Assembly: GCA_003164715.1 (NCBI GenBank)
Contig: PLTZ01000013.1
Coordinates: forward strand, 1 to 64,000
Source of the DNA: Opitutaceae bacterium
GTDB lineage: Bacteria > Verrucomicrobiota > Verrucomicrobiia > Opitutales > Opitutaceae
DNA length: 64,000 bases
Direction of reading: 5' to 3'
Below are positions 1 through 64,000 of the stretch, one piece after another. A program made the position numbers and the translations under genes. Position 1 is the stretch's first letter; each line of letters begins with the position of its first letter. The notes under the pieces were generated by a model. The model was not told the DNA's origin, did no database searches, and saw only the letters and a program-made list of their open reading frames with translations.

Positions 1-10
1 TAACTTTGGG

Positions 11-580
11 TCAGGCGCGGTACCGGAACCAGGCGATCCCGAGGCCCGCGATGAGCCCGAGGAGGTGCCCGTCCCACGAGGTGCCGTCGCGCGCGGGGGC
101 GACGCCCGCCAGCATGCTTCCGTAGAAGAGAAGGACGCCGGCGGCGACGAGGAGGTCCGTCCCGGTCCTCGTGAACCAGGCGACCGCGAGCAGGTAGCCG
201 AGGAAGCCGAAGACGACGCCGCTCATGCCGACGTGCGCCGCCCGCCGCCCGAGAAGCCAGAGGAGGACGCCCTGCCCGAGCGCGATCGCCAGCGCGACTG
301 CCGGGAACTGCGCCTCGCCGCGGCGCAGCACGAGCGCCCCCAGGATGAGAAAGGGCGGCAGGTTGGCCGCAAGGTGCGAAAGGCTGGTGTGGACGAAGGG
401 CTCCGTGATGAGCCCGAGGAGGCCGGCCCCGGTCCTCGGCACAAGGGCGAGCTGCGCCGCCGCTCCCTTGGAGATCATCCCGATCAGGGTGCCGGCCACC
501 ATCGCCGTGGCCGGCCACGAGAGGTAGTACGACGGCGGCTCGGTGAAGAGCCGGGCGATGAGGCCGGTGACGTCGTCCAT
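11..580 (-). CDS. Rhomboid-family intramembrane serine protease
   Basis: A 189-residue, strongly hydrophobic protein with about six membrane segments, the size of a minimal bacterial rhomboid. The nucleophile motif GMSG is at residues 118-121 (Ser120). A matching histidine (His172) sits in the last helix, in the context WDGHLLG, and the H-x3-N element HLAAN is at 69-73. Members cleave membrane-spanning substrates inside the bilayer. The substrate cannot be told from the sequence. It stands alone at the left edge, on the same strand as the methyltransferase gene that follows but separated from it by 46 bases, so it may be the last gene of a longer transcript. Confidence 0.9.
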   Translation of the reverse strand: MDDVTGLIARLFTEPPSYYLSWPATAMVAGTLIGMISKGAAAQLALVPRTGAGLLGLITEPFVHTSLSHLAANLPPFLILGALVLRRGEAQFPAVALAIALGQGVLLWLLGRRAAHVGMSGVVFGFLGYLLAVAWFTRTGTDLLVAAGVLLFYGSMLAGVAPARDGTSWDGHLLGLIAGLGIAWFRYRA

Positions 581-626
581 GCCGCGAGCCTAGGGGGCGC
601 CCACCCGGGAGCGCAACCCGATGGGC

Positions 627-2282
627 TTAGGCTCCCAGGTACCGGCCGAGCGCGCGCCGGACCTTCTGCGCCAGGCGGGCTCTTCCCGCCGGCCTTCCTC
701 CGGTCACGGTCGCGGTGAAGCCCGCCTCCAGTTTTCGGAAGTCCTCCCAGTCCCTTCGCGTGATCACCACGCCGAGTTCCCGTCCGATCCTAGCGACCAG
801 GGATTTCTCCCCGGACTGCGATAGCTGGGGATTCAGGTCACGCATTCCCCGGACCTCGTTCAGCAGGTAGTGCGCGTTCCTGACCACGAGCACGTTCACG
901 CGGATCTCCTCCTTCCACACCCACTCGCTGTCGATGAACTCGCAGTCCCCGTCCCTCACGAAGGAGTTCGCCCAGCTGCAGTCGACATACCTGCCGTCCA
1001 CCATGAGCTCCCCCGACCTCATCGTGGCGACGGACCGGATCTTCCGCATCCAGAGGGCACACGGCTCGAACAGCTCGCCGAACGCGATCTTCCTTCGCTT
1101 CGCCTTCCGAAGCACCTGCATCTGCACGGACTCCGACCCCAGCCACGGCTCCTCGTACCCGTAAAGCTTTACGGCTCCGTCGGCGGAGACGCCGGAGCCC
1201 AGGCGGCGCTTTCGGACCCAGACGCTTCCGTCGGCGTGTTCCAGGATCCTCGCCTCGGTCTGGAATTCCTTGGTCCTGCGGTCGCTGAAGAGGACCCCCA
1301 GTCCCTCGAAGGCGACCTTGGAGCGCGATGCGTCGCCGGCGACGGTCAGGAACGAGTTCGCAAGGAGGTGCAGCATATTGTTTCGGGCGAGCTCCATGAG
1401 GACGAGCCTCTGGTCGAACACGGGGGTGCGCGCCTTTGAATAGTCGCGGGGGGCGAGGTTTCCGATCATTTCGCCCACGTTCACCTTGCCGAATGCGTCC
1501 TCGGAGAGGACGCAGGAGGGCAGCTTGTAGTCCGGGTACGGGAAAAAGAAGCGGACCGGGCCCAATTGCCTCGCCAGCCGGTCCCCGAGTTCCCTGTAGC
1601 CGAAGGTCCGGTGCAGGTCCTGGCGCGGATAGCCCTCCAGGCCGTCGAACACGATGTGGTTGTGGTCCTCCGCGCTTGACGCGAAGTATTTGAGTCCTAA
1701 CTGGTTCTCGATCGCCAGTACGACGGCGCCGCCGGGCGCCAGCATGCCCTTGAAGAGGCGCAGGACCGCGTCGTGCGGGTCGGCGCCGCCGACAAAGAGC
1801 TTCGAGTACTCGAAGACGCCGATGCAGAAGATGAGGTCGAAGCGGCAGCGGAAGCGGACGTCCTGAAACGGGGCGCCGAGGATGGAGACGTGGGGCATGT
1901 CCCGGGTGCGCAGGCGCGCGATCGCCGCGCGGGCGGGGCTCCCCTCCACCGCGACGACATCGTCAAATACCTCGCCCAGGTAGCGCGTGATGGCCCCGCA
2001 TCCGCACCCCACCTCGAGCACGCGGTCGGACCTGTTGAACGTGAATCCGCTCAGGAGCCGCGAGCGTTTTCGGGACAGGTGGTACTCGGTGACCCAGTCC
2101 CTGATGTGCCGCTCGAGCTCGTAGGAGTCTGAGCCCAGGTCCCCGGCCTTCCACAGGACATCGCGAAGGTATCGCTCCTGGGACTCGCCGTCCGAGTATG
2201 AGAATCCGTCCGGCCCGGGAATCCGCCAGACCGAGTCGGCGTCGAGCACAATATCATTATCCACCTTGTCGGGCAGGGACAT
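627..2282 (-). CDS. SAM-dependent methyltransferase with large C-terminal region
   Basis: A 551-residue protein. The N-terminal half is a class I SAM-dependent methyltransferase: motif I, EVGCGCGA, is at about residues 90-97, followed by an acidic residue (VAVEGS) that would bind the ribose, and a motif IV region FDLIFCIGVFEY. The C-terminal half (from about residue 300) is not a methyltransferase fold I recognise. It contains FIDSEWVW near residue 460, which resembles segments of proteins found in surface-polysaccharide loci. The neighbouring glycosyltransferase and deacetylase suggest that it modifies a glycan or glycolipid, but the substrate is unknown. It is divergent from the GT2 gene, sharing a 279-base upstream region. 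Confidence 0.8.
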   Translation of the reverse strand: MSLPDKVDNDIVLDADSVWRIPGPDGFSYSDGESQERYLRDVLWKAGDLGSDSYELERHIRDWVTEYHLSRKRSRLLSGFTFNRSDRVLEVGCGCGAITRYLGEVFDDVVAVEGSPARAAIARLRTRDMPHVSILGAPFQDVRFRCRFDLIFCIGVFEYSKLFVGGADPHDAVLRLFKGMLAPGGAVVLAIENQLGLKYFASSAEDHNHIVFDGLEGYPRQDLHRTFGYRELGDRLARQLGPVRFFFPYPDYKLPSCVLSEDAFGKVNVGEMIGNLAPRDYSKARTPVFDQRLVLMELARNNMLHLLANSFLTVAGDASRSKVAFEGLGVLFSDRRTKEFQTEARILEHADGSVWVRKRRLGSGVSADGAVKLYGYEEPWLGSESVQMQVLRKAKRRKIAFGELFEPCALWMRKIRSVATMRSGELMVDGRYVDCSWANSFVRDGDCEFIDSEWVWKEEIRVNVLVVRNAHYLLNEVRGMRDLNPQLSQSGEKSLVARIGRELGVVITRRDWEDFRKLEAGFTATVTGGRPAGRARLAQKVRRALGRYLGA

Positions 2283-2449
2283 GGTCGAAGGGCAGCAGGA
2301 GGGATGGGCCGGAACCGGCGCACGAGAGGTCGTGGCCTTCGTTCGGCTCCGGTCTTGTGTGACGCACCCGGGGCCAAAAGGGTTTGCGGAATATTGATTT
2401 TTTTCCCTGCTGCGTTCGGTGGTTTTGCGGGAGACCCGCTAAGGATTGC

Positions 2450-2459
2450 GGGGGGGGGG
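2450..2459. repeat. Run of ten G in a divergent intergenic region
   Basis: A perfect mononucleotide run of ten G lies between the divergent methyltransferase and GT2 genes, about 100 bases upstream of the GT2 start. A seven-T run (2398-2404) lies nearby. The rest of the 279-base spacer (2283-2561) shows no promoter pair I would defend. Poly-G tracts in upstream regions can vary in length by slippage and alter promoter spacing, but nothing in this single sequence shows variation. Confidence 0.6.
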
Positions 2460-2561
2460 CGCCATCAGCGGGGTCGGGGCCCAGGAGCTGAGAATTTTTG
2501 GATAAATCGTCAGGCGCGGAAACCTTTCCGGCACCTGATCGTCTCCCAAGGACGATTCATC

Positions 2562-3581
2562 ATGCTGAGTTGCCCCGCCCAGACATTGTCCCTTGACCCG
2601 GCCTGGCAACCAATTCGGCACGATGAACCGCCCCTGATCTCGATCGCGGTGCCGGCCTTCAACCGGCCGGCCATGCTTGAGGAGACGCTTGCGAGCATCG
2701 CCGCGCAGACGATCCGCGTGCCGATCGAGGTGATCGTCTGCGATGACTTGGGGATGGCGCAGACCCGCGAGGTGGCGGGGCGGTACGCATGGGGACCGGT
2801 GAGGTACTCGCCGAATCCCGAAACCCTCGGTGCGGTCGGCAACTGGAACCGGTGCCTCAGCATGGCGCGCGGCAAATGGGTCATGGTCCTGCACGAGGAC
2901 GACGCGCTTTATCCCTGGTACCTGGAATGCGTGCTTCCGCACCTGGCCGCCGGATCCGTCGCGGTGTGCACCATGACGTCCAGGGGCCCGGTCGTGCCGG
3001 AAGCCGAGCGCCCGGGCGCGGCGCCCCCCGCTGAGGACTATCCGCCCCGACATTTCCTGAAAAGCTCGATGACGCCGTTTCCCGGCGTCCTCGTGCGCAG
3101 GGACGTCGCCCTGCGCCTGGGCGGTTTCGACGAGCGCTGGGGCCCGATCGCGGACTATGAGTTCTGGTACCGCCTCGGCTGCGCCGGGCGGATCACGGTG
3201 GTCCGCGCAATTGGGGCGTTCTACCGGGTGGCGCCCGGCCAGTGGACCGAGCGGGTCTGGGCCCGGATGCTGGCGCTTACCCATCTCCTGCGCCTGAAGA
3301 TCGCCGCGGAGCAGTTTTCCGCGTATCCGCGTACCGGCCGCTGGCTGGCCCGGTTCTTCACCTACCGCAACGCGTGCTGCTACGCCCGCCGGTTCCGCGA
3401 GCGCCCGGCGATCCTGCAGCGGTGCCTCGCGCTCGGGCGCCTCCCGTTCGTGGGGCTGCCGAGCGGGTGGGTGTGGCAGGCGCTCAGGCTAGCGTCCCAT
3501 ACGAACCGGCAGCGCACGCCCGGGACGGGGACGGTCCCGGCAAGGGGATTCGAGGCGCCGACCACGGCGACAATGGCCTGA
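2562..3581 (+). CDS. Family 2 glycosyltransferase
   Basis: Encodes 339 residues with a GT-A fold: the nucleotide-sugar binding start ISIAVPAFNRP is at about residues 26-36, an acidic pair is in VIVCDDLG, and the metal-binding region is HEDDALY. I chose the ATG at 2562 because AAGGA (2548-2552) lies nine bases upstream and the homologous domain begins just after it. The open frame runs 86 codons further upstream without support. Family members transfer a sugar from an activated nucleotide to a glycan or lipid. The acceptor is unknown. The gene lies between a methyltransferase and a NodB-type deacetylase, which suggests a surface glycan or glycolipid. Confidence 0.85.
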   Translation: MLSCPAQTLSLDPAWQPIRHDEPPLISIAVPAFNRPAMLEETLASIAAQTIRVPIEVIVCDDLGMAQTREVAGRYAWGPVRYSPNPETLGAVGNWNRCLSMARGKWVMVLHEDDALYPWYLECVLPHLAAGSVAVCTMTSRGPVVPEAERPGAAPPAEDYPPRHFLKSSMTPFPGVLVRRDVALRLGGFDERWGPIADYEFWYRLGCAGRITVVRAIGAFYRVAPGQWTERVWARMLALTHLLRLKIAAEQFSAYPRTGRWLARFFTYRNACCYARRFRERPAILQRCLALGRLPFVGLPSGWVWQALRLASHTNRQRTPGTGTVPARGFEAPTTATMA

Positions 3582-3640
3582 GCGGCGGGAATGCCGGGAC
3601 CCGCACAGGAGCGGCGGCCTGGAAGCCCTATCTGATCGGA

Positions 3641-3659
3641 CGCCTCCGGGCGAGAGGCG
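3641..3659. terminator. Hairpin at convergent gene ends
   Basis: Perfect six-base stem CGCCTC / GAGGCG with a seven-base loop, in the 93-base gap between the convergent GT2 and deacetylase genes. There is no T-run on either side, so intrinsic termination is not certain. Confidence 0.35.
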
Positions 3660-3674
3660 CCGAGGCGGCCCGCA

Positions 3675-4460
3675 TCACCCGGCCGGCGGCAGGACGCACC
3701 GGTAGCCTTCCCGTGAAAGGTGCGCAAGGAGGCCGGCGATCACGTCCGTGCGGATCTTCGAATTCGTTCCCGATTCGTGGGTGAGGAGGATCGCGCCGGG
3801 TGCCACCTTCCGGATCAGCCGCCCCACCGGCCCGTCTGAGCTAGAACTCAAGGGTTCCAGGCCCCGGCCGCTCCACCCCACGTAGGTCAGCTTGCGCCGC
3901 GCAAGCACCCCGAACATGAACACGCTCTTGATTCCCGCGGGGGAGCGGAAGAAGCGCGGCCGAAGCCCCGCGGCCGCCTCGATCGCTCCGGAACAGGCGT
4001 CGATTTCCCGGGCGGTGCGCCCGGGTCCGGCGCACCAGAAGAAGGCGAGCGGATGGGTGTGCGTGTGATTGCCCAGCTCGTGCCCGCGGGCGGCGATCAT
4101 GCGCACCAGATCGGCGTGCCGGGCCGCCTTGACCCCGATCAGGAAAAATACGGCCTTGGCCTTGTGCAAATCCAGCAGGTCCAGGACGGCCGGCGTCGTT
4201 TTCGGGTCGGGACCGTCGTCGATCGTCAGGAAGACCTCCCGGCCCTGGGCGGCAAACCGCCTTGCCACCGGGCCCAGGCCCGAGGCGTTGGGGACCACCG
4301 TGTTCAGGGCAAGCCACAGCTCCGGGACCATGAACACCGCAAGGGAAAGAAGGGGGTAGTGGGGCCAGAGCCAGAGCAGGGGCACCTTCGACACGACGGT
4401 GATCCACCGGTAATGTCGAAAGGCCGCGCTCGGCGAGGCGGCATTAATCGTAGTCCTCAC
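3675..4460 (-). CDS. NodB-type polysaccharide deacetylase, membrane-anchored
   Basis: 261 residues. An N-terminal hydrophobic stretch (about residues 25-55) should anchor the protein in the membrane. It is followed by a NodB homology domain: the catalytic/metal motif TIDDGPD (Asp81, Asp82), the metal-binding NHTHTHP (His132, His136), RSPAG and a final LLTHES motif. Enzymes of this carbohydrate esterase 4 type remove N- or O-acetyl groups from glycans. The start used is GTG at 4458-4460, since no in-frame ATG precedes the conserved domain closely. It is divergent from the first acyl carrier protein with only about 52 bases between the starts, so the two units probably share a control region. 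A role in trimming a sugar on the cluster's product is inference. Confidence 0.85.
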   Translation of the reverse strand: MRTTINAASPSAAFRHYRWITVVSKVPLLWLWPHYPLLSLAVFMVPELWLALNTVVPNASGLGPVARRFAAQGREVFLTIDDGPDPKTTPAVLDLLDLHKAKAVFFLIGVKAARHADLVRMIAARGHELGNHTHTHPLAFFWCAGPGRTAREIDACSGAIEAAAGLRPRFFRSPAGIKSVFMFGVLARRKLTYVGWSGRGLEPLSSSSDGPVGRLIRKVAPGAILLTHESGTNSKIRTDVIAGLLAHLSREGYRCVLPPAG

Positions 4461-4512
4461 GAAGATTGAGCTTTATGCGGATATTGGAGTTTCTACCATC
4501 TTGATCCAGTCT

Positions 4513-4899
4513 ATGTCTCAGGCGAACCCCGTTCCGCCCCCGTCTGCAGCACCCGATCGAGACCCCAGGGGGAAACTGGGCCGTCTTCCTGCGGCTGCCC
4601 TTCGCAGCTATGACGAGTTCATGCAAACGGGAAGCGAGCAGGCGCTCGGAGTGCTTGTCGTCGAGGTGCTTAAATACTTCCTGGCGAAGAAGCTGGACCA
4701 GAAGGGCGAGGTCCGCTGGGTGGATAATGTGCGGCTGCTCGAGGAGCTGGGGTTCGATTCGCTGGCCACCATCGAGACGGTGTTCTTCTTCGAGGACCTT
4801 TTCCAGATTTCGGTCTCGAATGATGAAATCGCGAAGGTGAAAACCCTGGGGGATCTCCGGCGCTTCGTGCGGGACAAGCTCGAGTCTGCCAAAGCCTGA
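4513..4899 (+). CDS. Acyl carrier protein 1
   Basis: A 128-residue protein with a roughly 40-residue polar N-terminal extension before a standard four-helix acyl carrier domain. The phosphopantetheine attachment site is Ser83 in GFDSL. I used ATG 4513; a TTG at 4501 would add four residues. First gene of the plus-strand biosynthetic run, and its stop is one base from the ketosynthase start, so the two are translationally linked. It probably carries the growing aryl or acyl chain. The longer N-terminus separates it from the housekeeping fatty-acid ACP (usually about 80 residues). Confidence 0.88.
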   Translation: MSQANPVPPPSAAPDRDPRGKLGRLPAAALRSYDEFMQTGSEQALGVLVVEVLKYFLAKKLDQKGEVRWVDNVRLLEELGFDSLATIETVFFFEDLFQISVSNDEIAKVKTLGDLRRFVRDKLESAKA

Positions 4900-4900
4900 C

Positions 4901-6163
4901 ATGCCGCGGGCGGTCATCACGGGTATCGGGTTCATCACGAGCATCGGCAACAGCCGCACCGACGTCCTGCGCAGCCTGCGGGAGCTGCGCCACGGCTTCA
5001 AGACGGTTGAATTCCTCGGCAATCCTCGGATCCCCGTGCGCGTGGTGGGCGCGGTGGAGGGCTTCGAGACGGATTCCACCAACTGGCGCGACTGGCGCTA
5101 CCCCGAGCGCTACCGCTTCGGGCCGGAGGCGCTCCGGTCGGTTTCGCCGCACGGGCTCTATGCGCTGTGCGCCTGCGAGCAGGCTCTCGAGGACGCCCGC
5201 CTAGGCGCCGGAGACCTGGCGGACGGGGAGACCGGGCTCTTCTGCGCCTCGGCTGGCTCGCCCTTCCTCTTCTACCATTACCTGCGCCAGCAGGAGGAGG
5301 CGAGGGGGGAGCGCGGCAGCCCGATGGGGATGGTCTCGAGCATTGCGGGGACGCTGAACTTCAACCTCGCGGCGCACTACCACATCAGGGGCGCGGTCTG
5401 CGGGTTTGTCTCGGCCTGCGCGTCGTCGAGCCACGCGCTGGGCTACGCGATCGACGAGATCAGGCTCGGCCGCCAGAGGCGGGTGCTGGTTGTCGGCGCC
5501 GAGGAGACGCATGCCGAGACCGTGCTTCCGTTCGCGGCCATGAGGGCGCTCTCGGTCAATCCGGACCCCGGCTCGGCCTCCCGGCCCTTCGACCGGAGGA
5601 GGGACGGGTTTGTGAGCTCGGGCGGGGCCGCCGTCATGGTCGTGGAAGAGGCGGGCCTGGCCGCGGAGCGGGGAGCCCCCGTGTACGCCGAGCTCGCCGG
5701 TTGGGGCCAGGCCGGCGACGGGCACAATGTTGCGCTGTCACACCCCGAGGGCTCCGGGCTGGCGCAGGCCATGAGGCGCGCCCTCAGGGACGCGGCGACG
5801 CCCCCCGACGGGATCGACTACGTGAACGCCCACGCGACCTCGACGCCGGTGGGGGACCGCTCCGAGGCGGCCGCGCTCAAGGCGGTGTTCTGCGCGGGCG
5901 GCAGGCCCGCCATCAGCAGCACCAAGGCGCTCACCGGGCATGCGCTTTCCATGGCCGGCGTTCTGGAGGCCGCGATCTGCGCCCTGGCCGTAAGGGACGG
6001 CTTTGTCCCGGGCTGCGCCCACCTGGTGGAGCCGGATCCCGCCTGCGACGGCCTGCGCCTGCCGCTTGAGACCGTCGAGGCTCGGCCGCGGGCGGTCCTC
6101 AACAACAGCAGCGGCTTCGGAGGCAGCAACGTCTGCCATGTCCTCAAGCCCTTTCCCGCGTGA
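4901..6163 (+). CDS. Beta-ketoacyl-ACP synthase 1 (FabF-like)
   Basis: 420 residues, a full-length ketosynthase. The catalytic triad is intact: Cys173 in SACASSS, His311 in NAHATSTPVGD and His347 in TKALTGHALS. It catalyses decarboxylative condensation of malonyl-ACP with an acyl (or aroyl) thioester. The position directly after ACP 1 and before ACP 2 and a second ketosynthase matches the organisation of aryl-polyene loci, where dedicated FabF-type enzymes do the iterative elongation. Start ATG 4901 follows the ACP stop by one base. Ordinary fatty-acid FabF is less likely given the surrounding genes. Confidence 0.9.
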   Translation: MPRAVITGIGFITSIGNSRTDVLRSLRELRHGFKTVEFLGNPRIPVRVVGAVEGFETDSTNWRDWRYPERYRFGPEALRSVSPHGLYALCACEQALEDARLGAGDLADGETGLFCASAGSPFLFYHYLRQQEEARGERGSPMGMVSSIAGTLNFNLAAHYHIRGAVCGFVSACASSSHALGYAIDEIRLGRQRRVLVVGAEETHAETVLPFAAMRALSVNPDPGSASRPFDRRRDGFVSSGGAAVMVVEEAGLAAERGAPVYAELAGWGQAGDGHNVALSHPEGSGLAQAMRRALRDAATPPDGIDYVNAHATSTPVGDRSEAAALKAVFCAGGRPAISSTKALTGHALSMAGVLEAAICALAVRDGFVPGCAHLVEPDPACDGLRLPLETVEARPRAVLNNSSGFGGSNVCHVLKPFPA

Positions 6164-6213
6164 TCAGCACTTGCCCGGGACGGTCCCGTCGGGAATGATC
6201 CGTTGCTCCGAGC

Positions 6214-6492
6214 ATGCCCGACCCCCTGAACGCCCGCATCAAGACGATGATCGTCCAAACCCTTCGTTTGGAGGACATTGACCCTGCATCGATCAAGGAC
6301 GACGAACCGCTGATCGGGACGGGCCTTTCGATCGACTCGATCGACGCCCTCGAGCTCGTCGTGGCGCTCGAGAAGGAATACGGGATCAAGATCAAGAGCA
6401 GCGAGGAGTCGATGGTTGCGCTCTCGAGCGTCTCGGGGCTTGTGGCCTTCATCCGCCAGAAGGCGGATCCCTCCCGCCTGCCGCCGGCCTGA
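6214..6492 (+). CDS. Acyl carrier protein 2
   Basis: 92 residues, a standard-length acyl carrier protein. The attachment serine is Ser42 in LSIDSIDALE, followed by the acidic helix II that docks partner enzymes. It differs clearly from ACP 1 in length and in the DSID rather than DSLA motif, so the cluster keeps two distinct carriers. One may hold the starter and the other the extending chain, as proposed for aryl-polyene systems; that split is inference. The 50-base gap before it is one of the larger spaces in the run. Confidence 0.88.
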   Translation: MPDPLNARIKTMIVQTLRLEDIDPASIKDDEPLIGTGLSIDSIDALELVVALEKEYGIKIKSSEESMVALSSVSGLVAFIRQKADPSRLPPA

Positions 6493-6497
6493 CCGGT

Positions 6498-7640
6498 GTG
6501 TCGGACAGCGCCGCGCCGAAGTCCACCCCTTCCCCAATGGCCTTCTGCCCGGTCCAACTCGGCGCCCACGGATGCCTCACGGCGCTAGGGGACGCGGCGC
6601 AGACGCACGCCGCGCTCCTGCGAGGCGAGAGGGCTCTGTCCCTGGTGCCGGTCCACGGGAGCGCGGGAGGCGACCCGGTGCCGCTCGCCCTCCTGCCCGG
6701 GCGCAGCCTCGACGAGACGAGCCCGCCCTCGTGGCTCCCCGACGTGAAGCGGCTGATGCGCGGCTGCCCGGAAGCGCCCTGGGGCGGCGCGAGGCATCCG
6801 GTGTTCGTGACCAGCAGCAATTTCGGGGTGGGCAACCTGTACGAGTTCCGCCGCACCGCGCTCGCGTCCCACCTCGGCTACGGCACGCCCGAGGCCTGCG
6901 TCGGGTTCATCGGCCGGGAGCTCGGATGGGGGGGCAACGTTTCCATCGTCTCGCATGCCTGCGTTTCCGCGAACGTGGGCCTCGTTTTGGCGGCGCGCCA
7001 GGTCGCCTCGGGGCTCGCCGACCAAGCCCTCGTGTTCACCTTCGATTTCCTGAGCCCGTTCGTCGCCGGCGGGTTTCACGCCCTGAAGATCCTGAACTCG
7101 GAGTTCCCGGCGCCCTACCAGGCGCGGGCCACCGGCTCCATCGGCCTCGGGGACGGGGCGGCATTTGCCGTGTTGCGCAGACCCGGGACGGGCTGGATCA
7201 TCGCGGGCCAGACGCTGCACAACGAGATGCATCACTTCACGGCCTTTCCCCCCGACGGCGCCGGATTCATTGCGTGCATCGAGCCACTCGTGCGCCTGGC
7301 CTCGGGCAGGCGCCTCTGGATCAAGGGGCACGGCACGGGCACGCTTGATTCGGGCAGGCTTGAGGCCGAGGCGTTCGGCAGGGTAATGCCGTCCTGCCCG
7401 CTTGTCGGGTGGAAGGGAAGCATCGGCCACACGCTCGGCAGCAACGGCCTGGTGGAGCTCGCCGTTGCGGTGGAGTCGCTGCGCTCGGGACGGATTCCGG
7501 GGACGGTGGGCAGCGCAGCGCCGGCGTTCTCGGAGACGGTCGCCTTGGAACCGATCACCGACGGGTCGTTCGACGGGGTCCTTTGCGCGAGCAACGCCTT
7601 CGGCGGGGCGCATGCGGCCCTCCTCCTCTGCCATGCTTGA
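6498..7640 (+). CDS. Beta-ketoacyl synthase 2, divergent
   Basis: 380 residues from the GTG at 6498; an ATG at 6537 would remove 13 residues and still leave the whole fold, so the start is uncertain. It is a divergent thiolase-fold ketosynthase. The nucleophile region is SHACVSANVG (Cys155), with His278 in KGHGTGTLDS and His311 in GSIGHTLGSNG, so the Cys-His-His triad is formally intact even though flanking residues differ from FabF. It may pair with ketosynthase 1, or with the following factor, as a heterodimer. The last eight bases overlap the next gene, which indicates coupled translation. Confidence 0.83.
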   Translation: MSDSAAPKSTPSPMAFCPVQLGAHGCLTALGDAAQTHAALLRGERALSLVPVHGSAGGDPVPLALLPGRSLDETSPPSWLPDVKRLMRGCPEAPWGGARHPVFVTSSNFGVGNLYEFRRTALASHLGYGTPEACVGFIGRELGWGGNVSIVSHACVSANVGLVLAARQVASGLADQALVFTFDFLSPFVAGGFHALKILNSEFPAPYQARATGSIGLGDGAAFAVLRRPGTGWIIAGQTLHNEMHHFTAFPPDGAGFIACIEPLVRLASGRRLWIKGHGTGTLDSGRLEAEAFGRVMPSCPLVGWKGSIGHTLGSNGLVELAVAVESLRSGRIPGTVGSAAPAFSETVALEPITDGSFDGVLCASNAFGGAHAALLLCHA

Positions 7641-8313
7641 GGGTTACGTCAGCTACGTGGGCACCGACGATGCGGGCGGGGAGGACCCCGCCGCCACGCG
7701 TGCCCGGCTGCGGGCAGGACTCTCGCCGGGCTTCAGCCGCCGGGCCACCGTCCTCGGGCTCCTGATCGGCGGCGTCCTGCGCGGCGTGATGGAGCAGTGC
7801 GGCGGCACGACCGTCTACGCCTCGGCCTATGGCGAGACCCGCACCCTGGCGGACTTCCTCGACACGTTCCCGCACGAGAGCCCCACGCTTTTCCAGACTT
7901 CCATCCACCCGAGCGCGGTGCAGCAGGTCATGATCGAGCGAAAGCTGCCCATCCGGGAATACGTTCCCTTTGCCGGGGGCCCCTGCCTTGCGGCACGGGC
8001 CCTTTTGGCCGCGCTCCTTTCCCCCTGCGACCCGGTGGTGTTCTGTGGGGGCGAGGAGCGCGGGAGCTGGATGGCCGACATCGGCGTGGCGAGCGACAGG
8101 AGCTTCGCCTTCGCCCTTGCCCTAAGGAAGAGTCGGGACGCTTCGACGCTGGCCCGCCTGCGCCTGGAGCCGGCCGACGGGGACCCGGAGGCGCGGACCG
8201 GGAGCGCCCCGGGCGGGATGGCGTTCCCCGCCTGGTTCGACCTGCTGCACTCCCGCCGGAACTTCAACGGGACCGTGTCGGCCGAATGGCGGCTCGGATT
8301 GGAGTGGACGTGA
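7633..8313 (+). CDS. Ketosynthase-like chain-length factor
   Basis: 226 residues starting at the ATG inside the end of the preceding ketosynthase gene. The sequence resembles the short beta-ketoacyl synthase-like proteins (Ketoacyl-synt_2 type) found in aryl-polyene clusters: a TSIHPSA segment where an active enzyme would have its scaffold region, and FAGG plus an alanine-rich helix, but no recognisable Cys-His-His triad. Such proteins are thought to partner an active ketosynthase and influence chain length. The assignment rests on remembered family features and on position, so the function is probable rather than shown. Confidence 0.65.
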   Translation: MLEGYVSYVGTDDAGGEDPAATRARLRAGLSPGFSRRATVLGLLIGGVLRGVMEQCGGTTVYASAYGETRTLADFLDTFPHESPTLFQTSIHPSAVQQVMIERKLPIREYVPFAGGPCLAARALLAALLSPCDPVVFCGGEERGSWMADIGVASDRSFAFALALRKSRDASTLARLRLEPADGDPEARTGSAPGGMAFPAWFDLLHSRRNFNGTVSAEWRLGLEWT

Positions 8314-9245
8314 CCACGCCGGAAACACGCGTCGCGGACGGCCCAAGGAACCCCGGCCCCGACTGGGGCTACGGCTTCCTCCTCGGGTGCGACCGCCTGC
8401 TGCCGGAGGGGCTCTTCAGGCCGCTTCGGGCGGCGGGCACGTGGGTCGCGCTCGCCTTCATGCACGCGCAGCGCCGCCATTCGCGGGAGTACCTCGCGCT
8501 CGTCCTGCCGGAAGCGCCCACGCTCCGGGACGTGTTCCGGCATTTCTTCGCCTGCGAGGAGGCCCTGATGGCGAAGCTCCGTGTGGCCAACGGCCTCGAC
8601 ATCCCGTGCGAGTTCGACCCCAGCGCGGCGGCCTTCGAGGCGTGGCTCGCCGGCGGCGGCCCGTTCCTTCTGGGCACCTTCCACATCGGCGCATCCGACA
8701 TGCTCGGCTTCCAGATCGGCTGCCACGAGAAACGCCGCGTCTACCTGGTGAGGCGCCGCGTCGGCAATTCCGGCGACACCGAGCGCCTGTCCAGGATCAG
8801 CGGCGGCTGCGTCCGGTTCATCTGGGGCAACGAGGCTTCGGAGCTGGTCTTCGGGCTGAAGGCGGCCGCGGACACCGGTGACGCCATCGCCCTGCAGTGC
8901 GACCGGATCGAGAACGCCCGCCAGATGGAGGATTTCGAGTTCCTCGGTGCGCGCCGGAGCTTCCCGACCACCATCTACCGCCTCGCGCGGGTGCTCGGGC
9001 GCCCGGTGATCCTCACGGTCGGCGTCCCGCTGCCCGGCGGCCGCTCGCGCCTTTACGGGACGCCCCTGTTTGGTCTGGTGGCCGGGGAAGGCCGGGACGC
9101 GATGCGGGCCCGGGCTCGCGAGCACTTTCAGGGGTTCCTGCGGATGGTTGAGGGGCTGCTGCGCGAGCGGCCGTACCTCTGGTTCAACTTCATCCCGCTC
9201 AATCCGGCGGCCGGGGCCGGGGCGGGCGTCGCGACCGACCCATGA
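8310..9245 (+). CDS. LpxL/HtrB-type lysophospholipid acyltransferase
   Basis: 311 residues from GTG 8310, which overlaps the preceding stop by four bases (GTGA) and has GGAG (8301-8304) five bases upstream. An ATG at 8286 is possible and would add eight residues. The acyltransferase motif H-x4-D is present as HIGASD near residue 131, in the context GTFHIGAS; a later Arg/Asp patch, CDRIENA, is typical of the lipid A acyltransferase superfamily. In aryl-polyene loci a member of this superfamily joins the polyene to a lipid. Here it could place the cluster's acyl chain on a glycerol or sugar headgroup at the inner membrane. Confidence 0.82.
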   Translation: MTTPETRVADGPRNPGPDWGYGFLLGCDRLLPEGLFRPLRAAGTWVALAFMHAQRRHSREYLALVLPEAPTLRDVFRHFFACEEALMAKLRVANGLDIPCEFDPSAAAFEAWLAGGGPFLLGTFHIGASDMLGFQIGCHEKRRVYLVRRRVGNSGDTERLSRISGGCVRFIWGNEASELVFGLKAAADTGDAIALQCDRIENARQMEDFEFLGARRSFPTTIYRLARVLGRPVILTVGVPLPGGRSRLYGTPLFGLVAGEGRDAMRARAREHFQGFLRMVEGLLRERPYLWFNFIPLNPAAGAGAGVATDP

Positions 9246-9982
9246 CGACCAGGATCGCCAGGGCCTTCTACAGGGCGCGCTACTACCTGTCCTGGTTCTT
9301 GTTTGCCACGGTAGCCCTGGTGCTCAGCGCCGCCTGCGTCCCCCTGCTGCTCATCCCGGGCAGCCCCCGCGCCGGGGCGCTGGTCCGCAGCACGATCCGC
9401 CGCCTCTTCCGATTCTGGGGATGGTGGCTCGACTGGAGCGGCGTGGTGCGCATCGGCTGGCTCGGATTCGACCGGCCGCTCACGCCGGGCACGGTCTACG
9501 TCGCCAACCATCCGACGCTCGTGGACGCGACCGTCATCCTCTCCAGGCTGCCGGACGCAATCTGCGTCATGAAGCCTTCGCTGATGAGGAACCCCTTCAC
9601 GGGTCCCGCGGCCATCGCTGCGGGCTATGTCGTCTTCGGGAAGACGGTGGACGGGGTGCGCGACGCCGCGGCCAAGGTGGCCGCCGGCAAGTCGCTCCTC
9701 ATCTTCCCGGAGGGGACGCGCACCCCCGAGGGGGCGGTCCTTGGGCCGATGGCGCACGGCTTCCTCATTAGCGCGGAGCGGGCCCGCGCCCCGGTCGAGC
9801 TGATCGTCGTCAGGGCGTCCCCGGGCTTGGGGCGCAAGGGCAGGCCCTGGTGGCGGCTTCCGGACGTGATTCCCGCATCGATCACCGTGACCCAGGACCG
9901 GCGCTGGGAGTGGGACGGCCGGCGCTCGAGCGCCGAACTGCTGGTTGAGCTGGAAGGCCGGTTGAAGGCCGTGCTCGATTGA
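9242..9982 (+). CDS. PlsC-type 1-acylglycerol-3-phosphate acyltransferase
   Basis: 246 residues with one strong N-terminal membrane segment (about residues 15-38) and the PlsC motifs NHPTLVD (His90, Asp95) and FPEGTRT (about 156-162). Family members transfer an acyl group from acyl-ACP or acyl-CoA to lysophosphatidic acid or a similar acceptor. It overlaps the preceding acyltransferase by four bases, so the cluster encodes two unrelated acyltransferases in tandem. That fits attachment of two acyl chains, or of one special and one ordinary chain, to a lipid backbone. The exact acceptor is unknown. Confidence 0.87.
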   Translation: MTTRIARAFYRARYYLSWFLFATVALVLSAACVPLLLIPGSPRAGALVRSTIRRLFRFWGWWLDWSGVVRIGWLGFDRPLTPGTVYVANHPTLVDATVILSRLPDAICVMKPSLMRNPFTGPAAIAAGYVVFGKTVDGVRDAAAKVAAGKSLLIFPEGTRTPEGAVLGPMAHGFLISAERARAPVELIVVRASPGLGRKGRPWWRLPDVIPASITVTQDRRWEWDGRRSSAELLVELEGRLKAVLD

Positions 9983-9984
9983 CC

Positions 9985-10752
9985 ATGGCGGACCCGGACT
10001 CCACGCACGTCGTCATCATCCCGAGCTACAACCCCGGGTGGCGCCTCGCGCAGACCGTCCGGGAGGCGCTGGGCGCCTGGAGCCCGGTGTGGGTGGTTTC
10101 CGACGGGAGCACCGACGGGAGCGACCGGGCCCTTGCGGGGGAGCGCGCGGAGGGCGGGGCGCTGCGCGTCCTCATGCGCCCGGGGAACGGCGGGAAGGGC
10201 GCCGCCGTCCTGACGGCCGCGGAGGAGGCCCTTCGGGCGGGATTCACCCACGGCCTCGTGATGGATGCGGACGGCCAGCATCCGGCCGACCGGATCGCGG
10301 ACTTCATGAGGGCCTCCAGGGAGGCGCCCGACGCGATGATCCTCGGGCGGCCGGTGTTCGGGCCCGAGGCTCCGTGGATCCGCCTGAACGGGCGCAAGCT
10401 GAGCATCGCGCTGGTGACCCTCGAGCTCCTTGGACGGTCGGTCGGGGATCCGCTGTTTGGATTCCGGGTGTACCCGCTTGCCCCCCTCGCGCGGGTCCTG
10501 CGCTCGACGCGGGGCGCGCGCCGCTTCGACTTCGATCACGAGGTCGCGGTTCGCTTGACGTGGGCCGGCGTCCCCGCGTTGAATCTGGCCTCCAGCTGCC
10601 GTTATCTTTCGCGTGCCGAGGGAGGGGTGTCCCACTTTCACTACTTGTCCGCCAACACCCGCATGGCATGGATGCACATCCGACTGATCACCGAGCTCCT
10701 CCTCTATCGGTGGCCGGCGGCGCTCCGGGCCCGGCGAAGGCGCCTGCGATGA
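9985..10752 (+). CDS. Family 2 glycosyltransferase (dolichol-phosphate-mannose-synthase-like)
   Basis: 255 residues from ATG 9985, two bases past the previous stop. GT-A motifs: IIPSYNPG near the start, VVSDGSTDGS, GNGGKGAAV and the divalent-metal site MDADGQHP. The later GDPLFGFRVYP and FDFDHE segments are typical of polyprenyl-phosphate glycosyltransferase-like enzymes. A GT2 of this type is a regular member of aryl-polyene loci, where it is proposed to add a sugar to the lipid headgroup. It overlaps the LolA-like gene by four bases (ATGA). Conserved gene order supports a common pathway; the sugar donor is unknown. Confidence 0.85.
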   Translation: MADPDSTHVVIIPSYNPGWRLAQTVREALGAWSPVWVVSDGSTDGSDRALAGERAEGGALRVLMRPGNGGKGAAVLTAAEEALRAGFTHGLVMDADGQHPADRIADFMRASREAPDAMILGRPVFGPEAPWIRLNGRKLSIALVTLELLGRSVGDPLFGFRVYPLAPLARVLRSTRGARRFDFDHEVAVRLTWAGVPALNLASSCRYLSRAEGGVSHFHYLSANTRMAWMHIRLITELLLYRWPAALRARRRRLR

Positions 10753-11420
10753 CCCGCGCAGCCCCTCGATGCGTGCTGGCCCTCTCCCTCGGGCTGGCGG
10801 CCCTGTGCGGGGCGCCCCCGCCGGACGCCCCGTTCCCGGAGAAGCCGGGACCCGAGCTCCCGGCCGCGGGCGCGGACGCGGGCTTCCGCGAACTCTTCCG
10901 GTCGCTGGCATCCCGGGGGTCGGTGCTTGCGAACTTCACGGAATACCGGTGGTTCCCGTTCCGCACCGCTCCAGTCGTCCTTGACGGCGAGATGCGCTTC
11001 TCAAAGGAGCTCGGCCTGAGCCTCCACTACCTGAGACCCGAGGAGCGGATGGTGATCGCCGACGCCGGCGGCCTTGTCCTCAGGGACGCATCGGGGCGCT
11101 CCCGCGCGATCCGGCCCGACGACCGCACGCCCGACATCGGCGGGACGCTGCTGCCGATCCTGCGGTTCGACGAGGGCGAGCTTTTCCGGGTCTTCCATGT
11201 AAGCGGGGCGCGCTCCGGGGGCGCCTGGCGCATCGACTTTGTCCCCCGGTCGGCCGAGCTCGCGCGGTGGGTCGGCACGGTCACGGTGGAGGGGACCGGC
11301 GACACCTTGTCGCGGATCGAGATTCACCGGTCGTCCACGCAGCGAATCGAGATCAGGGTCGGGGCGCCCGCGCCGGGGGTCACGTTCGGGGCCGCCGACC
11401 GCAAGCGCTACTTCCGCTGA
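10749..11420 (+). CDS. LolA-like periplasmic lipid carrier
   Basis: 223 residues with an N-terminal export signal (charged start, hydrophobic stretch to about residue 21) and no convincing lipobox. The mature part begins with a FRELFRSLASRGS... helix and continues as beta-rich sequence, matching LolA-like proteins that pair with MMPL exporters in aryl-polyene clusters rather than the housekeeping lipoprotein carrier LolA. Expected role: accept the finished lipid from the inner-membrane exporter encoded next and carry it across the periplasm. ATG 10749 overlaps the glycosyltransferase stop by four bases, and the MMPL gene starts eight bases after its own stop. Confidence 0.75.
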   Translation: MTRAAPRCVLALSLGLAALCGAPPPDAPFPEKPGPELPAAGADAGFRELFRSLASRGSVLANFTEYRWFPFRTAPVVLDGEMRFSKELGLSLHYLRPEERMVIADAGGLVLRDASGRSRAIRPDDRTPDIGGTLLPILRFDEGELFRVFHVSGARSGGAWRIDFVPRSAELARWVGTVTVEGTGDTLSRIEIHRSSTQRIEIRVGAPAPGVTFGAADRKRYFR

Positions 11421-11428
11421 ACCTGGAC

Positions 11429-13795
11429 ATGGCGCCGCACCACCAGAAACGCGCCGCGCGGCTTGTCCTCACCGCCGCATGCGCAGCCGCCCTCGGGATC
11501 CTCTGGCTGCGGGACGCGCCGCGGCACGTCTCAACTGACGTGATGGACCTGGTCCCGAGCTCCGAGAGCTCGCCGGAGCTGGCGCTCATCCGGAGCCTGG
11601 CGGGCGACCGCCAATCGCGGGTGGTCATGGTCGCCCTCTACCCGAAGGACGCAACGCAGTCCAAGGACGGCGCCCGCCTGGCCAAGGCCCGCGACGCGGT
11701 GCTCGCCTCGCTGCGGGGCTCCGGGGCCTTTGAGGATACGGTCGAGCTCACCGGCGGGTCCTACCGGGAGACGCTGGGAAGGCTCGTCTTCGACCGCCGG
11801 TTCGACCTTCTAGGTCCGGCGTGGCTCGCCGAGCGTTGGGGGGAGCACGAGAAGGAGGCGCCCGAGGCCCCGTGGGGCCCCTGGCTCGCGGAAAGGACCG
11901 CGGCCCGCCTCGAGGCGTTCCTGTACCGGCCCGAGGCCCTCGGCTTCCAGGACCTGATGCACGCGGACCCGCTGCTCTTGGTCCCCGGCGCGGCCGACCG
12001 CCTGCAGGGATTCACCGGCGCGGCGGACGGGTCGTCCCCCGGCGTCCTCATCTGGGCGCTCCTTCGCTCCTCCGCGCTCGAGACGGACGGGCAGGTGGCG
12101 GCCTCCTCGGCCCTCGCTCGGGCGCAGCTCGAGCTGTCGGCCGCGGACCCGGGGATAGCCCTTCGCTGGTCGGGCGTCGTCCGGCTGGCGGCGGAGAGCC
12201 GCCGGCGCATCGAGGGCGAGTTCTCGCGGCTGAACCTCCTCTCCCTCGCGGCCGTGCTGGCCGTCGTCCTCGCCTGCGTCCGCAGGCCCGTTCGCGCGCT
12301 CCTCCTCGTCCCGGTCGTCGTGTTCTCGGTGCTCGGGGCCTGGACGGCCGTGATCGCAGCCTTCGACCGCGTCCACGTGGTGGTCTTCGTCGTAGGCTCG
12401 CTTCTCTGCGGGGTGGCCATCGACTACGGCCTGTACATCTTCCTGCAGGCGCCGGCGCGGCCGGGCGAGCCCTATGCCGAGAAGGTGGGGCGCCTCATGA
12501 AGCCGCTCCTTGCGAGCTCGCTCACGGTGGTGCTCGGCTTCTCGATGCTCCTCGGGTCGGACCTTCCGCTGGTCCGCCAGGTCGGGGTCTTTGTCGGCGC
12601 GGGCCTCCTGACGGCGCTCGGGTCGGCGATCCTCTGGTTCGCCCAGGTCGACGATCCCTTCCTCGAGACGCGGCGCTTCGCCCGCGCCCGGCCCGAGTCC
12701 CCGGCCGTCCGGGGGGCGGCCCGGGCGGTCCTTCTCGTGGCCGCGGTCGTCGCCCTCGCGGGACCGTGGCGGCTCACGTGGCGGGATGACGTGCGCGACC
12801 TGCAGGTTCCGTCGCCGGACCTCGAGGCGAACGACGGGGACCTGCGGAGCCGCTTCGGCGACAGGGCGGACCGGATGGTCTACCTGACGCAGGGCGCGAC
12901 GCCGACCGAGGCGCGGGAATCCCTCGAGCGGTTCCTGGCGTGGCACAGCCGGGCCTTTCCGGAAGCCGGCGTCCTCTCGTTTGGCGCGCTGCTGCCCTCG
13001 CCCGCGCAGTGGGCTGCGCTGCCCGCGAGGCTCGCCGGCCTGGACGGGTTCGGGGCCGACCTGGGGGCGGCCCTGGCCCGCCACGGATTTGACCGGTCGG
13101 CGTTCGCCTCGTTCGGCGACGAGTGGGAGCGCTGGCGGGGCGGCCGCGGGAACGCGGGGTACGACGCCTTTGTCGTGAGCCTCGGGGCGTCGCTCAAGGG
13201 ACCGGTGGCCCTGACCCTGGCCTCCCACGGGGGCGCGTGCTGGTTTGTCACGCTCTCGGACCATCCCGCGGGTGCGGAACCGCCGGCCGACACGCGCACC
13301 TTCAGCTCGCGCGAGCTTGAGAACCTGAACGGGCTCTTCGGGCGCTACCGGATGTCGGCGCTTCGCCTGAGCACGCTCGGTCTCGGGATCATCGGGCTCA
13401 GCGTCTTTGCGATCTATGGCTGGCGCCGCGGGTTCGGGATCTTTGCGGTGCCGTGCGGTTCATGCCTGTTCGCCTTCGGCCTGTTCGGGCTCCTCGGGCA
13501 CCCGCTCAACCTCTTTCACCTTCTGGGCGCGTTCCTGGGGGTGTGCCTGGCCCACAACTACGCGATCTTCACCTGGGAGAGCGCGGCCCGCGGCGAGACG
13601 CCTCCCCCCTCCATCCGCATCTCGGCGTCATGCGCGGCCGCGTCGTTCGGCGTCCTCGCGCTGAGCGGCATACCGGTGGTGGCGGCGCTCGGATCGATGG
13701 TCGCCGTCATCATCCTGACGGCGCTTGCGGCGGTGGAACTGGGGCCCCTGGCAGACCGGCATGCCGGGCTTGCCGTACGCCCGAAGGTGGATTAA
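11429..13795 (+). CDS. MMPL/RND-family lipid exporter
   Basis: 788 residues with the RND/MMPL layout. There is one N-terminal membrane segment, a periplasmic domain (about residues 35-265), a bundle of five membrane segments including GVAIDYGLYIF, a second periplasmic domain (about 435-620) and a final bundle with LAHNYAIFTWE. The acidic residue in the first bundle (AIDYG) is the type used for proton coupling in the family; the second copy has HNYA instead. Such exporters move hydrophobic lipids out of the inner membrane using the proton gradient. The LolA-like neighbour and the acyltransferases point to delivery of the cluster product to the outer membrane. Confidence 0.87.
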   Translation: MAPHHQKRAARLVLTAACAAALGILWLRDAPRHVSTDVMDLVPSSESSPELALIRSLAGDRQSRVVMVALYPKDATQSKDGARLAKARDAVLASLRGSGAFEDTVELTGGSYRETLGRLVFDRRFDLLGPAWLAERWGEHEKEAPEAPWGPWLAERTAARLEAFLYRPEALGFQDLMHADPLLLVPGAADRLQGFTGAADGSSPGVLIWALLRSSALETDGQVAASSALARAQLELSAADPGIALRWSGVVRLAAESRRRIEGEFSRLNLLSLAAVLAVVLACVRRPVRALLLVPVVVFSVLGAWTAVIAAFDRVHVVVFVVGSLLCGVAIDYGLYIFLQAPARPGEPYAEKVGRLMKPLLASSLTVVLGFSMLLGSDLPLVRQVGVFVGAGLLTALGSAILWFAQVDDPFLETRRFARARPESPAVRGAARAVLLVAAVVALAGPWRLTWRDDVRDLQVPSPDLEANDGDLRSRFGDRADRMVYLTQGATPTEARESLERFLAWHSRAFPEAGVLSFGALLPSPAQWAALPARLAGLDGFGADLGAALARHGFDRSAFASFGDEWERWRGGRGNAGYDAFVVSLGASLKGPVALTLASHGGACWFVTLSDHPAGAEPPADTRTFSSRELENLNGLFGRYRMSALRLSTLGLGIIGLSVFAIYGWRRGFGIFAVPCGSCLFAFGLFGLLGHPLNLFHLLGAFLGVCLAHNYAIFTWESAARGETPPPSIRISASCAAASFGVLALSGIPVVAALGSMVAVIILTALAAVELGPLADRHAGLAVRPKVD

Positions 13796-13829
13796 TTACC
13801 GCCGGTCCAGATCCGGCAGATACCCACCG

Positions 13830-15269
13830 ATGGAACCCAACACGCCCCCCCTTGCCCGCGGCCGGATCCTGCTCGCGAACCTGAACGGCTACGACCAGCC
13901 GTATCCCGTCTATCCGCTTGGGCTGGCCTACCTCGAGGGCGGCCTCAGGGCGGCCGGCTATGAGGCCAGGATATGGGACGCCCATGTCTCGGAGCAGACG
14001 CTCGAGACCTGCGTGGCCTCGTTTGAGCCCGCGTATATCGCGCTGTCGCTGCGCAATGTCGACAACGTCCAGTACCACAACCCGCGCTCCTTTGTCCGGG
14101 AGCTCCTGGAGACCTGCAAGCGGCTGCGCGCGGCGACGCACGCCAGGCTCGTCCTCGGGGGCAGCGGGTTTTCCGTCTTTCCGAAGGAGCTCTTCGCGCT
14201 GGCTGACGTGGACTACGGCGTCCAGGGGGAGGGGGAGGTCGCCCTGGTCCAGCTGCTCCAGGAGATCGAGTCCGGGGGCGACTTTGCGGGCGTCTCCGGG
14301 CTCGTTTACCGGGACGCCTCGGGCGCGGTCCGGATGAACGCCTGCATCGCCCGCGACACGGCCTTCAGCACCGAGCCGTCGCACGATGCGCAGCTCCTGC
14401 GCGCCTACGCCGCGCGGGGATCGCTGCCGGGCGTGCAGACGCAGCGGGGGTGCCCGCTGCGCTGTTGCTACTGCACCTACCCGCTGATCGAGGGCAAGCG
14501 CAGCCGCTACCGGACCGGCGAGGACATCGTGAAGGAGATGAGGATCCTGCTCTCGATGGGCACGAACTTCACGTTCATCGTCGATTCCGTCTTCAACACG
14601 CGGGCGGACCATGTGGTGCAGGTCTGCACGGCGCTCGTGGAGGCGAAGCTGGACATGGAGTGGCAGTGCTTCCTGAGGCCGCGCAACGTCACGCGCGAGC
14701 TCCTCCAGCTCATGCACCGCGCGGGGCTGCGCCACATCGAGTTCGGCTCGGACAGCTTCTCGGACCCGGTGCTCAAGCGGTACGGCAAGAGCTTCACGTG
14801 GGAGGAGATCCGGCAGTGCAGCGCCTACGCCCACGAGCTCGGCATCAAGTACAGCCACTTCCTCATCTTCGGGGGCCCGGGGGAGACGCCGGAGTCGGTC
14901 GAGGAGACCCTCGTCAACGCGCAGTCCCTGCCGGGGGCGTTCTATTTCGCGACGATCGGGATGCGGATCTACCCCGGCACGCCGCTCTGGGGCGAGCTGG
15001 CGCCCGAGAAACGCGGCGAGACCGCCGCGGACTACGTGGTCGACCCGCGCTTTTTCCTGGAGCCGCCCTTCACGGTCGGCGGCCTCTACGGGAGGCTGAG
15101 ACAGCACAGGAACGACTGCCACAACTGGGTGGTCGGCGACCCGCCGCCCGAATTCCTGGAGACGATAAGCAAGCTCCGCAAGCGGGGGGTCCGCGGGCCC
15201 ATGTGGGAATACATCGAGACCCTGCAGCGCTTCGGCAGCAAGGGCGTAGAGGAGCTGCAGGAAGTGTGA
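13830..15269 (+). CDS. B12-binding-type radical SAM enzyme of lipid cluster
   Basis: 479 residues. The N-terminal 150 residues look like the cobalamin-binding domain common in class B radical SAM enzymes (VYPLGLAYLEGGL, then VLGGSGFS and VQGEGE), although the DxHxxG loop is only partly recognisable (WDAHVSE). The radical SAM domain has a CxxxCxxC cluster motif at Cys208, Cys212 and Cys215 and the FGGPGET segment typical of the second half of the barrel. From memory, close relatives are annotated as lipid-biosynthesis B12-binding/radical SAM proteins because of ladderane loci in anammox bacteria. The reaction is unknown; methylation, cyclisation or C-C bond formation on the acyl chain are all possible. 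ATG 13830 follows the exporter by 34 bases. Confidence 0.85.
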   Translation: MEPNTPPLARGRILLANLNGYDQPYPVYPLGLAYLEGGLRAAGYEARIWDAHVSEQTLETCVASFEPAYIALSLRNVDNVQYHNPRSFVRELLETCKRLRAATHARLVLGGSGFSVFPKELFALADVDYGVQGEGEVALVQLLQEIESGGDFAGVSGLVYRDASGAVRMNACIARDTAFSTEPSHDAQLLRAYAARGSLPGVQTQRGCPLRCCYCTYPLIEGKRSRYRTGEDIVKEMRILLSMGTNFTFIVDSVFNTRADHVVQVCTALVEAKLDMEWQCFLRPRNVTRELLQLMHRAGLRHIEFGSDSFSDPVLKRYGKSFTWEEIRQCSAYAHELGIKYSHFLIFGGPGETPESVEETLVNAQSLPGAFYFATIGMRIYPGTPLWGELAPEKRGETAADYVVDPRFFLEPPFTVGGLYGRLRQHRNDCHNWVVGDPPPEFLETISKLRKRGVRGPMWEYIETLQRFGSKGVEELQEV

Positions 15270-15329
15270 CCCGCTCGCGATGGCCCCGCCGATGAGAACG
15301 GTGCATGCCCCGGGGTCCGCTGCGTGCGC

Positions 15330-16643
15330 ATGCCGGAAACCCTGACCAGCCTCTGGCGGCGGACGGTCTCCCGGGCGCCTCGGGCCCTCGCAGTCGCCGA
15401 GAGCTCCGGCGCGCGCCGGTACTCGAGGGAGGAACTCGAGGCCGCCGCGGGCTTGTGGCTTTCCGGCGTGGCTTGCGTCCCGGATCTTCGCGGGCGGCGC
15501 ATCGTGATGGCGGAGCCGAACGGTCTTGAATGGCTGCGGGTGTTCCTCGGGATCGTCTCGGCGGGCGCCGTGGCCGCACCCGTCGATCCGGCCGAGCCCC
15601 CGGACGCGCGGGAGGCGATCGCGCGCTCGATCGGCGCGTCGTGGATATGGGAGGGCGGCCGCCTGCGGCTCATACGAAAACGCAGGCCCTCCCCCAGGCG
15701 GGACCTCTGCCTCCTGAAGGTGACGAGTGGCAGCACCGGTGTGCCGAAGGCCTATGCGTTCACCCACGCCCAGATGATCGCCGACGGCCGCCAGGTCTGC
15801 GCGACGATGGGCATCCGGGAGAGCGACCTCAACTTGGCGGTGGTCCCGTTCGGCCACTCCTACGGCCTTGGCAACCTGGTCGTCCCGCTCCTGGTCCAGG
15901 GCACCGCGGCCGTCTGCGGCCAGGCCCCGTTTCCCCAGGCGATCGCGTCGGACTGCCGGACGTGGAGGCCGACCGTCCTGCCCGCGGTCCCCATCCTCCT
16001 GCGGGCGCTCGTGGGCGCCGAATTCCCCGAGGTCTCCCTGAAGAGCCTGCGGTTGGTGATCTCGGCGGGCTCCCCGCTCCCGGCGGCGGTTGCCCAGGCG
16101 TTCTCGTCGCGGTTCGGCCGGAAGATTCACGGGTTCTACGGATCCTCCGAGACCGGCGGGATCAGCTACGATCGGTCCGGCGAGGCCACGCAGAGCGGCC
16201 GCAGCGTGGGCACTGCGCTTAAGGGGGTCTGCATCGTTCCCCTGCGCGGCCGAAGGTTCTCGGTCGCGAGCCCGGCCGTCATGGGGCGGGGCCGCCACAG
16301 CCCGCGCGACTACGGGACCCTGTCGCCCTCGGGAGAGCTCGTGCTCCTCGGGCGCTCCGACCGCTCGGTGAAGATCGGGGCGAAGCGGCTGGACCCCGCG
16401 GAGGTCGAGCTGGCCCTCAGGGCGCTTGAGTCGGTGCGGGACGCCGTCGTGTTCCCGTACCCCAGGGGGGGCGAAGGTCTGGCCGCGGCCGTCCTCTCCG
16501 ACGGGAGTGCGGCGGCGATCCGGCGCGCGCTCGCCGGGCGCATCGCCGCCTGGAAGCTTCCCGACCGGATCATGGTGCTCCGGGAGTTCCCGGTGACTGC
16601 CCGGGGGAAGCCTGACATCAGGAAGATCGAGTCGTCGCTTTGA
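15330..16643 (+). CDS. AMP-dependent acyl/aryl acid ligase
   Basis: 437 residues of the adenylate-forming family, shorter than typical acyl-CoA synthetases. The phosphate-binding motif TSGSTGVPKA is at about 136-145, the YGSSETGG motif near 270, and the C-terminal catalytic lysine is in ARGKPDIRK. The start is ATG 15330; an in-frame GTG lies at 15324. In aryl-polyene/xanthomonadin loci a ligase of this type activates the aromatic starter acid and loads it on the carrier protein. The chorismatase encoded 0.7 kb away would supply a hydroxybenzoate, so this enzyme is the likely link. Activation of an ordinary fatty acid is the alternative. Confidence 0.85.
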   Translation: MPETLTSLWRRTVSRAPRALAVAESSGARRYSREELEAAAGLWLSGVACVPDLRGRRIVMAEPNGLEWLRVFLGIVSAGAVAAPVDPAEPPDAREAIARSIGASWIWEGGRLRLIRKRRPSPRRDLCLLKVTSGSTGVPKAYAFTHAQMIADGRQVCATMGIRESDLNLAVVPFGHSYGLGNLVVPLLVQGTAAVCGQAPFPQAIASDCRTWRPTVLPAVPILLRALVGAEFPEVSLKSLRLVISAGSPLPAAVAQAFSSRFGRKIHGFYGSSETGGISYDRSGEATQSGRSVGTALKGVCIVPLRGRRFSVASPAVMGRGRHSPRDYGTLSPSGELVLLGRSDRSVKIGAKRLDPAEVELALRALESVRDAVVFPYPRGGEGLAAAVLSDGSAAAIRRALAGRIAAWKLPDRIMVLREFPVTARGKPDIRKIESSL

Positions 16644-16692
16644 GGCGGAGGCGGGGCAGGGATCTTCGGACCTCGCGTCCGCTGCGTGCGTC

Positions 16693-17346
16693 CTACTGAC
16701 TGGTCACCGCGGGCACCGCATAGACCTCGATGAGCGCGACTCCGGTGTCCCCGCTCCGGCCCCCTACCTCGACCGTGTAGGACCCCGGGGGCAGCGTGAT
16801 GAGGATTGCCGCGTCGGAGCCTGAGGGATTGCTCCACGAGAACGCGCCCACGGCCGCCGCAGCATTCGTGATCAGGGGGTTGCCTCCCCAGCCAAGACTC
16901 GAGGCGACCAGGTTCATGTTGCCGTCGAAGAGCTGGAGCTGCGGGTCCGCCAGCAAATTGGGCACACCGAAGGGGGTGAGCGTAGGCCTTGCGGCCCGGA
17001 TGAGAACCGTCTGCGAAGTAGATCCCTCGATCACGAATCCGGCGATCAAGACATTGCTGCCGGTCCCGACGAATGCGCGCGTGGAGATGTTGACGAGCTG
17101 CGCACTCGGTGTGCCGGTATCCGCGTCGTAGATCTCGGCGAGCGCGACGCCTGTCCCGGTCGCAGAACCGGCAATCGGGTCGACGACGGCCCCTGTTATC
17201 TGGGAAGTGTAATTTCCCACGGGCAGCACGATCTTCATCGCTGAGTCGTTGGATCCGGCGGTGAGCCCAAAGGCGCCTACCTGGAAAAAATCAGCCGCAG
17301 TCGCGTCGCTGGGAGCGCTCCGGCGCCGGGTCCGCTCACCCGGCAC
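16693..17346 (-). pseudogene. C-terminal fragment of a repetitive surface protein
   Basis: 217 codons from a GTG that overlaps the chorismatase end by 11 bases. The sequence is one and a half copies of a beta-rich repeat with a recurring GTGVAL(A/I)E(I/V)Y ending, and a full copy running from LVNIST through VLIRAARPTLTPFGV to VGGRSGDTG. These repeats are familiar from large exported proteins of Verrucomicrobiota. There is no signal peptide and the first repeat starts in its middle, so this reads as the 3' remnant of a larger gene whose front has been lost. It sits between the convergent ligase and chorismatase genes, and may mark an old rearrangement. An intact small protein cannot be excluded. 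Confidence 0.6.
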
Positions 17347-18193
17347 GGACGCCGCGCAGCGTCACCTCGATCTCGATGTTCAGCTCGGCGCGGCAGATGT
17401 CCGCCTTCGCCACGCTCACTAGGTCGCCGGTCCCGAAGAGGCGGCCTTCGAGCGCGGGCAGGATCCATGACTTATCCTCCGGGCGCCGGAGGTAGACCGA
17501 GAATTGCCTGAAGGCGGCGCGCCCGCCCCCAAGGTTCGGCCCGAGGCCGCACGCGCCCGAGACGGCCGCCAGGTTCTCGAGCGTGCACTCGAGCTGCGCC
17601 CGTGTATCGTTGGGCGCGACCGTATCGGAGCCCACCACGGCGGACGTCCCGGAGACGAAGATGTCCGTCTCGCCGTCGAATGAGACCCGCGTGGCCCGGG
17701 AAAAGCTCGGCGGCCTCGGGCCGTACTCCGGGGGATAATCGTACGCGGGCACCTGCCGCGGGTTCTCAACGTGGGTCGCCTCCCGCGACGCGGCAACGAA
17801 CCAGACGACGACGTTGTCGCCGCCGGCCCCGACTGCGGATGCGGCGGGCAGCCGGCGCCTGAAGTCCGGGCCGAAGCGTGCTTCGAACTCGAGGGAACGG
17901 GCCTTGGAGAACGCCTGGTACCGCTCCAGCCCGGAGTCCGTGCGCCCGTTGATGTCGGGAATGAAGTTCCAGATGCGGCAAAGGTGCATCCCCTCGGCCG
18001 CCAGGAGGAGGTCTTGGTAAATCCGCTGCACGGCCTGCGCCAATACGGCCTTTCCGGGAACCGACGCAACCCCGACCCTCCAGCGATTGGATTCCTGGAG
18101 CTCAAACAGCCCGGAACTCCCGGCGGGAACCACCTCAGGGAAGGCCGCATCCGGCCTGAAACGCTCTGGAGGGGAAAGGCCTGGGCGAGCCAT
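17336..18193 (-). CDS. Chorismatase (FkbO/Hyg5/XanB2 family)
   Basis: 285 residues from ATG 18193; the open frame runs 40 codons further up but the family-like sequence begins after this ATG. Features seen: LCRIWNFIPDIN at about residues 111-122, then ENPRQV, AYDYPPEYGPRPPSFSRA, FVSGTSAVVGS and a C-terminal ADICRAELNIEIEV. These are hallmarks of the chorismatase family, often annotated as pteridine-dependent deoxygenase, which includes FkbO and XanB2. XanB2 converts chorismate to 3- and 4-hydroxybenzoate plus pyruvate, giving the aromatic starter for xanthomonadin. Placement beside an AMP ligase, ACPs and ketosynthases supports the same role here. Which hydroxybenzoate (or dihydrodiol) is made cannot be read by eye. 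Confidence 0.85.
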   Translation of the reverse strand: MARPGLSPPERFRPDAAFPEVVPAGSSGLFELQESNRWRVGVASVPGKAVLAQAVQRIYQDLLLAAEGMHLCRIWNFIPDINGRTDSGLERYQAFSKARSLEFEARFGPDFRRRLPAASAVGAGGDNVVVWFVAASREATHVENPRQVPAYDYPPEYGPRPPSFSRATRVSFDGETDIFVSGTSAVVGSDTVAPNDTRAQLECTLENLAAVSGACGLGPNLGGGRAAFRQFSVYLRRPEDKSWILPALEGRLFGTGDLVSVAKADICRAELNIEIEVTLRGVRAG

Positions 18194-18554
18194 GCAGCCT
18201 ACCCGCAAACGCTCCTGGAGAGCTGTTCGGTTCGTTGAATCGGGGTCGTGAGGCAATTCATCATCGGGGGTTGCGGGAAGGCGCAGACAATACCCAACAG
18301 GGGGCGCGCGCAAGGGCGGAAGCCGCTGGACCCATGCGGGGCCTCTCTACATCGGCGGACGGGAACGCCACAGCGTCGGGCCTTTCCACGGGGCGCCAGC
18401 CCACGGCGAATCCGCCCAGGAGCCGCGAGATCCTCGAGCGCGTGTCCCCGAGAAGGCAGTTCCCGGGGCTCCCTCATAAAATCCGGCGGCCTCCGGATCC
18501 ACGAGGCGTACGGGCCCAACGACCCGGAGGACGTCGGGAAATCCTAAGGCAAGC
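18194..18554. other. Intergenic region without recognised gene
   Basis: A 361-base stretch between the chorismatase start and the end of the EF-G gene, both on the minus strand. Short open frames exist on both strands, but they have no recognisable domain, start signal or composition that would mark a gene. It presumably holds the chorismatase promoter. I see no convincing -35/-10 pair. Confidence 0.5.
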
Positions 18555-18569
18555 CCGGCCCGGGGCCGG
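18555..18569 (-). terminator. Hairpin directly after the EF-G stop
   Basis: Stem CCGGCC / GGCCGG with a three-base loop, ending on the base next to the EF-G stop codon. No T-run follows on the minus strand, so it is a terminator-like structure, not a textbook intrinsic terminator. Confidence 0.35.
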
Positions 18570-20666
18570 TCACTTCTGCGCCGCCAGGGCCTCCTTGCGC
18601 GCCTTGGCCTCGGCGAGGATCGCCGCGACCTGGTCGCTCGGCACCTCCTCATAGTGGTCGAAGTTCTCCGCGTAGCGGCCCCGGCCGCTTGTCAGCGAGC
18701 GCACGGTGGTCGTGTAGTGCGCCAGCTGCTTGTAGGGGACCGTGGCGCGAATCACCTGGAAGTGTCCGTCCGAGTCGATCCCGAGGATGCGGCCGCGCCG
18801 CGAAGACAGGTCGCCCAGGATCGTGCCGACGTAGTCCTCGGGCGTCGTGATGGCGACCGTGTAGATCGGCTCGAGCAGGCAGGGGGACGCGTTTGCGAAG
18901 CACTCCTTGAACGCGTGGTAGCCGGCGACTTGGAAGGCGATGTCCTTCGAGTCCACCGGGTGCATCTTGCCGCCGAAGAAGTCGACCACCACGTCGACGA
19001 TCCGGTAGCCCGCGAGGACGCCCTCGTTGGCGACCGCGCGCACGCCCTTCTCCACGGAGGGGACGAACACGCGATCGACATCGTTGCCGACAAGCGATTC
19101 GGTGAACGCGACTCCGCTATCGCGCGCCCCGGGGGAGATCCGCATCCACACCTCCGCGAACTGCCCGGCGCCGCCGGTCTGCTTCTTGTGGCGGTAGCGG
19201 GACTCGGCCCGCCCGCGGATCGTCTCGCGGTAGGGGATGCGGGGCTCCTCGAGCTCGACGTTGACGCCAAACCTTCGGGCCAGCCGCTCGACGATCACCT
19301 GCAGGTGGATCTCGCCCTGGCCCGACATGATCGTCTGGTGCACCTCCTCGTCGACCCTGGAGCGGAAGGTTGGGTCCTCCTGCTGGAGCGTCGCCAGGCC
19401 GACCGCGAGCTTGTCCTCGTCTCCCTTGGCCTTCAGGCGAAGCGCGATGTGGATGTTGGGATGGGGGTATTCCACCTTCGGCAGCTCAACGACGAAGCGG
19501 GAGCTGCACAGGGTGTCGCCCGTCCGGGCCTCGCGCAGCTTGACGACGGCGCCCAGGTCGCCCGCCTTGAGCGTCTGGACCGCCACGCGCTCGCGGCCGT
19601 TCAGCATGTAGAGCTGGCCGAGGCGCTCGCTCAGCTGGCGCGTGCGGTTGTAGAGCTCCTCTCCGGTGCGGATGCTCCCGGAGTAGATCCTGAAGAGAGA
19701 CATCTCGCCGACGCCCGGCTCGTTCATGGTCTTAAAGACATAGGCGACCGGCTCCGGCTGAGTGAGCGACACGGTGGAGGGGAGCCCGCTGCCGTCGCGG
19801 GCGGGCACGTCGGCCCTGTCCTCGGGCGACGAGCCGAACTTCGCGATGAAGTCCATGAGGCGGGCGACGCCCACATTGCGCTCCGCGGAGACCGCGAAGA
19901 GGGGGATGAACACCTGGTTCTGGACCGCCTTGTGGAGTCCCGCCCGGATCTCCTCCTCGCCGAGGACGCCCTCCGCGAAGAACTTCTCCATCAGCGCGTC
20001 GTCGGACTCGGCGACGTACTCCATCAGCTGGCGGTGCAGCTCGTGCACGCGCTCGGCGAGCTCGCCGTCCGCCGTCTCCTCCTTGTAGGTGCCGTTGCTG
20101 CCCGGCTTGTAGGTGACGACCTCGTTGCGCAAAACGTCGAGGACCCGGCTGAAGCCGGGTCCTGAGTCGAGCGGTATCGTCATCGGGAAGACCGTCCTCC
20201 CGAAGTGTTCCCGGGCTACGGCAAGCACGGCGTCGAAATCTGTGTTGGGCTTGTCGAGCGCATTGATCGCGATGATCTTCGGCAGGCCGTAGTGCGTGGC
20301 GTAGTCCCAAACGGTGTCGGTGCCGACCCCTAGGCCGTGGGCGACGTTGATGACGACGAGAGCGAAGTCCCCGACCCGCAGGGCGCCGATGCCCTCGCTG
20401 ATGAAGTCCGCGTAACCGGGCGTGTCGACGATGTTGAACTTCTTCCCCTGCCACTCGGTGTGGAGCAGCGAGGCGTGGACTGAGAACTGGTGCTGCTGCT
20501 CGCTGGCGTGATAGTCGGACGCCGTCGTTCCGGCTGCGATGCTGCCCATCCGGCCGATTCGGCCGCTGCACATGAGCATCGCCTCGCAGAGCATCGTCTT
20601 GCCGGCGGAGGCGTGGCCGACAACGGCGAAGTTCCGCAGTTCAGAGGGAACGTAGGTATCCTTCAT
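18570..20666 (-). CDS. Elongation factor G paralogue (EF-G2-like GTPase)
   Basis: 698 residues, the normal five-domain length of EF-G. GTPase motifs: G1 is GHASAGKT (17-24) instead of the usual AHIDAGKT; G3 is DTPGYADF (81-88), with Tyr85 where translating EF-G has the catalytic histidine; G4 is NALD (135-138) instead of NKMD. The domain III motif is GQGEIHLQ. These changes are typical of EF-G paralogues rather than the housekeeping factor. Paralogues in other bacteria have specialised or unclear roles, for example in ribosome recycling or stress. It stands alone, away from ribosomal protein genes, which supports paralogue status. The main fusA should be elsewhere in the genome. Confidence 0.85.
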   Translation of the reverse strand: MKDTYVPSELRNFAVVGHASAGKTMLCEAMLMCSGRIGRMGSIAAGTTASDYHASEQQHQFSVHASLLHTEWQGKKFNIVDTPGYADFISEGIGALRVGDFALVVINVAHGLGVGTDTVWDYATHYGLPKIIAINALDKPNTDFDAVLAVAREHFGRTVFPMTIPLDSGPGFSRVLDVLRNEVVTYKPGSNGTYKEETADGELAERVHELHRQLMEYVAESDDALMEKFFAEGVLGEEEIRAGLHKAVQNQVFIPLFAVSAERNVGVARLMDFIAKFGSSPEDRADVPARDGSGLPSTVSLTQPEPVAYVFKTMNEPGVGEMSLFRIYSGSIRTGEELYNRTRQLSERLGQLYMLNGRERVAVQTLKAGDLGAVVKLREARTGDTLCSSRFVVELPKVEYPHPNIHIALRLKAKGDEDKLAVGLATLQQEDPTFRSRVDEEVHQTIMSGQGEIHLQVIVERLARRFGVNVELEEPRIPYRETIRGRAESRYRHKKQTGGAGQFAEVWMRISPGARDSGVAFTESLVGNDVDRVFVPSVEKGVRAVANEGVLAGYRIVDVVVDFFGGKMHPVDSKDIAFQVAGYHAFKECFANASPCLLEPIYTVAITTPEDYVGTILGDLSSRRGRILGIDSDGHFQVIRATVPYKQLAHYTTTVRSLTSGRGRYAENFDHYEEVPSDQVAAILAEAKARKEALAAQK

Positions 20667-20798
20667 AAGGGGGTGGGGTTGGCCGCGTTTTCGGCTTGGC
20701 GGCCACTATTAACGAAAAGCATGCCGGAGTCTATTCCCGAACCTGACGCGGGTTGGGTATTCACCGCTTGAATGAGGGCGTCAAATCTCCGTTTTACT

Positions 20799-20840
20799 CG
20801 GGGCCCGCCCGCCGGAAAATCCTAAAGATCTTGGGCCCCG
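20799..20840. other. Inverted repeat upstream of the PagL-like gene
   Basis: Arms CGGGGCCC (20799-20806) and GGGCCCCG (20833-20840), a perfect eight-base stem with a 26-base loop, ending 60 bases before the PagL-like start and lying in the 234-base divergent spacer from the EF-G gene. It could be a leader hairpin or operator. In such GC-rich DNA it may also be chance. Confidence 0.25.
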
Positions 20841-20900
20841 GACCTGGGATTTCCGACTTGTGCGCTTGTTTCCCGCCCCGGCCGCCCCAAGTGTCGCCCG

Positions 20901-21515
20901 ATGCGATTCATTCGGGCAGTCTGCGCACTCGCAGCGATGGCCGCCGCGCCGCTTGCGCGTGCGGACGCGGACGCGACTTCGGCCCAGCCATACGACCCGA
21001 CCGAGCACTGGGAGGTGAACACCGAGACCGGGGTGCTCTGGCGCGTGACGGGCTCGGCGACGCCGCTCGCCTACACGGTGCTGCCCCAGCTGCTGACGGT
21101 GGAGAGCACCCGGGTGGGCACCGCCCGCCCGCTCGCGGGCGGCGACTTTGTGATCCGCAACCGGTTCAGCCTCCTCGTTGAGCCGATCTCCATGGGCCCC
21201 GAGCACCACTTCTTGGGGGGCACCGCTTCGGGGATCATGGAATGGTGGGACAAGCGGCGGACGCGCGCCCTGTTCTTCGCGGCCGGCGGCGGGGTCGGCT
21301 GGCTGGACAGCAAGGGCCACGCGGTAAAGGGGGGGCAGGGCGAGGACTTCAACTTCACCTGGCTGGCCTATCCGGGCGTGCGCTTCATGCTCAGGGACAG
21401 GCTGAGCGGCTCGGTCGGCGTGTATTTCCAGCACATCTCGAACACCTACCTGAACCGGGTCAACCCCGGCCTGAACGCGGTGGGCCCGATGGCAAGCCTG
21501 GGGTGGCACTTCTAG
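20901..21515 (+). CDS. PagL-like lipid A 3-O-deacylase (acyloxyacyl hydrolase family)
   Basis: 204 residues with a clear signal peptide (cleavage near ARA, about residue 20) and a beta-barrel-like pattern ending in an aromatic residue (GWHF), as expected for an outer-membrane protein. The C-terminal segment FQHISNTYLNRVNPGLN carries the PagL His-x-Ser pair (about His178 and Ser180). The residue 12 past the serine, which is the catalytic Glu in Pseudomonas PagL, appears to be Asn here, so activity needs checking. PagL removes the 3-O acyl chain of lipid A, altering outer-membrane properties. It lies 2.7 kb from the lipid cluster, with EF-G between; a functional link is only a suggestion. Confidence 0.72.
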   Translation: MRFIRAVCALAAMAAAPLARADADATSAQPYDPTEHWEVNTETGVLWRVTGSATPLAYTVLPQLLTVESTRVGTARPLAGGDFVIRNRFSLLVEPISMGPEHHFLGGTASGIMEWWDKRRTRALFFAAGGGVGWLDSKGHAVKGGQGEDFNFTWLAYPGVRFMLRDRLSGSVGVYFQHISNTYLNRVNPGLNAVGPMASLGWHF

Positions 21516-21532
21516 CCGCAAACGCCCCAGGG

Positions 21533-21547
21533 GCCGTGTCTCACGGC
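21533..21547. terminator. Hairpin at convergent gene ends
   Basis: Perfect stem GCCGTG / CACGGC with a three-base loop, between the PagL-like gene and the convergent TPR gene; its right arm includes part of the TPR stop codon. No T-run. Confidence 0.35.
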
Positions 21548-23667
21548 GCTGCCGCCCGGATTCTGGAGAGGATCTGTTTCGCCCGCTCGTTGTCGGGCGC
21601 GACGCGCAGGAACGCCTCCAGGTGCCCGGCCGCCTCGGCCTCGCCTCCCGGCGTTCGCAGGAGGGCGAGCGCGAGGTTAAAGTGAATCTCCGGGTGGGCC
21701 GGTAGGAGCCGCAGCGCCTCCCTGAACTGGGCGGCCGCGTCGGCCGGACGTCCCTGGGCGTTCAGCGCCAGGCCCAGGTTGTTGTGCGCCTCGCCGTAGC
21801 CGGGCCGCAGGCGCAGCGCCTCCTCGAACTGGGCGACGGCCTTGCCCAGCCGGCCGGGCAGCTTCAGGAGGGCGTTCGCTAGGCTGTTGTGCGCCTCGGC
21901 GGAGTCCGGCCTAAGCCGGACCGCCTCCTCGTACTCCGCGACCGCGTCGTCCATCCTGCCCGGCGTGCCCATCCAGGCGCTCCCCAGGTTTGCGTGCGCC
22001 TCGGCGTAATCGGGCTGCAGGCGGACGGCCTCCTGGAAATGGGCGACCGCGTCGCCGAGCCGGCCGGGGGTCATCGCGAGCACGCTGCCGAGGTCGTTGT
22101 GCGCCGTGGCGTAGCGGGGATTCTCGCGGAGCGCCTCCTCAAACTGGGCGGCGGCGCTCGCCAGGTCCCCGCGGTCCTCGTACCAGACGCCGAGGTTGCT
22201 GTGCGCCTCGGGGAAGTCGGGCTGCAGGCGGAGGGCCTCCTGGAGGTGGGCAAACGCCTCGTCCGCGCGGCCGGGCATCCTGCGAAGGATGCCGCCTAGG
22301 TTGTTGTGCACCGAGGCAAAGTCCTCCTTCAGGCGGATGGCCTCCTGGTACTCGGCGACGGCGTCCGCAATGTCCCCGCGTCCCTCGTGCCACAGGCCCA
22401 GGTTGTTGTGGGCCATCCAGCACGCGGGGTTCCGCTCGATGGTCGTCCGGTAGAGCGTGGGCTGGTCCGCGTACATCCGGCTCTGCGCGTTGCTGAGGAC
22501 GGCGAGCGCGGCGACGAGCGCTGCGGCAAGCCCGGGCCCCGCGGCGCGGACGGCCTGCGGGGCCCTGCCGAACAGCAGCGCGGCGCCGGCGGCCGCGGCC
22601 GCGATGATCCCCATGCTGGCCAGGTACTGGAAGTGGTCGGCCACGTAGGAGAAGAGGAACGGGTAGACGTTGAAGAAGCCGAGGGCCGGGAAGAGCGAGC
22701 CGGCGAAGAAGAGCCAGGCGGCAAGCGGGCCGCGCATGCGCCCCCGCAGGAGCCAGAGCGCCGCGGTCACGAGGAGCGCCGCCACGAGGTATCCCGTCCA
22801 GCCCGGGGCGTCGGACCTCGCGTCCCAGCGCGGGTAGATGAAGACGAGATGGGCCGGCCAGAGGAGCTTCCCCAGGTAGAACCAGACCACGCGGCCGGCC
22901 AAGAGGCAGCGCTCGGCGAGCGTCAGGTCGAACGCCGCGCCCTGCGCCCCGATCAGCGTGCGCTCGACCCAGGAGGTGAAGGCGCCGCTGGCTGCCGCGA
23001 GCGCGAACCAGGGGACGAGGGGGCGTACGTCGCGGCGCCAGTCGACGCGGCCGCGCTGCCACCAGAAGATGACGAGGAGCGCGGCCGGAAGCGTCGCGGT
23101 CACGGTCTTTGTCAGAAGCGCCAGGACAAAGAGGAGCGAGGAGAGGAGGTAGAGCCGCGCGGCCCCGGGCCTTCCCCGGGCGCCGTCGAAGCCCAGGTAC
23201 GCAAGCGCCGCCAGGAGGTAGAACACGAGCGACAGCGTGTTCTTCTGCTCCGAGATCCACGCCACGCTCTCGACGCAGACCGGGTGGACGGCGAAGACGA
23301 CCCCGGCCAGGCGGGCCCCCGGGGCGCGGAGCCTTTGCAGGATGAGGACCAGCAGGAGCGCCGCGGCCGCGTGCTCGAGCACGCTCGCCAGGTGGTAGCC
23401 GAGCGTCGCGTCCCCCCAAAGCCGGTGCTCGACCCAGAAGGCGCTGTGAAGCAGGGGATAGTACTGCTGCGTGGCGCGGGGATTCGACCAGATCTGCCAG
23501 AGTCCCGCCGCCGACCTGAGCTCGGGCTTGGTGACGTGGGCGTCGTCGTCCCAGATCAGGCCGCCGCGCAGGGCCGGCCAATAGCACGCGAGCGAAAGCC
23601 CGAGGATCAGCGCCGCCGTCCACCAGAGGCTGGCGCGGGGGACGGAAGGCGCGCGTGGACCCTGCAT
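21541..23667 (-). CDS. Membrane protein with C-terminal TPR repeats (TMTC/GT-C-like)
   Basis: 708 residues from ATG 23667 (a TTG three codons earlier is possible). The first about 400 residues are a multi-pass membrane domain with WDDDAHVT near residue 40 and [17 protein letters not shown], a pattern shared with GT-C fold protein O-mannosyltransferase/TMTC-like proteins. From about residue 420 there are about eight TPR units, recurring as A(V/A)A(E/Q/H)(Y/F)xEAxRLxPDxxxAHxNLG. The likely role is transfer of a sugar from a lipid donor to protein or lipid at the outer face of the membrane, with TPRs in the periplasm binding a partner. Substrate unknown. The divergent 267-base spacer to hypE holds no other gene I can support. 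Confidence 0.75.
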
Positions 23668-23934
23668 TGCGGGCAATGTACGGGCAGGGGTCCGCCCGAA
23701 TCAATCCCGGCGTGGCCGCGTGCGGGGTCCTCCGGAGGGCCGGGGCGCACGCGTTACCTATGTCATTGCCATGAAACGGGAAGGCGCCATTCCCGTGGGT
23801 GGGGGGATTCGCGTCCCGATGGGGCGGACCTCGCGCAGCCCGTTTCCACACGGCAAGAATTGCGCAGCCTTCGGCAACGTGCGCGCAGCAATGCAGTCGT
23901 GCCGGGGCGATACTCACGGTGGCGGCGATACCCC

Positions 23935-25026
23935 ATGGTCTCGGCAAGCAAAGCTCCAGCACAGGCCGGTGATCCGCCCGCTCCAGGCAGCGGGCTGCAG
24001 TGCCCGGTGCCGATCGCGGAGCGCTCCGAGATCACGATCGGGCACGGCGGCGGCGGCAGGCTGACCGAGGAACTGCTCGACACGATCTTCCGGCCGGCGT
24101 TCTCAAACCCTGCCCTCGACACGAGGCACGACGGGGCGATTCTCCATGCGGGCGCGGCCCGCCTGGCCTTCACGACCGACGCGCACGTCGTCAGCCCGCT
24201 CTTCTTCCCCGGGGGCGACATCGGCAAGGTGGCGGTCAACGGGACCGTGAACGACCTCGCCATGTGCGGGGCGCGCCCCCTCTGGCTGAGCGCCGGGTTC
24301 ATCCTTGAGGAGGGCCTGCCCCTCGAGGTGCTAAGGCGGGTGGTGACCTCGATGAAGGCGGCGGCCTCCGCGGCGGGCGTCTCGATCGTCACCGGCGACA
24401 CCAAGGTCGTCGAGCGCGGCAAGGGAGACGGCCTCTACGTGACGACCGCCGGCGTGGGCGTGGTCCCGGAGGGCGTGAACATCGGGCCCGCGAGCATCGA
24501 GCCGGGCGACGTCGTAATCCTGAGCGGCGACATCGGGCGGCACGGGATGGCCGTCATGGCGGTGCGCGAGGGCATGGCCTTCGAGGGCCCGATAGAGAGC
24601 GACTGCGCGCCGCTCGCGGCGTCCGTCGCGTCGCTCCTCGAGGAGTACCAGGAAGTTCACTGCATGAGGGACCTGACCCGCGGCGGGCTGGCCACGGCGC
24701 TCATCGAGCTGGCGGAGACCCGCGGGCTTGAGATCGCGGTCGACGAGCGCGCCGTCCCGGTCTGCGAGGCGGTGCGCGGCGCCTGCGAGATCCTGGGCCT
24801 CGAGCCGCTCTACGTCGCCAACGAGGGGCGCTTCATCTGCTTCGTCCCGGAATCCTCCGCGCTGTCGGCGCTCGCGATCCTCTCGCGCACGGCCCGCGGG
24901 GGGCCGCCGGCGATCATCGGGCGCGTGAGGGCCTCGGCGTCTGGGGAGGTGATGCTCAGGAGGACGGTGGGCGCCGAGCGGATCCTCAGCCGGCTCAGCG
25001 GCGAGCAGCTTCCGAGAATTTGCTAG
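23935..25026 (+). CDS. hypE: Hydrogenase maturation factor HypE
   Basis: 363 residues from ATG 23935, about 25 longer at the N-terminus than usual; the conserved part starts near ITIGHGGGG. The protein has the PurM-like ATP-binding core ([22 protein letters not shown]) and ends in PRIC, the invariant C-terminal cysteine on which HypF places a carbamoyl group. HypE then dehydrates this to thiocyanate, the source of the cyanide ligands of the [NiFe] centre. Unlike the other hyp genes, which form a minus-strand operon just downstream, hypE is on the plus strand and faces them. It must have its own promoter, so supply of HypE is uncoupled from the rest. Confidence 0.96.
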
Positions 25027-25075
25027 GTCAGGGAACAGGAAGAGGGATAACCCCAAGACAGTACGGAATAATATT

Positions 25076-25309
25076 ATGAAGCCTCAAAAAATGGGTCTGT
25101 TGGTCGCCAGCGTCATCTTCATGCTGGTCGGGCTAGGGCACTTGTCTCGGTTCGTGCGCCCGTTCCAGGTGATGATCGGAAGCCATTCGATCGGCCCCAT
25201 GCTGAGCCTGGCGGTCGCCGTGGTGGCGATCGCGCTCAGCGTCTGGCTGGGCATGCTGGCCTGCGCCTGCGACAAGAAGGAAGAGGCTCCCGCGCAGCCG
25301 AAGGCCTGA
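25076..25309 (+). CDS. Small two-helix membrane protein, unknown function
   Basis: 77 residues with two predicted membrane helices (about residues 7-25 and 40-64) and a short charged tail, DKKEEAPAQPKA. The second helix ends in CAC, two cysteines close to the membrane surface. The gene starts 49 bases after hypE on the same strand, preceded by an unusually AT-rich stretch, and ends eight bases before the convergent hypD stop. I do not recognise a family. The context suggests co-expression with hypE, but a role in hydrogenase biology is only a guess. Confidence 0.65.
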   Translation: MKPQKMGLLVASVIFMLVGLGHLSRFVRPFQVMIGSHSIGPMLSLAVAVVAIALSVWLGMLACACDKKEEAPAQPKA

Positions 25310-25324
25310 CCCTGGGTTCAGGCC
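25303..25324. terminator. Two-way hairpin spanning both convergent stop codons
   Basis: Perfect seven-base stem GGCCTGA / TCAGGCC with an eight-base loop. The left arm contains the TGA of the small membrane protein and the right arm the stop of hypD, so one hairpin lies exactly across both gene ends. No T-run on either side. Confidence 0.45.
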
Positions 25325-26424
25325 GCGCTCTCGGAGCGGCTCCGGAGGCGGTAGCGATGGTAGGCGGCGCAGGCGCCCTCGCTTGACACCATCGGGGCGC
25401 CGATCGGGTGCTCGGGGGTGCACCGTGTCCCGAAGGCGGGGCACTGGGGGGGCTTCTTGAGGCCCCGCAGGATCTCGCCGCTCACGCATTCGCCGGCGGC
25501 CGCCGCCGCCGGGGCCCCGAGGCCGAACCTCTTCACCGCGTCGAAGGCGGCGAAGCGCCCCTTCAGGCCCCAGCCGCTCGAGGCGATGACGCCCAGGCCC
25601 CGCCAGTTCCGGTCGACCACCTCGAAGACCTGGCCGACGATGGCGCGGGCGGGCAGGTTGCCCTCCGCGCGGACCACACGGGCGTAGGCGTTCTCGACCT
25701 CGGCCCTTCCGGCCTCCAGCTGGCGGATGCAGCGCAGGAGCCCCTCGAGGATGTCGACCGGCTCGAAGCCTGTCACGACGACGGGCGCCCGGAACTCCCG
25801 GGCGATCGGCCCGTACTCGCCCGTGCCCATGACCGCGCAGACGTGGCCGGCGGCGAGGAAGCCCTGCACGAGGTTCCCGGGCGCCCCGAGGATGGCGCGC
25901 ATGGCGGGCGGCACGAGGACGTGGGAGACCACCATCGAGAAGTTCGCAAGGCCCATGCGCTCGGCCCGCAGAGCCGCCATGGCGTTCGCCGGCGCCGTGG
26001 TCTCGAAGCCGACGGCGAAGAAGACGACCTGCTGCGAGGGATGGGCCCTCGCGAACTCCACGGCGTCAAGCGGCGAATAGACCATCCGCACGCCGCCCCC
26101 CCTGGCCTTCGCGGTCAGCAGGTCGATCCCGGACCCGGGCACCCGGAGCATGTCGCCGAAGGAGCAGAGCGTGACGCCGGGCCGGAGCGCGAGGCCGACC
26201 GCCTGGTCGATCATCTCGGCCGGAGTCACGCAGACCGGGCAGCCGGGCCCGTGGACCAGAGTGACCCCCGGGGGCAGGAGCTCGTCGAGGCCGTACTTGA
26301 CGATCGCATGGGTCTGGCCGCCGCAGATCTCCATCACGGTCCACGGCCGGGTCGCGGCCCGCGCGATGGCCTCGGAGAGCCGCCGCACGATCGCGGCGTC
26401 GCGGTACTCGTCGACAAACTTCAT
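25318..26424 (-). CDS. hypD: Hydrogenase maturation factor HypD
   Basis: 368 residues from ATG 26424. HypD is the iron-sulfur scaffold on which, together with HypC, the Fe(CN)2CO unit is built. Diagnostic motifs are visible: [10 protein letters not shown] near residue 33, [10 protein letters not shown] near 60, [10 protein letters not shown], and a C-terminal cysteine set ([22 protein letters not shown], then GACAAY) that binds the [4Fe-4S] cluster. The start overlaps the hypC end by four bases, so the two partner proteins are translationally coupled. Last gene of the usp-hupE-hypABFCD operon. Confidence 0.97.
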
Positions 26425-26693
26425 GGCGCGGCGGCGGCGGGCGGCGGCTCGGGCTCGAGCCCCTCCAACTCGCCCATGGCGCGCAGGTACCTGAAGGTCT
26501 CCTCGGCCTCGGCCGCGTCGACGACGGCGATCGCGACGCCGACGTGCACCAGCACATAGTCCCCGGGCTGCGCCTCGGGCGTGCAGGCGAGGCTCACGAC
26601 CTTGATCACGCCGCCGAAGCTGACGCGCCCGCTGCGCTCCAGCGGGTCGTCCCCCTGGGCGTCGAGAAGCTTTCCTGGGACGGCGAGGCACAT
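26421..26693 (-). CDS. hypC: Hydrogenase maturation chaperone HypC
   Basis: 90 residues starting MCLAVPGK; Cys2 and the nearby conserved residues are those that bind the iron unit during transfer from HypD to the hydrogenase large subunit. The central GDYVLVHVG motif is also present. The C-terminal tail is rich in Pro and Ala and slightly longer than in many homologues. Set between hypF (five-base gap) and hypD (four-base overlap). Confidence 0.96.
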
Positions 26694-26698
26694 GGCGG

Positions 26699-29035
26699 CT
26701 AGGGCATCCTGACGGTGGTGAGGCCCCAGAGGGCCCCGAGCGCCTGGCCGGCGGCGATCGCCCCGTCGTTGGGCGGGAGCTCACGCGGGAGGAGCACCTC
26801 GAAACCCGCGGCTTCGAGCGCCGCCTGGGTGAGCCAGAGCAGCCGCGCGTTCTGGAAGCAGCCGCCTGCGAGCGCCACCGTGCCGACGCCGGCCGTGCGC
26901 GCCGTTGCGGCGATCGCGTCGGCGAGCGCCTGGTGGAACGAGGCGGCGAGCTCCGCCGCGCCCGTGCCGCGGGCAAGGCCCCCCTCCAGCGAGGCGACGA
27001 GCGGCTCCCAGTCGAGCTCGGCGCACGCGCCGCCCCCGCGCGCCACGGGGCGCAGCGGAAGGGGAAGGGTCGGGGCGGACCCCGAGAAGCCGGACGCCGC
27101 CGCCTCGAGCGCCAGGGGGATCTGGCCCTCGAACCGGTTGCGGGCGCCGACCCCAAGGAGCGCCCCGACCGCGTCAAAGAGGCGGCCCGCGCTGCTCGCC
27201 AGCGGCGAATTGACCCCGCGCTCCAGCATGGTGTCCAGGAGGGCGCTCTCGGTCTCCGAGAAGCCGAGCCGGCGGCTGAGCGCCATGAAGCCCGTCCTGC
27301 CGGCCGCATGGGCGAGGCCGAGCGCGACTCGGCGGCCGTCGCGGACCGCCGCCTCGCCTCCCGCCAGCCGGAAGGGGCGCAGGCGGGCGAAACGCAGGGC
27401 CTCTCCCTTCTCGAGCAGGAGGAACTCCCCGCCCCATACCGTCCCGTCCTCGCCGAAGCCGGTGCCGTCCCAGGCCACGCCCAGGACCGCGTCCGCCTTG
27501 CGCCGGTGCTCGAGGAGGCAGGCCAGGACGTGCGCCAGGTGGTGCTGCACGGCGGTGCACGGGAGCCCGGTCGCCCGCGCGTAGATCGACGAGGCGTAGT
27601 CGGGGTGGCGGTCGCAGACGACGCGCGTGAACCTGGAGCCGTGGATCTCGCCGAGGACCGCGATTGTCCGCCTGAAGACGGCCTGGGTCTGCGCCGCGTC
27701 GAGGTCTCCGATGTGGGGGCTTAGGACGAGCTGGTCGCGGGCGGCGACGGCGACCGTGCTCTTCATCTGGGCGCCGACGCACAGCCAGCTTCCGTCGACC
27801 GAGCCGGGCAGCCTCAGGGGCGACGGCGCGTAACCCCGGGCCCGGCGCAGAAGGATCGGGCCGGCCGCGGTCACGCGCACGACGGAGTCGTCGACCGGGT
27901 GCGCGATGGGGCGGTCGTGGTCGAGAAAGGCGCCCGCGATGCCCGCCAGGCGCAGGTGCGCCTCGGTCCCTTCGGTGCAGAGCGGCTCCTCGGCGAGGTT
28001 GCCGCTCGTGGCGACCACCGGCCGCCCGAGGGCCGAAAGGAGGAGGAGGTGCAGCGGCGCGTAGGGAAGGAACGCGCCGACCCACGGGTTGCCGGGCGCC
28101 ACGGAGGGCGCCAGCACCGCCCCCGGCCTGCGCCTGAGGAGCACGATGGGGGCGGCGGGGCAGTCGAGGAGCTCCTCCTCGGCCGGGGAGGCCTCCGCCG
28201 CGAGGCGGAGCGCCTCCATGTCGGGAAACATCACGGCGAAGGGCTTCTCATCCCGGTGTTTGCGCCGCCGCAGCTCGGCGACCGCGGCGTCGTTGCCCGC
28301 GTCGGCCATCAGGTGGTAGCCGCCGACGCCCTTGACCGCGAGGATGTCGCCGCGGCAGAGGACGGCCACGGCCTCGGCGAGCGCCGCCTCGCCCGCAAGC
28401 TCACCCCCGGACGGGGCCCGCAGCGTGACGCGCGGCCCGCATGCGGGGCAGGCGTTGGGCTGCGCGTGGAAGCGCCGGCTCCCCTGCGACGCGTACTCGG
28501 CCGCGCAGTCCGGGCACATCCGGAAGGCGCGCATGGTCGTGTTCGGCCGGTCGTAGGGCAGGCGCTCGACGATCGAGTACCGCGGCCCGCACTGGGTGCA
28601 GTTGATGAAGGGGTAGCGGTGGCGGCGGTCCCGCGGGTCGAGAAGCTCGCGGCGGCAGTCGGGACAGAGCGCCAGGTCCGGGGGGAGGGCCGCGGTGGCG
28701 GGCAGGGCGCCCGTCCCGCTGGGCGCGATCGTGAACGCCGGGGCCGCGTCGCCGTCCCAGGTCCCGGCATGGACGGCCTCGATGTCCTCCACCCGCGCCG
28801 CCGCCGGGGCCTCGGACCTGAGCGCCCCCAGGAGCTCGGCCACGGCCCTGGCCGGGCCCACGGCGCGGATCAGCACGCCCTCGGCGTCGTTCCTGACCCA
28901 GCCGCGCAGGCCGAGGCGGGTCGCGACCCGGTGCACGAACGGGCGGAAGCCGACGCCCTGGACCGTGCCGCGCACGCGCAGGAGCATGTCCGACGGCTCG
29001 CGCGTTGCCGGCGGGGTGGGGGTGCGGCCGACCAT
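26699..29035 (-). CDS. hypF: Carbamoyltransferase HypF
   Basis: 778 residues, full length. Order of parts: an acylphosphatase domain ([18 protein letters not shown], about 20-37), two zinc-finger pairs (CPDC...CTQC and CPDC...CPAC, about 120-200), a YrdC-like domain ([12 protein letters not shown], then KRHKDEKPF-like [11 protein letters not shown]), and a C-terminal Kae1-like domain with HHLAHVLA and [10 protein letters not shown]. HypF uses carbamoyl phosphate and ATP to carbamoylate the C-terminal cysteine of HypE. A second ATG 16 codons in (MLLRVRG) could be the true start. Positioned between hypB and hypC in a tightly packed operon. Confidence 0.96.
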
Positions 29036-29039
29036 GGGA

Positions 29040-29735
29040 TCACCCCTTCCCCGAGTTCACGAGCGACCCAAGCAGGTCGTACCACTCCTTGATTCCCTCG
29101 CCGCTCTTCGCCGAAAGCCGGATCACCCGCGCCTGGGGTGCGATCCGCCTGACGTTCTGCGCGGCGGCCTCCACGTCGAACCCGAGGACGCCGGCCACGT
29201 CGACCTTGGTCAGCAGGACGACATGGGCGGACTTGAAGATCGGGGGGTACTTGAGCGGCTTGTCCTCGCCCTCGGCGGCCGACAGGAGCACGACCCGTAC
29301 CTGCTCGCCCAGGTCGAACGAGGCGGGGCACACCAGGTTGCCCACGTTCTCGATGAAGAGGATGCGCGCGCCCGCAAGGTCGAGGCCGCCGACCGCGCGG
29401 GCGACCATGCCCGCGTCGAGGTGGCACGCGGAGCCGGTCGTGATCTGGGCCACGGGGGCACGCGTGCGGCCGAGGCGCCGGGCGTCGTTGTCCGTGGCGA
29501 GGTCGCCCACGACGGCGGCGCACCGCGTGGCCGCGCCGAACTCGGCCAGCGTCCGCTCGAGGAGCGTCGTCTTGCCCGATCCGGGCGAGGAGACGAGGTT
29601 GAGGGCGACCATCCCGAGTTCCTTGAAGCGCCGGCGGTTGGCCACGGCCTGGCGGTCGTTGCTCTCCAGGAGCGACAGGCGCAGCTCGACCGTTCGTGTG
29701 GCCTTTTGCGCGGACGGTGCGAGGGGGGTCGGCAT
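29040..29735 (-). CDS. hypB: Nickel-insertion GTPase HypB
   Basis: 231 residues. P-loop SSPGSGKTTLLERT near residue 49, then GDLATDNDA, TTGSACHLDA and IENVGNLVCP, the G3/metal-site region characteristic of HypB; the G4 motif is LTKVD. The protein hydrolyses GTP to drive nickel insertion into the hydrogenase large subunit with HypA. The histidine-rich nickel-storage stretch found at the N-terminus of some HypB proteins is absent, so nickel supply may rest on the HupE permease encoded in the same operon. It starts ten bases after hypA. Confidence 0.96.
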   Translation of the reverse strand: MPTPLAPSAQKATRTVELRLSLLESNDRQAVANRRRFKELGMVALNLVSSPGSGKTTLLERTLAEFGAATRCAAVVGDLATDNDARRLGRTRAPVAQITTGSACHLDAGMVARAVGGLDLAGARILFIENVGNLVCPASFDLGEQVRVVLLSAAEGEDKPLKYPPIFKSAHVVLLTKVDVAGVLGFDVEAAAQNVRRIAPQARVIRLSAKSGEGIKEWYDLLGSLVNSGKG

Positions 29736-29745
29736 CGGCGGGGGC

Positions 29746-30090
29746 CTAGGACATCACGATGCGGGTCAGCTCGAGCTCGCGGCCCTGGACGAGCTCTCCC
29801 GAGATCCGGCCGCACTTGGGGCAGGTGAAGATGAAGTCCGACTCGACGTCGAATTCCAGGTCGCAGTCGGGACAACGCCCGCGGGCCGGCACCGACTCGA
29901 TTTCGAGTCCGGCGCCGTCCGCGGGCGTGCCCTTCACTGCAGCATCGAAGGCGAGCCGAAGCGCGTCGGGTTCCACTCCAGATAGCGCTCCCACGCGAAG
30001 CACGATGTTGTGAACACGGGACGCGTCGTGGCCGCGGGCCTCTGAGAGGACCGCTGCGATCGTTGTCTCCATGATCCCAACCTCGTGCAT
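29746..30090 (-). CDS. hypA: Nickel metallochaperone HypA
   Basis: 114 residues starting MHE, the invariant N-terminus that binds nickel through His2. The zinc site is made by CPDC and CPKC (about residues 73-95). It delivers nickel to the hydrogenase large subunit with HypB. It follows hupE by 30 bases and precedes hypB by 10, consistent with one transcript. Confidence 0.95.
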   Translation of the reverse strand: MHEVGIMETTIAAVLSEARGHDASRVHNIVLRVGALSGVEPDALRLAFDAAVKGTPADGAGLEIESVPARGRCPDCDLEFDVESDFIFTCPKCGRISGELVQGRELELTRIVMS

Positions 30091-30120
30091 GCGTGCATGA
30101 CCTCCGTGCTAAGCTCTGAT

Positions 30121-30702
30121 TCAGGCCGAGACGGCCAATAGGACGATCCCCGCGGCGGCGACGAGCCAGCCGGGCGCCGTCGAGGCGCGGGCGGGCAGGC
30201 GCCGGGCCAGGCTTCCCGCGGCGATCCCGGCCGACAGCAGGAGCGCCGTCGCGGCGATGAAGCCGCAGCCGTAGGCCAGCGCCCCGGCCGTGGCGGGCAT
30301 CTCCGCCCCGTGGGCGGCGCCGTGGAGCAGGGCGAACACGCCGGCGAGCGCGGCCCCGGCGGCGGCCGGCATCCGCACCTGGCGGGCGATCAGGAGCCCG
30401 GCGACGAGCACCGACGCCGCGACGGCCTGCTCGATGCCGGGGATGGGCCCCGTCCAGCCGCCGGCCAGGGCGCCGAGCGCCATGGCAGCGAGGAACGCGG
30501 CCGACATGAGCCGGGGGGCGCGCAGCTGCGCGGCCCAGTAGCCGACGGCGAGCATGGCGAGCAGGTGGTCCCATCCGCTGAAGGGGTGGGCGAATCCTCC
30601 AGCCAGGCCCATGACCTCGTCATGGCCCGGATGCGCCTGGGCGGCCGGAAGGGCGGCCAGGAAGAGGGCGGCTGCGAGCAGTGCGCGGGTTCTTGGTTTC
30701 AC
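30121..30702 (-). CDS. hupE: HupE/UreJ-family nickel permease
   Basis: 193 residues with a cleavable signal (AQAHPGHDE at the mature N-terminus, about residue 23) and six hydrophobic segments. Family motifs HPGH, HPFSGWDHLLAML and LLHGAAHG are present; these histidines and the aspartate are associated with nickel transport. The start is GTG (30700-30702), overlapping the usp stop by four bases. The permease would bring nickel for the [NiFe] site, compensating for a HypB without a nickel-storage region. Cobalt transport is the main alternative for this family, but the operon favours nickel. Confidence 0.92.
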   Translation of the reverse strand: MKPRTRALLAAALFLAALPAAQAHPGHDEVMGLAGGFAHPFSGWDHLLAMLAVGYWAAQLRAPRLMSAAFLAAMALGALAGGWTGPIPGIEQAVAASVLVAGLLIARQVRMPAAAGAALAGVFALLHGAAHGAEMPATAGALAYGCGFIAATALLLSAGIAAGSLARRLPARASTAPGWLVAAAGIVLLAVSA

Positions 30703-31166
30703 GAGTGTGCCTGGGTTGCGGCGGTGGCGCGTGCGACCGCCTTCTGGGTGGGGACGATGACGACGGGGCAGGGGGACTTCTGGATGACGCCCGATGCGGT
30801 GCCGCCGACCAGGAGGTTGTAGAGGGCTCCGTGGCCGTGGGAGCCCATGACGACGTAGTCGGCGTTGGTGCGGACCGCCTCGTCCAGGATCGTCGCGACC
30901 GGGGGGCCGTGCCGCAGCGCGGTCTCCGCCTCCACGCCCCCGCTCTCCAGGCTCTGCTTCCAGTACTCGAGGCTCTGCTCGGCTGACTGCTGCTCCTCGT
31001 CCGCCAAGCGCTCGGCCTCGGGGGAGTATTCGTTGATCACAACCGGAGGAGGCACGACATGCAGCAAGGACACCTTGCCTCCGAGAATCCCTGCAAGGGC
31101 GCGGGCTTCAGACGTCACGCCGGCCGCCGCGTCAGAGAGGTCGATCGGTGCGAGTATCGTTTTCAT
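30699..31166 (-). CDS. Universal stress protein (UspA family)
   Basis: 155 residues with one Usp domain. The ATP-binding loop is complete: MGSHGHGALYNLLVGGTAS fits G-x2-G-x9-G-(S/T), so it belongs to the nucleotide-binding class. It is the first gene of the minus-strand run leading into hupE and the hyp genes and overlaps hupE by four bases, so it appears co-transcribed with hydrogenase maturation. Usp proteins respond to energy or redox stress; a link to anaerobic or low-energy conditions is a reasonable inference. It shares its upstream region with divergent nifJ. Confidence 0.93.
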   Translation of the reverse strand: MKTILAPIDLSDAAAGVTSEARALAGILGGKVSLLHVVPPPVVINEYSPEAERLADEEQQSAEQSLEYWKQSLESGGVEAETALRHGPPVATILDEAVRTNADYVVMGSHGHGALYNLLVGGTASGVIQKSPCPVVIVPTQKAVARATAATQAHS

Positions 31167-31221
31167 GACGCCTTAAGCTACCAATACGCAAGGGTCGGGG
31201 CTGCGCATGGATTGCGCATTG

Positions 31222-31292
31222 CTATGCAGTTATTGGGCAGCCGAAAATGCGGGGCCGCAATATTCGCCTAGCGATTGGCAATAACTGCGTAG
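31222..31292. promoter_or_regulatory. Long inverted repeat between usp and nifJ
   Basis: Arms CTATGCAGTTATTG (31222-31235) and CAATAACTGCGTAG (31279-31292) match as an inverted repeat at 13 of 14 positions, separated by 43 bases, in the 158-base spacer between the divergent usp-hyp operon and nifJ. A repeated TGCGCAT lies just to the left (31202 and 31214). The arrangement suits a dimeric or looping regulator that controls both transcripts. I cannot match it to the Rex or FNR consensus. A cruciform or chance repeat is possible. Confidence 0.45.
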
Positions 31293-31324
31293 AGCCGACC
31301 CCCCGGCGGTGGCATCATGTTGTC

Positions 31325-34300
31325 ATGGGAAAAATGCCTTCTGCCCTGGAGTACGTGACGTGTGATGCGAATGAGGCCGTTGCTTCGGTCGCCTACAGGC
31401 TGAATGAGCTGGTGGCGATCTACCCGATCACGCCGTCGTCCCCGATGGCGGAGTTCTGCGACGAATGGGCGGCGGCCGACCGGCCTAACCTCTGGGGGCA
31501 GCTGCCGCGCATCGTCGAGATGCAGTCGGAGGGGGGCGTTGCCGGCGCGGTCCACGGGGCGCTCCTGGGCGGGGCCCTGGTGACCACCTTTACCGCGTCC
31601 CAGGGGCTGCTGCTGATGATCCCGAACCTCTACAAGATCGCCGGGGAGCTCCTCCCGTTCACGGTGCACGTGAGCGCGCGGGCGCTGGCCGCGCAGGCCC
31701 TCTCGATCTTCGGCGACCACCAGGACGTCATGGCCTGCCGCGCCACGGGCTGCGCCCTCATCTGCAGCAACTCGGCCCAGGAGGCCCACGACCTGGCCCT
31801 GGTGGCGCACGCGGCGAGCCTGAGGTCACGCGTCCCCTTCATCCACTTCTTCGACGGCTTCCGGACCTCGCACGAGGTGCAGAAGCTGGCGCTGCTCTCC
31901 GACCGGGTCCTGCGCTCGGTCGTGGACGAGAAGGACATCGCGGAGTTCCGCTCCCGCGCCATGACCCCGGACCACCCGACCCTTCGCGGCACCGCGCAGA
32001 ATCCCGACGTGTATTTCCAGGGGCGCGAGGCGGTCAACCGGTTCTATGACGTCCTTCCGGGCGCCGTGCAGGCGTCCATGGACATGCTGGCGACGGCGTC
32101 CGGACGCTCGTACCATCTCTTTGACTACCATGGGCATCCGCAGGCCGAGCGGGTGGTGGTGGCCATGGGCAGCGGCGTCGAGACGATCGAGGAGACGGTC
32201 GACTGGCTCGTGGCCCGGGGCGAGAAGGTCGGCGTCGTCGCGGTGCGCCTGTTCCTCCCGTTCAGCGTCAAGGCGTTCCTTTCGGCGCTGCCGGCCACCG
32301 CCAAGTCGGTCGCCGTCCTCGACCGCACGAAGGAGCCGGGCTCGCTCGGCGAGCCCCTGTACCTGAACGTGCTGGGCGCCCTGGCCGAGGGCGACCGCGC
32401 CCGGGCCGCCTCCGTGCGCGTCAGCGGCGGGCGCTACGGGCTCGGGTCCAAGGAGTTCACGCCGGGCATGGCCCGGGCCGTGTTCGAGCGCATGACGGAC
32501 GCCGCCGCGCCGATCCATTTCACGGTGGGCATCACCGACGACGTAACCCACATGTCGCTGCCGTTTGACGCCGACTTCGACCTGGAGCAGCCGGATGTCC
32601 GGCGCTGCGTGTTCGTGGGCCTCGGCGCCGACGGCACGGTCGGGGCCAACAAGAACTCGATCAAGATCATCGGCGAGCAGACCAACAACTTCGCCCAGGG
32701 GTTCTTCGTCTACGACTCGAAGAAGTCGGGCTCGGTGACGGTGTCGCACCTGCGCTTCGGACCGCGGCCGATCCGCGCGCCGTACCTGATCCGGCAGGCG
32801 GAGTTCGTCGCCTGCAGCCAGTTCAGCTTCATAGGAAGGGCCGAGATCCTCGGCTACGCGGCCCCGGGCGGCACGGTCCTCCTGAACTCGCCCTACTCGG
32901 CGCTGGAGACGTGGGGCAAGCTTCCGCGGGAGTGGCAGGAGACGCTGATCGCGAAGAAGCTGCGGCTCTTCGTCATCGACGCCACCGGCGTCGCGCACGC
33001 CGCCGGCATGGGCCGGCGCACGAACACGGTCCTGCAGACCTGCTTCTTCGCCCTGTCCGGCGTATTGCCGCCCGACGAGGCCGTGGCGCAGATCAAGCAG
33101 GCGATCAACAAGACCTACGGCAAGAAGGGCGAGCAGATCGTGCAGATGAACTACGCGGCGGTCGACGCGGCGCTGGCCGGGCTCCACGAGGTGGCGATCC
33201 CCGCCGCCCCCGACTCCGGGTCGGTCGCCACGGTCCCGCCGTCGTACGCCGGGGCCCCCGAATTCGTCCTGAAGGTCACGTCCCGGCTGCTGGCCGACAA
33301 GGGCGACCTCATGCCGGTGAGCGCCATCCCGATGGACGGGTGCTGGCCGACCGGCACGTCGCGCTTCGAGAAGCGCAACATCGCGCTCGAGATCCCGGCC
33401 TGGGATCCGGCCGTCTGCATCCAGTGCAACAAGTGCGTGCTCGTCTGCCCGCACGCCTGCATCCGCGCGAAGTTCTTCCCGCCGGAGGCGCTGGAGGGCG
33501 CGCCGGAGGGCTTCGTCTCGACGCCCTTCAAGTCCACCGAGTTCCCCGGCCAGAGGTACTCGCTCCAGGTCGCTCCCGAGGACTGCACGGGCTGCTCGAT
33601 CTGCGTGCAGATCTGCCCGGCGAAGGACAGGACCAACCCGAGGCACAAGGCGATCGACATGGTGCCGCAGCCGCCGCGCCTCGAGGCCGAGCGCGCCAAC
33701 TGGGACTTCTTCATGCGCCTGCCGGACCCGGACCGCACGAAGCTCGACGCGAGCGTCGTCAAGGGGTCCCAGTTCATGACCCCGCTGATCGAGTTCTCGG
33801 GGGCGTGCGCGGGCTGCGGGGAGACCCCCTACCTGAAGCTCCTGACGCAGCTTGTCGGCGACCGCCTGGTCATCGCGAACGCGACGGGCTGTTCGTCCAT
33901 CTACGGCGGCAACCTGCCGACGACGCCCTACTGCGCGAACCAGGACGGCCGCGGGCCGACCTGGGCGAACTCGCTCTTCGAGGACAACGCGGAGTTTGGC
34001 TACGGCCTGCAGCTCGCGATGGAGCAGCGGGCGCGCTCCGCCAGGGATGTCCTCAGTCGGATCGAGACGCGGCTGCCGAACTCGGGGCTGAAGGACGCGC
34101 TCCTGAACGCCGACCAGAGCACGGAGGCCGGGATCGCCGCCCAGCGCGGCCGGGTCGCCGCGCTGCGGGAGATCCTGCGGACGCTCGACGGGGCCGACGC
34201 CCGCCGGCTCGAGGCCCTGGCGGACGACTTCGTCAAGAAGTCCGTGTGGGTGGTGGGGGGCGACGGGTGGGCCTACGACATCGGCTACGGAGGCCTGGAC

Positions 34301-34987
34301 CATGTCCTGGCGAGCGGGGCCAACGTGAAGGTGCTCGTGCTCGACACCGAGGTCTATTCGAACACCGGCGGCCAGTCGTCCAAGTCCACGCCGATCGGCG
34401 CGGTCGCGAAGTTCGCGGCGAGCGGCAAGTCCGTGGCGAAGAAGGACCTGGCGCTCATGGCCATGCAGTACGGCTACGTCTACGTGGCCAAGGTCGCGTT
34501 CGGCGCCAAGGACAGCCAGACCGTGACGGCCTTCCGCGAGGCGCTCTCCTACGACGGGCCGGCGCTCATCATCGCGTACTCGCACTGCATCGCCCACGGG
34601 TTCCCGCTGCACCTGGGGGCCGAGCAGCAGAAGCTTGCGGTGGAGAGCGGCTACTGGCCGCTGTTCCGCTACGATCCCCGGCTGGTGGGCACGGGCGAGC
34701 CGCTCAAGCTCGACTCGGCCGCGCCGAAGGGCGACCTGGCGAAGTTCATGGGCAACGAGACCCGGTTCAGCATGCTCAGGCACGTCGCTCCGGCCCGCGC
34801 GGAGGAGCTGGCCGTGAAGGCGCAGAAGCAGGTGAAGCGGCGCTTCGCCTTCTATGAGCGCCTGGCCGGAAAGCCCCCAAGCAATGGAAACGGGGGAACC
34901 CCCGTGGCCCCGGCCCCGGCGGCCCCGGCACTTCCAGCGACGAGGACAGCGCCCGCGGCCACAACCCCACCCCCCGCCCAATCATGA
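31325..34987 (+). CDS. nifJ: Pyruvate:ferredoxin (flavodoxin) oxidoreductase
   Basis: 1220 residues, a single-chain enzyme of the NifJ type. N-terminal pyruvate-binding domain with YPITPSSPMAE; middle region; two [4Fe-4S] motifs, CIQCNKCVLVCPH and CTGCSICVQICPA (about residues 700-765); then the thiamine-diphosphate domain with CAGCGETPY, GDGWAYDIG and SNTGGQSSKSTP. It converts pyruvate and CoA to acetyl-CoA, CO2 and reduced ferredoxin. The last about 40 residues are an added Pro/Ala/Thr-rich tail, not part of the fold. ATG 31325 was chosen because the conserved sequence starts at once after it. It overlaps the next gene by four bases. Confidence 0.97.
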   Translation: MGKMPSALEYVTCDANEAVASVAYRLNELVAIYPITPSSPMAEFCDEWAAADRPNLWGQLPRIVEMQSEGGVAGAVHGALLGGALVTTFTASQGLLLMIPNLYKIAGELLPFTVHVSARALAAQALSIFGDHQDVMACRATGCALICSNSAQEAHDLALVAHAASLRSRVPFIHFFDGFRTSHEVQKLALLSDRVLRSVVDEKDIAEFRSRAMTPDHPTLRGTAQNPDVYFQGREAVNRFYDVLPGAVQASMDMLATASGRSYHLFDYHGHPQAERVVVAMGSGVETIEETVDWLVARGEKVGVVAVRLFLPFSVKAFLSALPATAKSVAVLDRTKEPGSLGEPLYLNVLGALAEGDRARAASVRVSGGRYGLGSKEFTPGMARAVFERMTDAAAPIHFTVGITDDVTHMSLPFDADFDLEQPDVRRCVFVGLGADGTVGANKNSIKIIGEQTNNFAQGFFVYDSKKSGSVTVSHLRFGPRPIRAPYLIRQAEFVACSQFSFIGRAEILGYAAPGGTVLLNSPYSALETWGKLPREWQETLIAKKLRLFVIDATGVAHAAGMGRRTNTVLQTCFFALSGVLPPDEAVAQIKQAINKTYGKKGEQIVQMNYAAVDAALAGLHEVAIPAAPDSGSVATVPPSYAGAPEFVLKVTSRLLADKGDLMPVSAIPMDGCWPTGTSRFEKRNIALEIPAWDPAVCIQCNKCVLVCPHACIRAKFFPPEALEGAPEGFVSTPFKSTEFPGQRYSLQVAPEDCTGCSICVQICPAKDRTNPRHKAIDMVPQPPRLEAERANWDFFMRLPDPDRTKLDASVVKGSQFMTPLIEFSGACAGCGETPYLKLLTQLVGDRLVIANATGCSSIYGGNLPTTPYCANQDGRGPTWANSLFEDNAEFGYGLQLAMEQRARSARDVLSRIETRLPNSGLKDALLNADQSTEAGIAAQRGRVAALREILRTLDGADARRLEALADDFVKKSVWVVGGDGWAYDIGYGGLDHVLASGANVKVLVLDTEVYSNTGGQSSKSTPIGAVAKFAASGKSVAKKDLALMAMQYGYVYVAKVAFGAKDSQTVTAFREALSYDGPALIIAYSHCIAHGFPLHLGAEQQKLAVESGYWPLFRYDPRLVGTGEPLKLDSAAPKGDLAKFMGNETRFSMLRHVAPARAEELAVKAQKQVKRRFAFYERLAGKPPSNGNGGTPVAPAPAAPALPATRTAPAATTPPPAQS

Positions 34988-35997
34988 ACCTCTCCACAGA
35001 GTACCTCGGACTGAAGCTTGAGAACCCCCTCATCGTCGGCGCCGGGCCGTTCTGCGACAGCGTCGACTCGGCCCGCCAGCTCCAGGACGCGGGCGCGGCG
35101 GCCGTCGTGATGAGGTCGATCTTCGAGGAGCAGATCGAGGTGGAGCTGCGGGCGCTCGCCCACGCCATCGAGACGCCGGCCGAGAGCACGCCGGAGGCGA
35201 CGTCGTACTTCCCCAACTTCTCCGAGTACCAGCTGGCGCCCGACCAGTACCTGCACCAGATCGAGGGGCTCAAGAAGGCGCTCAGCATCCCGGTGATCGC
35301 GTCCCTCAACGGGTCGCGGATGGGCGGGTGGATCGACTATGCGCGCAAGTTCGAGTCGGCCGGGGCCGACGCGATCGAGCTCAACCTCTACCAGATCGCC
35401 ACCCGCGCCTCCGTCGCCGCCGACGAGGTCGAGGCCGACCTGCGCGAGATCGTGCACCTGGTCTCCGACTCGGTCCGCATCCCGGTCGCGGTCAAGATCT
35501 CGCCGTTCCACACCTCGCCCGCCAACTTCGTCCTGTCGCTCGAGCACGCAGGGGCCGCCGGCGTGGTTGTCTTCAACCGGTTCTACCAGCCGGACCTTGA
35601 CCTGGACGAGATGGAGGTGCTGCCGAAGCTGCGCCTGTCCGAGACCTCGGAGCTCCTGGTGCGGCTGCGCTGGCTCGCGATCATCTCCCCGCAGGTGCGC
35701 TGCTCGCTCGCCGCCACGGGCGGCGTCCACAGCGCGCAGGACGTCCTCAAGGCGCTGTTCGCCGGGGCCAACGCCGTGCAGATCGTCTCCGCGCTCCTGC
35801 AGAACGGCCCGCGCTTCCTCTCGGTCCTCCTGGACGGGATGAGCCAGTGGATGGGCGAGCACGGCTACACGAGCGTGAGCGAGTTTCGCGGCGCGATGAA
35901 CCTGAAACGCTGCCCGGACCCCGCGGCCTTCGAGAGGGCCAACTACATCCGGATCCTCCAGGCCTGGAGGATCGCAACTTATGACGAACAAACCTGA
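34984..35997 (+). CDS. Dihydroorotate dehydrogenase-like flavoprotein
   Basis: 337 residues with a TIM-barrel FMN-binding fold like class 1 dihydroorotate dehydrogenases: LENPLIVGAGP at the N-terminus, IASLNG, AIELNLY, VAVKISPF and AATGGVHSAQDVLKAL for phosphate binding. The catalytic cysteine loop typical of PyrD is not evident, and homologues with this sequence type are regularly found next to nifJ in anaerobes. It may be an electron-transfer or alternative-substrate flavoprotein rather than the pyrimidine enzyme. The ATGA overlap with nifJ indicates tight coupling. Confidence 0.82.
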   Translation: MNLSTEYLGLKLENPLIVGAGPFCDSVDSARQLQDAGAAAVVMRSIFEEQIEVELRALAHAIETPAESTPEATSYFPNFSEYQLAPDQYLHQIEGLKKALSIPVIASLNGSRMGGWIDYARKFESAGADAIELNLYQIATRASVAADEVEADLREIVHLVSDSVRIPVAVKISPFHTSPANFVLSLEHAGAAGVVVFNRFYQPDLDLDEMEVLPKLRLSETSELLVRLRWLAIISPQVRCSLAATGGVHSAQDVLKALFAGANAVQIVSALLQNGPRFLSVLLDGMSQWMGEHGYTSVSEFRGAMNLKRCPDPAAFERANYIRILQAWRIATYDEQT

Positions 35998-36808
35998 CCG
36001 AATGGCGTGGCTGCGCGGAGGAAAGGCGCATTGTGCCAATCCTCCCAACCCGCCCCCCGGTGCGCCCTGGCGCCTGGTGCTCCTCGGAGCCCCCGGCGTG
36101 GGCAAGGGGACGCAGGCGGACCTGCTCTGCTCGAGGCTCGGGGCCTGCCACCTTTCGACGGGGGACATCCTGCGGGCCGCGGCCTGCACGGACTGCGAGC
36201 GCACGCCGGCCCTCGAGGCCGCGCTCGCCAGCATGAAGGCGGGGGCGCTGGTCTCGGACGAGACCATCCTTGAACTCGTCGGCGAGCGCGGGCGGTGCCT
36301 TCGGTGCTGCGGCGGGTTCGTCCTCGACGGCTTCCCGCGCACCGTGGCGCAGGCCGAGGCCCTCTCCAGGTTCCTGGAGCGCGAGGGGGTGGCGCTTGAC
36401 GTCGTGTTCAGCTACGAGCTGCCCATTGAAGAGATTGTCTCGCGGCTCGCCGGCAGGCGGGTGTGCCCGAAGTGCAAGGCGGTCTACCACACGGTGATGC
36501 AGCCTCCCACGCGGCCGGGCATCTGCGACGCCTGCGGCACGGCGCTCCTGCAGCGCGAGGACGACAAGCCCGAGACGATCCGCACGAGGATGCGGGTCTA
36601 CGAGGAGAGCACGCTGCCCCTCCTGGCGTGGTACGCCGAGCGCGGGCTCCTGATCCAGGTGCCGGCGTTCGGCACCCCGGAGCAGATCTACGTCCGCACG
36701 TGGACCTGCGGGCGGACCGCGCCCGACGCGTTCAGGCCGAAGTCTCCGCGCGGCGCCGCCCCCGCAGTCGGAGGCGGAGCCCACGCACTAAGCGCACGGC
36801 GTCCCTGA
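35981..36808 (+). CDS. adk: Adenylate kinase
   Basis: 275 residues, longer than the usual 215-220 because of an about 30-residue N-terminal extension and a C-terminal tail. P-loop GAPGVGKGTQ, the AMP-binding LSTGDILR, DGFPRT, and a LID domain with a zinc site (CPKC...CDAC). It interconverts AMP, ADP and ATP. The ATG at 35981 lies inside the end of the preceding gene; ATG 36002, just past that stop, is an alternative start. The 3' end overlaps the convergent hydrogenase protease gene by 77 bases. Given the extensions this could be a second adenylate kinase paralogue. Confidence 0.88.
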   Translation: MTNKPDRMAWLRGGKAHCANPPNPPPGAPWRLVLLGAPGVGKGTQADLLCSRLGACHLSTGDILRAAACTDCERTPALEAALASMKAGALVSDETILELVGERGRCLRCCGGFVLDGFPRTVAQAEALSRFLEREGVALDVVFSYELPIEEIVSRLAGRRVCPKCKAVYHTVMQPPTRPGICDACGTALLQREDDKPETIRTRMRVYEESTLPLLAWYAERGLLIQVPAFGTPEQIYVRTWTCGRTAPDAFRPKSPRGAAPAVGGGAHALSARRP

Positions 36809-37202
36809 GGCCGAGGGCGGCCGGGCGCGAGAGGCGCTCGCCGAAGCCGAGCTCCTTGGCGGGGATGGTCAGCATCCACGAGCGCGGTGCGCGGCCAAAG
36901 GCGTCGCGCGCCAGGGCCAGGAGCACGCGGGGGTCCGCGGCGTGGGCGAGGATCTGCGAGGAGTCGGCCGGGCCCAGCTGGCGCAGGCGCACCGGCCCCC
37001 GGTGCTCCACGCTCGCGTCGACGAAGACGGCGGCCCCCGCCCGCGACAGCGGGTCGGCGAGCTCCGGGGTGAGCTGGGGGCAGGCGATCGTGAGGACGCC
37101 CTGCAGGCGGAGCCGCTCCAGCGCGGCGGCGACCTTGGGCCCGACGCCGTCGTCGCGGCGCAGGGTGTTTCCGTAGCCGATGACCAGCAGGTAGCTATCC
37201 AC
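36732..37202 (-). CDS. Hydrogenase maturation endopeptidase
   Basis: 156 residues of the HyaD/HoxW family. [16 protein letters not shown] (about 7-22) contains the nickel-sensing aspartate region, and VFVDAS the second conserved acidic site. The protease clips the C-terminal extension from the hydrogenase large subunit after nickel insertion. GTG start at 37200-37202, overlapping the hoxH end by eight bases, so it is the last gene of the hox operon. Its 3' quarter, rich in Arg ([10 protein letters not shown]), overlaps adk on the other strand. Confidence 0.93.
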
Positions 37203-38619
37203 GGACCACCTCGCGGAGCACGTTGCCGCGGGGCCCGACCAGCCGGATGCGCAACGGCATCTGGCCCGCGGCGTGGGTGGAGCAGGAGAGGCAGGGGTCG
37301 TAGCAGCGGATGCCGTGCTCGATGCGGTTGAGCACGGGCTCCGGGATATTGTCTCCCTGCACGTAGTGGCGCGCGATCTGCGCGACCGTGCGGTTCATGG
37401 CCAGGTTGTTGTGGCCGGTGGCGACGATCAGGTTGACGCTCTTCAGGAGCCCGGAGCGGTCCACCGTGTAGTCGTGGAACAGGGTGCCGCGCGGCGCCTC
37501 GCTGGCGCCCACCCCGTGGAGCGAGTTGACGCCCGCGTCGGCGCGCAGGTCGCCGCTGCCCAGGTCGGGATCCTCGAGGGCGCGCTCGATCGCCTCGAGG
37601 CCGGCGATGATCTCGATCAGGCGCGCGTAGTGGTAGAGGAACGAGGACGTGACGGCGCCCCGGCCCATCTGCTTGAAGGCCTTTAGCTCGGCGTCCGCCC
37701 GCGGCGTCCCGATGTGCTCGCAGACGTTGAGCCTGGCGAGCGGCCCCACCCGGTACATCCCGCCCGGGAGCCCGAGCGCCTTGAAGTACGGCGTCTTCAG
37801 GTACGAGGCTTCCTGCACGGACTCGCCCAGGAACTCCAGGTAGCGCGCCGGCTCGATCTGGTCGGCGATCACGCTGCCGGTGCTGTCCGTGAACCGCAGC
37901 CTGCCGCCGTGGTGCTCCCATCCGCCATCGGGCGCGACAAGGCCCATGAAGAGCGACTGGAAGTTGCCGAAGATGAGGGCCTCCTCCCGGTGGGACTCGA
38001 GCGCCTTTAGGAAGATGCCGAGCGCCGCCTCGGCCGTCGCGAAGGCCTCCGGCAGCCGCTGCCGGATGCGGGCGCGCCCCTCCTCGTCAAGCCCGCTGCG
38101 GACGCCGCCCGGCACGGCCCACGCGGGGTGGATCTTCTTGCCGCCGAGCGCCTCGATGATCTCCTGGCCGAACTGGCGCAGCCGGATCCCGGAGCGGGCG
38201 AGCGCGGGGTCGGCGGCGATCAGGCCGAAGACGTTGCGGGTCGCCGGGGGGGCGTCCCAGCCGAGGATGAAGTCGGGCGCGCTCAGGTGGAAGAAGCTGA
38301 GCGCGTGGCTCTGGACGATCTGGCCGAGGTTCATCAGGCGGCGCAGCTTGTCCGCCGCGGGAGGGATCGCGACGGCCATGATGGCGTCGCCCGCCTTGGC
38401 CGAGGCGAGCAGGTGGCTCACCGGGCAGATGCCGCAGATGCGGGCGGTGATCGCCGGCATCTCGCTGAAGGGGCGGCCCTCGCAGAACTTCTCGAAGCCG
38501 CGGAACTCCACGACGTGGAACTCGGCGTCGGACACCTGTCCGGCATCGTCCAGGAAGATGCTGATCTTGGCGTGCCCCTCGATGCGGGTGACCGGGTCGA
38601 TGACGATGCGCTTTGCCAT
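37195..38619 (-). CDS. hoxH: Bidirectional [NiFe]-hydrogenase large subunit HoxH
   Basis: 474 residues. Nickel ligands are in [10 protein letters not shown] (about residues 60-69) and DPCLSCSTH near the C-terminus; 25 residues follow that histidine and should be removed by the protease encoded next. DPVTRIEGH at the N-terminus is also typical. The sequence type and the hoxEFU genes upstream place it in the NAD-linked group 3d hydrogenases, which run in both directions between H2 and NAD(P)H in the cytoplasm. Confidence 0.96.
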
Positions 38620-38628
38620 GGGAAGTCC

Positions 38629-39177
38629 TCAGCCGAACCGGATCTGCTCTCCCTCCAGGGCGGGCGGCAGGCCCGCGAGCACGCGCTCGAGCAGCAGCTT
38701 GATCCGGTCCGCCGACGGCGGGCAGCCGGGCAGGTAAACCTCCACGGGGACGACCTCGTGCAGGGGCTTCACGCGCTTCAGGAGCTCGGGGACGATGCCG
38801 TCGGCGACGGGCAGCCTCGGGTTGTTCTGCGCGTTCGCGATGTAGGCGCACTGCAGCACGTTCACATCGTTGCCCGCGCCCAGCTGGTTGCGGATCGCGG
38901 GCACGTTGCCCGTCACCGCGCAGTCGCCGAACGAGACGAGGACCTTCGTGCGCCGGCGGACCGTGTGAAGCATCTCTAGGTTGTCGCGGTTGCAGACCGC
39001 GCCCTCGATGAGGCAAACGTCGACGTTCTCCGGGTACTCCTTCACGTCGATGACCGGGCTGTAGACCAGGTCCACAAGGCCCGCCAGGTCGATCAGGAAC
39101 TCGTCCAGGTCGAGGAAGGACATGTGGCAGCCGGAGCAGCCGCCCAGCCAAACGGTGGCTATTCTAAGGCGATCCAT
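38629..39177 (-). CDS. hoxY: Hydrogenase small subunit HoxY
   Basis: 182 residues with no Tat signal, as expected for a cytoplasmic enzyme. Cysteines binding the proximal [4Fe-4S] cluster are seen in WLGGCSGCHMSF (about 12-19), FGDCAVTGNVP and LPGCPPSAD. It links the NiFe site in HoxH to the diaphorase part. The start ATG lies 19 bases inside the hoxU end, and hoxH follows nine bases after its stop. Confidence 0.95.
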   Translation of the reverse strand: MDRLRIATVWLGGCSGCHMSFLDLDEFLIDLAGLVDLVYSPVIDVKEYPENVDVCLIEGAVCNRDNLEMLHTVRRRTKVLVSFGDCAVTGNVPAIRNQLGAGNDVNVLQCAYIANAQNNPRLPVADGIVPELLKRVKPLHEVVPVEVYLPGCPPSADRIKLLLERVLAGLPPALEGEQIRFG

Positions 39178-39881
39178 TGTTTTTTGAGTCTGGCGTTGAC
39201 GATGTACTCGAGCTTGTTGAGGTCGCGCGACATCTCGCCGACGGTCGAGCCCTTGTTGAAGAGCGCGCCGGTGGGGCAGGCGAGGACGCACTTCCCGCAC
39301 GAGGTGCAGGTCTCCGAGTCGCCCCAGGGCTGCTTCAGGTCGTCGATGATGGCCGACCGCGCGCCGCGCCCCGCGACGTTCTTCGTCCCGGCGCCTTCGA
39401 TGTGCCAGCAGACGCGCACGCAGCGCTGGCAGAGGACGCAGCGGTTGTGGTCCAGGCCGAAGAGATGGTGCGTCGCGTCGACCCCCCACCTCGGGAAGCT
39501 GTAGTCGTAGCCCACGTGCTCCATGCCGTTCTGCCACGCGAGCGTCTGGAGCTCGCACTTCCCGTTGGACACGCAGACCGAGCACACGTGGTTGCGCTCC
39601 GCGAAGAGGAGCTCGAGCGTCATCCGGCGGTACTTGCGCAGGCGCTCCGTGTCGGTGTGGACTTCCATCCCCTCGGCGACGCGGGTCGTGCAGGCGGAGA
39701 AGAGCTTCTTCGCCCCGGCGACCTCGACCAGGCACAGGCGGCAGGCGCCGACGTCGTACACGCCCCCCAGGTGGCAGAGGGTCGGTATCTTGATTCCCGC
39801 GTCGGTCGCTGCGTCCAGGATCGTGGCGTCGTCCTGCGCGCTGACCTGCTTTCCGTCGATGATGAGGGTCTTGGCTGCCAT
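39159..39881 (-). CDS. hoxU: Hydrogenase diaphorase subunit HoxU
   Basis: 240 residues homologous to the N-terminal part of NuoG. [2Fe-2S] ligands are in CHLGGVYDVGACRLC plus a later Cys; a histidine-containing [4Fe-4S] site is in HVCSVCVSNGKCELQ; and two ferredoxin-type clusters are in CVLCQRCVRVC and CTSCGKCVLACP. It carries electrons between HoxF and HoxY. ATG 39881 starts the family-conserved KTLIIDGKQV segment. It is five bases from hoxF. Confidence 0.94.
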   Translation of the reverse strand: MAAKTLIIDGKQVSAQDDATILDAATDAGIKIPTLCHLGGVYDVGACRLCLVEVAGAKKLFSACTTRVAEGMEVHTDTERLRKYRRMTLELLFAERNHVCSVCVSNGKCELQTLAWQNGMEHVGYDYSFPRWGVDATHHLFGLDHNRCVLCQRCVRVCWHIEGAGTKNVAGRGARSAIIDDLKQPWGDSETCTSCGKCVLACPTGALFNKGSTVGEMSRDLNKLEYIVNARLKKQWIALE

Positions 39882-39886
39882 GGGGG

Positions 39887-41518
39887 TCAGGTGGCGTTCG
39901 CGCCCGCGGGGGCGGGCTTGCCGTCGGGCTGCGCCTGCAGCAGCTCGAGGTACTCGTTGCGGAAGAACCTGAGGGTGCTCAGGATCGGGTTCGGCGCGTT
40001 TTGGCCGAGGCCGCACAGGCTCGTGCGGGCGACCATGTCGCAGAGCTCCTCGAGCTTGGCCAGGTCCTCGGGGGTGGCCTCGCGCCGGACGATCTTGTCG
40101 AGCAGGCGGTGCATCTGCACCGTGCCGGTGCGGCACGGGATGCACTTGCCGCACGACTCGTCCATGCAGAACTCCATGAAGAAGCGCGCGATCTCGGGCA
40201 TGCGCGTCGACTCGTCCATGACGATCATCCCGCCGGAGCCCATGATGGAGCCGAGGCGGGTGAGCGACTCGTAGTCGACCGGCGTGTCGAGCTCGCTGGC
40301 CGGGATGCATCCGCCGGAGGGCCCGCCGGTCTGCACGGCCTTGATCTTGACGCCGCCAGGCGCGCCCCCGCCCATCTCCTCGACGATCTGGCGCAGCGGC
40401 GTGCCCATGGGCACCTCAATGAGGCCCGTGTTCTCGATCTTTCCGGCGAGCGCGAACACCTTTGTCCCCTTGCTCAGGCCGGTGCCGATGGAGGCGAACC
40501 ACTCGGCCCCCTTGCGGATGATCACGGGGATGTTGGCGAAGGTCTCGACATTGTTGATGAGCGTCGGGCAGCCCCAGAGGCCGCTCTCCGCGGGGAAGGG
40601 GGGGCGCGGCCTCGGTGTCCCGCGCCGGCCCTCGATCGAGGCCATGAGCGCCGTCTCCTCGCCGCAGACGTACGCGCCCGCGCCTATCCGGATGTCGACT
40701 GTGAAGCTGAACGGCGACTCGAAGATGCCGCTGCCGAGCAGCCCCGTCTGGCGCGCCTGCTTGATGGCGATCTGCAGGCGCTTGATCGCGAGCGGGTACT
40801 CGGCCCGGACGTAGATGTAGCCCTGGTTCGCGCCGACCGCGTAGGCGGCGATGGCCATGCCCTCGAGCACGCTGTGGGGGTCGCTCTCGAGGACGCTGCG
40901 GTCCATGAAGGCGCCGGGGTCGCCCTCGTCCGCGTTGCAGACCACGTATTTCTGGGCGGCGGGCGTCTTAGCCACCGTGGCCCACTTCAGGCCCGTGGAA
41001 TACCCCGCTCCGCCGCGCCCGCGCAGCCCGCTCTTGATCGCGCTCTCGACGACGTCGTTGGGCGTCATCTCGCGCAGCACCGCGTGCAGCGCCCGGTACC
41101 CGTCGACCGCGATGTAGGACTCGATCCGCTCGGGGTCGATCAGGCCGCTGTTGGCCAGCACGATGGAGAGCTGCTTGGTGTAGAAGGGGTGCGTCGGGTC
41201 GCCCCTCTTGACGTTCGCCTCGCCCCCCTGCGTCGCGATGATGACCGCCGGGGCGTCCTCGGGCGTGACCTTCTCGTAGATGATGCCGTCGGGGTCGACG
41301 CCGACGAGCGGGCCCTGGCAGCAGAGGCGCATGCACCCGACGCCGCGCACCTCGATCCTTTCGGAGAGGCCCGAGTCGCGGACGATCTTCTCGAGGCTGG
41401 TCTTGACCGCCTCGGAGTGGGAGGACATGCAGCCGGCCGCCATGCAGCAGCGGATGACCGTCTTCTTGGCGGAGGACCTTTCCGCCTCCGCGATCGCGTC
41501 GAGGTCGTCAATGATCAT
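39887..41518 (-). CDS. hoxF: Hydrogenase diaphorase subunit HoxF
   Basis: 543 residues, NuoF-like. An N-terminal thioredoxin-like [2Fe-2S] domain (CMAAGC and CMRLCC, about 25-70) precedes the flavin/NAD part: [13 protein letters not shown] for NADH and FMN binding, [24 protein letters not shown], and the C-terminal [4Fe-4S] set [12 protein letters not shown]. It exchanges electrons with NAD(H). Ferredoxin may also deliver electrons to this module, as shown for cyanobacterial Hox enzymes. Overlaps hoxE by 11 bases. Confidence 0.95.
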
Positions 41519-41993
41519 GGGGAAGCCATTCGTTGACCCGCGCCACGGCCGCGTCGGGGGTCTGGTGGGGCGTGATCACGCCGTCGTACACGACCGTGGG
41601 CGCGATTCCGCAGGCGCCGAGGCAGCGCGCGGTGAGCAGCGAGAACTCATTGTCGGCCGTGGTCTCCCCGGCCTTGATCCCTGACTTGGCCTCGACCGCC
41701 GAGAGGACCTTGTCCGCGCCGCGGACGTAGCAGGCGGTCCCGGTGCACACGACGCAGGTGTGGGCGCCCTGCGGCTTCAGGATGAAGTAGTGGTAGAACG
41801 TGGCGACGCCGTAGACGCGGCTCGCCGGCAGCTTCAGCTTGTAGGCGACGAAGAGCAGGAGGTCGTCCTCCAGGAACCCGAAGAGCTCCTGGGCGCGGTG
41901 CAGCACCTCGATCAGCGCGTCTTGGCGGCCCTGAAACTTCTTGATGTGCGCCTCGAGGATTTTGAAGCGCTTGTCTCCACTGGCGTGCTTCAT
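41508..41993 (-). CDS. hoxE: Hydrogenase diaphorase subunit HoxE
   Basis: 161 residues from ATG 41993 ([11 protein letters not shown]); a GTG at 42044 would add 17 residues, and no clear ribosome site decides between them. NuoE-like: [33 protein letters not shown] and the [2Fe-2S] ligands in CTGTACYV and CLGACG. HoxE is required in bidirectional hydrogenases of the HoxEFUYH type and may be the entry point for ferredoxin electrons. First gene of the operon hoxE-F-U-Y-H-protease. Confidence 0.93.
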
Positions 41994-42288
41994 GATCCGA
42001 GCAACGCCGCCCTTCCTATCGGTCAAGATAGAATTAGCTTCCACGAGGGGAGGATAGCCGCCCGCGGACCGCGCTTCTCCTCACATTTTGGCAATGGCTG
42101 GGCGTTTCTTGGGGGACGCTCTGGCGCGCTCCGGAGCGGTTTTTGGGGTGAAAACCGCCGCCGCGGCCCCTCCGGGGCCGTAGTATGCGGGCGCATGAGC
42201 CCATACGCGGGAGTCATAATCGGGCGCCGGGACTGCGCAAATCCTTGCGCTTTCCCCACGGGCTTTCGATCGTAGGCAGCTCCCGCAA
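41994..42288. promoter_or_regulatory. Divergent control region between hox operon and GH94 gene
   Basis: About 295 bases (245 if hoxE starts at GTG 42044) between the divergent hoxE and phosphorylase starts. It must hold the promoters for both units. I see no clean -35/-10 pair, no FNR-like palindrome and no gene. An earlier ATG-led open frame at 42185 on the plus strand has no coding support. Confidence 0.3.
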
Positions 42289-44676
42289 ATGCAATTCGGC
42301 CACTTTGACGACGACGCGAAGGAATATGTCATCACCCGCCCGGACACTCCGCGGGCGTGGAGCAACTACCTCGGGTCGCTCGACTACGGCGCCATCATCA
42401 CCAACAACGCCGGGGGCTACAGCTTCTACAAGAGCGCCCTGACGAGCCGCTTCCTGCGCATGCGGCCCAATTCCGTGCCGATGGACCAGCCCGGGCGCTA
42501 CTTCTACCTGCGCGACGCCGAGACCGGGGACTACTGGTCGTCCTCCTGGCAGCCGGTCGGCAAGCCCCTGTCCAAGTACAAGAGCGTCTGCCGCCATGGC
42601 ACGGCCTACACGATCATCACGTCGCGCTACGCCGGCATCGAGACCGAGTCGACGTACTTCGTGCCACTCGGGCAGGCGTTCGAGTACTGGCGCCTCAGGG
42701 TGACAAACAAGTCCAGGAAGGTGCGCCGCCTTTCCGTCTTCACCTACTGCGAGATGTCGAGTCCCTGGGCGATGCCCAACGACATGAGCAACCTGCAGTA
42801 TTCGCAGTTCATCACGAAGGCCACGGTTGAGCAGGAGATGCTGGGGATGGCCGTCCATCCATACATGCCCTACGATCCGGCGGACCTCATGGGCTGCCAC
42901 CGCCTCTGGATGGCGTTGGTCGGGGCCCCCCTCGCCGGCTACGAGACCGTCCGGGAGCGCTTCCTGGGGTCCATCTACAACACCTACGCGAACCCGCAGG
43001 CGGTGATCGACGGGAAGTGCTCCAACTTCCTGGCCGAGGGCGGGAACGCGATCGGGACCCTCCAGGCCGACATCGCGCTGCAGCCGGGCGAGACGCGCGA
43101 GCTGATCGCGATGCTCGGGCTCGGCACGCCCGACTCGCACGGCTACAGGGCCCGGGCCGAGTTCGGCACGCCGGAGCGCTGCGAGGCCGAGCTGCAGAAG
43201 CTCGTCGGCCGCTGGCACGGCCTCCTCGAGGGCGCAAAGGTGAAGACTCCGGACGCGGAGTTCGACTCGATGGCCAACGTCTGGGGGGCCTACAACGCGC
43301 TGATCGCCTACACCTGGTCGCGGCACGCGTCGCTCATCTACAACGGCGAGCGCGACGGCCTCGGCTACCGGGACACGGTGCAGGACATGCTCGGCGCGAT
43401 CCCGATCCTCAAGGAGGGGATTCGCGAGCGCCTCGAACTCATGCTCACGGGGCAGGTCGCCAGCGGCGGCGCGATGCCGGTCGTGCAGCAGTTCAACCAC
43501 CACCCGGGAGCGATGCCCGCTCCCCGGGCCGAGGAATTCAGGTCCGACGACTGCCAGTGGCTGTTCAACGCGGTGCCGGACTACGTGGCCGAGACGGGCG
43601 ACCTCGACTTCTACAACAAGGTGCTCCCGTTTGCCGACAAGGGCGAGGCGACGGTGCTGGGCCACTTGCGCCGCGCGATCGAGTTCAACGTCCAGCACTC
43701 GGGCAGGAACGGCCTGCCGTGCGGGCTGCACGCCGACTGGAACGACTGCGTGAAGATGGGCTACGCGGGCGAGTCCGTGATGGTGGCCTTCCAGCTGCGC
43801 TACGCCTTCGACACCTACGCGCGGATCGCGGGGCGGCTCGCCCTGCCGGAGGAGGCTGAATGGGCCCGCTCGGAGCTAGCGAAGCTGGACGCGAACATCC
43901 AGAAGGCGGCGTGGGACGGCGAATGGTTCCTCTGGGCGATCGGCGCGGACGGCCACCGCTACGGCTCGAAGGCGGAGACCGAGGGCAAGATCTACGTCAA
44001 CACCCAGAGCTGGGCGGTCATCTCCGGTGCGGCCACGCCGGAGCAGGGCCGCTTGTGCATGGGCGCCCTCGTGCGCGACCTGGCGACGCCGTTTGGCATC
44101 ATGCTGAGCGCCCCGCCGTTCACGCTCACGCCGCCGACCGTCATGGTCGGGGTGATCTTCAACCACGGGGTCAAGGAGAACGCCGGCATCTTCTGCCACA
44201 CGCAGAGCTGGGTGGTCATCGCCGAGTGCCTGCTCGGCAACGGCGACCAGGCCTACGAGTTCTACCGGGCGTTCATGCCCTCCGCCTACAACACGCGGGC
44301 GGAGGTGCGCGAGATCGAGCCCTACGTCCACTGCCAGACGACCTACGCCACGTGCAACCGCAACGCGGGCAAGTCGGCGACCCCGTGGCTCACCGGGACG
44401 GCGTCATGGAGCCACCACACGGCGCTTCAGTGGATCCTTGGCATCAGGCCGGAGATCGACGGCCTGCGCATCGACCCCTGCATCCCCAGGTCCTGGCCGG
44501 GCTTCACCATGACGCGGGTCTTCCGCGGCAAGACGGTGAAGATCACGGTGAAGAACCCGGACGGCGTCAGCCGGGGGGTCAGGTCGCTCGTTATCGACGG
44601 CAAGCCGGTCGAGGGCGCCTTGGCGCCGCTCGACCGGATCAGGGACGGCTCCAAGATCGTGGCGACCCTCGGCTAG
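42289..44676 (+). CDS. GH94 cellobiose/chitobiose-type phosphorylase
   Basis: 795 residues, the standard length of cellobiose phosphorylase. The catalytic acid is in HADWNDCVK (about residue 485); other family segments are SNYLGSLDYGAIITNNAGGYSFYKS near the start and the final TASWSHHTALQWILGIRPEIDGL. There is no signal peptide, so it acts on oligosaccharides inside the cell, using phosphate to release a sugar 1-phosphate and saving ATP, which suits a fermentative energy budget. Whether the substrate is cellobiose, chitobiose or another disaccharide cannot be told. It stands as a single gene, convergent with the TonB-domain gene. Confidence 0.9.
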   Translation: MQFGHFDDDAKEYVITRPDTPRAWSNYLGSLDYGAIITNNAGGYSFYKSALTSRFLRMRPNSVPMDQPGRYFYLRDAETGDYWSSSWQPVGKPLSKYKSVCRHGTAYTIITSRYAGIETESTYFVPLGQAFEYWRLRVTNKSRKVRRLSVFTYCEMSSPWAMPNDMSNLQYSQFITKATVEQEMLGMAVHPYMPYDPADLMGCHRLWMALVGAPLAGYETVRERFLGSIYNTYANPQAVIDGKCSNFLAEGGNAIGTLQADIALQPGETRELIAMLGLGTPDSHGYRARAEFGTPERCEAELQKLVGRWHGLLEGAKVKTPDAEFDSMANVWGAYNALIAYTWSRHASLIYNGERDGLGYRDTVQDMLGAIPILKEGIRERLELMLTGQVASGGAMPVVQQFNHHPGAMPAPRAEEFRSDDCQWLFNAVPDYVAETGDLDFYNKVLPFADKGEATVLGHLRRAIEFNVQHSGRNGLPCGLHADWNDCVKMGYAGESVMVAFQLRYAFDTYARIAGRLALPEEAEWARSELAKLDANIQKAAWDGEWFLWAIGADGHRYGSKAETEGKIYVNTQSWAVISGAATPEQGRLCMGALVRDLATPFGIMLSAPPFTLTPPTVMVGVIFNHGVKENAGIFCHTQSWVVIAECLLGNGDQAYEFYRAFMPSAYNTRAEVREIEPYVHCQTTYATCNRNAGKSATPWLTGTASWSHHTALQWILGIRPEIDGLRIDPCIPRSWPGFTMTRVFRGKTVKITVKNPDGVSRGVRSLVIDGKPVEGALAPLDRIRDGSKIVATLG

Positions 44677-44688
44677 GGCCGAGGCCCG

Positions 44689-44708
44689 GCCGGCGTCACG
44701 GCGCCGGC
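44689..44708. terminator. Hairpin between phosphorylase and TonB-domain gene
   Basis: Perfect seven-base stem GCCGGCG / CGCCGGC with a six-base loop that contains the stop codon of the convergent TonB-domain gene; the phosphorylase stop is 13 bases upstream. No T-run. Confidence 0.4.
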
Positions 44709-45430
44709 GGCTTGAAGCTGAAGTCCTGGCTCGCGACGACCAGGACGGGCTTCCCGCTCGAGACAGGCGGGGCGAACTGCCACTGCGAGACCGCCGCCAC
44801 GGCGACCGCGGCAAGCTCCGGGCTGGCCTCGATGGTCTCCCGCGCGACCGAGGGGATCCGCACGCGGCCCTGCGGGTCGATGTAGAACTCGACCACGACG
44901 TGCCCGCCGCGGCTGCTGCGCGCGAGTTCGCCCGGGTAGACCGGGCTCACGACCTTGAGGGGCGCGGGCACGCGGTCGAGCTGGGAGAGCGTGCAGACGC
45001 TGTAAGCCTCGCTGTTCGGGGCGACTTTGAAGTGGACGAGCTCGTTGTAGGAGATGACGTCCATCGACACGACCGCGACGCCGTCCAGCTCGAAGTGGAA
45101 CGTGACGTCCGCCTTCGAGTTGCGGGGGGCGCCGTGGATGCGCGCGGGCTCGAACGTCCACTTCCGGACCGCGGTCATGGCGGATGCGGCGAACGCGGGG
45201 TGCGTGTAGCCGGTCGCCAGGCAATCCGAGAGCACGCCGGAGTCGTCGACGGCTATTGCGAGGCTCGCCACGCCGCTTTTCACGCCGGCCGTCGTCATGC
45301 TCGGGGGGTAGGTGGCGTCGACGTTCTGGTTGATCTTAACCGGTACATAGTCCGGGAGTGCGGCCTGCGCCAGGGCGGTCGGGCTGCACACGAGGGACGC
45401 GAGCAGGGCTAGGCATGTGGGGCTGTTCAT
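44696..45430 (-). CDS. Exported protein with two TonB-like C-terminal domains
   Basis: 244 residues from ATG 45430, which begins a clean signal peptide (cleavage near ALAQAA, about residue 22). Two related segments follow: one with GVASLAIAVDDSGVLSDCLATGYTHPAF (about 50-80) and one with GGHVVVEFYIDPQGRVRIPSV (about 170-190) ending in QWQFAPP. Both match TonB C-terminal domain style (xVxVxFxVxxxGxV). A membrane-spanning N-terminal anchor and Pro-rich linker are missing, so it is a periplasmic or outer-membrane-associated variant rather than a classic energy transducer. Function unknown. Confidence 0.72.
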   Translation of the reverse strand: MNSPTCLALLASLVCSPTALAQAALPDYVPVKINQNVDATYPPSMTTAGVKSGVASLAIAVDDSGVLSDCLATGYTHPAFAASAMTAVRKWTFEPARIHGAPRNSKADVTFHFELDGVAVVSMDVISYNELVHFKVAPNSEAYSVCTLSQLDRVPAPLKVVSPVYPGELARSSRGGHVVVEFYIDPQGRVRIPSVARETIEASPELAAVAVAAVSQWQFAPPVSSGKPVLVVASQDFSFKPPAP

Positions 45431-45496
45431 GGGGTGGTGTGGAATCGCCCGGCATAACACCGGGCGGCGTCCGCCCCCTTCACGGCCCCGCCCAAG

Positions 45497-45511
45497 GGGT
45501 GCAAAGCACCC
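45497..45511 (-). terminator. Hairpin downstream of the CoA-transferase gene
   Basis: Perfect stem GGGTGC / GCACCC with an AAA loop, 58 bases beyond the CoA-transferase stop and before the next minus-strand gene. No T-run follows. Confidence 0.35.
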
Positions 45512-45568
45512 GCCCGACCCCCAAGAAAGGTGAAGGGTTGAGCGCGGTGCCGGTGTTGACAGCGGCCC

Positions 45569-46909
45569 CTACGCGGCCGGCGTGAAGTGGCGCAGCGCCG
45601 ACAGGTCGCGCCGCAGCTCGGCGCGGAAGTCGGGGTGCGCGATCGAGATCAGCGCCTCACCGCGCTCGCGCAGGCTTTTCCCGTGCAGGTTCACGGCGCC
45701 GTACTCCGTGGCGACCCAGTGGATGTGGCCGCGGGTCGTGACAACGCCGGCCCCCGGAGCGAGCTGGATCACGATCCGGGACAGGCGCCCGCCCTTCGCC
45801 GTGGACGGAAGCGCGATGATCGGCTTTCCGCCGGGCGACAGGGCCGCGCCCCGGATGAAGTCCATCTGGCCGCCGATGCCCGAGTAGATGCGGTGGCCGA
45901 TCGAGTCGGCGCAGACCTGGCCCGTGAGGTCGACCTCGATGGCCGAGTTGATCGCGACCACCTTCGGGTTCTGCCGAATGATGGCGGTGTCGTTCGTCCA
46001 GTCGCAGGGGTAGAACATCACCAGCGGGTTGTCGTCCACGAAGTCGAAGAGGCGGCGGGTGCCGTTGATGAAGGAGGTGACGATCCTGCCGTGGCCGACC
46101 GCCTTGAGCCTGTTGGTCACCGCGCCCGAATCGACCAGGTCGATGATCCGGTCCGAGAACATCTCGGTGTGGACCCCCAGGTCGTGCTTGGTGAGAAGGC
46201 GGGAGAGGACGGCATCCGGGATGCCGCCGATGCCCATCTGAAGCGTCGACCCGTCTTCAACAAGCCCGGCGACGATCTCCCCGATGCGGGCCTCGATCGG
46301 GGATTCAGGCTGAGCCTTGTGCTCATGCAGGGGCCGGTTGGTCGAGACGAAGGCGTCGAGCCGGTCGAAGGGGACGACGTTGTTGCCGTGCGTGCGGGGC
46401 ATCTGCTCGTTGATCTCGGCGATGACCAGGCGGGCATGGTCCACCGCGGCCTTGGCCGCGTCGGCGGACGTGCCGAGGGAGCACAGCCCGTGCTCATCGG
46501 GCGGCGACAGCTGGACGAGCGCGACGTCGAGCTTGACGATGCCCCCTGAGAAGAGCCCGGGGATGTCCGAAAGGAAGATCGGCACGAAGTCGGCCTGGCC
46601 CGACGCGACGGCGGGGCGCAGGGGGGCGCCCACGAAGAGCGAGTTAGAGAGGAACTCGCGCTCGCGGCCCGGATCGGCGAAGGGCGCGGGCCCCGCCGTG
46701 TGCAGGTGGTAGAGGTGCACGTCGGAGAGATCCCGGCGCGCGGCCATCGCCTCGATTAGCGGGGTGGGCGTCGCCGCCGCCCCGTGGATGAAGACGTTGG
46801 TCTTGCTGCGGATTCCGCTGACGGCATCCGCGGGCGAGACGGCGCTGCCGCGTGCGGAGCGCCAGAAATTTGAGGTGGGACGGACCAGGGACTCGATGGA
46901 CTCGATCAT
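45569..46909 (-). CDS. Acetyl-CoA hydrolase / 4-hydroxybutyrate CoA-transferase family
   Basis: 446 residues of the family I-like Cat1/Cat2 CoA-transferase group. The catalytic glutamate is in NSAIEVDLTGQVCAD (about residue 300), followed by the glycine-rich GIGGQMDFIRGA; the N-terminal half has VFIHGAAATP and LSPPDEHGLCSLG. Members swap CoA between acetate (or butyrate, propionate) and other acids, or hydrolyse acetyl-CoA. In a cell with PFOR and hydrogenase this enzyme would help end fermentation as acetate or move CoA between acids. It is a stand-alone gene with 194 noncoding bases upstream. Confidence 0.9.
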   Translation of the reverse strand: MIESIESLVRPTSNFWRSARGSAVSPADAVSGIRSKTNVFIHGAAATPTPLIEAMAARRDLSDVHLYHLHTAGPAPFADPGREREFLSNSLFVGAPLRPAVASGQADFVPIFLSDIPGLFSGGIVKLDVALVQLSPPDEHGLCSLGTSADAAKAAVDHARLVIAEINEQMPRTHGNNVVPFDRLDAFVSTNRPLHEHKAQPESPIEARIGEIVAGLVEDGSTLQMGIGGIPDAVLSRLLTKHDLGVHTEMFSDRIIDLVDSGAVTNRLKAVGHGRIVTSFINGTRRLFDFVDDNPLVMFYPCDWTNDTAIIRQNPKVVAINSAIEVDLTGQVCADSIGHRIYSGIGGQMDFIRGAALSPGGKPIIALPSTAKGGRLSRIVIQLAPGAGVVTTRGHIHWVATEYGAVNLHGKSLRERGEALISIAHPDFRAELRRDLSALRHFTPAA

Positions 46910-47103
46910 AGTAAGGTGGCCAGTTTAGACTCCAGCGGCTGGTGCCGCATTGCATCGGTTGCCCAAACCTCCGCATCAATTGTCAGTCTCCTGACCTAGA
47001 GGCATTTATGAAAAAAAGCGACTCCAGATTGTAAGCGACTACGGCTTAATGCCTTGGCCCATGTCGCGCAGGAGGGCGCTTGGACGGACTCGTGTCCCGG
47101 AAC

Positions 47104-47475
47104 CTAGGTGGGCCGGCGCCGGGCGGCCCCTTTGCCCCACTCGGCGGTGATGACCGACGTGACGCCGCCGCGTCCCTTCCAGTCCGACACGACCGTGAGC
47201 CTCCTCGGCTTGAGCAGCGCCCCCAGGTCGTCGCAGATCTTGTTGGTCACCGCCTCGAAGAAGATCCCTTGGTTGCGGAAGCCGTGGAAATAGAGCTTGA
47301 GCGACTTGAGCTCGACGCACGTGCGGTCGGCCACGTAGCGCACGGTGATCGAACCGAAGTCCGGGTGGCCCGTGACCGGGCACACCGAGGTGAACTCGTG
47401 ATGGGTGTGCTCGATCACGTAGTCGCGCCCCGGCGCGGGGTTCGGGAAGGTTTGCAGGAGCTTTGGGTCGGCCAT
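47104..47475 (-). CDS. queF: PreQ0 reductase QueF
   Basis: 123 residues, the short single-domain QueF. The catalytic cysteine Cys32 and Asp39 are in SVCPVTGHPDFG, and the binding motif ELKSLKLYFHGFRNQGIFFE follows (about 55-74). It reduces 7-cyano-7-deazaguanine to preQ1 with NADPH for queuosine tRNA modification. It follows the serine hydrolase gene by eight bases on the same strand, so it lacks room for its own riboswitch leader. Confidence 0.96.
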   Translation of the reverse strand: MADPKLLQTFPNPAPGRDYVIEHTHHEFTSVCPVTGHPDFGSITVRYVADRTCVELKSLKLYFHGFRNQGIFFEAVTNKICDDLGALLKPRRLTVVSDWKGRGGVTSVITAEWGKGAARRRPT

Positions 47476-47483
47476 GGCTGAAA

Positions 47484-48800
47484 TCAGTGGAGCCAGGCGG
47501 CTGGGAGCTCCGGCGCGGCCGCCTGGTCCGCGAGCGCCTGGTAGGCCAGGACGTTGACCTGCGCCTCGAGGCTGATATCGCCGGTGGGGTGCAGCTGCGC
47601 CATCGAGATGATGATCATGTCCTCCTTGGGATCGATCTCGAACGACGTGTAGTAGAAGCCTCCCCAGTTGAAGGACCCCGCGCTGCCGAGCTCCTTGAGG
47701 GGCGCCTTGGCTCCGTCGATCCCAAAGCCGAGGCCGAAGCCCGTGTCCGGGCTGATCTTGCCGAGCTGGTCGTGGCTCATGAGCTCGACCGACTTGCGGC
47801 TGAGGATCCGGGCGTCCCCGAGCTTTCCCCCGCCCAGCATCATCTGGCAGAAGCGCGCATAGTCCATGGCGGTCCCGCAGAGGCCGGCGCCGCCCGAGAA
47901 GAGCTTCCTCGGCCCATTGACGGGATAGTCGGCCGAGTAAACAAGAGTCCCCTCGACGATGGGCTTGTCGGGAAAGCGGCCGAGGCCCTTGCCGTCATAG
48001 TACGTGTAGACGGCCGCGAGCCGGTCGGCCTTCTCCGGGGGCAGGTAGAAGTAGGTGTCCTTCATCCCGAGGGGCTCGAAGATCCGGGACTGGAGGAACT
48101 GGTCGAGCGGCATGCCGGAGACGACCTCGACCAGGCGCCCCAGAACGTCCACCGACAGGCTGTAGTTCCAGCGCTCGCCTGGGTTGAAGAGGAGCGGGAG
48201 GGCGGCCAGCCGCTTCACGCTCTCGCCGATCGTGCCGTCGTACTGCACGAGCCCGCTTGCGACGTTGGCGTCGGCGTAGGCCCTGCCGAGGTCCGCGTCC
48301 CACTGGTACGTGAGGCCCGAGGTGTGCGTCAGCAGGTCGTGGATCGTGATCTCGCGCGTGGCGGGGATGGTGTACGACGGGCCGCTGGCGGGTTTCGCCA
48401 GCACCCTCGGGTTCTTGAACTCGGGGAGGTACTTCGACACCGGGTCCTCAAGCAGGAACTTCCCCTCCTCGTAGAGCATCATGACGGCCGTGCTGACGAT
48501 GGGCTTGGTCATGGAACAGAGGCGGAAGATCGTGTCCTTCTGCATCGGCTTGCCCGCCTCGCGGTCGGCCATACCGCGGGCGTCAAACCAGGCGACCCGG
48601 CCGTGGCGCACGACGAGCGTCACCACCCCGGCGATCCGCTTGTCGTCGATCGACTGCTGGACCGCGCCCCCGATCCGCTGGAGGCGCTCGGGCGAGAGGC
48701 CCAGGTTCTCGGGTTTCGCGGGCGGCAGCTCCTGCGCGAAGGCGGCGGCGCCGAGCAGGAGCGCGCCCGCGACGAACGACATGGGGGAGTTTCGACTCAT
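47484..48800 (-). CDS. Exported serine hydrolase (beta-lactamase / PBP-like)
   Basis: 438 residues from ATG 48800, with a signal peptide ending near AFAQ (about residue 23). Active-site motifs: SxxK in LCSMTKPIV (about residue 95) and the tyrosine motif WNYSLSV (about residue 213). A third KTG/HxG-like element is replaced by GSAGSFNWGG near the end, a form common in class C-like esterases and beta-lactamase-related hydrolases. It probably cleaves an ester or amide in the periplasm. Resistance to beta-lactams is not implied. Confidence 0.9.
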   Translation of the reverse strand: MSRNSPMSFVAGALLLGAAAFAQELPPAKPENLGLSPERLQRIGGAVQQSIDDKRIAGVVTLVVRHGRVAWFDARGMADREAGKPMQKDTIFRLCSMTKPIVSTAVMMLYEEGKFLLEDPVSKYLPEFKNPRVLAKPASGPSYTIPATREITIHDLLTHTSGLTYQWDADLGRAYADANVASGLVQYDGTIGESVKRLAALPLLFNPGERWNYSLSVDVLGRLVEVVSGMPLDQFLQSRIFEPLGMKDTYFYLPPEKADRLAAVYTYYDGKGLGRFPDKPIVEGTLVYSADYPVNGPRKLFSGGAGLCGTAMDYARFCQMMLGGGKLGDARILSRKSVELMSHDQLGKISPDTGFGLGFGIDGAKAPLKELGSAGSFNWGGFYYTSFEIDPKEDMIIISMAQLHPTGDISLEAQVNVLAYQALADQAAAPELPAAWLH

Positions 48801-48925
48801 GACCAAACCTCTAGGGATTCTGCGCAGGGACCGCAAACACGGATCGGCCCAATCTTCGCGAACGGCCGTGTTGAACCGCCCGTGGCCCCCGCTAGGATGC
48901 GGCGCAAACCCAGGCCCGGACGGAC

Positions 48926-49531
48926 ATGCACCGATATCGGCGGCTGCGCCGCAAAGAACTACCCATCGACACAAGGGAGCTCGCCCGCTTCCTGATCGGC
49001 AAGGCGCTGGTCCATGACTCGCCCAACGGGCGCATGAGCGGCCGCATCGTCGAGACGGAGGCCTATGGGGTCGGGGACGCCGCGGCCCACAGCTTCCGCG
49101 GGATGACGCCGCGCAACCGGTCGCTCTTCCTGGAGCATGGGCATGCCTACGTCTATTTCATCTACGGCACGTGGTTCTGCCTGAATGTCTCCGGCGAGGC
49201 CGAGGGGGTGGGCGGGGGCGTCCTATTGCGCGCCCTGGATCCGGCTGAGGGGGCGGACCTGATGCTGCGCAGGCGCCCCGGCGCGCCGCTGCACAAGCTG
49301 GCCTGCGGCCCCGGCTGCCTGGCGACGGCGCTCGGGATCGGCAAGCGCCATGACGGCGTGGACCTCTGCGCGCCGGGCGAGCTCTGGCTGGGGGCCCCCG
49401 ACAGGCGCTGGGCCCCGCCGTCAATCGGGCGGAGCGTGCGCATCGGGATCACCAAGGAGGCGCACCGGCCGCTTCGCTTCTTCGAGCGGGGCAATCCGTG
49501 CGTCAGCGGCCCGAGAGGGCTGCTGAGATGA
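48926..49531 (+). CDS. aag: AAG-type 3-methyladenine DNA glycosylase
   Basis: 201 residues, normal for the family. The catalytic glutamate is in [12 protein letters not shown] (about residues 41-52), with [11 protein letters not shown] and [11 protein letters not shown] further on. It removes alkylated purines from DNA, starting base excision repair. The start ATG lies 125 bases from the divergent serine hydrolase. Confidence 0.95.
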
Positions 49532-49554
49532 CCGGGGCCCGCGGGGAAGGAGGC

Positions 49555-50754
49555 TCAGAGCTCCCGGAGCGCCGCCGCGATCGGCTGGCGGGCGGCGCGG
49601 ATCGCCGGGAACAGGCCCCCGATGGCGCCGATCAGCGTGGCCCAGACCACGCCCTGGACCAGGAGCTGCGGCGTCACCGCGAGGGAGAACGTGATCTGGC
49701 TGAAGCTCTGCCAGTTCATCGTCGCCGTGTGAAACCCGTTGAACACGACGTAGGAGAGGACGGCGCCGATCGCCCCTCCGAGGAGCGCCAGCACGACCGA
49801 CTCCAGCATGACGGACACCACGACCGCGCCGCTGCCGAAGCCGAGGGCCCGCAGGGTGGCGATCTCGCGCGTGCGGGCCGAGACCGAGCTGTACATGGTA
49901 TTCAGGGCGCCGAACACCGCGCCGACGGCCATGAGCGACGCGATCAGGTAGCCGAGCGTCGTGATGAGTTTCGTCACCGCCGTCGACTGGTCGGCGAAGT
50001 AGTCGGTCTGCCGCATCACCTCGGCGCTCAGCCGGGGGTCGGTGGTGAGGGCGTCCTTGAACGCGTTGAACGAGTCGGGCGACTTGAGCCTGACGTACAC
50101 GGACTGGAAGCTGTCGCCGCGGTTGTAGGCGGCCTGGAGGACGGCCGCGTCCGACCAGATCTCGGACTCCGCCGCGCCGCCGCCCGCCGTGAAGACCCCG
50201 ACGACCGGCCAGTCATAGCGGCCGACCTTGATCCGGTCGCCGACCCGAAGCCCCGAGAACTCCCGGGCGGCGCCAAGCCCCACGATGACCTCGTTCTTGC
50301 CCCAGTCGAACATGCGCCCGTCGACGATCTTCATCTTGTCGCGCACGAGGAGGGCCGCGCGCTCGACGCCGCGAAGCGGCACGTTGACGTCCGAGCCGGT
50401 CGAGATCTTGGGCAGGCTGATGATGACGAAGAGCTCCGCGGAGGCGAGGGGCCCCGCGGCCGTGCGGGCGACCCCCGGCGCGTCGGCGATGATGCGGGTG
50501 CTCGGGCGCCCGAGCCCGCTCACCATCTCGCTGTCGGCGCCGCTCCTTAGGACCAGGGCCGCGTCGGGCGACCCGGACGCGGACATGGCGTTGCGGAAGC
50601 CAGCCGCGATGGAGAGGACGCCCACCAGGACCGCGACGACGCCCGCGATGCCGAAGGCAGCCGCAGAGACCGAGCCGCGCCGCTGCGGCATGGAGAGGAG
50701 GCCGAACTTCGTGACGGCCGCGATCTGCGAGATCCAGTTTGCGGGGCCGGCCAT
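49555..50754 (-). CDS. ABC exporter permease (FtsX/MacB type), second copy
   Basis: 399 residues: an N-terminal membrane helix (about 30-55), a large periplasmic MacB-like domain, and three C-terminal helices with the family motif RTREIATLRALGFGSGAV near residue 295 and a final ALREL. It pairs with the permease encoded next to it and with the ATPase and adaptor genes upstream. MacB-type systems use mechanical coupling to move lipids, peptides or toxins from periplasm to outside, not solute uptake. Substrate unknown. Convergent with aag. Confidence 0.88.
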   Translation of the reverse strand: MAGPANWISQIAAVTKFGLLSMPQRRGSVSAAAFGIAGVVAVLVGVLSIAAGFRNAMSASGSPDAALVLRSGADSEMVSGLGRPSTRIIADAPGVARTAAGPLASAELFVIISLPKISTGSDVNVPLRGVERAALLVRDKMKIVDGRMFDWGKNEVIVGLGAAREFSGLRVGDRIKVGRYDWPVVGVFTAGGGAAESEIWSDAAVLQAAYNRGDSFQSVYVRLKSPDSFNAFKDALTTDPRLSAEVMRQTDYFADQSTAVTKLITTLGYLIASLMAVGAVFGALNTMYSSVSARTREIATLRALGFGSGAVVVSVMLESVVLALLGGAIGAVLSYVVFNGFHTATMNWQSFSQITFSLAVTPQLLVQGVVWATLIGAIGGLFPAIRAARQPIAAALREL

Positions 50755-50756
50755 CG

Positions 50757-51917
50757 TCAGATCCTCCTAAGGGCCTCCGCCACCCGCAGGCGCATCGCCT
50801 GCAGCGCGGGAAATAAGCCGGTGACGAGGCCGAGCACGAGGCTTAAGCCCACGCCGATCAGGACGTCGTGGACGGGGAAGAAGAAGAGCGGCAGGAGCCC
50901 GCCCGTCGGGTCGCCCCGCGACGTGAGGAACCAGGCGAGGCCGAGGCCGACGATGCCGCCGAGGAGCGCCAGCAGGCACGACTCGGCGAGCACGAGGCCC
51001 AGCACCTGGGCGTTGGTGAAGCCGATCGCCTTGAGGACGCCGAGCTCCCCGGTCCTTTCGCGGACGGACTGCGAGATCGTGTTGCCGGTGACCAGGAGAA
51101 TCGTGAAGAACACGGCCCCGAGGATCGAGGCGGTGATGAGCGCGATGTCGCCGATCTGGTTCGCCCACGACTGCACGAACGCCCCCTCGGGCTCGGTCTT
51201 CGTCTCCGCCGAGGAGTTCTCGAACTCCGCGTCGACGAGCTTCGCCACCTCCGCGGCCCTCGAGGGATCCGTCACCCGGATGGTATACCAGCCCACCTGG
51301 CCCTTCCCCCAGCCGGGGCGGCGGGCCTCGTCAAAGTAGTCGTAGCGGAAGAACAGCGCGGTCGTGTCGGTGTTCTTGTCCCGGCCGTCGTAGAAGCCGA
51401 CGACGTCGAACGTCCAGAGGAAGCTGCCGTCCTTCTGGGACCAGATCGTCGACTTGATCGGGACCTTGTCGCCGATCTTCCAGTTGAAGCGCTCCGCGGT
51501 CTTGCGGCCCACGATCGCGCCGGTTCGGGTCTCGAGCCACGCCTTTCTCTGGTCGGCCGGCACGACGAACTCCGGGTGCATGTCCAGGAACTCCTCCGGA
51601 ACGACGGGCGTCTGCATGAAGAAGTTCTTGGGGTCTTGGTAGATGCCGCCGAACCAGGTCTGGTGGGTGGCGGCGGCGACGCCCGCGATGCGCTGCATGC
51701 GCTGCTGGTAGCTCTGCGGAAGGAGCTGGATGATCGAGACCTTGTGGCGGACGATCAGCCGGTTCGCGCCCTCGAGGACGACGCCCCCGGTGAGCGCCTG
51801 CTTGATCGCCGAGAGGAACCCGAAGAGGATGAAGGCGACGACGATCGAGAGCAGCGTCAGGACGGTGCGGGTCTTCTTGCGCCGCAGGTTGCTCCAGATC
51901 AGGTACGCGAATTTCAT
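50757..51917 (-). CDS. ABC exporter permease (FtsX/MacB type), first copy
   Basis: 386 residues with the same layout as the following permease: N-terminal helix, periplasmic domain, then three helices with RTGELGVLKAIGFTNAQV near residue 285 and an ending of VAEALRRI. The two permeases differ enough that the exporter is probably a heterodimer. It starts 13 bases after the ATPase gene and ends two bases before the second permease. Confidence 0.88.
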   Translation of the reverse strand: MKFAYLIWSNLRRKKTRTVLTLLSIVVAFILFGFLSAIKQALTGGVVLEGANRLIVRHKVSIIQLLPQSYQQRMQRIAGVAAATHQTWFGGIYQDPKNFFMQTPVVPEEFLDMHPEFVVPADQRKAWLETRTGAIVGRKTAERFNWKIGDKVPIKSTIWSQKDGSFLWTFDVVGFYDGRDKNTDTTALFFRYDYFDEARRPGWGKGQVGWYTIRVTDPSRAAEVAKLVDAEFENSSAETKTEPEGAFVQSWANQIGDIALITASILGAVFFTILLVTGNTISQSVRERTGELGVLKAIGFTNAQVLGLVLAESCLLALLGGIVGLGLAWFLTSRGDPTGGLLPLFFFPVHDVLIGVGLSLVLGLVTGLFPALQAMRLRVAEALRRI

Positions 51918-51930
51918 GGCGCGCTCCGCT

Positions 51931-52638
51931 CTAGGCCATCTGCTCGTTCGTGAGCTGCCCCTTGTTCAGGTAGACGGTCCTCGAGGCGCGCGCCGAGGCG
52001 TGCGGGTCGTGGGTGACCATGATGATGGTCTTTCCGTGCTCCCGATTGAGCGCCTGCAGCAGGTTCAGGACCTCGTCGCCCGCCTTGCGGTCCAAGTCGC
52101 CCGTCGGCTCGTCGCAGAGGAGGAGGGTGGGGTCGGTGACGATCCCGCGCGCGATGCCGACGCGCTGCTGCTCGCCGCCCGAGAGCTGCCTCGGGTAGTG
52201 GTGGGCCCGCTGCGAGAGCCCCACCATCTCGAGGGCCGCCGCGACGTGCTGCCGGCGCTCGGCCTTCGACAGGTGGGTGAGCAGGAGCGGCAGCTCGACG
52301 TTGCGCTCCGCCGTCAGCACCGGAAGGAGGTTGTAGAGCTGGAAGACGAAGCCGATGTGCCGCGCCCGCCACGCCGCCAGGCGGCGGTCCGAGAGCTCGT
52401 CGACGCGCTCGCCGGCGATGCTCACGGTGCCCCGCGTGGGGCGGTCCAGCCCGCCGATCAGGTTAAGGAGCGTGCTCTTTCCCGAGCCCGACGGCCCCAT
52501 GAGGGCGAGGAACTCGCCCGCGGGCACCTTCAGGTGCAGGTCCTTGAGCACCTCGATGTCCTCCGAGCCGCGGTGGAACACCTTCTCCACGCCGTCGACG
52601 ATCACCAACGCCCCGCCATTGCCGCTTGGTTCACTCAT
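51931..52638 (-). CDS. ABC transporter ATP-binding protein (MacB/LolD type)
   Basis: 235 residues. Walker A GPSGSGKSTLLNL (about 47-59), signature LSGGEQQRVGIARG (about 140-153), Walker B LLLCDEPTGDLD, and H-loop VTHD. Sequence type matches ATPases of LolD/MacB exporters. It works with the two FtsX-like permeases downstream. The gene overlaps the adaptor gene by eight bases. Confidence 0.95.
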   Translation of the reverse strand: MSEPSGNGGALVIVDGVEKVFHRGSEDIEVLKDLHLKVPAGEFLALMGPSGSGKSTLLNLIGGLDRPTRGTVSIAGERVDELSDRRLAAWRARHIGFVFQLYNLLPVLTAERNVELPLLLTHLSKAERRQHVAAALEMVGLSQRAHHYPRQLSGGEQQRVGIARGIVTDPTLLLCDEPTGDLDRKAGDEVLNLLQALNREHGKTIIMVTHDPHASARASRTVYLNKGQLTNEQMA

Positions 52639-53857
52639 GATTGGCCTCTCTTACGGTTGCCCCGTCGGGTAAGTCCTTCGGCCCGTCCACGATGACGCGC
52701 TCGCCCGGGGCGAGCCCGACGCTCAGGGCCGACTCGTTGTCCGTCGATCCGCTCACGGTGACCGCTCGCCGCTCGGCCCGGCCGCCCCGGACGACCATGA
52801 CGACGTCGTGCCCGGCGTCCTGGCGCACCGCCGTCTTGGGCACGAGCACCTCCGCGGGCGCGGCCGGGCCCGCGGAGGCCTCACCGCGGAACGCCACCTT
52901 GACGCTCATCTCGGGCAGGATCCTCGGGTCGAGCTTGTCGAAGCCGACCCGCACCTTGACCGTGGACTTGTCCCTGTCGGCGGTCGGGATGATCGCGATC
53001 ACCTTGCAGGGGATCTTCCAGTCGGGGTACGCGTCGAGCGTCGCCTCGACCGGCTGGCCCGGCTCGACGCGGTTGATGTAGGCCTCGTTGACGTCGATCT
53101 CGATCTCGAGGGAGCCCATGTCCACGACCGTGCAGATGCCGGTGCGCGTGAAGCCCCCCCCGGCCGAGATCGGCGAGATCATCTCGCCCGGCTGGGCGTT
53201 CTTTGAGGTGACGATGCCCGAGAAGGGCGCCCGCAGGACCATGTCGTCGAGCTGCTGCTGCCAGATCGTGACGGTCCTCTCGGACACGGTCACGTCGACC
53301 TCCTGCTGGGCGAGCCGCGCCCGGTAGGCCGCGGCGTCCGCGTCCGCGTGGTCAAAGTCCGCCTTCGCGACGACGTGCTTGCCGATGAGCTCGGTCTGGC
53401 GCTGCAGGTCTTGGTCCGCCTCCTTGAGGCGCACCTGGGTTTCGGCCCGGGCCTGGCGCGCGGACTCGAGCTGAGCGCGGGCCAGCTGGAGGCTCGCGAC
53501 GACGTTCGTGTCGTCGAGTCGCGCGAGGACCTGCCCCTCGTTCACCCGCATCCCCTCCTCGATCAGCACCTCGGTCACCTTGCCCGTAACCTTGGACGAG
53601 ATCGTCGCCTGCCGGCGCGCGGTGACGTAGCCCGAGGCGTTGAGTACCGTGCGCTCGCCGCCGGAGGCCGGCGCAAGGCGGGCCGCGACCGTTCGCACCT
53701 CGGCGGCCTTGGTCCGGGTCGACAGCCAGACCGCGGCGGCGGCGGCGATGACGACAACGGCCGCGGCCACCGCCAGCGATGAGGCTCGCTTCGACGGTCT
53801 GGGTGCGGCGCCTCGCTCAATCCGCAAGGAGTCCAAGGCGGCCTTGGATAGGCTCAT
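52631..53857 (-). CDS. HlyD/MacA-type periplasmic adaptor
   Basis: 408 residues: short cytoplasmic start, membrane helix (about 25-47), biotinyl-lipoyl-like half motif (ISSKVTGKVTEVLIEEGMRVNEGQVLARLD, about 85-115), a coiled coil (about 120-195), the second half motif LRAPFSGIVTSKNAQPGE, and beta-barrel parts. It should bridge the inner-membrane ABC exporter to an outer-membrane channel. No TolC-like gene is in the window. First gene of the four-gene operon adaptor-ATPase-permease-permease. Confidence 0.92.
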   Translation of the reverse strand: MSLSKAALDSLRIERGAAPRPSKRASSLAVAAAVVVIAAAAAVWLSTRTKAAEVRTVAARLAPASGGERTVLNASGYVTARRQATISSKVTGKVTEVLIEEGMRVNEGQVLARLDDTNVVASLQLARAQLESARQARAETQVRLKEADQDLQRQTELIGKHVVAKADFDHADADAAAYRARLAQQEVDVTVSERTVTIWQQQLDDMVLRAPFSGIVTSKNAQPGEMISPISAGGGFTRTGICTVVDMGSLEIEIDVNEAYINRVEPGQPVEATLDAYPDWKIPCKVIAIIPTADRDKSTVKVRVGFDKLDPRILPEMSVKVAFRGEASAGPAAPAEVLVPKTAVRQDAGHDVVMVVRGGRAERRAVTVSGSTDNESALSVGLAPGERVIVDGPKDLPDGATVREANHE

Positions 53858-54076
53858 ACAGGAGCGGCACTCAACCGGCCGCGTCCACGCTGGTCAACGG
53901 TGTATTGGCCGGAGGATGACCGGCCGCCGGAATGTTGCATGTCTTCTAGCCGCTGTAATTCGGGCGAATCTCCCGCGCCCGCGCCCCGAGGGCTGCCGGT
54001 TAAGTCGTTTGCGGTCGGGCTGATGTGTCAGCCACAGGGAAAGGAGTCATGCGTTCCGGGCGGGGCCGCCGGGCGG

Positions 54077-55261
54077 TCAGGGCTTCAGCGAGGGCGTGTT
54101 CCACCAATCGCGCAGGGCATCCACGACATGGTGGGCGGCGGCCCGCACGTGCTCGATGGCCGCATGGGCGTGCTCCGAATGGCTGTTCAGCGCCCACAGG
54201 AGGATGATGAGGAAGGCGAGCCAGACGAGGGAGTTCCACAGGTGGAAGACGGGCCGGTAGTAGCCCGGTCCGTAGCCCCCATGATAGTAGCACGAGTAGC
54301 GCATCGCCTTGAGCGGCAGCTTCAGGAGGCTGAAGACGACGAGAACGATGAGGATCGCCAGCCAGAGGTGGATCCCGGCCGGGAGGAAGAACCCGAAGAC
54401 GGCGCCGGTGAGGACAAGCGACGCGATCGAGGCCAGGCAGAGGAGCGTCAGCACGGCGCTCAGGACCCCCAGAATGGGGAAAGCGAACCACCAGCCGGGG
54501 TGGGTGTGGGGCCACTGGGACCAGTGCTGCTGCCAGTTGTGCCGCCACTGCTCGGCGTTCTGGCGCATCTCGTTCTTGAAGTCGCGCCTGCGCTGCCGCA
54601 ACTCCTGCTTGAATCTCCCCTTCCACTCGCGGAAGGCCCTGCGGTCCCCGAATGTCTTCATGCCCTCGTAGTAGCCCTCCTTCGCGCGGCGGATGAACTC
54701 CTCGGCCGTGGACGGCGATCCGGTGGCCGCGGCCTTCTCGGCCGCGGTGTTGGCCCAGGGGACGACGAGCGCCATGGCGAGGTACAGGACGAACCCGGCG
54801 CCTCCCGTGAGAATCATGCAGGCGAAGAGAATCCTGATCAGCGTCACGTCGATGTTGAAATAGGCCGCGAGGCCGTTGCACACGCCGAAGAGCTGCGCGC
54901 CCTCACGAATCCGGTAGAGGCGCTTCGGGGGCGGCGGCGGCTCGCCGGCGGCCGCCGGCCCGGGGCCCGGCTTGCGCGCCGCGTCGCCGCCCGCCGCGTC
55001 GTCCGACGCGTCCTGGACGGGACCCATCTCCTCGATCACGTCCTGGACCTCCTTGGTCACCACCACGGTCTTGTTGGCCCCGAGGACGGCGCGGAACTTG
55101 TCGGCGATCGATTGCTCGATGTCGGCGATGATCTCGTCCCTGTCGGGGTTGCCCTCGAGGCGGCCTGCGGCGGCGTCGAGGTACCTGCGCAACACCTCAT
55201 AGCCGTTCTCCTCGAGCTGGTAGGCGATTCCATTCAGGTTGATGATGATGACTTTGTTCAT
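54077..55261 (-). CDS. PspC-domain membrane protein
   Basis: 394 residues from ATG 55261. The N-terminal about 80 residues form a small domain (NKVIIINLNGIAYQLEENGYEVLRRYL in outline) often fused to PspC in such proteins. The PspC domain (RLYRIREGAQLFGVCNGLAAYFNIDVTLIRILF in outline, about 115-145) is followed by a membrane helix. Then comes a charged Arg/Gln-rich stretch (about 205-255), four more hydrophobic segments and a His-rich C-terminus. PspC senses membrane stress. The gene overlaps the PadR regulator gene by four bases, so regulator and membrane protein are made together. Confidence 0.85.
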   Translation of the reverse strand: MNKVIIINLNGIAYQLEENGYEVLRRYLDAAAGRLEGNPDRDEIIADIEQSIADKFRAVLGANKTVVVTKEVQDVIEEMGPVQDASDDAAGGDAARKPGPGPAAAGEPPPPPKRLYRIREGAQLFGVCNGLAAYFNIDVTLIRILFACMILTGGAGFVLYLAMALVVPWANTAAEKAAATGSPSTAEEFIRRAKEGYYEGMKTFGDRRAFREWKGRFKQELRQRRRDFKNEMRQNAEQWRHNWQQHWSQWPHTHPGWWFAFPILGVLSAVLTLLCLASIASLVLTGAVFGFFLPAGIHLWLAILIVLVVFSLLKLPLKAMRYSCYYHGGYGPGYYRPVFHLWNSLVWLAFLIILLWALNSHSEHAHAAIEHVRAAAHHVVDALRDWWNTPSLKP

Positions 55262-55617
55262 GGCGATGCGTTCTCTTCGGTTTGCGATCCGGGCGGCCGG
55301 CCCAGGCTCTTCACGGTTGCGCTGATCTTCTGCCAATAATCCTCGGTCTCCCTCAGCTGCTCCCGTCCCTTGGCGGTCAGCTGGTAGTATTTCCTCGGCG
55401 GCCCGGCCTCGGACTCCTTCCATTCATAGTCCACGAGTTCCTCCCGGCGCATTTTGCTCAGGAGCGGATAGAGCGTGCCCTCCTGCGTCGCGAATTCCGT
55501 CCCGCCGAGCTGGTCCAGGATGTCGGCGACGTAGACCTTGTTTCCGGCGACGATCTTTAGCACCAGGAGCTCGAGGAGTCCCTTGCGGATCGCTGAGAAC
55601 TTCTCGTTGATGATCAT
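55258..55617 (-). CDS. PadR-family transcriptional regulator
   Basis: 119 residues of the short PadR class: winged-helix start FSAIRKGLLELLVLKIV, YVADILDQL, the TQEGTLYPLLSKMRREELVDYEW wing region in outline, then PPRKYYQLTAKG and a C-terminal dimerisation helix. PadR proteins repress their own operon until a ligand or membrane stress signal is sensed. It is the first gene of the PadR-PspC pair, with a palindrome 18 bases upstream of the start that is a good operator candidate. Confidence 0.93.
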   Translation of the reverse strand: MIINEKFSAIRKGLLELLVLKIVAGNKVYVADILDQLGGTEFATQEGTLYPLLSKMRREELVDYEWKESEAGPPRKYYQLTAKGREQLRETEDYWQKISATVKSLGRPPGSQTEENASP

Positions 55618-55634
55618 CGGAATTCTTTATCAAG

Positions 55635-55656
55635 CTACCTTGTTATAAAAAGGTAG
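55635..55656 (-). promoter_or_regulatory. Putative PadR operator
   Basis: Perfect inverted repeat CTACCTT-N8-AAGGTAG just upstream of the padR-like start, in a locally AT-rich stretch. The eight-base spacer and position fit autoregulation by a PadR dimer. TTGACG and TATAAC hexamers occur on the minus strand nearby, but their spacing is too long for a confident promoter call. Confidence 0.5.
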
Positions 55657-55861
55657 TGGGTATAAAAAAGGCGTTCGTCAACCTTTTGAAATATGGATTA
55701 ATTGGAACCTATTTAAATAAAATATCTTACGCATTTTATTGGGCCCCAAGACACAAAGGATGCGATCCAATGACGAACGGGAATCTCGCTACAGGGCGAT
55801 CCAATCTTCGCGGTTTCCGCCGACATGCGCCGGCCTTCGGCGCGCATTGCCTTTCTGCGAT

Positions 55862-56356
55862 TCAGGCCCCCTGGAAATCGCCGTACAGCAGGTGTCCGTA
55901 AACCTTCTCGATCAGGGCGGCCCGTGAGAACGGCTTCGCAAGGAACGCACTCTCGGGAATGACTCCCTCGAGTGCGGGTCCATGAACGGGGAGGATTGCG
56001 GAGATCAGGATGCAGGGTGGCTCCGGCGACACCTGGCGCAGCCGCTTGATCAAGCTTAGGCCGTTCAGCCTCGGCATCTCGTGGTCGGTGATGATGAGGT
56101 CGTAGGCCGTCATGCAGGCGGCGATCCACCCTTCCTCCCCGTCACGGGCCGTGTCCGCGCAGAACCCCGCCTGCGAGATCGTCTTTGCCACAAGCTCCCG
56201 GATGATGGTGTCGTCCTCGACGACCAGAATCTTCCGGGCAGAGGCCCTTGCTGCGTCCTCGGGGCTTGGCAAGGGCCGTGCCGCCGGCACGCCACAAGGG
56301 CCCTGGGTATCCTCAATCGCGCGAGGTCCCGAATACCACAGCTCGGGATCGCCCAT
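55862..56356 (-). CDS. Receiver-only response regulator (CheY-like)
   Basis: 164 residues from ATG 56356; a TTG ten codons earlier is possible. After a poorly conserved first about 40 residues comes one receiver domain: ILVVEDD, phosphorylation site Asp in YDLIITDHEMP, and the conserved lysine in AFLAKPF. There is no output domain, so it probably works in a phosphorelay or by protein contact. No histidine kinase is encoded next to it. The region between it and the PadR gene (55618-55861) is AT-rich and without a gene. Confidence 0.9.
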   Translation of the reverse strand: MGDPELWYSGPRAIEDTQGPCGVPAARPLPSPEDAARASARKILVVEDDTIIRELVAKTISQAGFCADTARDGEEGWIAACMTAYDLIITDHEMPRLNGLSLIKRLRQVSPEPPCILISAILPVHGPALEGVIPESAFLAKPFSRAALIEKVYGHLLYGDFQGA

Positions 56357-56465
56357 CGGCGGAAGCTTCGTCTGGTGGGTTCGCAAAAGGAGGGCGGGGG
56401 ACTTGTCACCCGCTGCGGCGAAGCTACACCGCGGCGGCCCGCCCCCATATGGGGTGAAACCCTAC

Positions 56466-56480
56466 CCCCCCGCCGGGGGG
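56466..56480 (-). terminator. GC hairpin after the purine-type operon
   Basis: Stem CCCCCC / GGGGGG with a three-base loop, about 15 bases beyond the stop of the last gene of the minus-strand operon. Only three T follow, so it is a weak terminator candidate. Confidence 0.3.
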
Positions 56481-56494
56481 CTGCGGGCGCCCGG

Positions 56495-57949
56495 TCAGCG
56501 CATCACCATCTTGTTGAAGGCGATGATCAGCCGCTCGAAGTAGCCGATCTCGTCCTCGAACAGGGATCGCCAGTATTCCGGATCCCACTGGGCGTTCAGC
56601 TCCTCGACCGTCTTGCCCTGCTGCTCGACCCAGGTGAAGTACTTGAGGTTGTGGAGCGCCTTGCGGTCCGCGTAGGAGAGCTCCCTGAAGTTGTCGGTCG
56701 ACTGGTGCGCGAGCGCGCCCGCGAAGTCGGCGACGGCGGTCTTTTCGCGGTAGTCGCCCTTCTGCTCGCGAAGCTCCACGAGGCGGGACTGGTAGAGCTG
56801 CATCGAGTCCGTGAACACCGTGAAGATCACGTCGTTACCGTCGAGGTCGTAGTACTTCGCGGTCTTCACCGCGGCGAGCAGGTTGCAGACGCCCGAGATG
56901 CCGAGCAGCGGCAGCTTGCGGAGGTGCTTCTTCGCGATGCCGAGCGACGCCAGGTAGTCGCGCCCCGCCGGCTCGTTGAAGAGGCGGATGATCCTCATGC
57001 AGTCCTCGTCATCGACCGCCGCGACGGCGTCGGTGTTGCGCACGTTGTGCACCCACGGGATGTGCTTGTCGCCGATGCCCTCGATGCGGTGCGCGCCGAA
57101 TCCGTTGCGCAGCAGCGTCGGGCACTGGAGCGCCTCGGCGGCGATGATCCGGAGCTGCGGGTGCACCGCCTTCAGGAAGTCGCCGGCGGCGATCGTGCCC
57201 GCGGAGCCCGTCGCCGAGACGAAGGCAGCGGCCCGGAGCTTGCGGTCGCGCAGCCCGTAGAACACCTCCTCGATCGCGGGGCCCGTGACGTTGTAATGGA
57301 AGATCGGGTTCCCGAACTCCTCGAACTGGTTGAAGATCATGTTGGCCGGGTCGCGCTTGAGCTCCCAGCACTTGTCGTAGATCCCCTTCACGTTCGACTC
57401 GCAGCCCGGGGTCGCGATGATCGTGGCGCCGATCTGCCTGAGCCAGTCGAAGCGCTCGCGGGACATCTCCTCGGGCAGGATCGCGATCGCCGTGCAGTCG
57501 AGCAGCGCGCAGTCGAACGCGCCGCCGCGGCAGAAGTTGCCCGTCGACGGCCACGCGGCCTTGTGCACCTCGGGGTCGAACTCGCCGCTCACCAGCCGCG
57601 GGACGAGGCAGCCGAACGCGGCGCCGACCTTGTGGGCGCCCGTCGGGAAGTAGGACCCGACGAGCCCGATGATGCGGGCCTTCACGCCGGTGATCGCGGG
57701 CGGCAGCTCGACGTAGTTAACGCCCCCGTAGAGGCCGGTGTGCACGTCGTTCTTCCAGGTGATGCGGAAGAGGTTGATGGGGTTCAGGTCCGACATCCCG
57801 ACATCCGCCAGGCGGGCGCGCACGGACGTGGGCACGTGCGTCGGGTCGCGCAGCTGCTTGAACGTCGGTATGACGATCTCGCGGTTGCGGCACCGCCGTG
57901 CCGTCTTGCGGATGATTTCGGGGTGGAGCTGCCTGATGATCTTAGACAT
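56495..57949 (-). CDS. Fold-type II PLP-dependent enzyme in ygeW operon
   Basis: 484 residues. The PLP lysine is probably in FPTGAHKVGAAFG (about residues 112-124) and the phosphate/substrate loop is STGNFCRGGAF (about 154-164), an arrangement similar to cysteine-synthase and tryptophan-synthase beta type enzymes, though with an unusual cysteine in the loop. A glycine-rich SATGSAGTI follows (about 250). Last gene of the ygeY-to-ygeW operon, starting one base after the ygeW stop. I expect an elimination, deamination or replacement reaction on an amino acid made during purine breakdown; diaminopropionate is one candidate, by analogy with YgeX. The true substrate is unknown. Confidence 0.75.
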   Translation of the reverse strand: MSKIIRQLHPEIIRKTARRCRNREIVIPTFKQLRDPTHVPTSVRARLADVGMSDLNPINLFRITWKNDVHTGLYGGVNYVELPPAITGVKARIIGLVGSYFPTGAHKVGAAFGCLVPRLVSGEFDPEVHKAAWPSTGNFCRGGAFDCALLDCTAIAILPEEMSRERFDWLRQIGATIIATPGCESNVKGIYDKCWELKRDPANMIFNQFEEFGNPIFHYNVTGPAIEEVFYGLRDRKLRAAAFVSATGSAGTIAAGDFLKAVHPQLRIIAAEALQCPTLLRNGFGAHRIEGIGDKHIPWVHNVRNTDAVAAVDDEDCMRIIRLFNEPAGRDYLASLGIAKKHLRKLPLLGISGVCNLLAAVKTAKYYDLDGNDVIFTVFTDSMQLYQSRLVELREQKGDYREKTAVADFAGALAHQSTDNFRELSYADRKALHNLKYFTWVEQQGKTVEELNAQWDPEYWRSLFEDEIGYFERLIIAFNKMVMR

Positions 57950-57950
57950 G

Positions 57951-59120
57951 TCAGTCCTTTGCGAGGTGCCGGAGCACGGAGGGATAGTTCTTGAAGCGCG
58001 CCATGAGGATCATGGCGGCGATGACGAACGGCTTGAAGCTCGCCTCGCGGTAGGTGGCAAGCCGGTAGCGCTCGAACACGCCCGCGGAGACCTCGCCCGC
58101 GGCGCAGCTCACCCCCGAGATGTCCGCGGGCAGGCAGTGCATGTAGAGCGCGCTGCCCGCCCTCGTGAGGCGCATCTTCGCCTCGTCGCACTCCCACGCC
58201 TTGAACCTCGCGTTGTTCTCGAGGCACTCCCTCTCGAGCGCCTTGAGACCGTCCCGGTCGCCCTTCCTGAGGAGGGGGGTGCGCCGCTGCATCACCGCGT
58301 AGGGCGCCCACGACTTCGGGTAGACGACGTCCGCGTCGCGGAACGCCTCCTCCATGCTGGGCGCCACCGAGAACGACCCGCCGCTCGCCGCGCTGTTGGC
58401 GCGCGCGATCTCGACCACCGCGGGGATGAGCCCGTAGCCCTCCGGGTGCGCGAGGGTCACGTTCATGCCGAACCGGGTCATCAGGCCGATGATCCCCTGG
58501 GGCACGGAGAGCGGCTTGCCGTAGCTCGGCGAGTACGCCCAGGACATGGCGATCTTCTTGCCGCGCAGCGCCTCGAGCGAGCCGAAGTGGCGCTTGAGCG
58601 CGACCAGGTCGGCCATCGACTGCGTCGGGTGGTCGATGTCGCACTGGAGGTTCACGAGGGTGGGGCGCTGGTGGAGGACCCCCTCGTCGAAGCCCTCCTG
58701 CACGGCCCTCGCGACCTCGCGCATGTAGGCGTTGCCCTCGCCGAGGTACATGTCGTCCCGGATGCCGATGACCTCGGCCATGAACGAGATCATGTTGGCC
58801 GTCTCGCGCACGGTCTCCCCGTGCGCGATCTGGGACTTGCCCTCGTCAAGGTCGGCGAGGCCGAGGCCGAGCGCCTGGACCGCGGAGGCGAAGCTGAACC
58901 GCGTCCGGGTGGAGTTGTCGCGGAAGATCGATACCGCGAGCCCCGACTCGAAGGCGCGCAGCGGGCGGCCCGCCCGGTGCAGCTCGCAGAGGATCTCGGC
59001 GACGAGCGCGAGCGCGCGTATCTCGGGGTCGGGCTTCTCCCACGTGAGGAGGAAATCCCTGCCGAAGGCGTAGGTTTTGAGGGCGGCGAGCTGGGCGAGG
59101 CTGTCCTTTACGGTGTTCAT
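57951..59120 (-). CDS. ygeW: Knotted carbamoyltransferase YgeW
   Basis: 389 residues from ATG 59120. Transcarbamylase motifs: FRDNSTRTRFSFASA (carbamoyl-phosphate site, about 67-81), HPTQSMADL (about 167-175) and the distinctive MHCLPADISGVSCAAGEV (about 325-342), which is typical of YgeW-type enzymes with a knotted C-terminal domain. In Escherichia coli and Clostridia ygeW lies with ygeX, ygeY and hydroxylase genes. It probably forms or consumes carbamoyl phosphate from a carbamoylated amine in purine catabolism, giving ATP in a later step. Overlaps the [2Fe-2S] subunit gene by four bases. Confidence 0.92.
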   Translation of the reverse strand: MNTVKDSLAQLAALKTYAFGRDFLLTWEKPDPEIRALALVAEILCELHRAGRPLRAFESGLAVSIFRDNSTRTRFSFASAVQALGLGLADLDEGKSQIAHGETVRETANMISFMAEVIGIRDDMYLGEGNAYMREVARAVQEGFDEGVLHQRPTLVNLQCDIDHPTQSMADLVALKRHFGSLEALRGKKIAMSWAYSPSYGKPLSVPQGIIGLMTRFGMNVTLAHPEGYGLIPAVVEIARANSAASGGSFSVAPSMEEAFRDADVVYPKSWAPYAVMQRRTPLLRKGDRDGLKALERECLENNARFKAWECDEAKMRLTRAGSALYMHCLPADISGVSCAAGEVSAGVFERYRLATYREASFKPFVIAAMILMARFKNYPSVLRHLAKD

Positions 59121-59611
59121 AGGCGGGCTTCCTGCGCGGGCGCCGGCGCGCCCCGGTAGTGGGCGGCGGCCTCCTCGATCGCGTCGATGATCTGCTGGTA
59201 GCCGGTGCAGCGGCATAGGTTGCCGTGGATCGCCTTGCGGATCTCGTCGCGCGTCGGGTGCGGCTGCTTGAGCAGGAAGGCGTGCGCGACGAGGACCATG
59301 CCGGGCGTGCAGAACCCGCACTGGATCGCGCCGCGGTCCACGAAGGCCTGCTGCAGCGGGTGCAGCGTGCCGTCGGGGGCGGCCATGCCCTCGATCGTGA
59401 GCACGCGGTGGCCGGCCACGTCCTTCACGCGTTTGATGCAGATCTTCACGGGCTCGTCGTCGACCAGGATGGTGCAGGCGCCGCAGGCGCCGATGTCGCA
59501 CGCGTTCTTCGCGCCGGTCAGGTCGAGGTCTTCGCGCAGGAAGGTGATGAGCTTCTTCTCGCCGACAGAGTCGCTCACCTCGAGGTCGCGCCCGTTGATG
59601 TTGAGCCTCAT
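59117..59611 (-). CDS. Molybdenum hydroxylase [2Fe-2S] subunit
   Basis: 164 residues with two [2Fe-2S] sites: plant-ferredoxin type CDIGACGACTILVDD (about 39-53) and the all-helical type CGFCTPGMVL plus CRCTGYQQI (about 100-145). This is the small subunit of xanthine-dehydrogenase-like enzymes. It overlaps the large subunit gene by four bases and ygeW by four bases. Electrons from the molybdenum site would leave through it. No FAD subunit gene is seen in the window, so the acceptor may be different. Confidence 0.95.
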   Translation of the reverse strand: MRLNINGRDLEVSDSVGEKKLITFLREDLDLTGAKNACDIGACGACTILVDDEPVKICIKRVKDVAGHRVLTIEGMAAPDGTLHPLQQAFVDRGAIQCGFCTPGMVLVAHAFLLKQPHPTRDEIRKAIHGNLCRCTGYQQIIDAIEEAAAHYRGAPAPAQEARL

Positions 59612-61896
59612 AGGCGGCAGTCCTCCTCGGCAATCTCGTCCGGGAGCGCGGACAGCTTGATTGGCAGCGAGAACTGCCGCCTTCCCGTCGCGTTGAAGAC
59701 GGCGTTCGCGATCGCGGGGGCGAGGATCTCGTTCGTCGGCTCGCCGAGCGCCTTGGCCCCGCAGGGCGAGTGCGGGTCGCGGTTCTCGACGATGATCGCC
59801 CTCATCTCCGGCAAATCCGTGGAGCGCGGGATGCGGTAGGTGTTGAGGTTCGGGTTGGTGATGCGGCCGTCCTTGGAGCGGACCTCCTCGTGGAGGGCGT
59901 AGCCGGTCGCCATCGCCATGCCGCCGAAGAACTGCCCGCGGACCATCTCGGGGTTCACCGCGCGGCCGACGTCGTGGGCCGCGGCGGCGCCGAGGAGCCT
60001 CACCCTGCCCGTCTTCTTGTTGACCGTGAGCTCGACCGCCTGGCAGCCGTAGACCCAGGTGAAGTAGGCGTCGCCGTGCCCGGTGTGCTCGTCCCATGTG
60101 GTCTTTGGCGCCCGGAACACACCGACCACGTGGGGGAAGTGCTGCGTCGCGAACATCAGGGCGATCGCCTCGTCGAACGAGACCCTCCGGTGGCCCGCGG
60201 GGTCGAGGAGAGCGCCCCCCTCGAACCGCACCGCCCCAGCGAGGCACTGCAGGCGCCCGCAGACCGCTTCCGCCATCCGGCGCTTGAGCTCGCGGGCCGC
60301 GAGGGTGACCGCGCCGCCGCCCATGATCGTGCCCCGCGACGCGACGGTCGTGCCGCTGTCGGGCACGGTCGAGGTCGAGGCGCGGCGGTAGCGGATCCGG
60401 CCGACGTCGACGCCCAGCTCCTCTGCCGCGAGGATCGACATGGCCGACTCCGCACCCTGGCCGTTCTCGTGGATCCCCACCTCGAGGAGGATCGAGCCGT
60501 CGGGCTGGACGTTGATCACCGCGGCGCAGAAGTCGACGCCCTCGGCGCCCAGGCTCACGCCGCGGTAGCTCATGGCGAGCCCGACCCCGTAGAGCTCGTC
60601 GCCGTCGGCCCTGCCGTGCGAGCACCGGGCGAGCTTCTCCTCGTAGCCGGTCTCGGCGAGCACGGCGTCCAGCACCTCGCCCATCGCGACCTTGTGCGAA
60701 TCGAGCGTCTGGCCCGTGATGGTCACGCTCCCCTGGCGCACCATGTTGCGCCTGCGGAACTCGACGCCCGTGATGCCGAGCCTGGCGGCGGCCATCTCGA
60801 CCACCTGCTCCACCACGAAGTTCATCTGCGGCGAGCCGAAGCCGCGCATCGCCCCGGCGACGACATTGTTCGTGTAGACGCCGAGCGTGTCGCAGTGGAC
60901 GTTCTCGACGACGTACGGCCCGCAGCACTGGACCGTGGACCGCCAGGTCACCCACGGGGTGACCGAGCAGTACGCGCCGCCGTCGGCGACGATCCGGCAC
61001 TGGACCGCGGTGATGCGGCCGTCGCTCCCGACGCCCATCTTGTAGGCGACCCGGTACGGGTGGCGCTTGTAGCTCTCGCGGATCGACCAGTCGCGCCGGT
61101 ACATGAGCTTGACCGGCTGCCCGAGGAGCTTCGCAGCCAGCGCGGCCCGCGCGCAGACAATGGCGGCGGTGTCGTCCTTGCCGCCGAACCCGCCGCCCAT
61201 GGGCGTGCCCACCACCTCGACCTCCGACAGGGGCACGCCAAGGCACGCCGCCACGAACCGCCGCGTGCTGAAGGGGTGCTGCATGCTGCCGAAGACCTCG
61301 ATGACGCCGTCGGCGCGCGGCGCGCACACGGCGACCTCGGGCTCCATGTAGGCGTGCTCGACCGACTGCGTTCGGAAATGCTCCTCGACGACAAAGTCCG
61401 CCCGGCGGAAGCCCTCGTCGACGTTGCCGCGGCGGATCCTGTGGGTGTTGACGAGGTTCGAGCCGTGGCTCTCGTGGACGAGCGGGGCGCCCGGCAGCAG
61501 GGCCTCCTCGGGGTCGAGGACCGCCGGCAGCACCTCCGCCTCGACGCGGACGAGCGCCGAGGCGCGGATCGCCAGGTCGCGGGTCTCCGCGACGACCATC
61601 GCCACGACGTCGCCGTTGTAGCGGACCTTGTCGTCGGCGAAGATGCGGTAGTCGCGGATGATCTGGCCGAACCGGTTGGAGCCCGGGACGTCCTTGGCCG
61701 TCAGGACCCGCACGACTCCGGGGGCCCTCGCGGCCTCCTCGGTGACGACGCGCAGGATCCGGGCGTGGACGAAGTCGCAGTAGACGGGCGCCGCGTGGAG
61801 CAGCCGCGCGAACTTGAGGTCGTCCGTGTACTTTGTCCTGCCGGTGACCTTCGCGTGCGCGTCGTTGCGCCAGCCCTTCTCTCCGGCGGCCTTCAT
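59608..61896 (-). CDS. Xanthine dehydrogenase-like molybdenum-binding subunit
   Basis: 762 residues, the length of a separate molybdopterin subunit. Motifs: GRTKYTDDL at the start, GGGFGGKDDTA (about 235), AYMEPEVAV, GAMRGFGSPQMNF (about 347), TMGGGAVT-like MGGGAVTLAAREL, and near the C-terminus CGAKALGEPTNE, whose Glu corresponds to the catalytic base of the family. It hydroxylates a purine or other N-heterocycle using water. Some relatives in ygeW loci depend on a labile selenium ligand; that cannot be seen in the sequence. Start overlaps the threonine-synthase-like gene by four bases. Confidence 0.92.
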   Translation of the reverse strand: MKAAGEKGWRNDAHAKVTGRTKYTDDLKFARLLHAAPVYCDFVHARILRVVTEEAARAPGVVRVLTAKDVPGSNRFGQIIRDYRIFADDKVRYNGDVVAMVVAETRDLAIRASALVRVEAEVLPAVLDPEEALLPGAPLVHESHGSNLVNTHRIRRGNVDEGFRRADFVVEEHFRTQSVEHAYMEPEVAVCAPRADGVIEVFGSMQHPFSTRRFVAACLGVPLSEVEVVGTPMGGGFGGKDDTAAIVCARAALAAKLLGQPVKLMYRRDWSIRESYKRHPYRVAYKMGVGSDGRITAVQCRIVADGGAYCSVTPWVTWRSTVQCCGPYVVENVHCDTLGVYTNNVVAGAMRGFGSPQMNFVVEQVVEMAAARLGITGVEFRRRNMVRQGSVTITGQTLDSHKVAMGEVLDAVLAETGYEEKLARCSHGRADGDELYGVGLAMSYRGVSLGAEGVDFCAAVINVQPDGSILLEVGIHENGQGAESAMSILAAEELGVDVGRIRYRRASTSTVPDSGTTVASRGTIMGGGAVTLAARELKRRMAEAVCGRLQCLAGAVRFEGGALLDPAGHRRVSFDEAIALMFATQHFPHVVGVFRAPKTTWDEHTGHGDAYFTWVYGCQAVELTVNKKTGRVRLLGAAAAHDVGRAVNPEMVRGQFFGGMAMATGYALHEEVRSKDGRITNPNLNTYRIPRSTDLPEMRAIIVENRDPHSPCGAKALGEPTNEILAPAIANAVFNATGRRQFSLPIKLSALPDEIAEEDCRL

Positions 61897-63140
61897 GCGG
61901 GCACCCCCTTCTCGGCGAGCCGCTCGGCGACGCTGTCGAGCCCGCGGGCGGTGGGCGGGATCGCGGCCGGCATCTCGACGCCCCGCAGCGCGGCGTCGAC
62001 GTCCTTAAGGCCGTGCCCGGTGACGAGGACGACGACCTGGTCGTCCGCCGCCAGGAGCCTCCCGTCGCGCAGCCGGGCAAGGGCGGCCACGGCCGCGGCC
62101 GCCGCGGGCTCCGCGAAGACCCCGCTCGCCGCGGCGAGCGTGCGCTGGGCCGCGAGGATCTCCTCGTCGCTTACCGTGACCGAGCAGCCGTGGCTCTGGA
62201 GCACGGCGGCCCGGGCGAGGTGAGCGTTCGACGGGACCGAGACCGAGATGGAGTCCGCGACGGTCGAGGGGCTGACCGCGTCGCGGTAGTGCCCCGTCAC
62301 GATGTAGTCGTGGATGGCGCTCGAGCGCTCGGCCTGCGCGCAGACCAGCCGGGGCAGGCGCTCGATTAGGCCCGCGTCCCTTAAGTCCAGGAACGCCTTG
62401 TGCACGCCGGCGAGAATCACGCCGTCGCCGGTCGGCACCACGACGACCGAGGGCGCCCGCCCGCCGTTCTGCTGCCAGATCTCGAGCCCGACCGTCTTCT
62501 TTCCCTCGATCGTGAGCGGGTGGTAGGCGGTGTTGCGGTTGAGCCCCCCGTAGCGCGCGGTGTAGTCGAGGGACAGCCGGAACGCGTCGTCGTAGGTGCC
62601 GTCGACCGGGACGACCTGCGCCCCGTGGAGCAGCATCTGCGCGAGCTTCGCCTTCGGGGCCGACTTAGGCACGAAGATCACGGCGCGCCGGCCGGCGGCG
62701 GCGCAGACCGCGGCCAGCGAGCTCGCGGCGTTGCCTGTGGACGCCGTGACGATCGTCCGCTCGCCCAGGCGGATCGCCTCGGCGACAACCAGGAACGAGG
62801 CGCGGTCCTTCAGCGAGCCGCTCGGGTTCAGGCCGTCGTTCTTTATCCAGACGTCGGGCACGCCGAAGGCCTCGCCGAGGGCGGCGGACCTGGCGAACGG
62901 CGTCGGGGCCATGGCGTAGGGCGGGTGGAACTCCGGCTCGACCGCGCAGAACAGGTTCCAGTCGGGCTTCGCCCTTCGGAACTTACGGCGGATCCGCTCG
63001 TGGTCGAACTCGGCGGTGAGGACCCCGCTGAGCGGCATGCCCGGGTGGTAGGCCTTGCCGCATTCAGGGCACAGATAGCGTACCCGGTCGCGCTCGAAGC
63101 GACCCCCGCAGACGGTGCACCGGTAGACGAACGGTACCAT
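61893..63140 (-). CDS. Threonine synthase-like PLP enzyme with zinc ribbon
   Basis: 415 residues from ATG 63140. An N-terminal zinc ribbon (CTVCGG...CPECGK, about residues 8-27) precedes a fold-type II PLP domain with the lysine in NPSGSLKDRAS (about 109) and ASTGNAASSLAAV. This matches the zinc-ribbon threonine synthase class. Its place in a purine-type operon instead of with homoserine genes suggests that it may have been recruited for another beta- or gamma-elimination, for example the diaminopropionate step performed by YgeX in Escherichia coli. That is inference; plain threonine synthase activity is possible. Confidence 0.8.
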   Translation of the reverse strand: MVPFVYRCTVCGGRFERDRVRYLCPECGKAYHPGMPLSGVLTAEFDHERIRRKFRRAKPDWNLFCAVEPEFHPPYAMAPTPFARSAALGEAFGVPDVWIKNDGLNPSGSLKDRASFLVVAEAIRLGERTIVTASTGNAASSLAAVCAAAGRRAVIFVPKSAPKAKLAQMLLHGAQVVPVDGTYDDAFRLSLDYTARYGGLNRNTAYHPLTIEGKKTVGLEIWQQNGGRAPSVVVVPTGDGVILAGVHKAFLDLRDAGLIERLPRLVCAQAERSSAIHDYIVTGHYRDAVSPSTVADSISVSVPSNAHLARAAVLQSHGCSVTVSDEEILAAQRTLAAASGVFAEPAAAAAVAALARLRDGRLLAADDQVVVLVTGHGLKDVDAALRGVEMPAAIPPTARGLDSVAERLAEKGVPA

Positions 63141-63145
63141 GGTCC

Positions 63146-64000
63146 CTAGGCCTTTGCGTTGAGCCTCGCCACGAGCGCCGCATAAAACGCGACGGCCGCG
63201 CTCAGGTGCTCGACCGGGCACGCCTCATCGGCCGCGTGCGCGTAGACCTCGTTGCCCGGCCCTAGGCCGAGCGTCGGGATGCCCTTCAGGCCCGCCGTGG
63301 CGATGCCGTTGGTGCTGAAGGTCCACTTGTCGACAAGGGGCGCTTTGCCGAGCACGCCCGCGTAGGCCTCGACCGCGCTCTTAAGGAGCGGCGAGGCCGG
63401 GTCGAGGGCCCAGGTCGGGTAGTATTTCTCGGTCGGGTAGACCTTGCCCGTGTAGGCAGCCTCCTCGTAGGTGAGCACGTAGACCCTGGCGTCCGGGCAG
63501 CCGGCGCGCGCCGCCGCGTCGCGCACCTCCGCGATCGCGCTGTCCTTGGTCTCGCCGGCCGTCAGGCGCCGGTCCAGGTGGATGCCGGCCTCGTCGGCCA
63601 CGGCGCAGAGGGAGGGTGAGGAGGACTTCACCTCCGATATCGTGACCGTTCCCTTCCCGAGGAAGGGGTCGCTGCGCAGCCGCCCGTTGAGCTTCTCGAT
63701 CTCGAGCGCGACGCGCGCGATCTTGTAGATGGCGTTGTCACCGCGCTCCGGCGCGGAGCCGTGGCAGCTGCGGCCCTTCACCTCGACGCGGATCTCGATC
63801 CGGCCGCGGTGGCCGCGGTAGATGTTGAGGTTCGTGGGCTCCGTGATGACCACGAGCTCCGGTTTGATCCCGTCCTCGTTGAGGATGTACTGCCAGCAGA
63901 GGCCGTCGCAGTCCTCCTCCATGACGGTCCCGGTGAAGTAGATCGTGAACTGCTCATTGAGCCCGAGCTCCTTGATCACGCGGCCCGCGTGGACCAGGGC
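63146..64000 (-). CDS. ygeY: YgeY-type M20 metallohydrolase, cut by window edge
   Basis: C-terminal 284 codons of an M20-family hydrolase; the frame is still open at base 64000, so the N-terminus, including the first metal ligands, lies outside. Visible parts: EEDCDGLCWQY, where the first Glu pair is the metal/catalytic site; VVITEPTNL; GRSCHGSAPERGDNAIYK in outline, which starts the dimerisation domain; and a C-terminal GLGPGNEVYAHAADE with the last metal histidine region. Sequence and position match YgeY, linked to ygeW and molybdenum hydroxylases. It should cleave an amide or carbamoyl-type bond of a purine-derived intermediate. Five bases separate it from the next gene. Confidence 0.9.
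   Translation of the reverse strand, partial: ALVHAGRVIKELGLNEQFTIYFTGTVMEEDCDGLCWQYILNEDGIKPELVVITEPTNLNIYRGHRGRIEIRVEVKGRSCHGSAPERGDNAIYKIARVALEIEKLNGRLRSDPFLGKGTVTISEVKSSSPSLCAVADEAGIHLDRRLTAGETKDSAIAEVRDAAARAGCPDARVYVLTYEEAAYTGKVYPTEKYYPTWALDPASPLLKSAVEAYAGVLGKAPLVDKWTFSTNGIATAGLKGIPTLGLGPGNEVYAHAADEACPVEHLSAAVAFYAALVARLNAKA

Follow-up and report, generated by a model that had tools for sequence, protein, structure and literature searches.

The aryl-polyene (APE) operon of Escherichia coli CFT073 (apeA-R) and the xanthomonadin-type loci of Xanthomonas, Lysobacter and Azoarcus (arcuflavin) are among the described systems closest to the locus analyzed here. Xanthomonadin-type loci contain a chorismatase of XanB2 type, an AMP ligase, a ketosynthase (KS) with a half-size chain-length-factor (CLF)-like protein, an acyl carrier protein (ACP), an acyltransferase, a glycosyltransferase, LolA, an exporter and a deacetylase, counterparts of which recur in the window (the whole 64-kb stretch of DNA that was analyzed), its chorismatase being a candidate member of the XanB2 type, and some also contain a halogenase (PMC3691225; PMC3949708). 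In the arcuflavin locus, ArcN is annotated as a PS-deacetylase (PMC3949708). Unlike the window, these loci encode a ketoreductase (KR) and one or two dehydratases (DH), while the window encodes a B12-binding radical SAM enzyme (rSAM) that does not appear in them as described in the accessible parts of the two reports (PMC3691225; PMC3949708).

The locus, from an Opitutaceae-like genome (Verrucomicrobiota), comprises thirteen intact open genes at 4513-18313, twelve of which overlap or are closely spaced on the plus strand, with a chorismatase gene facing them. This agrees with a first-pass annotation that had described a compact, overlapping gene run, all named genes of which are present and open.

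3675-4460, minus strand: polysaccharide deacetylase, possibly cluster-associated (PF01522; homologue in 14/66 stretches)
4513-4899, plus strand: ACP1, acyl carrier protein in the ApeF position, a weak likeness (PF00550 21.2 bits, cut-off 20.8; Ser87 conserved; HMM versus ApeF 18.4 bits)
4901-6163, plus strand: KS1, FabF-type ketosynthase, ApeR-like (C173/H311/H347; HMM versus ApeR 228.5 bits, versus ApeO 127.6)
6214-6492, plus strand: ACP2, ApeE-like acyl carrier protein (HMM versus ApeE 87.9 bits; PRK09184 64.3 bits, cut-off 70)
6498-7640, plus strand: KS2, ApeO-like elongating ketosynthase (HMM versus ApeO 99.8 bits; C155, H278, H311)
7633-8313, plus strand: CLF, half chain-length factor of ApeC / Lysobacter ORF16 type, 226 aa (fold 6qsp_B; HMM versus ApeC 26.6 bits)
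8310-9245, plus strand: LpxL-type acyltransferase, equivalent to the ApeJ C-terminal half (HMM versus ApeJ residues 260-547, 70.3 bits; HX4D, H124 and D129, conserved)
9242-9982, plus strand: PlsC-type acyltransferase, ApeD-like (PF01553; HMM versus ApeD 168.6 bits; HX4D, H90 and D95, conserved)
9979-10752, plus strand: GT2 glycosyltransferase, equivalent to the ApeJ N-terminal half (PF00535; HMM versus ApeJ residues 8-234, 234.1 bits)
10749-11420, plus strand: LolA-like carrier, ApeL-like (HMM versus ApeL 75.2 bits)
11429-13795, plus strand: MMPL/RND exporter, ApeM-like (PF03176; HMM versus ApeM 275.6 bits)
13830-15269, plus strand: B12-binding radical SAM enzyme, TIGR04072-related, proposed C-methylase (PF02310 and PF04055; TIGR04072 354.6 bits; CX3CX2C; TsrM fold)
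15324-16643, plus strand: AMP ligase, ApeH-like aryl-ACP ligase (PF00501; HMM versus ApeH 69.3 bits)
17336-18313, minus strand: chorismatase, Hyg5/XanB2-like, putative hydroxybenzoate supply, start codon unsure (PF21168 67.2 bits, cut-off 27; TIGR04444 165.7 bits, cut-off 325; best PDB match 5ag3)

We consider this likely to be a xanthomonadin-like aryl-polyene lipid locus equipped with a B12-rSAM tailoring enzyme. Using profiles built from orthologues, eleven window proteins matched Ape proteins of E. coli, with counterparts of ApeC, D, E, H, J, L, M, O and R, as well as F (weak); ApeA, B, G, I, K, N, P and Q had no counterpart in the window by the same comparison. These one-to-one matches bear out the APE-like character proposed in the first-pass annotation, together with its glycosyltransferase-containing machinery for an exported lipid, the APE anchor and export set (counterparts of ApeD, ApeJ, ApeL and ApeM) being complete. 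Its view that a PlsC-type enzyme beside an LpxL-type enzyme does not fit an APE locus is not supported: the PlsC-type protein corresponds to ApeD, and in ApeJ a GT2 (residues 8-234) is fused to an LpxL-type acyltransferase (residues 260-547). Relative to the E. coli operon, the window adds the chorismatase, separate genes for the GT2 and LpxL-type proteins, and the rSAM. For the CLF-like, LpxL-like and LolA-like proteins, which had no Pfam or NCBIfam match, identification came from profiles or folds. Part of the kinship between KS1 and ApeR is general, with another FabF-type KS of the same genome scoring 153.8 bits against ApeR.

In the pathway that we propose, the chorismatase would convert chorismate to 3-hydroxybenzoate (3-HBA), and perhaps to 4-hydroxybenzoate too. 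The protein lies above the PF21168 cut-off and below that of TIGR04444, contains VSGT and CR...E motifs and has Hyg5-like residues at most tested positions. Three class residues are reported to characterize 3-HBA-forming chorismatases (PMC7170507), of which two are retained in an alignment read by eye, with Ala at the equivalent of Gly164 and the catalytic Glu retained. The AMP ligase would then load 3-HBA onto an ACP, an activity predicted from the presence of an APE-type aryl-ACP ligase and an ApeE-type ACP.

Iterative malonyl extension would follow, carried out by KS1 (ApeR-like) and KS2/CLF (ApeO/ApeC-like), the latter an APE-type pair identified by profiles, residues and fold. Because KS2 retains Cys155, His278 and His311, residues present in 95% or more of 57 sequences, it is a catalytic KS, and this intact triad rules it out as the chain-length factor. 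That role belongs, judging from its structural model (pLDDT 85.5), to the 226-aa protein, for which the best PDB fold is ApeC (6qsp_B, E 2.5e-9). The aryl polyene would be joined to a glyco- or glycerolipid anchor by the PlsC-type, LpxL-type and GT2 proteins and transported to the outer membrane by the LolA-like and MMPL proteins.

Of 33 same-family stretches, 24 contain ten or more of the 12 core genes and 15 contain the full 12, where stretches were chosen for KS2 or rSAM matches, some end at contig ends and the rSAM is outside the core set. Because so many stretches hold at least 10 core genes, the gene set is not a chance assembly. Given its homologues, the polysaccharide deacetylase may also be a cluster member. 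Neither the region 627-3581, with its methyltransferase and GT2, nor a 217-aa protein at 16693-17346 was accepted as part of the cluster: among the best matches per place, none of these proteins appears in any of the 66 stretches. One KS2 orthologue, in a genome (G025) that we take to be strain ASA1, lies at 5422681-5423799, within the region 5402678-5443805 that antiSMASH labels arylpolyene (PMC10927696).

Profiles for KR and both APE dehydratases (ApeI- and ApeP-type) had no match anywhere in the 64-kb window, confirming the absence of reductive enzymes claimed earlier. Among 34 same-family stretches, the two dehydratases were found in none, and two stray SDR genes (L071, L176) were the only KR/DH-type matches. 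Stretches from sister families carry ApeI-type DH in 20/27 cases, ApeP-type in 18/27 and KR in 1/27 (L183). Since DH is common there and found in 0/34 stretches here, dehydratase loss appears to be family-wide, and since KR is missing in sister families too, its supply in trans seems to be the rule in the order. By gene content, the locus is an APE-type variant without its own reduction genes, and reduction is presumably supplied in trans, with FabG performing ketoreduction and FabZ or an ACP-dehydratase fusion performing dehydration. Since the locus itself encodes neither KR nor DH, the polyene is a predicted product.

These absences would also suit a different product, in which KS and CLF working without KR or DH yield a short aryl-polyketide lipid that is unreduced or reduced in part, such as one with a pyrone- or resorcinol-like head, and no polyene. 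Aromatic polyketides are made by minimal type II systems lacking KR. We regard this outcome as unlikely, however, given that KS2 and CLF resemble ApeO and ApeC, that KR is usually missing in the order, and that the ancestor was probably reducing because sister-family stretches carry ApeI- and ApeP-type DH. In addition, the ASA1 cluster (L081) likewise has no KR or DH match, yet ASA1 colonies are described as whitish-yellow and somewhat yellower over time, although the color is not APE-specific (PMC12193912).

Several candidate sources of the predicted reduction were considered. The single ApeI-type match elsewhere in the same genome (27.4 bits) fell below the cut-off of 28.5. The C30 locus (L090), which encodes an ACP-dehydratase fusion, an SDR and a KS 55% identical to KS1, is a possible donor of DH activity. 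It was not accepted as a second locus dedicated to APE, because its fusion is matched in 48/57 relatives (sometimes as separate halves) against 23/57 for KS2, and because its SDR scores 30.5 bits against ApeQ, less than the 179.0 bits of FabG against ApeQ. The genome encodes three FabA-fold dehydratases. The rSAM itself was dismissed as a substitute for reduction: among 32 same-family clusters, 25 have no linked rSAM and equally lack KR and DH. Furthermore, in an APE-type set from Bacteroidales (L030), an rSAM homologue (34% identity) accompanies matches for KR and TE and two of DH type, one of them weak, so the rSAM need not replace reduction.

The rSAM had been singled out as foreign to a standard APE locus and indeed matches none of the 18 E. 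coli Ape proteins. It combines B12-binding and radical SAM domains, with a CX3CX2C motif that is invariant in 24/24 aligned rows, and its TIGR04072 (rSAM_ladder_B12) score lies below the curated cut-off of 360; other matches in the order scored 341-406 bits, with one at 645.5, some above and some below 360. The next best families were BzaD (159.8 bits), which we take to be a methylase, and TsrM (131.3 bits), which is also the best PDB fold (Z 38.1 versus 29.1 for the next protein). Both are B12-dependent, act on aromatic rings and have the same domain order as the window enzyme, although the kinship to TsrM is distant (26% identity). TsrM Arg69 corresponds to the invariant R75. Glu273, which is reported to block radical SAM chemistry in TsrM (PMC8992657), corresponds to Val254, and because of this replacement a 5'-deoxyadenosyl radical would be possible for the window enzyme. 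B12-rSAM enzymes as a group also carry out non-methyl chemistry.

The most likely role for the enzyme would be C-methylation of the aryl head or chain, in a place that E. coli fills with ApeB and that sister clusters may fill with UbiE-type methyltransferase or halogenase-like genes. More tentatively, an open cobalamin face like that of TsrM together with a normal radical-SAM iron site might permit radical C-methylation, or other C-C bond formation, of the aryl polyene while it is bound to an ACP or anchored to a lipid. The result would be a branched or otherwise new APE lipid, with all ketoreduction and dehydration borrowed from enzymes elsewhere. Undescribed chemistry, as suggested in the first-pass annotation, is plausible at the rSAM step alone.

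Across 372 genomes of the order, the rSAM was found in 16 (E 1e-70) and KS2 in 54 (E 1e-50), with both in 15 (Fisher p 6e-13, kinship ignored). Because 39 of the 54 cluster-bearing genomes lack it, the rSAM appears to be an optional tailoring enzyme. It could conceivably be a mere passenger in the operon, given that it lies away from the cluster in three genomes (G005, G008, G025) and is absent or unresolved beside it in five (G081, G150, G161, G176, G177), but this is very improbable in light of its invariant motif and of two pooled searches, in which 20 of 21 rSAM genomes also had a KS2 match and 13 of 21 had the rSAM in or beside the cluster. Rows with a linked rSAM do not group into a single clade: the tree shows 7 changes, of which at least 3 are forced, and the row nearest to the window enzyme (G005) is unlinked.

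Close halogenase-like (HALO1-3) or UbiE-type genes were found in 0/7 same-family clusters with a linked rSAM versus 17/25 others, a contrast that was defined post hoc, omits two 37% FAD-protein matches beside the rSAM (G014, G347), counts one 42% match (L174), leaves out a HALO5-only stretch (L179) and includes some truncated stretches. Strict mutual exclusion was rejected: G005, G008 and G025 hold both an unlinked rSAM and halogenase- or methyltransferase-type genes, and clusters from other families (L017, L024, L163) also have both kinds.

Rather than methylating, the rSAM might cyclize, rearrange or desaturate the polyene by radical, ladderane-like chemistry. TIGR04072 is named for ladderane-type lipid clusters, the Val at the TsrM Glu273 position would make a 5'-deoxyadenosyl radical possible, and in Kuenenia clusters, where ligase, glycosyltransferase and deacetylase-like proteins are also encoded, a B12-rSAM has been proposed as cyclase (PMC2649909). 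We nevertheless find this improbable, as the nearest characterized relatives are C-methylases (TsrM by score and fold, BzaD presumably), other accessory genes near such clusters are methyltransferase- or halogenase-like, and ladderane synthesis is itself described as unproven (PMC2649909).

B12-rSAM tailoring of aryl-polyene, flexirubin or TIGR04072 clusters was not found in the literature searched, in which one survey, in the part available, names radical SAM/B12 domains in gene clusters in general. If the aryl-polyene reading with a tailoring rSAM is true, the B12-rSAM family would gain a tractable substrate class, and an APE-type locus that has retained no reductive genes throughout a bacterial family would make the division of labor between primary fatty-acid and pigment synthesis directly testable.

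The label 'ladderane-like' given by the first-pass annotation rests on the name of the rSAM family and is not borne out by comparison with known clusters. Kuenenia ladderane-type clusters are marked by phytoene-desaturase-like genes, with several SAM enzymes and FASII genes (PMC2649909), whereas the window cluster has one rSAM and no phytoene-desaturase-like gene. Such genes exist elsewhere in the window's genome (L092). TIGR04072 lipid clusters share with the window the family rSAM beside KS, ACP, GT2, LpxL-type and MMPL matches. Outside the order but within Verrucomicrobiota, most listed TIGR04072 matches score 442-621 bits and three score 269-275, compared with 354.6 for the window enzyme. 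The 16 stretches taken from around such genes include a TE match in 12, a DH-type match in 11 and a chorismatase in none, unlike the window, and at least three APE-type profile matches were found in 14 of the 16.

Gene calls, family searches and start-codon reading bore out the cluster genes, order and tight spacing proposed in the first-pass annotation. Catalytic residues are kept in both ketosynthases (KS1, C173/H311/H347; KS2, C155/H278/H311), as are serines 87 and 42 of the acyl carrier proteins (ACP1 and ACP2, respectively), the HX4D motif of both acyltransferases (PlsC and LpxL-type) and CX3CX2C in the B12-binding radical SAM protein (rSAM). The genome comprises 3.79 Mb in 92 contigs, G+C across the window is 0.63-0.74 (2-kb windows) and a tRNA search of the 64 kb found none. 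ASA1, an isolate with an orthologous cluster, belongs to the same family under the genome taxonomy used here and is filed under Alterococcaceae in the relevant part of PMC12193912. Individual genes discussed below or adjoining the cluster are:

13830-15269 (+): rSAM, TIGR04072-related
16693-17346: 217-aa protein between ligase and chorismatase, with weak likeness to the DVUA0089 family (21.1 bits versus a cut-off of 29) and no counterpart listed in relatives' stretches
18570-20666: EF-G-family protein adjoining the chorismatase
20901-21515: PagL-like lipid A deacylase, close to the cluster

We built per-gene profiles from orthologues in 66 stretches of other genomes and searched them against the 18 Ape proteins of the E. 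coli CFT073 aryl polyene (APE) operon with Z fixed at 5000, taking gene functions from excerpts of PMC8253772.

Table. Matches of orthologue profiles to E. coli Ape proteins (CLF, chain-length-factor-like protein; AMPL, AMP ligase).
KS1: ApeR, 228.5 bits
KS2: ApeO, 99.8 bits
CLF: ApeC, 26.6 bits
ACP2: ApeE, 87.9 bits
ACP1: ApeF, 18.4 bits
PlsC: ApeD, 168.6 bits
GT2: ApeJ, 234.6 bits
LpxL: ApeJ, 70.9 bits
LolA: ApeL, 75.2 bits
MMPL: ApeM, 275.6 bits
AMPL: ApeH, 69.3 bits

GT2 and LpxL each matched a different half of ApeJ, and rSAM, the chorismatase and the deacetylase had no counterpart among the 18 proteins. KS1 alone scored 141.8 bits to ApeR, compared with 153.8 bits for another ketosynthase of the same genome; this kinship is in part that of FabF proteins generally. 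For the CLF model (pLDDT 85.5), the best solved fold was 6qsp_B, ApeC of the ApeO:ApeC complex (E = 2.5e-9). Gene content makes a strong case for APE identity. Because the family is partly defined by ketoreductase (KR) and dehydratase (DH) genes, which were searched for and not found, we class the cluster as a variant of APE type and not as an ordinary family member.

Profile searches of the 64-kb window returned no KR, ApeI-type DH or ApeP-type DH. ApeI-type DH was matched in 20 of 27 stretches from other families of the order versus 0 of 34 from the window's family (including the window's first 24 kb), and ApeP-type DH in 18/27 versus 0/34; some stretches end at contig ends, and detection is favoured in the other families, since the profiles were seeded with E. 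coli proteins (for ApeP, also a Bacteroidales protein) plus hits from those same stretches. With PlsC and GT2 overlapping, and MMPL to rSAM within 35 bases and rSAM to the ligase within 55, there is no space for a further gene at either place in the window. KR was matched in 3 of 61 stretches (L071, L176 and L183). The genome itself holds three FabA-fold matches (one in a 480-aa frame, presumably LpxC-FabZ, one ACP-fused on contig C30 and one on C62) and eleven SDR matches, one above the FabG cut-off, so these activities could possibly be supplied in trans.

The C62 match lies in a second lipid locus (L092, 3424-9545), with a ketosynthase, two phytoene-desaturase-like proteins and an enoyl-reductase-type SDR, reminiscent of Kuenenia/Desulfotalea fatty-acid clusters. 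The C30 locus (L090, 15343-19787) encodes the ACP-dehydratase fusion, matched in 48/57 relatives, a ketosynthase 55% identical to KS1, an SDR and a sub-threshold MGDG-synthase-like glycosyltransferase; it appears to be an uncharacterised lipid locus that almost all members of the order share.

The rSAM protein scored 354.6 bits against TIGR04072, slightly below the cut-off of 360; the four named loci among the matches listed were three Opitutaceae MAGs and one Bacteroidales, which marks the window as coming from an Opitutaceae-like member of the Verrucomicrobiota. At E 1e-70 the rSAM gene occurred in 11 of 57 genomes (own included), each of which also had KS2; KS2 itself was present in 23 (E 1e-30). 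Across 372 order genomes, rSAM was found in 16, KS2 in 54 (E 1e-50) and both in 15, G150 alone carrying rSAM without KS2 (Fisher p = 7e-6 and 6e-13 for the two overlapping sets, kinship ignored). The union held 21 rSAM genomes, 13 with the gene in or beside the cluster and 8 unlinked or unresolved; linkage in G014, G022, G090 and G169, with KS2 on another contig, was judged by adjoining cluster genes. The gene lies 3' of MMPL in the window's family and next to ACP1-KS1 in others, and linked copies do not form one clade in the tree, which points to rSAM having repeatedly joined or left the cluster. In the phylum at large, 33/288 genomes carried rSAM, and 14 of 16 fetched non-order loci (28 such genomes; counted by hand) had at least three adjoining APE-type matches, although KS, ACP and KR profiles also pick up ordinary fatty-acid genes. 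The Bacteroidales rSAM (L030; 34% identical) sits within a fuller APE-type set with KR and TE hits and two DH-type matches, one weak. Higher-scoring TIGR04072 genes of other Verrucomicrobiota families (L202, on G169:C54, and L223-L236) mostly belong to an APE-like cluster that recurs there and gives TE, DH, KS, GT2 and MMPL matches; they scored 314-447 bits against our rSAM profile (524 for L202, itself in the profile).

The rSAM model (pLDDT 90.1) best matched TsrM (Foldseek E = 5e-36; Z 38.1, with 449 residues aligned at an rmsd of 2.0), followed by AprD4 (Z 29.1). Within TsrM, Arg69 keeps the lower face of cobalamin free and Glu273 blocks the unique iron, according to the relevant part of PMC8992657. 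In a profile alignment with positions counted by eye, these residues correspond to invariant R75 and to V254 of rSAM, from which we infer that the B12 site resembles that of TsrM and that the radical SAM site is usable. BzaD is an aromatic-ring methylase. Within the window's family, a close halogenase-like or UbiE-type neighbour occurred in 0/7 clusters with linked rSAM versus 17/25 without (p = 0.002; grouping chosen post hoc, kinship ignored; 2/7 if two 37% FAD hits are counted), which would fit, weakly, one tailoring slot shared by these genes. A second, distinct B12-rSAM protein occupies the halogenase-like gene's usual place in L019, L022 and L080, whose genomes also carry the first.

The window chorismatase exceeds the Pfam cut-off and falls below that of NCBIfam (165.7 versus 325 bits). 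It shares VSGT and CR...E motifs with 5ag3, whereas FkbO has ISAT and AR...E instead. We take 5ag3 to be Hyg5. That assignment fits Glu334 of 5ag3 and the class-residue spacing given for Nat-hyg5 in excerpts of PMC7170507; of the three class residues described there, the window protein keeps two, with one Gly replaced by Ala. As far as the available parts of PMC3691225 and PMC3949708 describe them, the xanthomonadin-type loci of Lysobacter and Azoarcus between them share with the window the same chorismatase type and half-size CLF, together with a ligase, LolA, glycosyltransferase, exporter and deacetylase.
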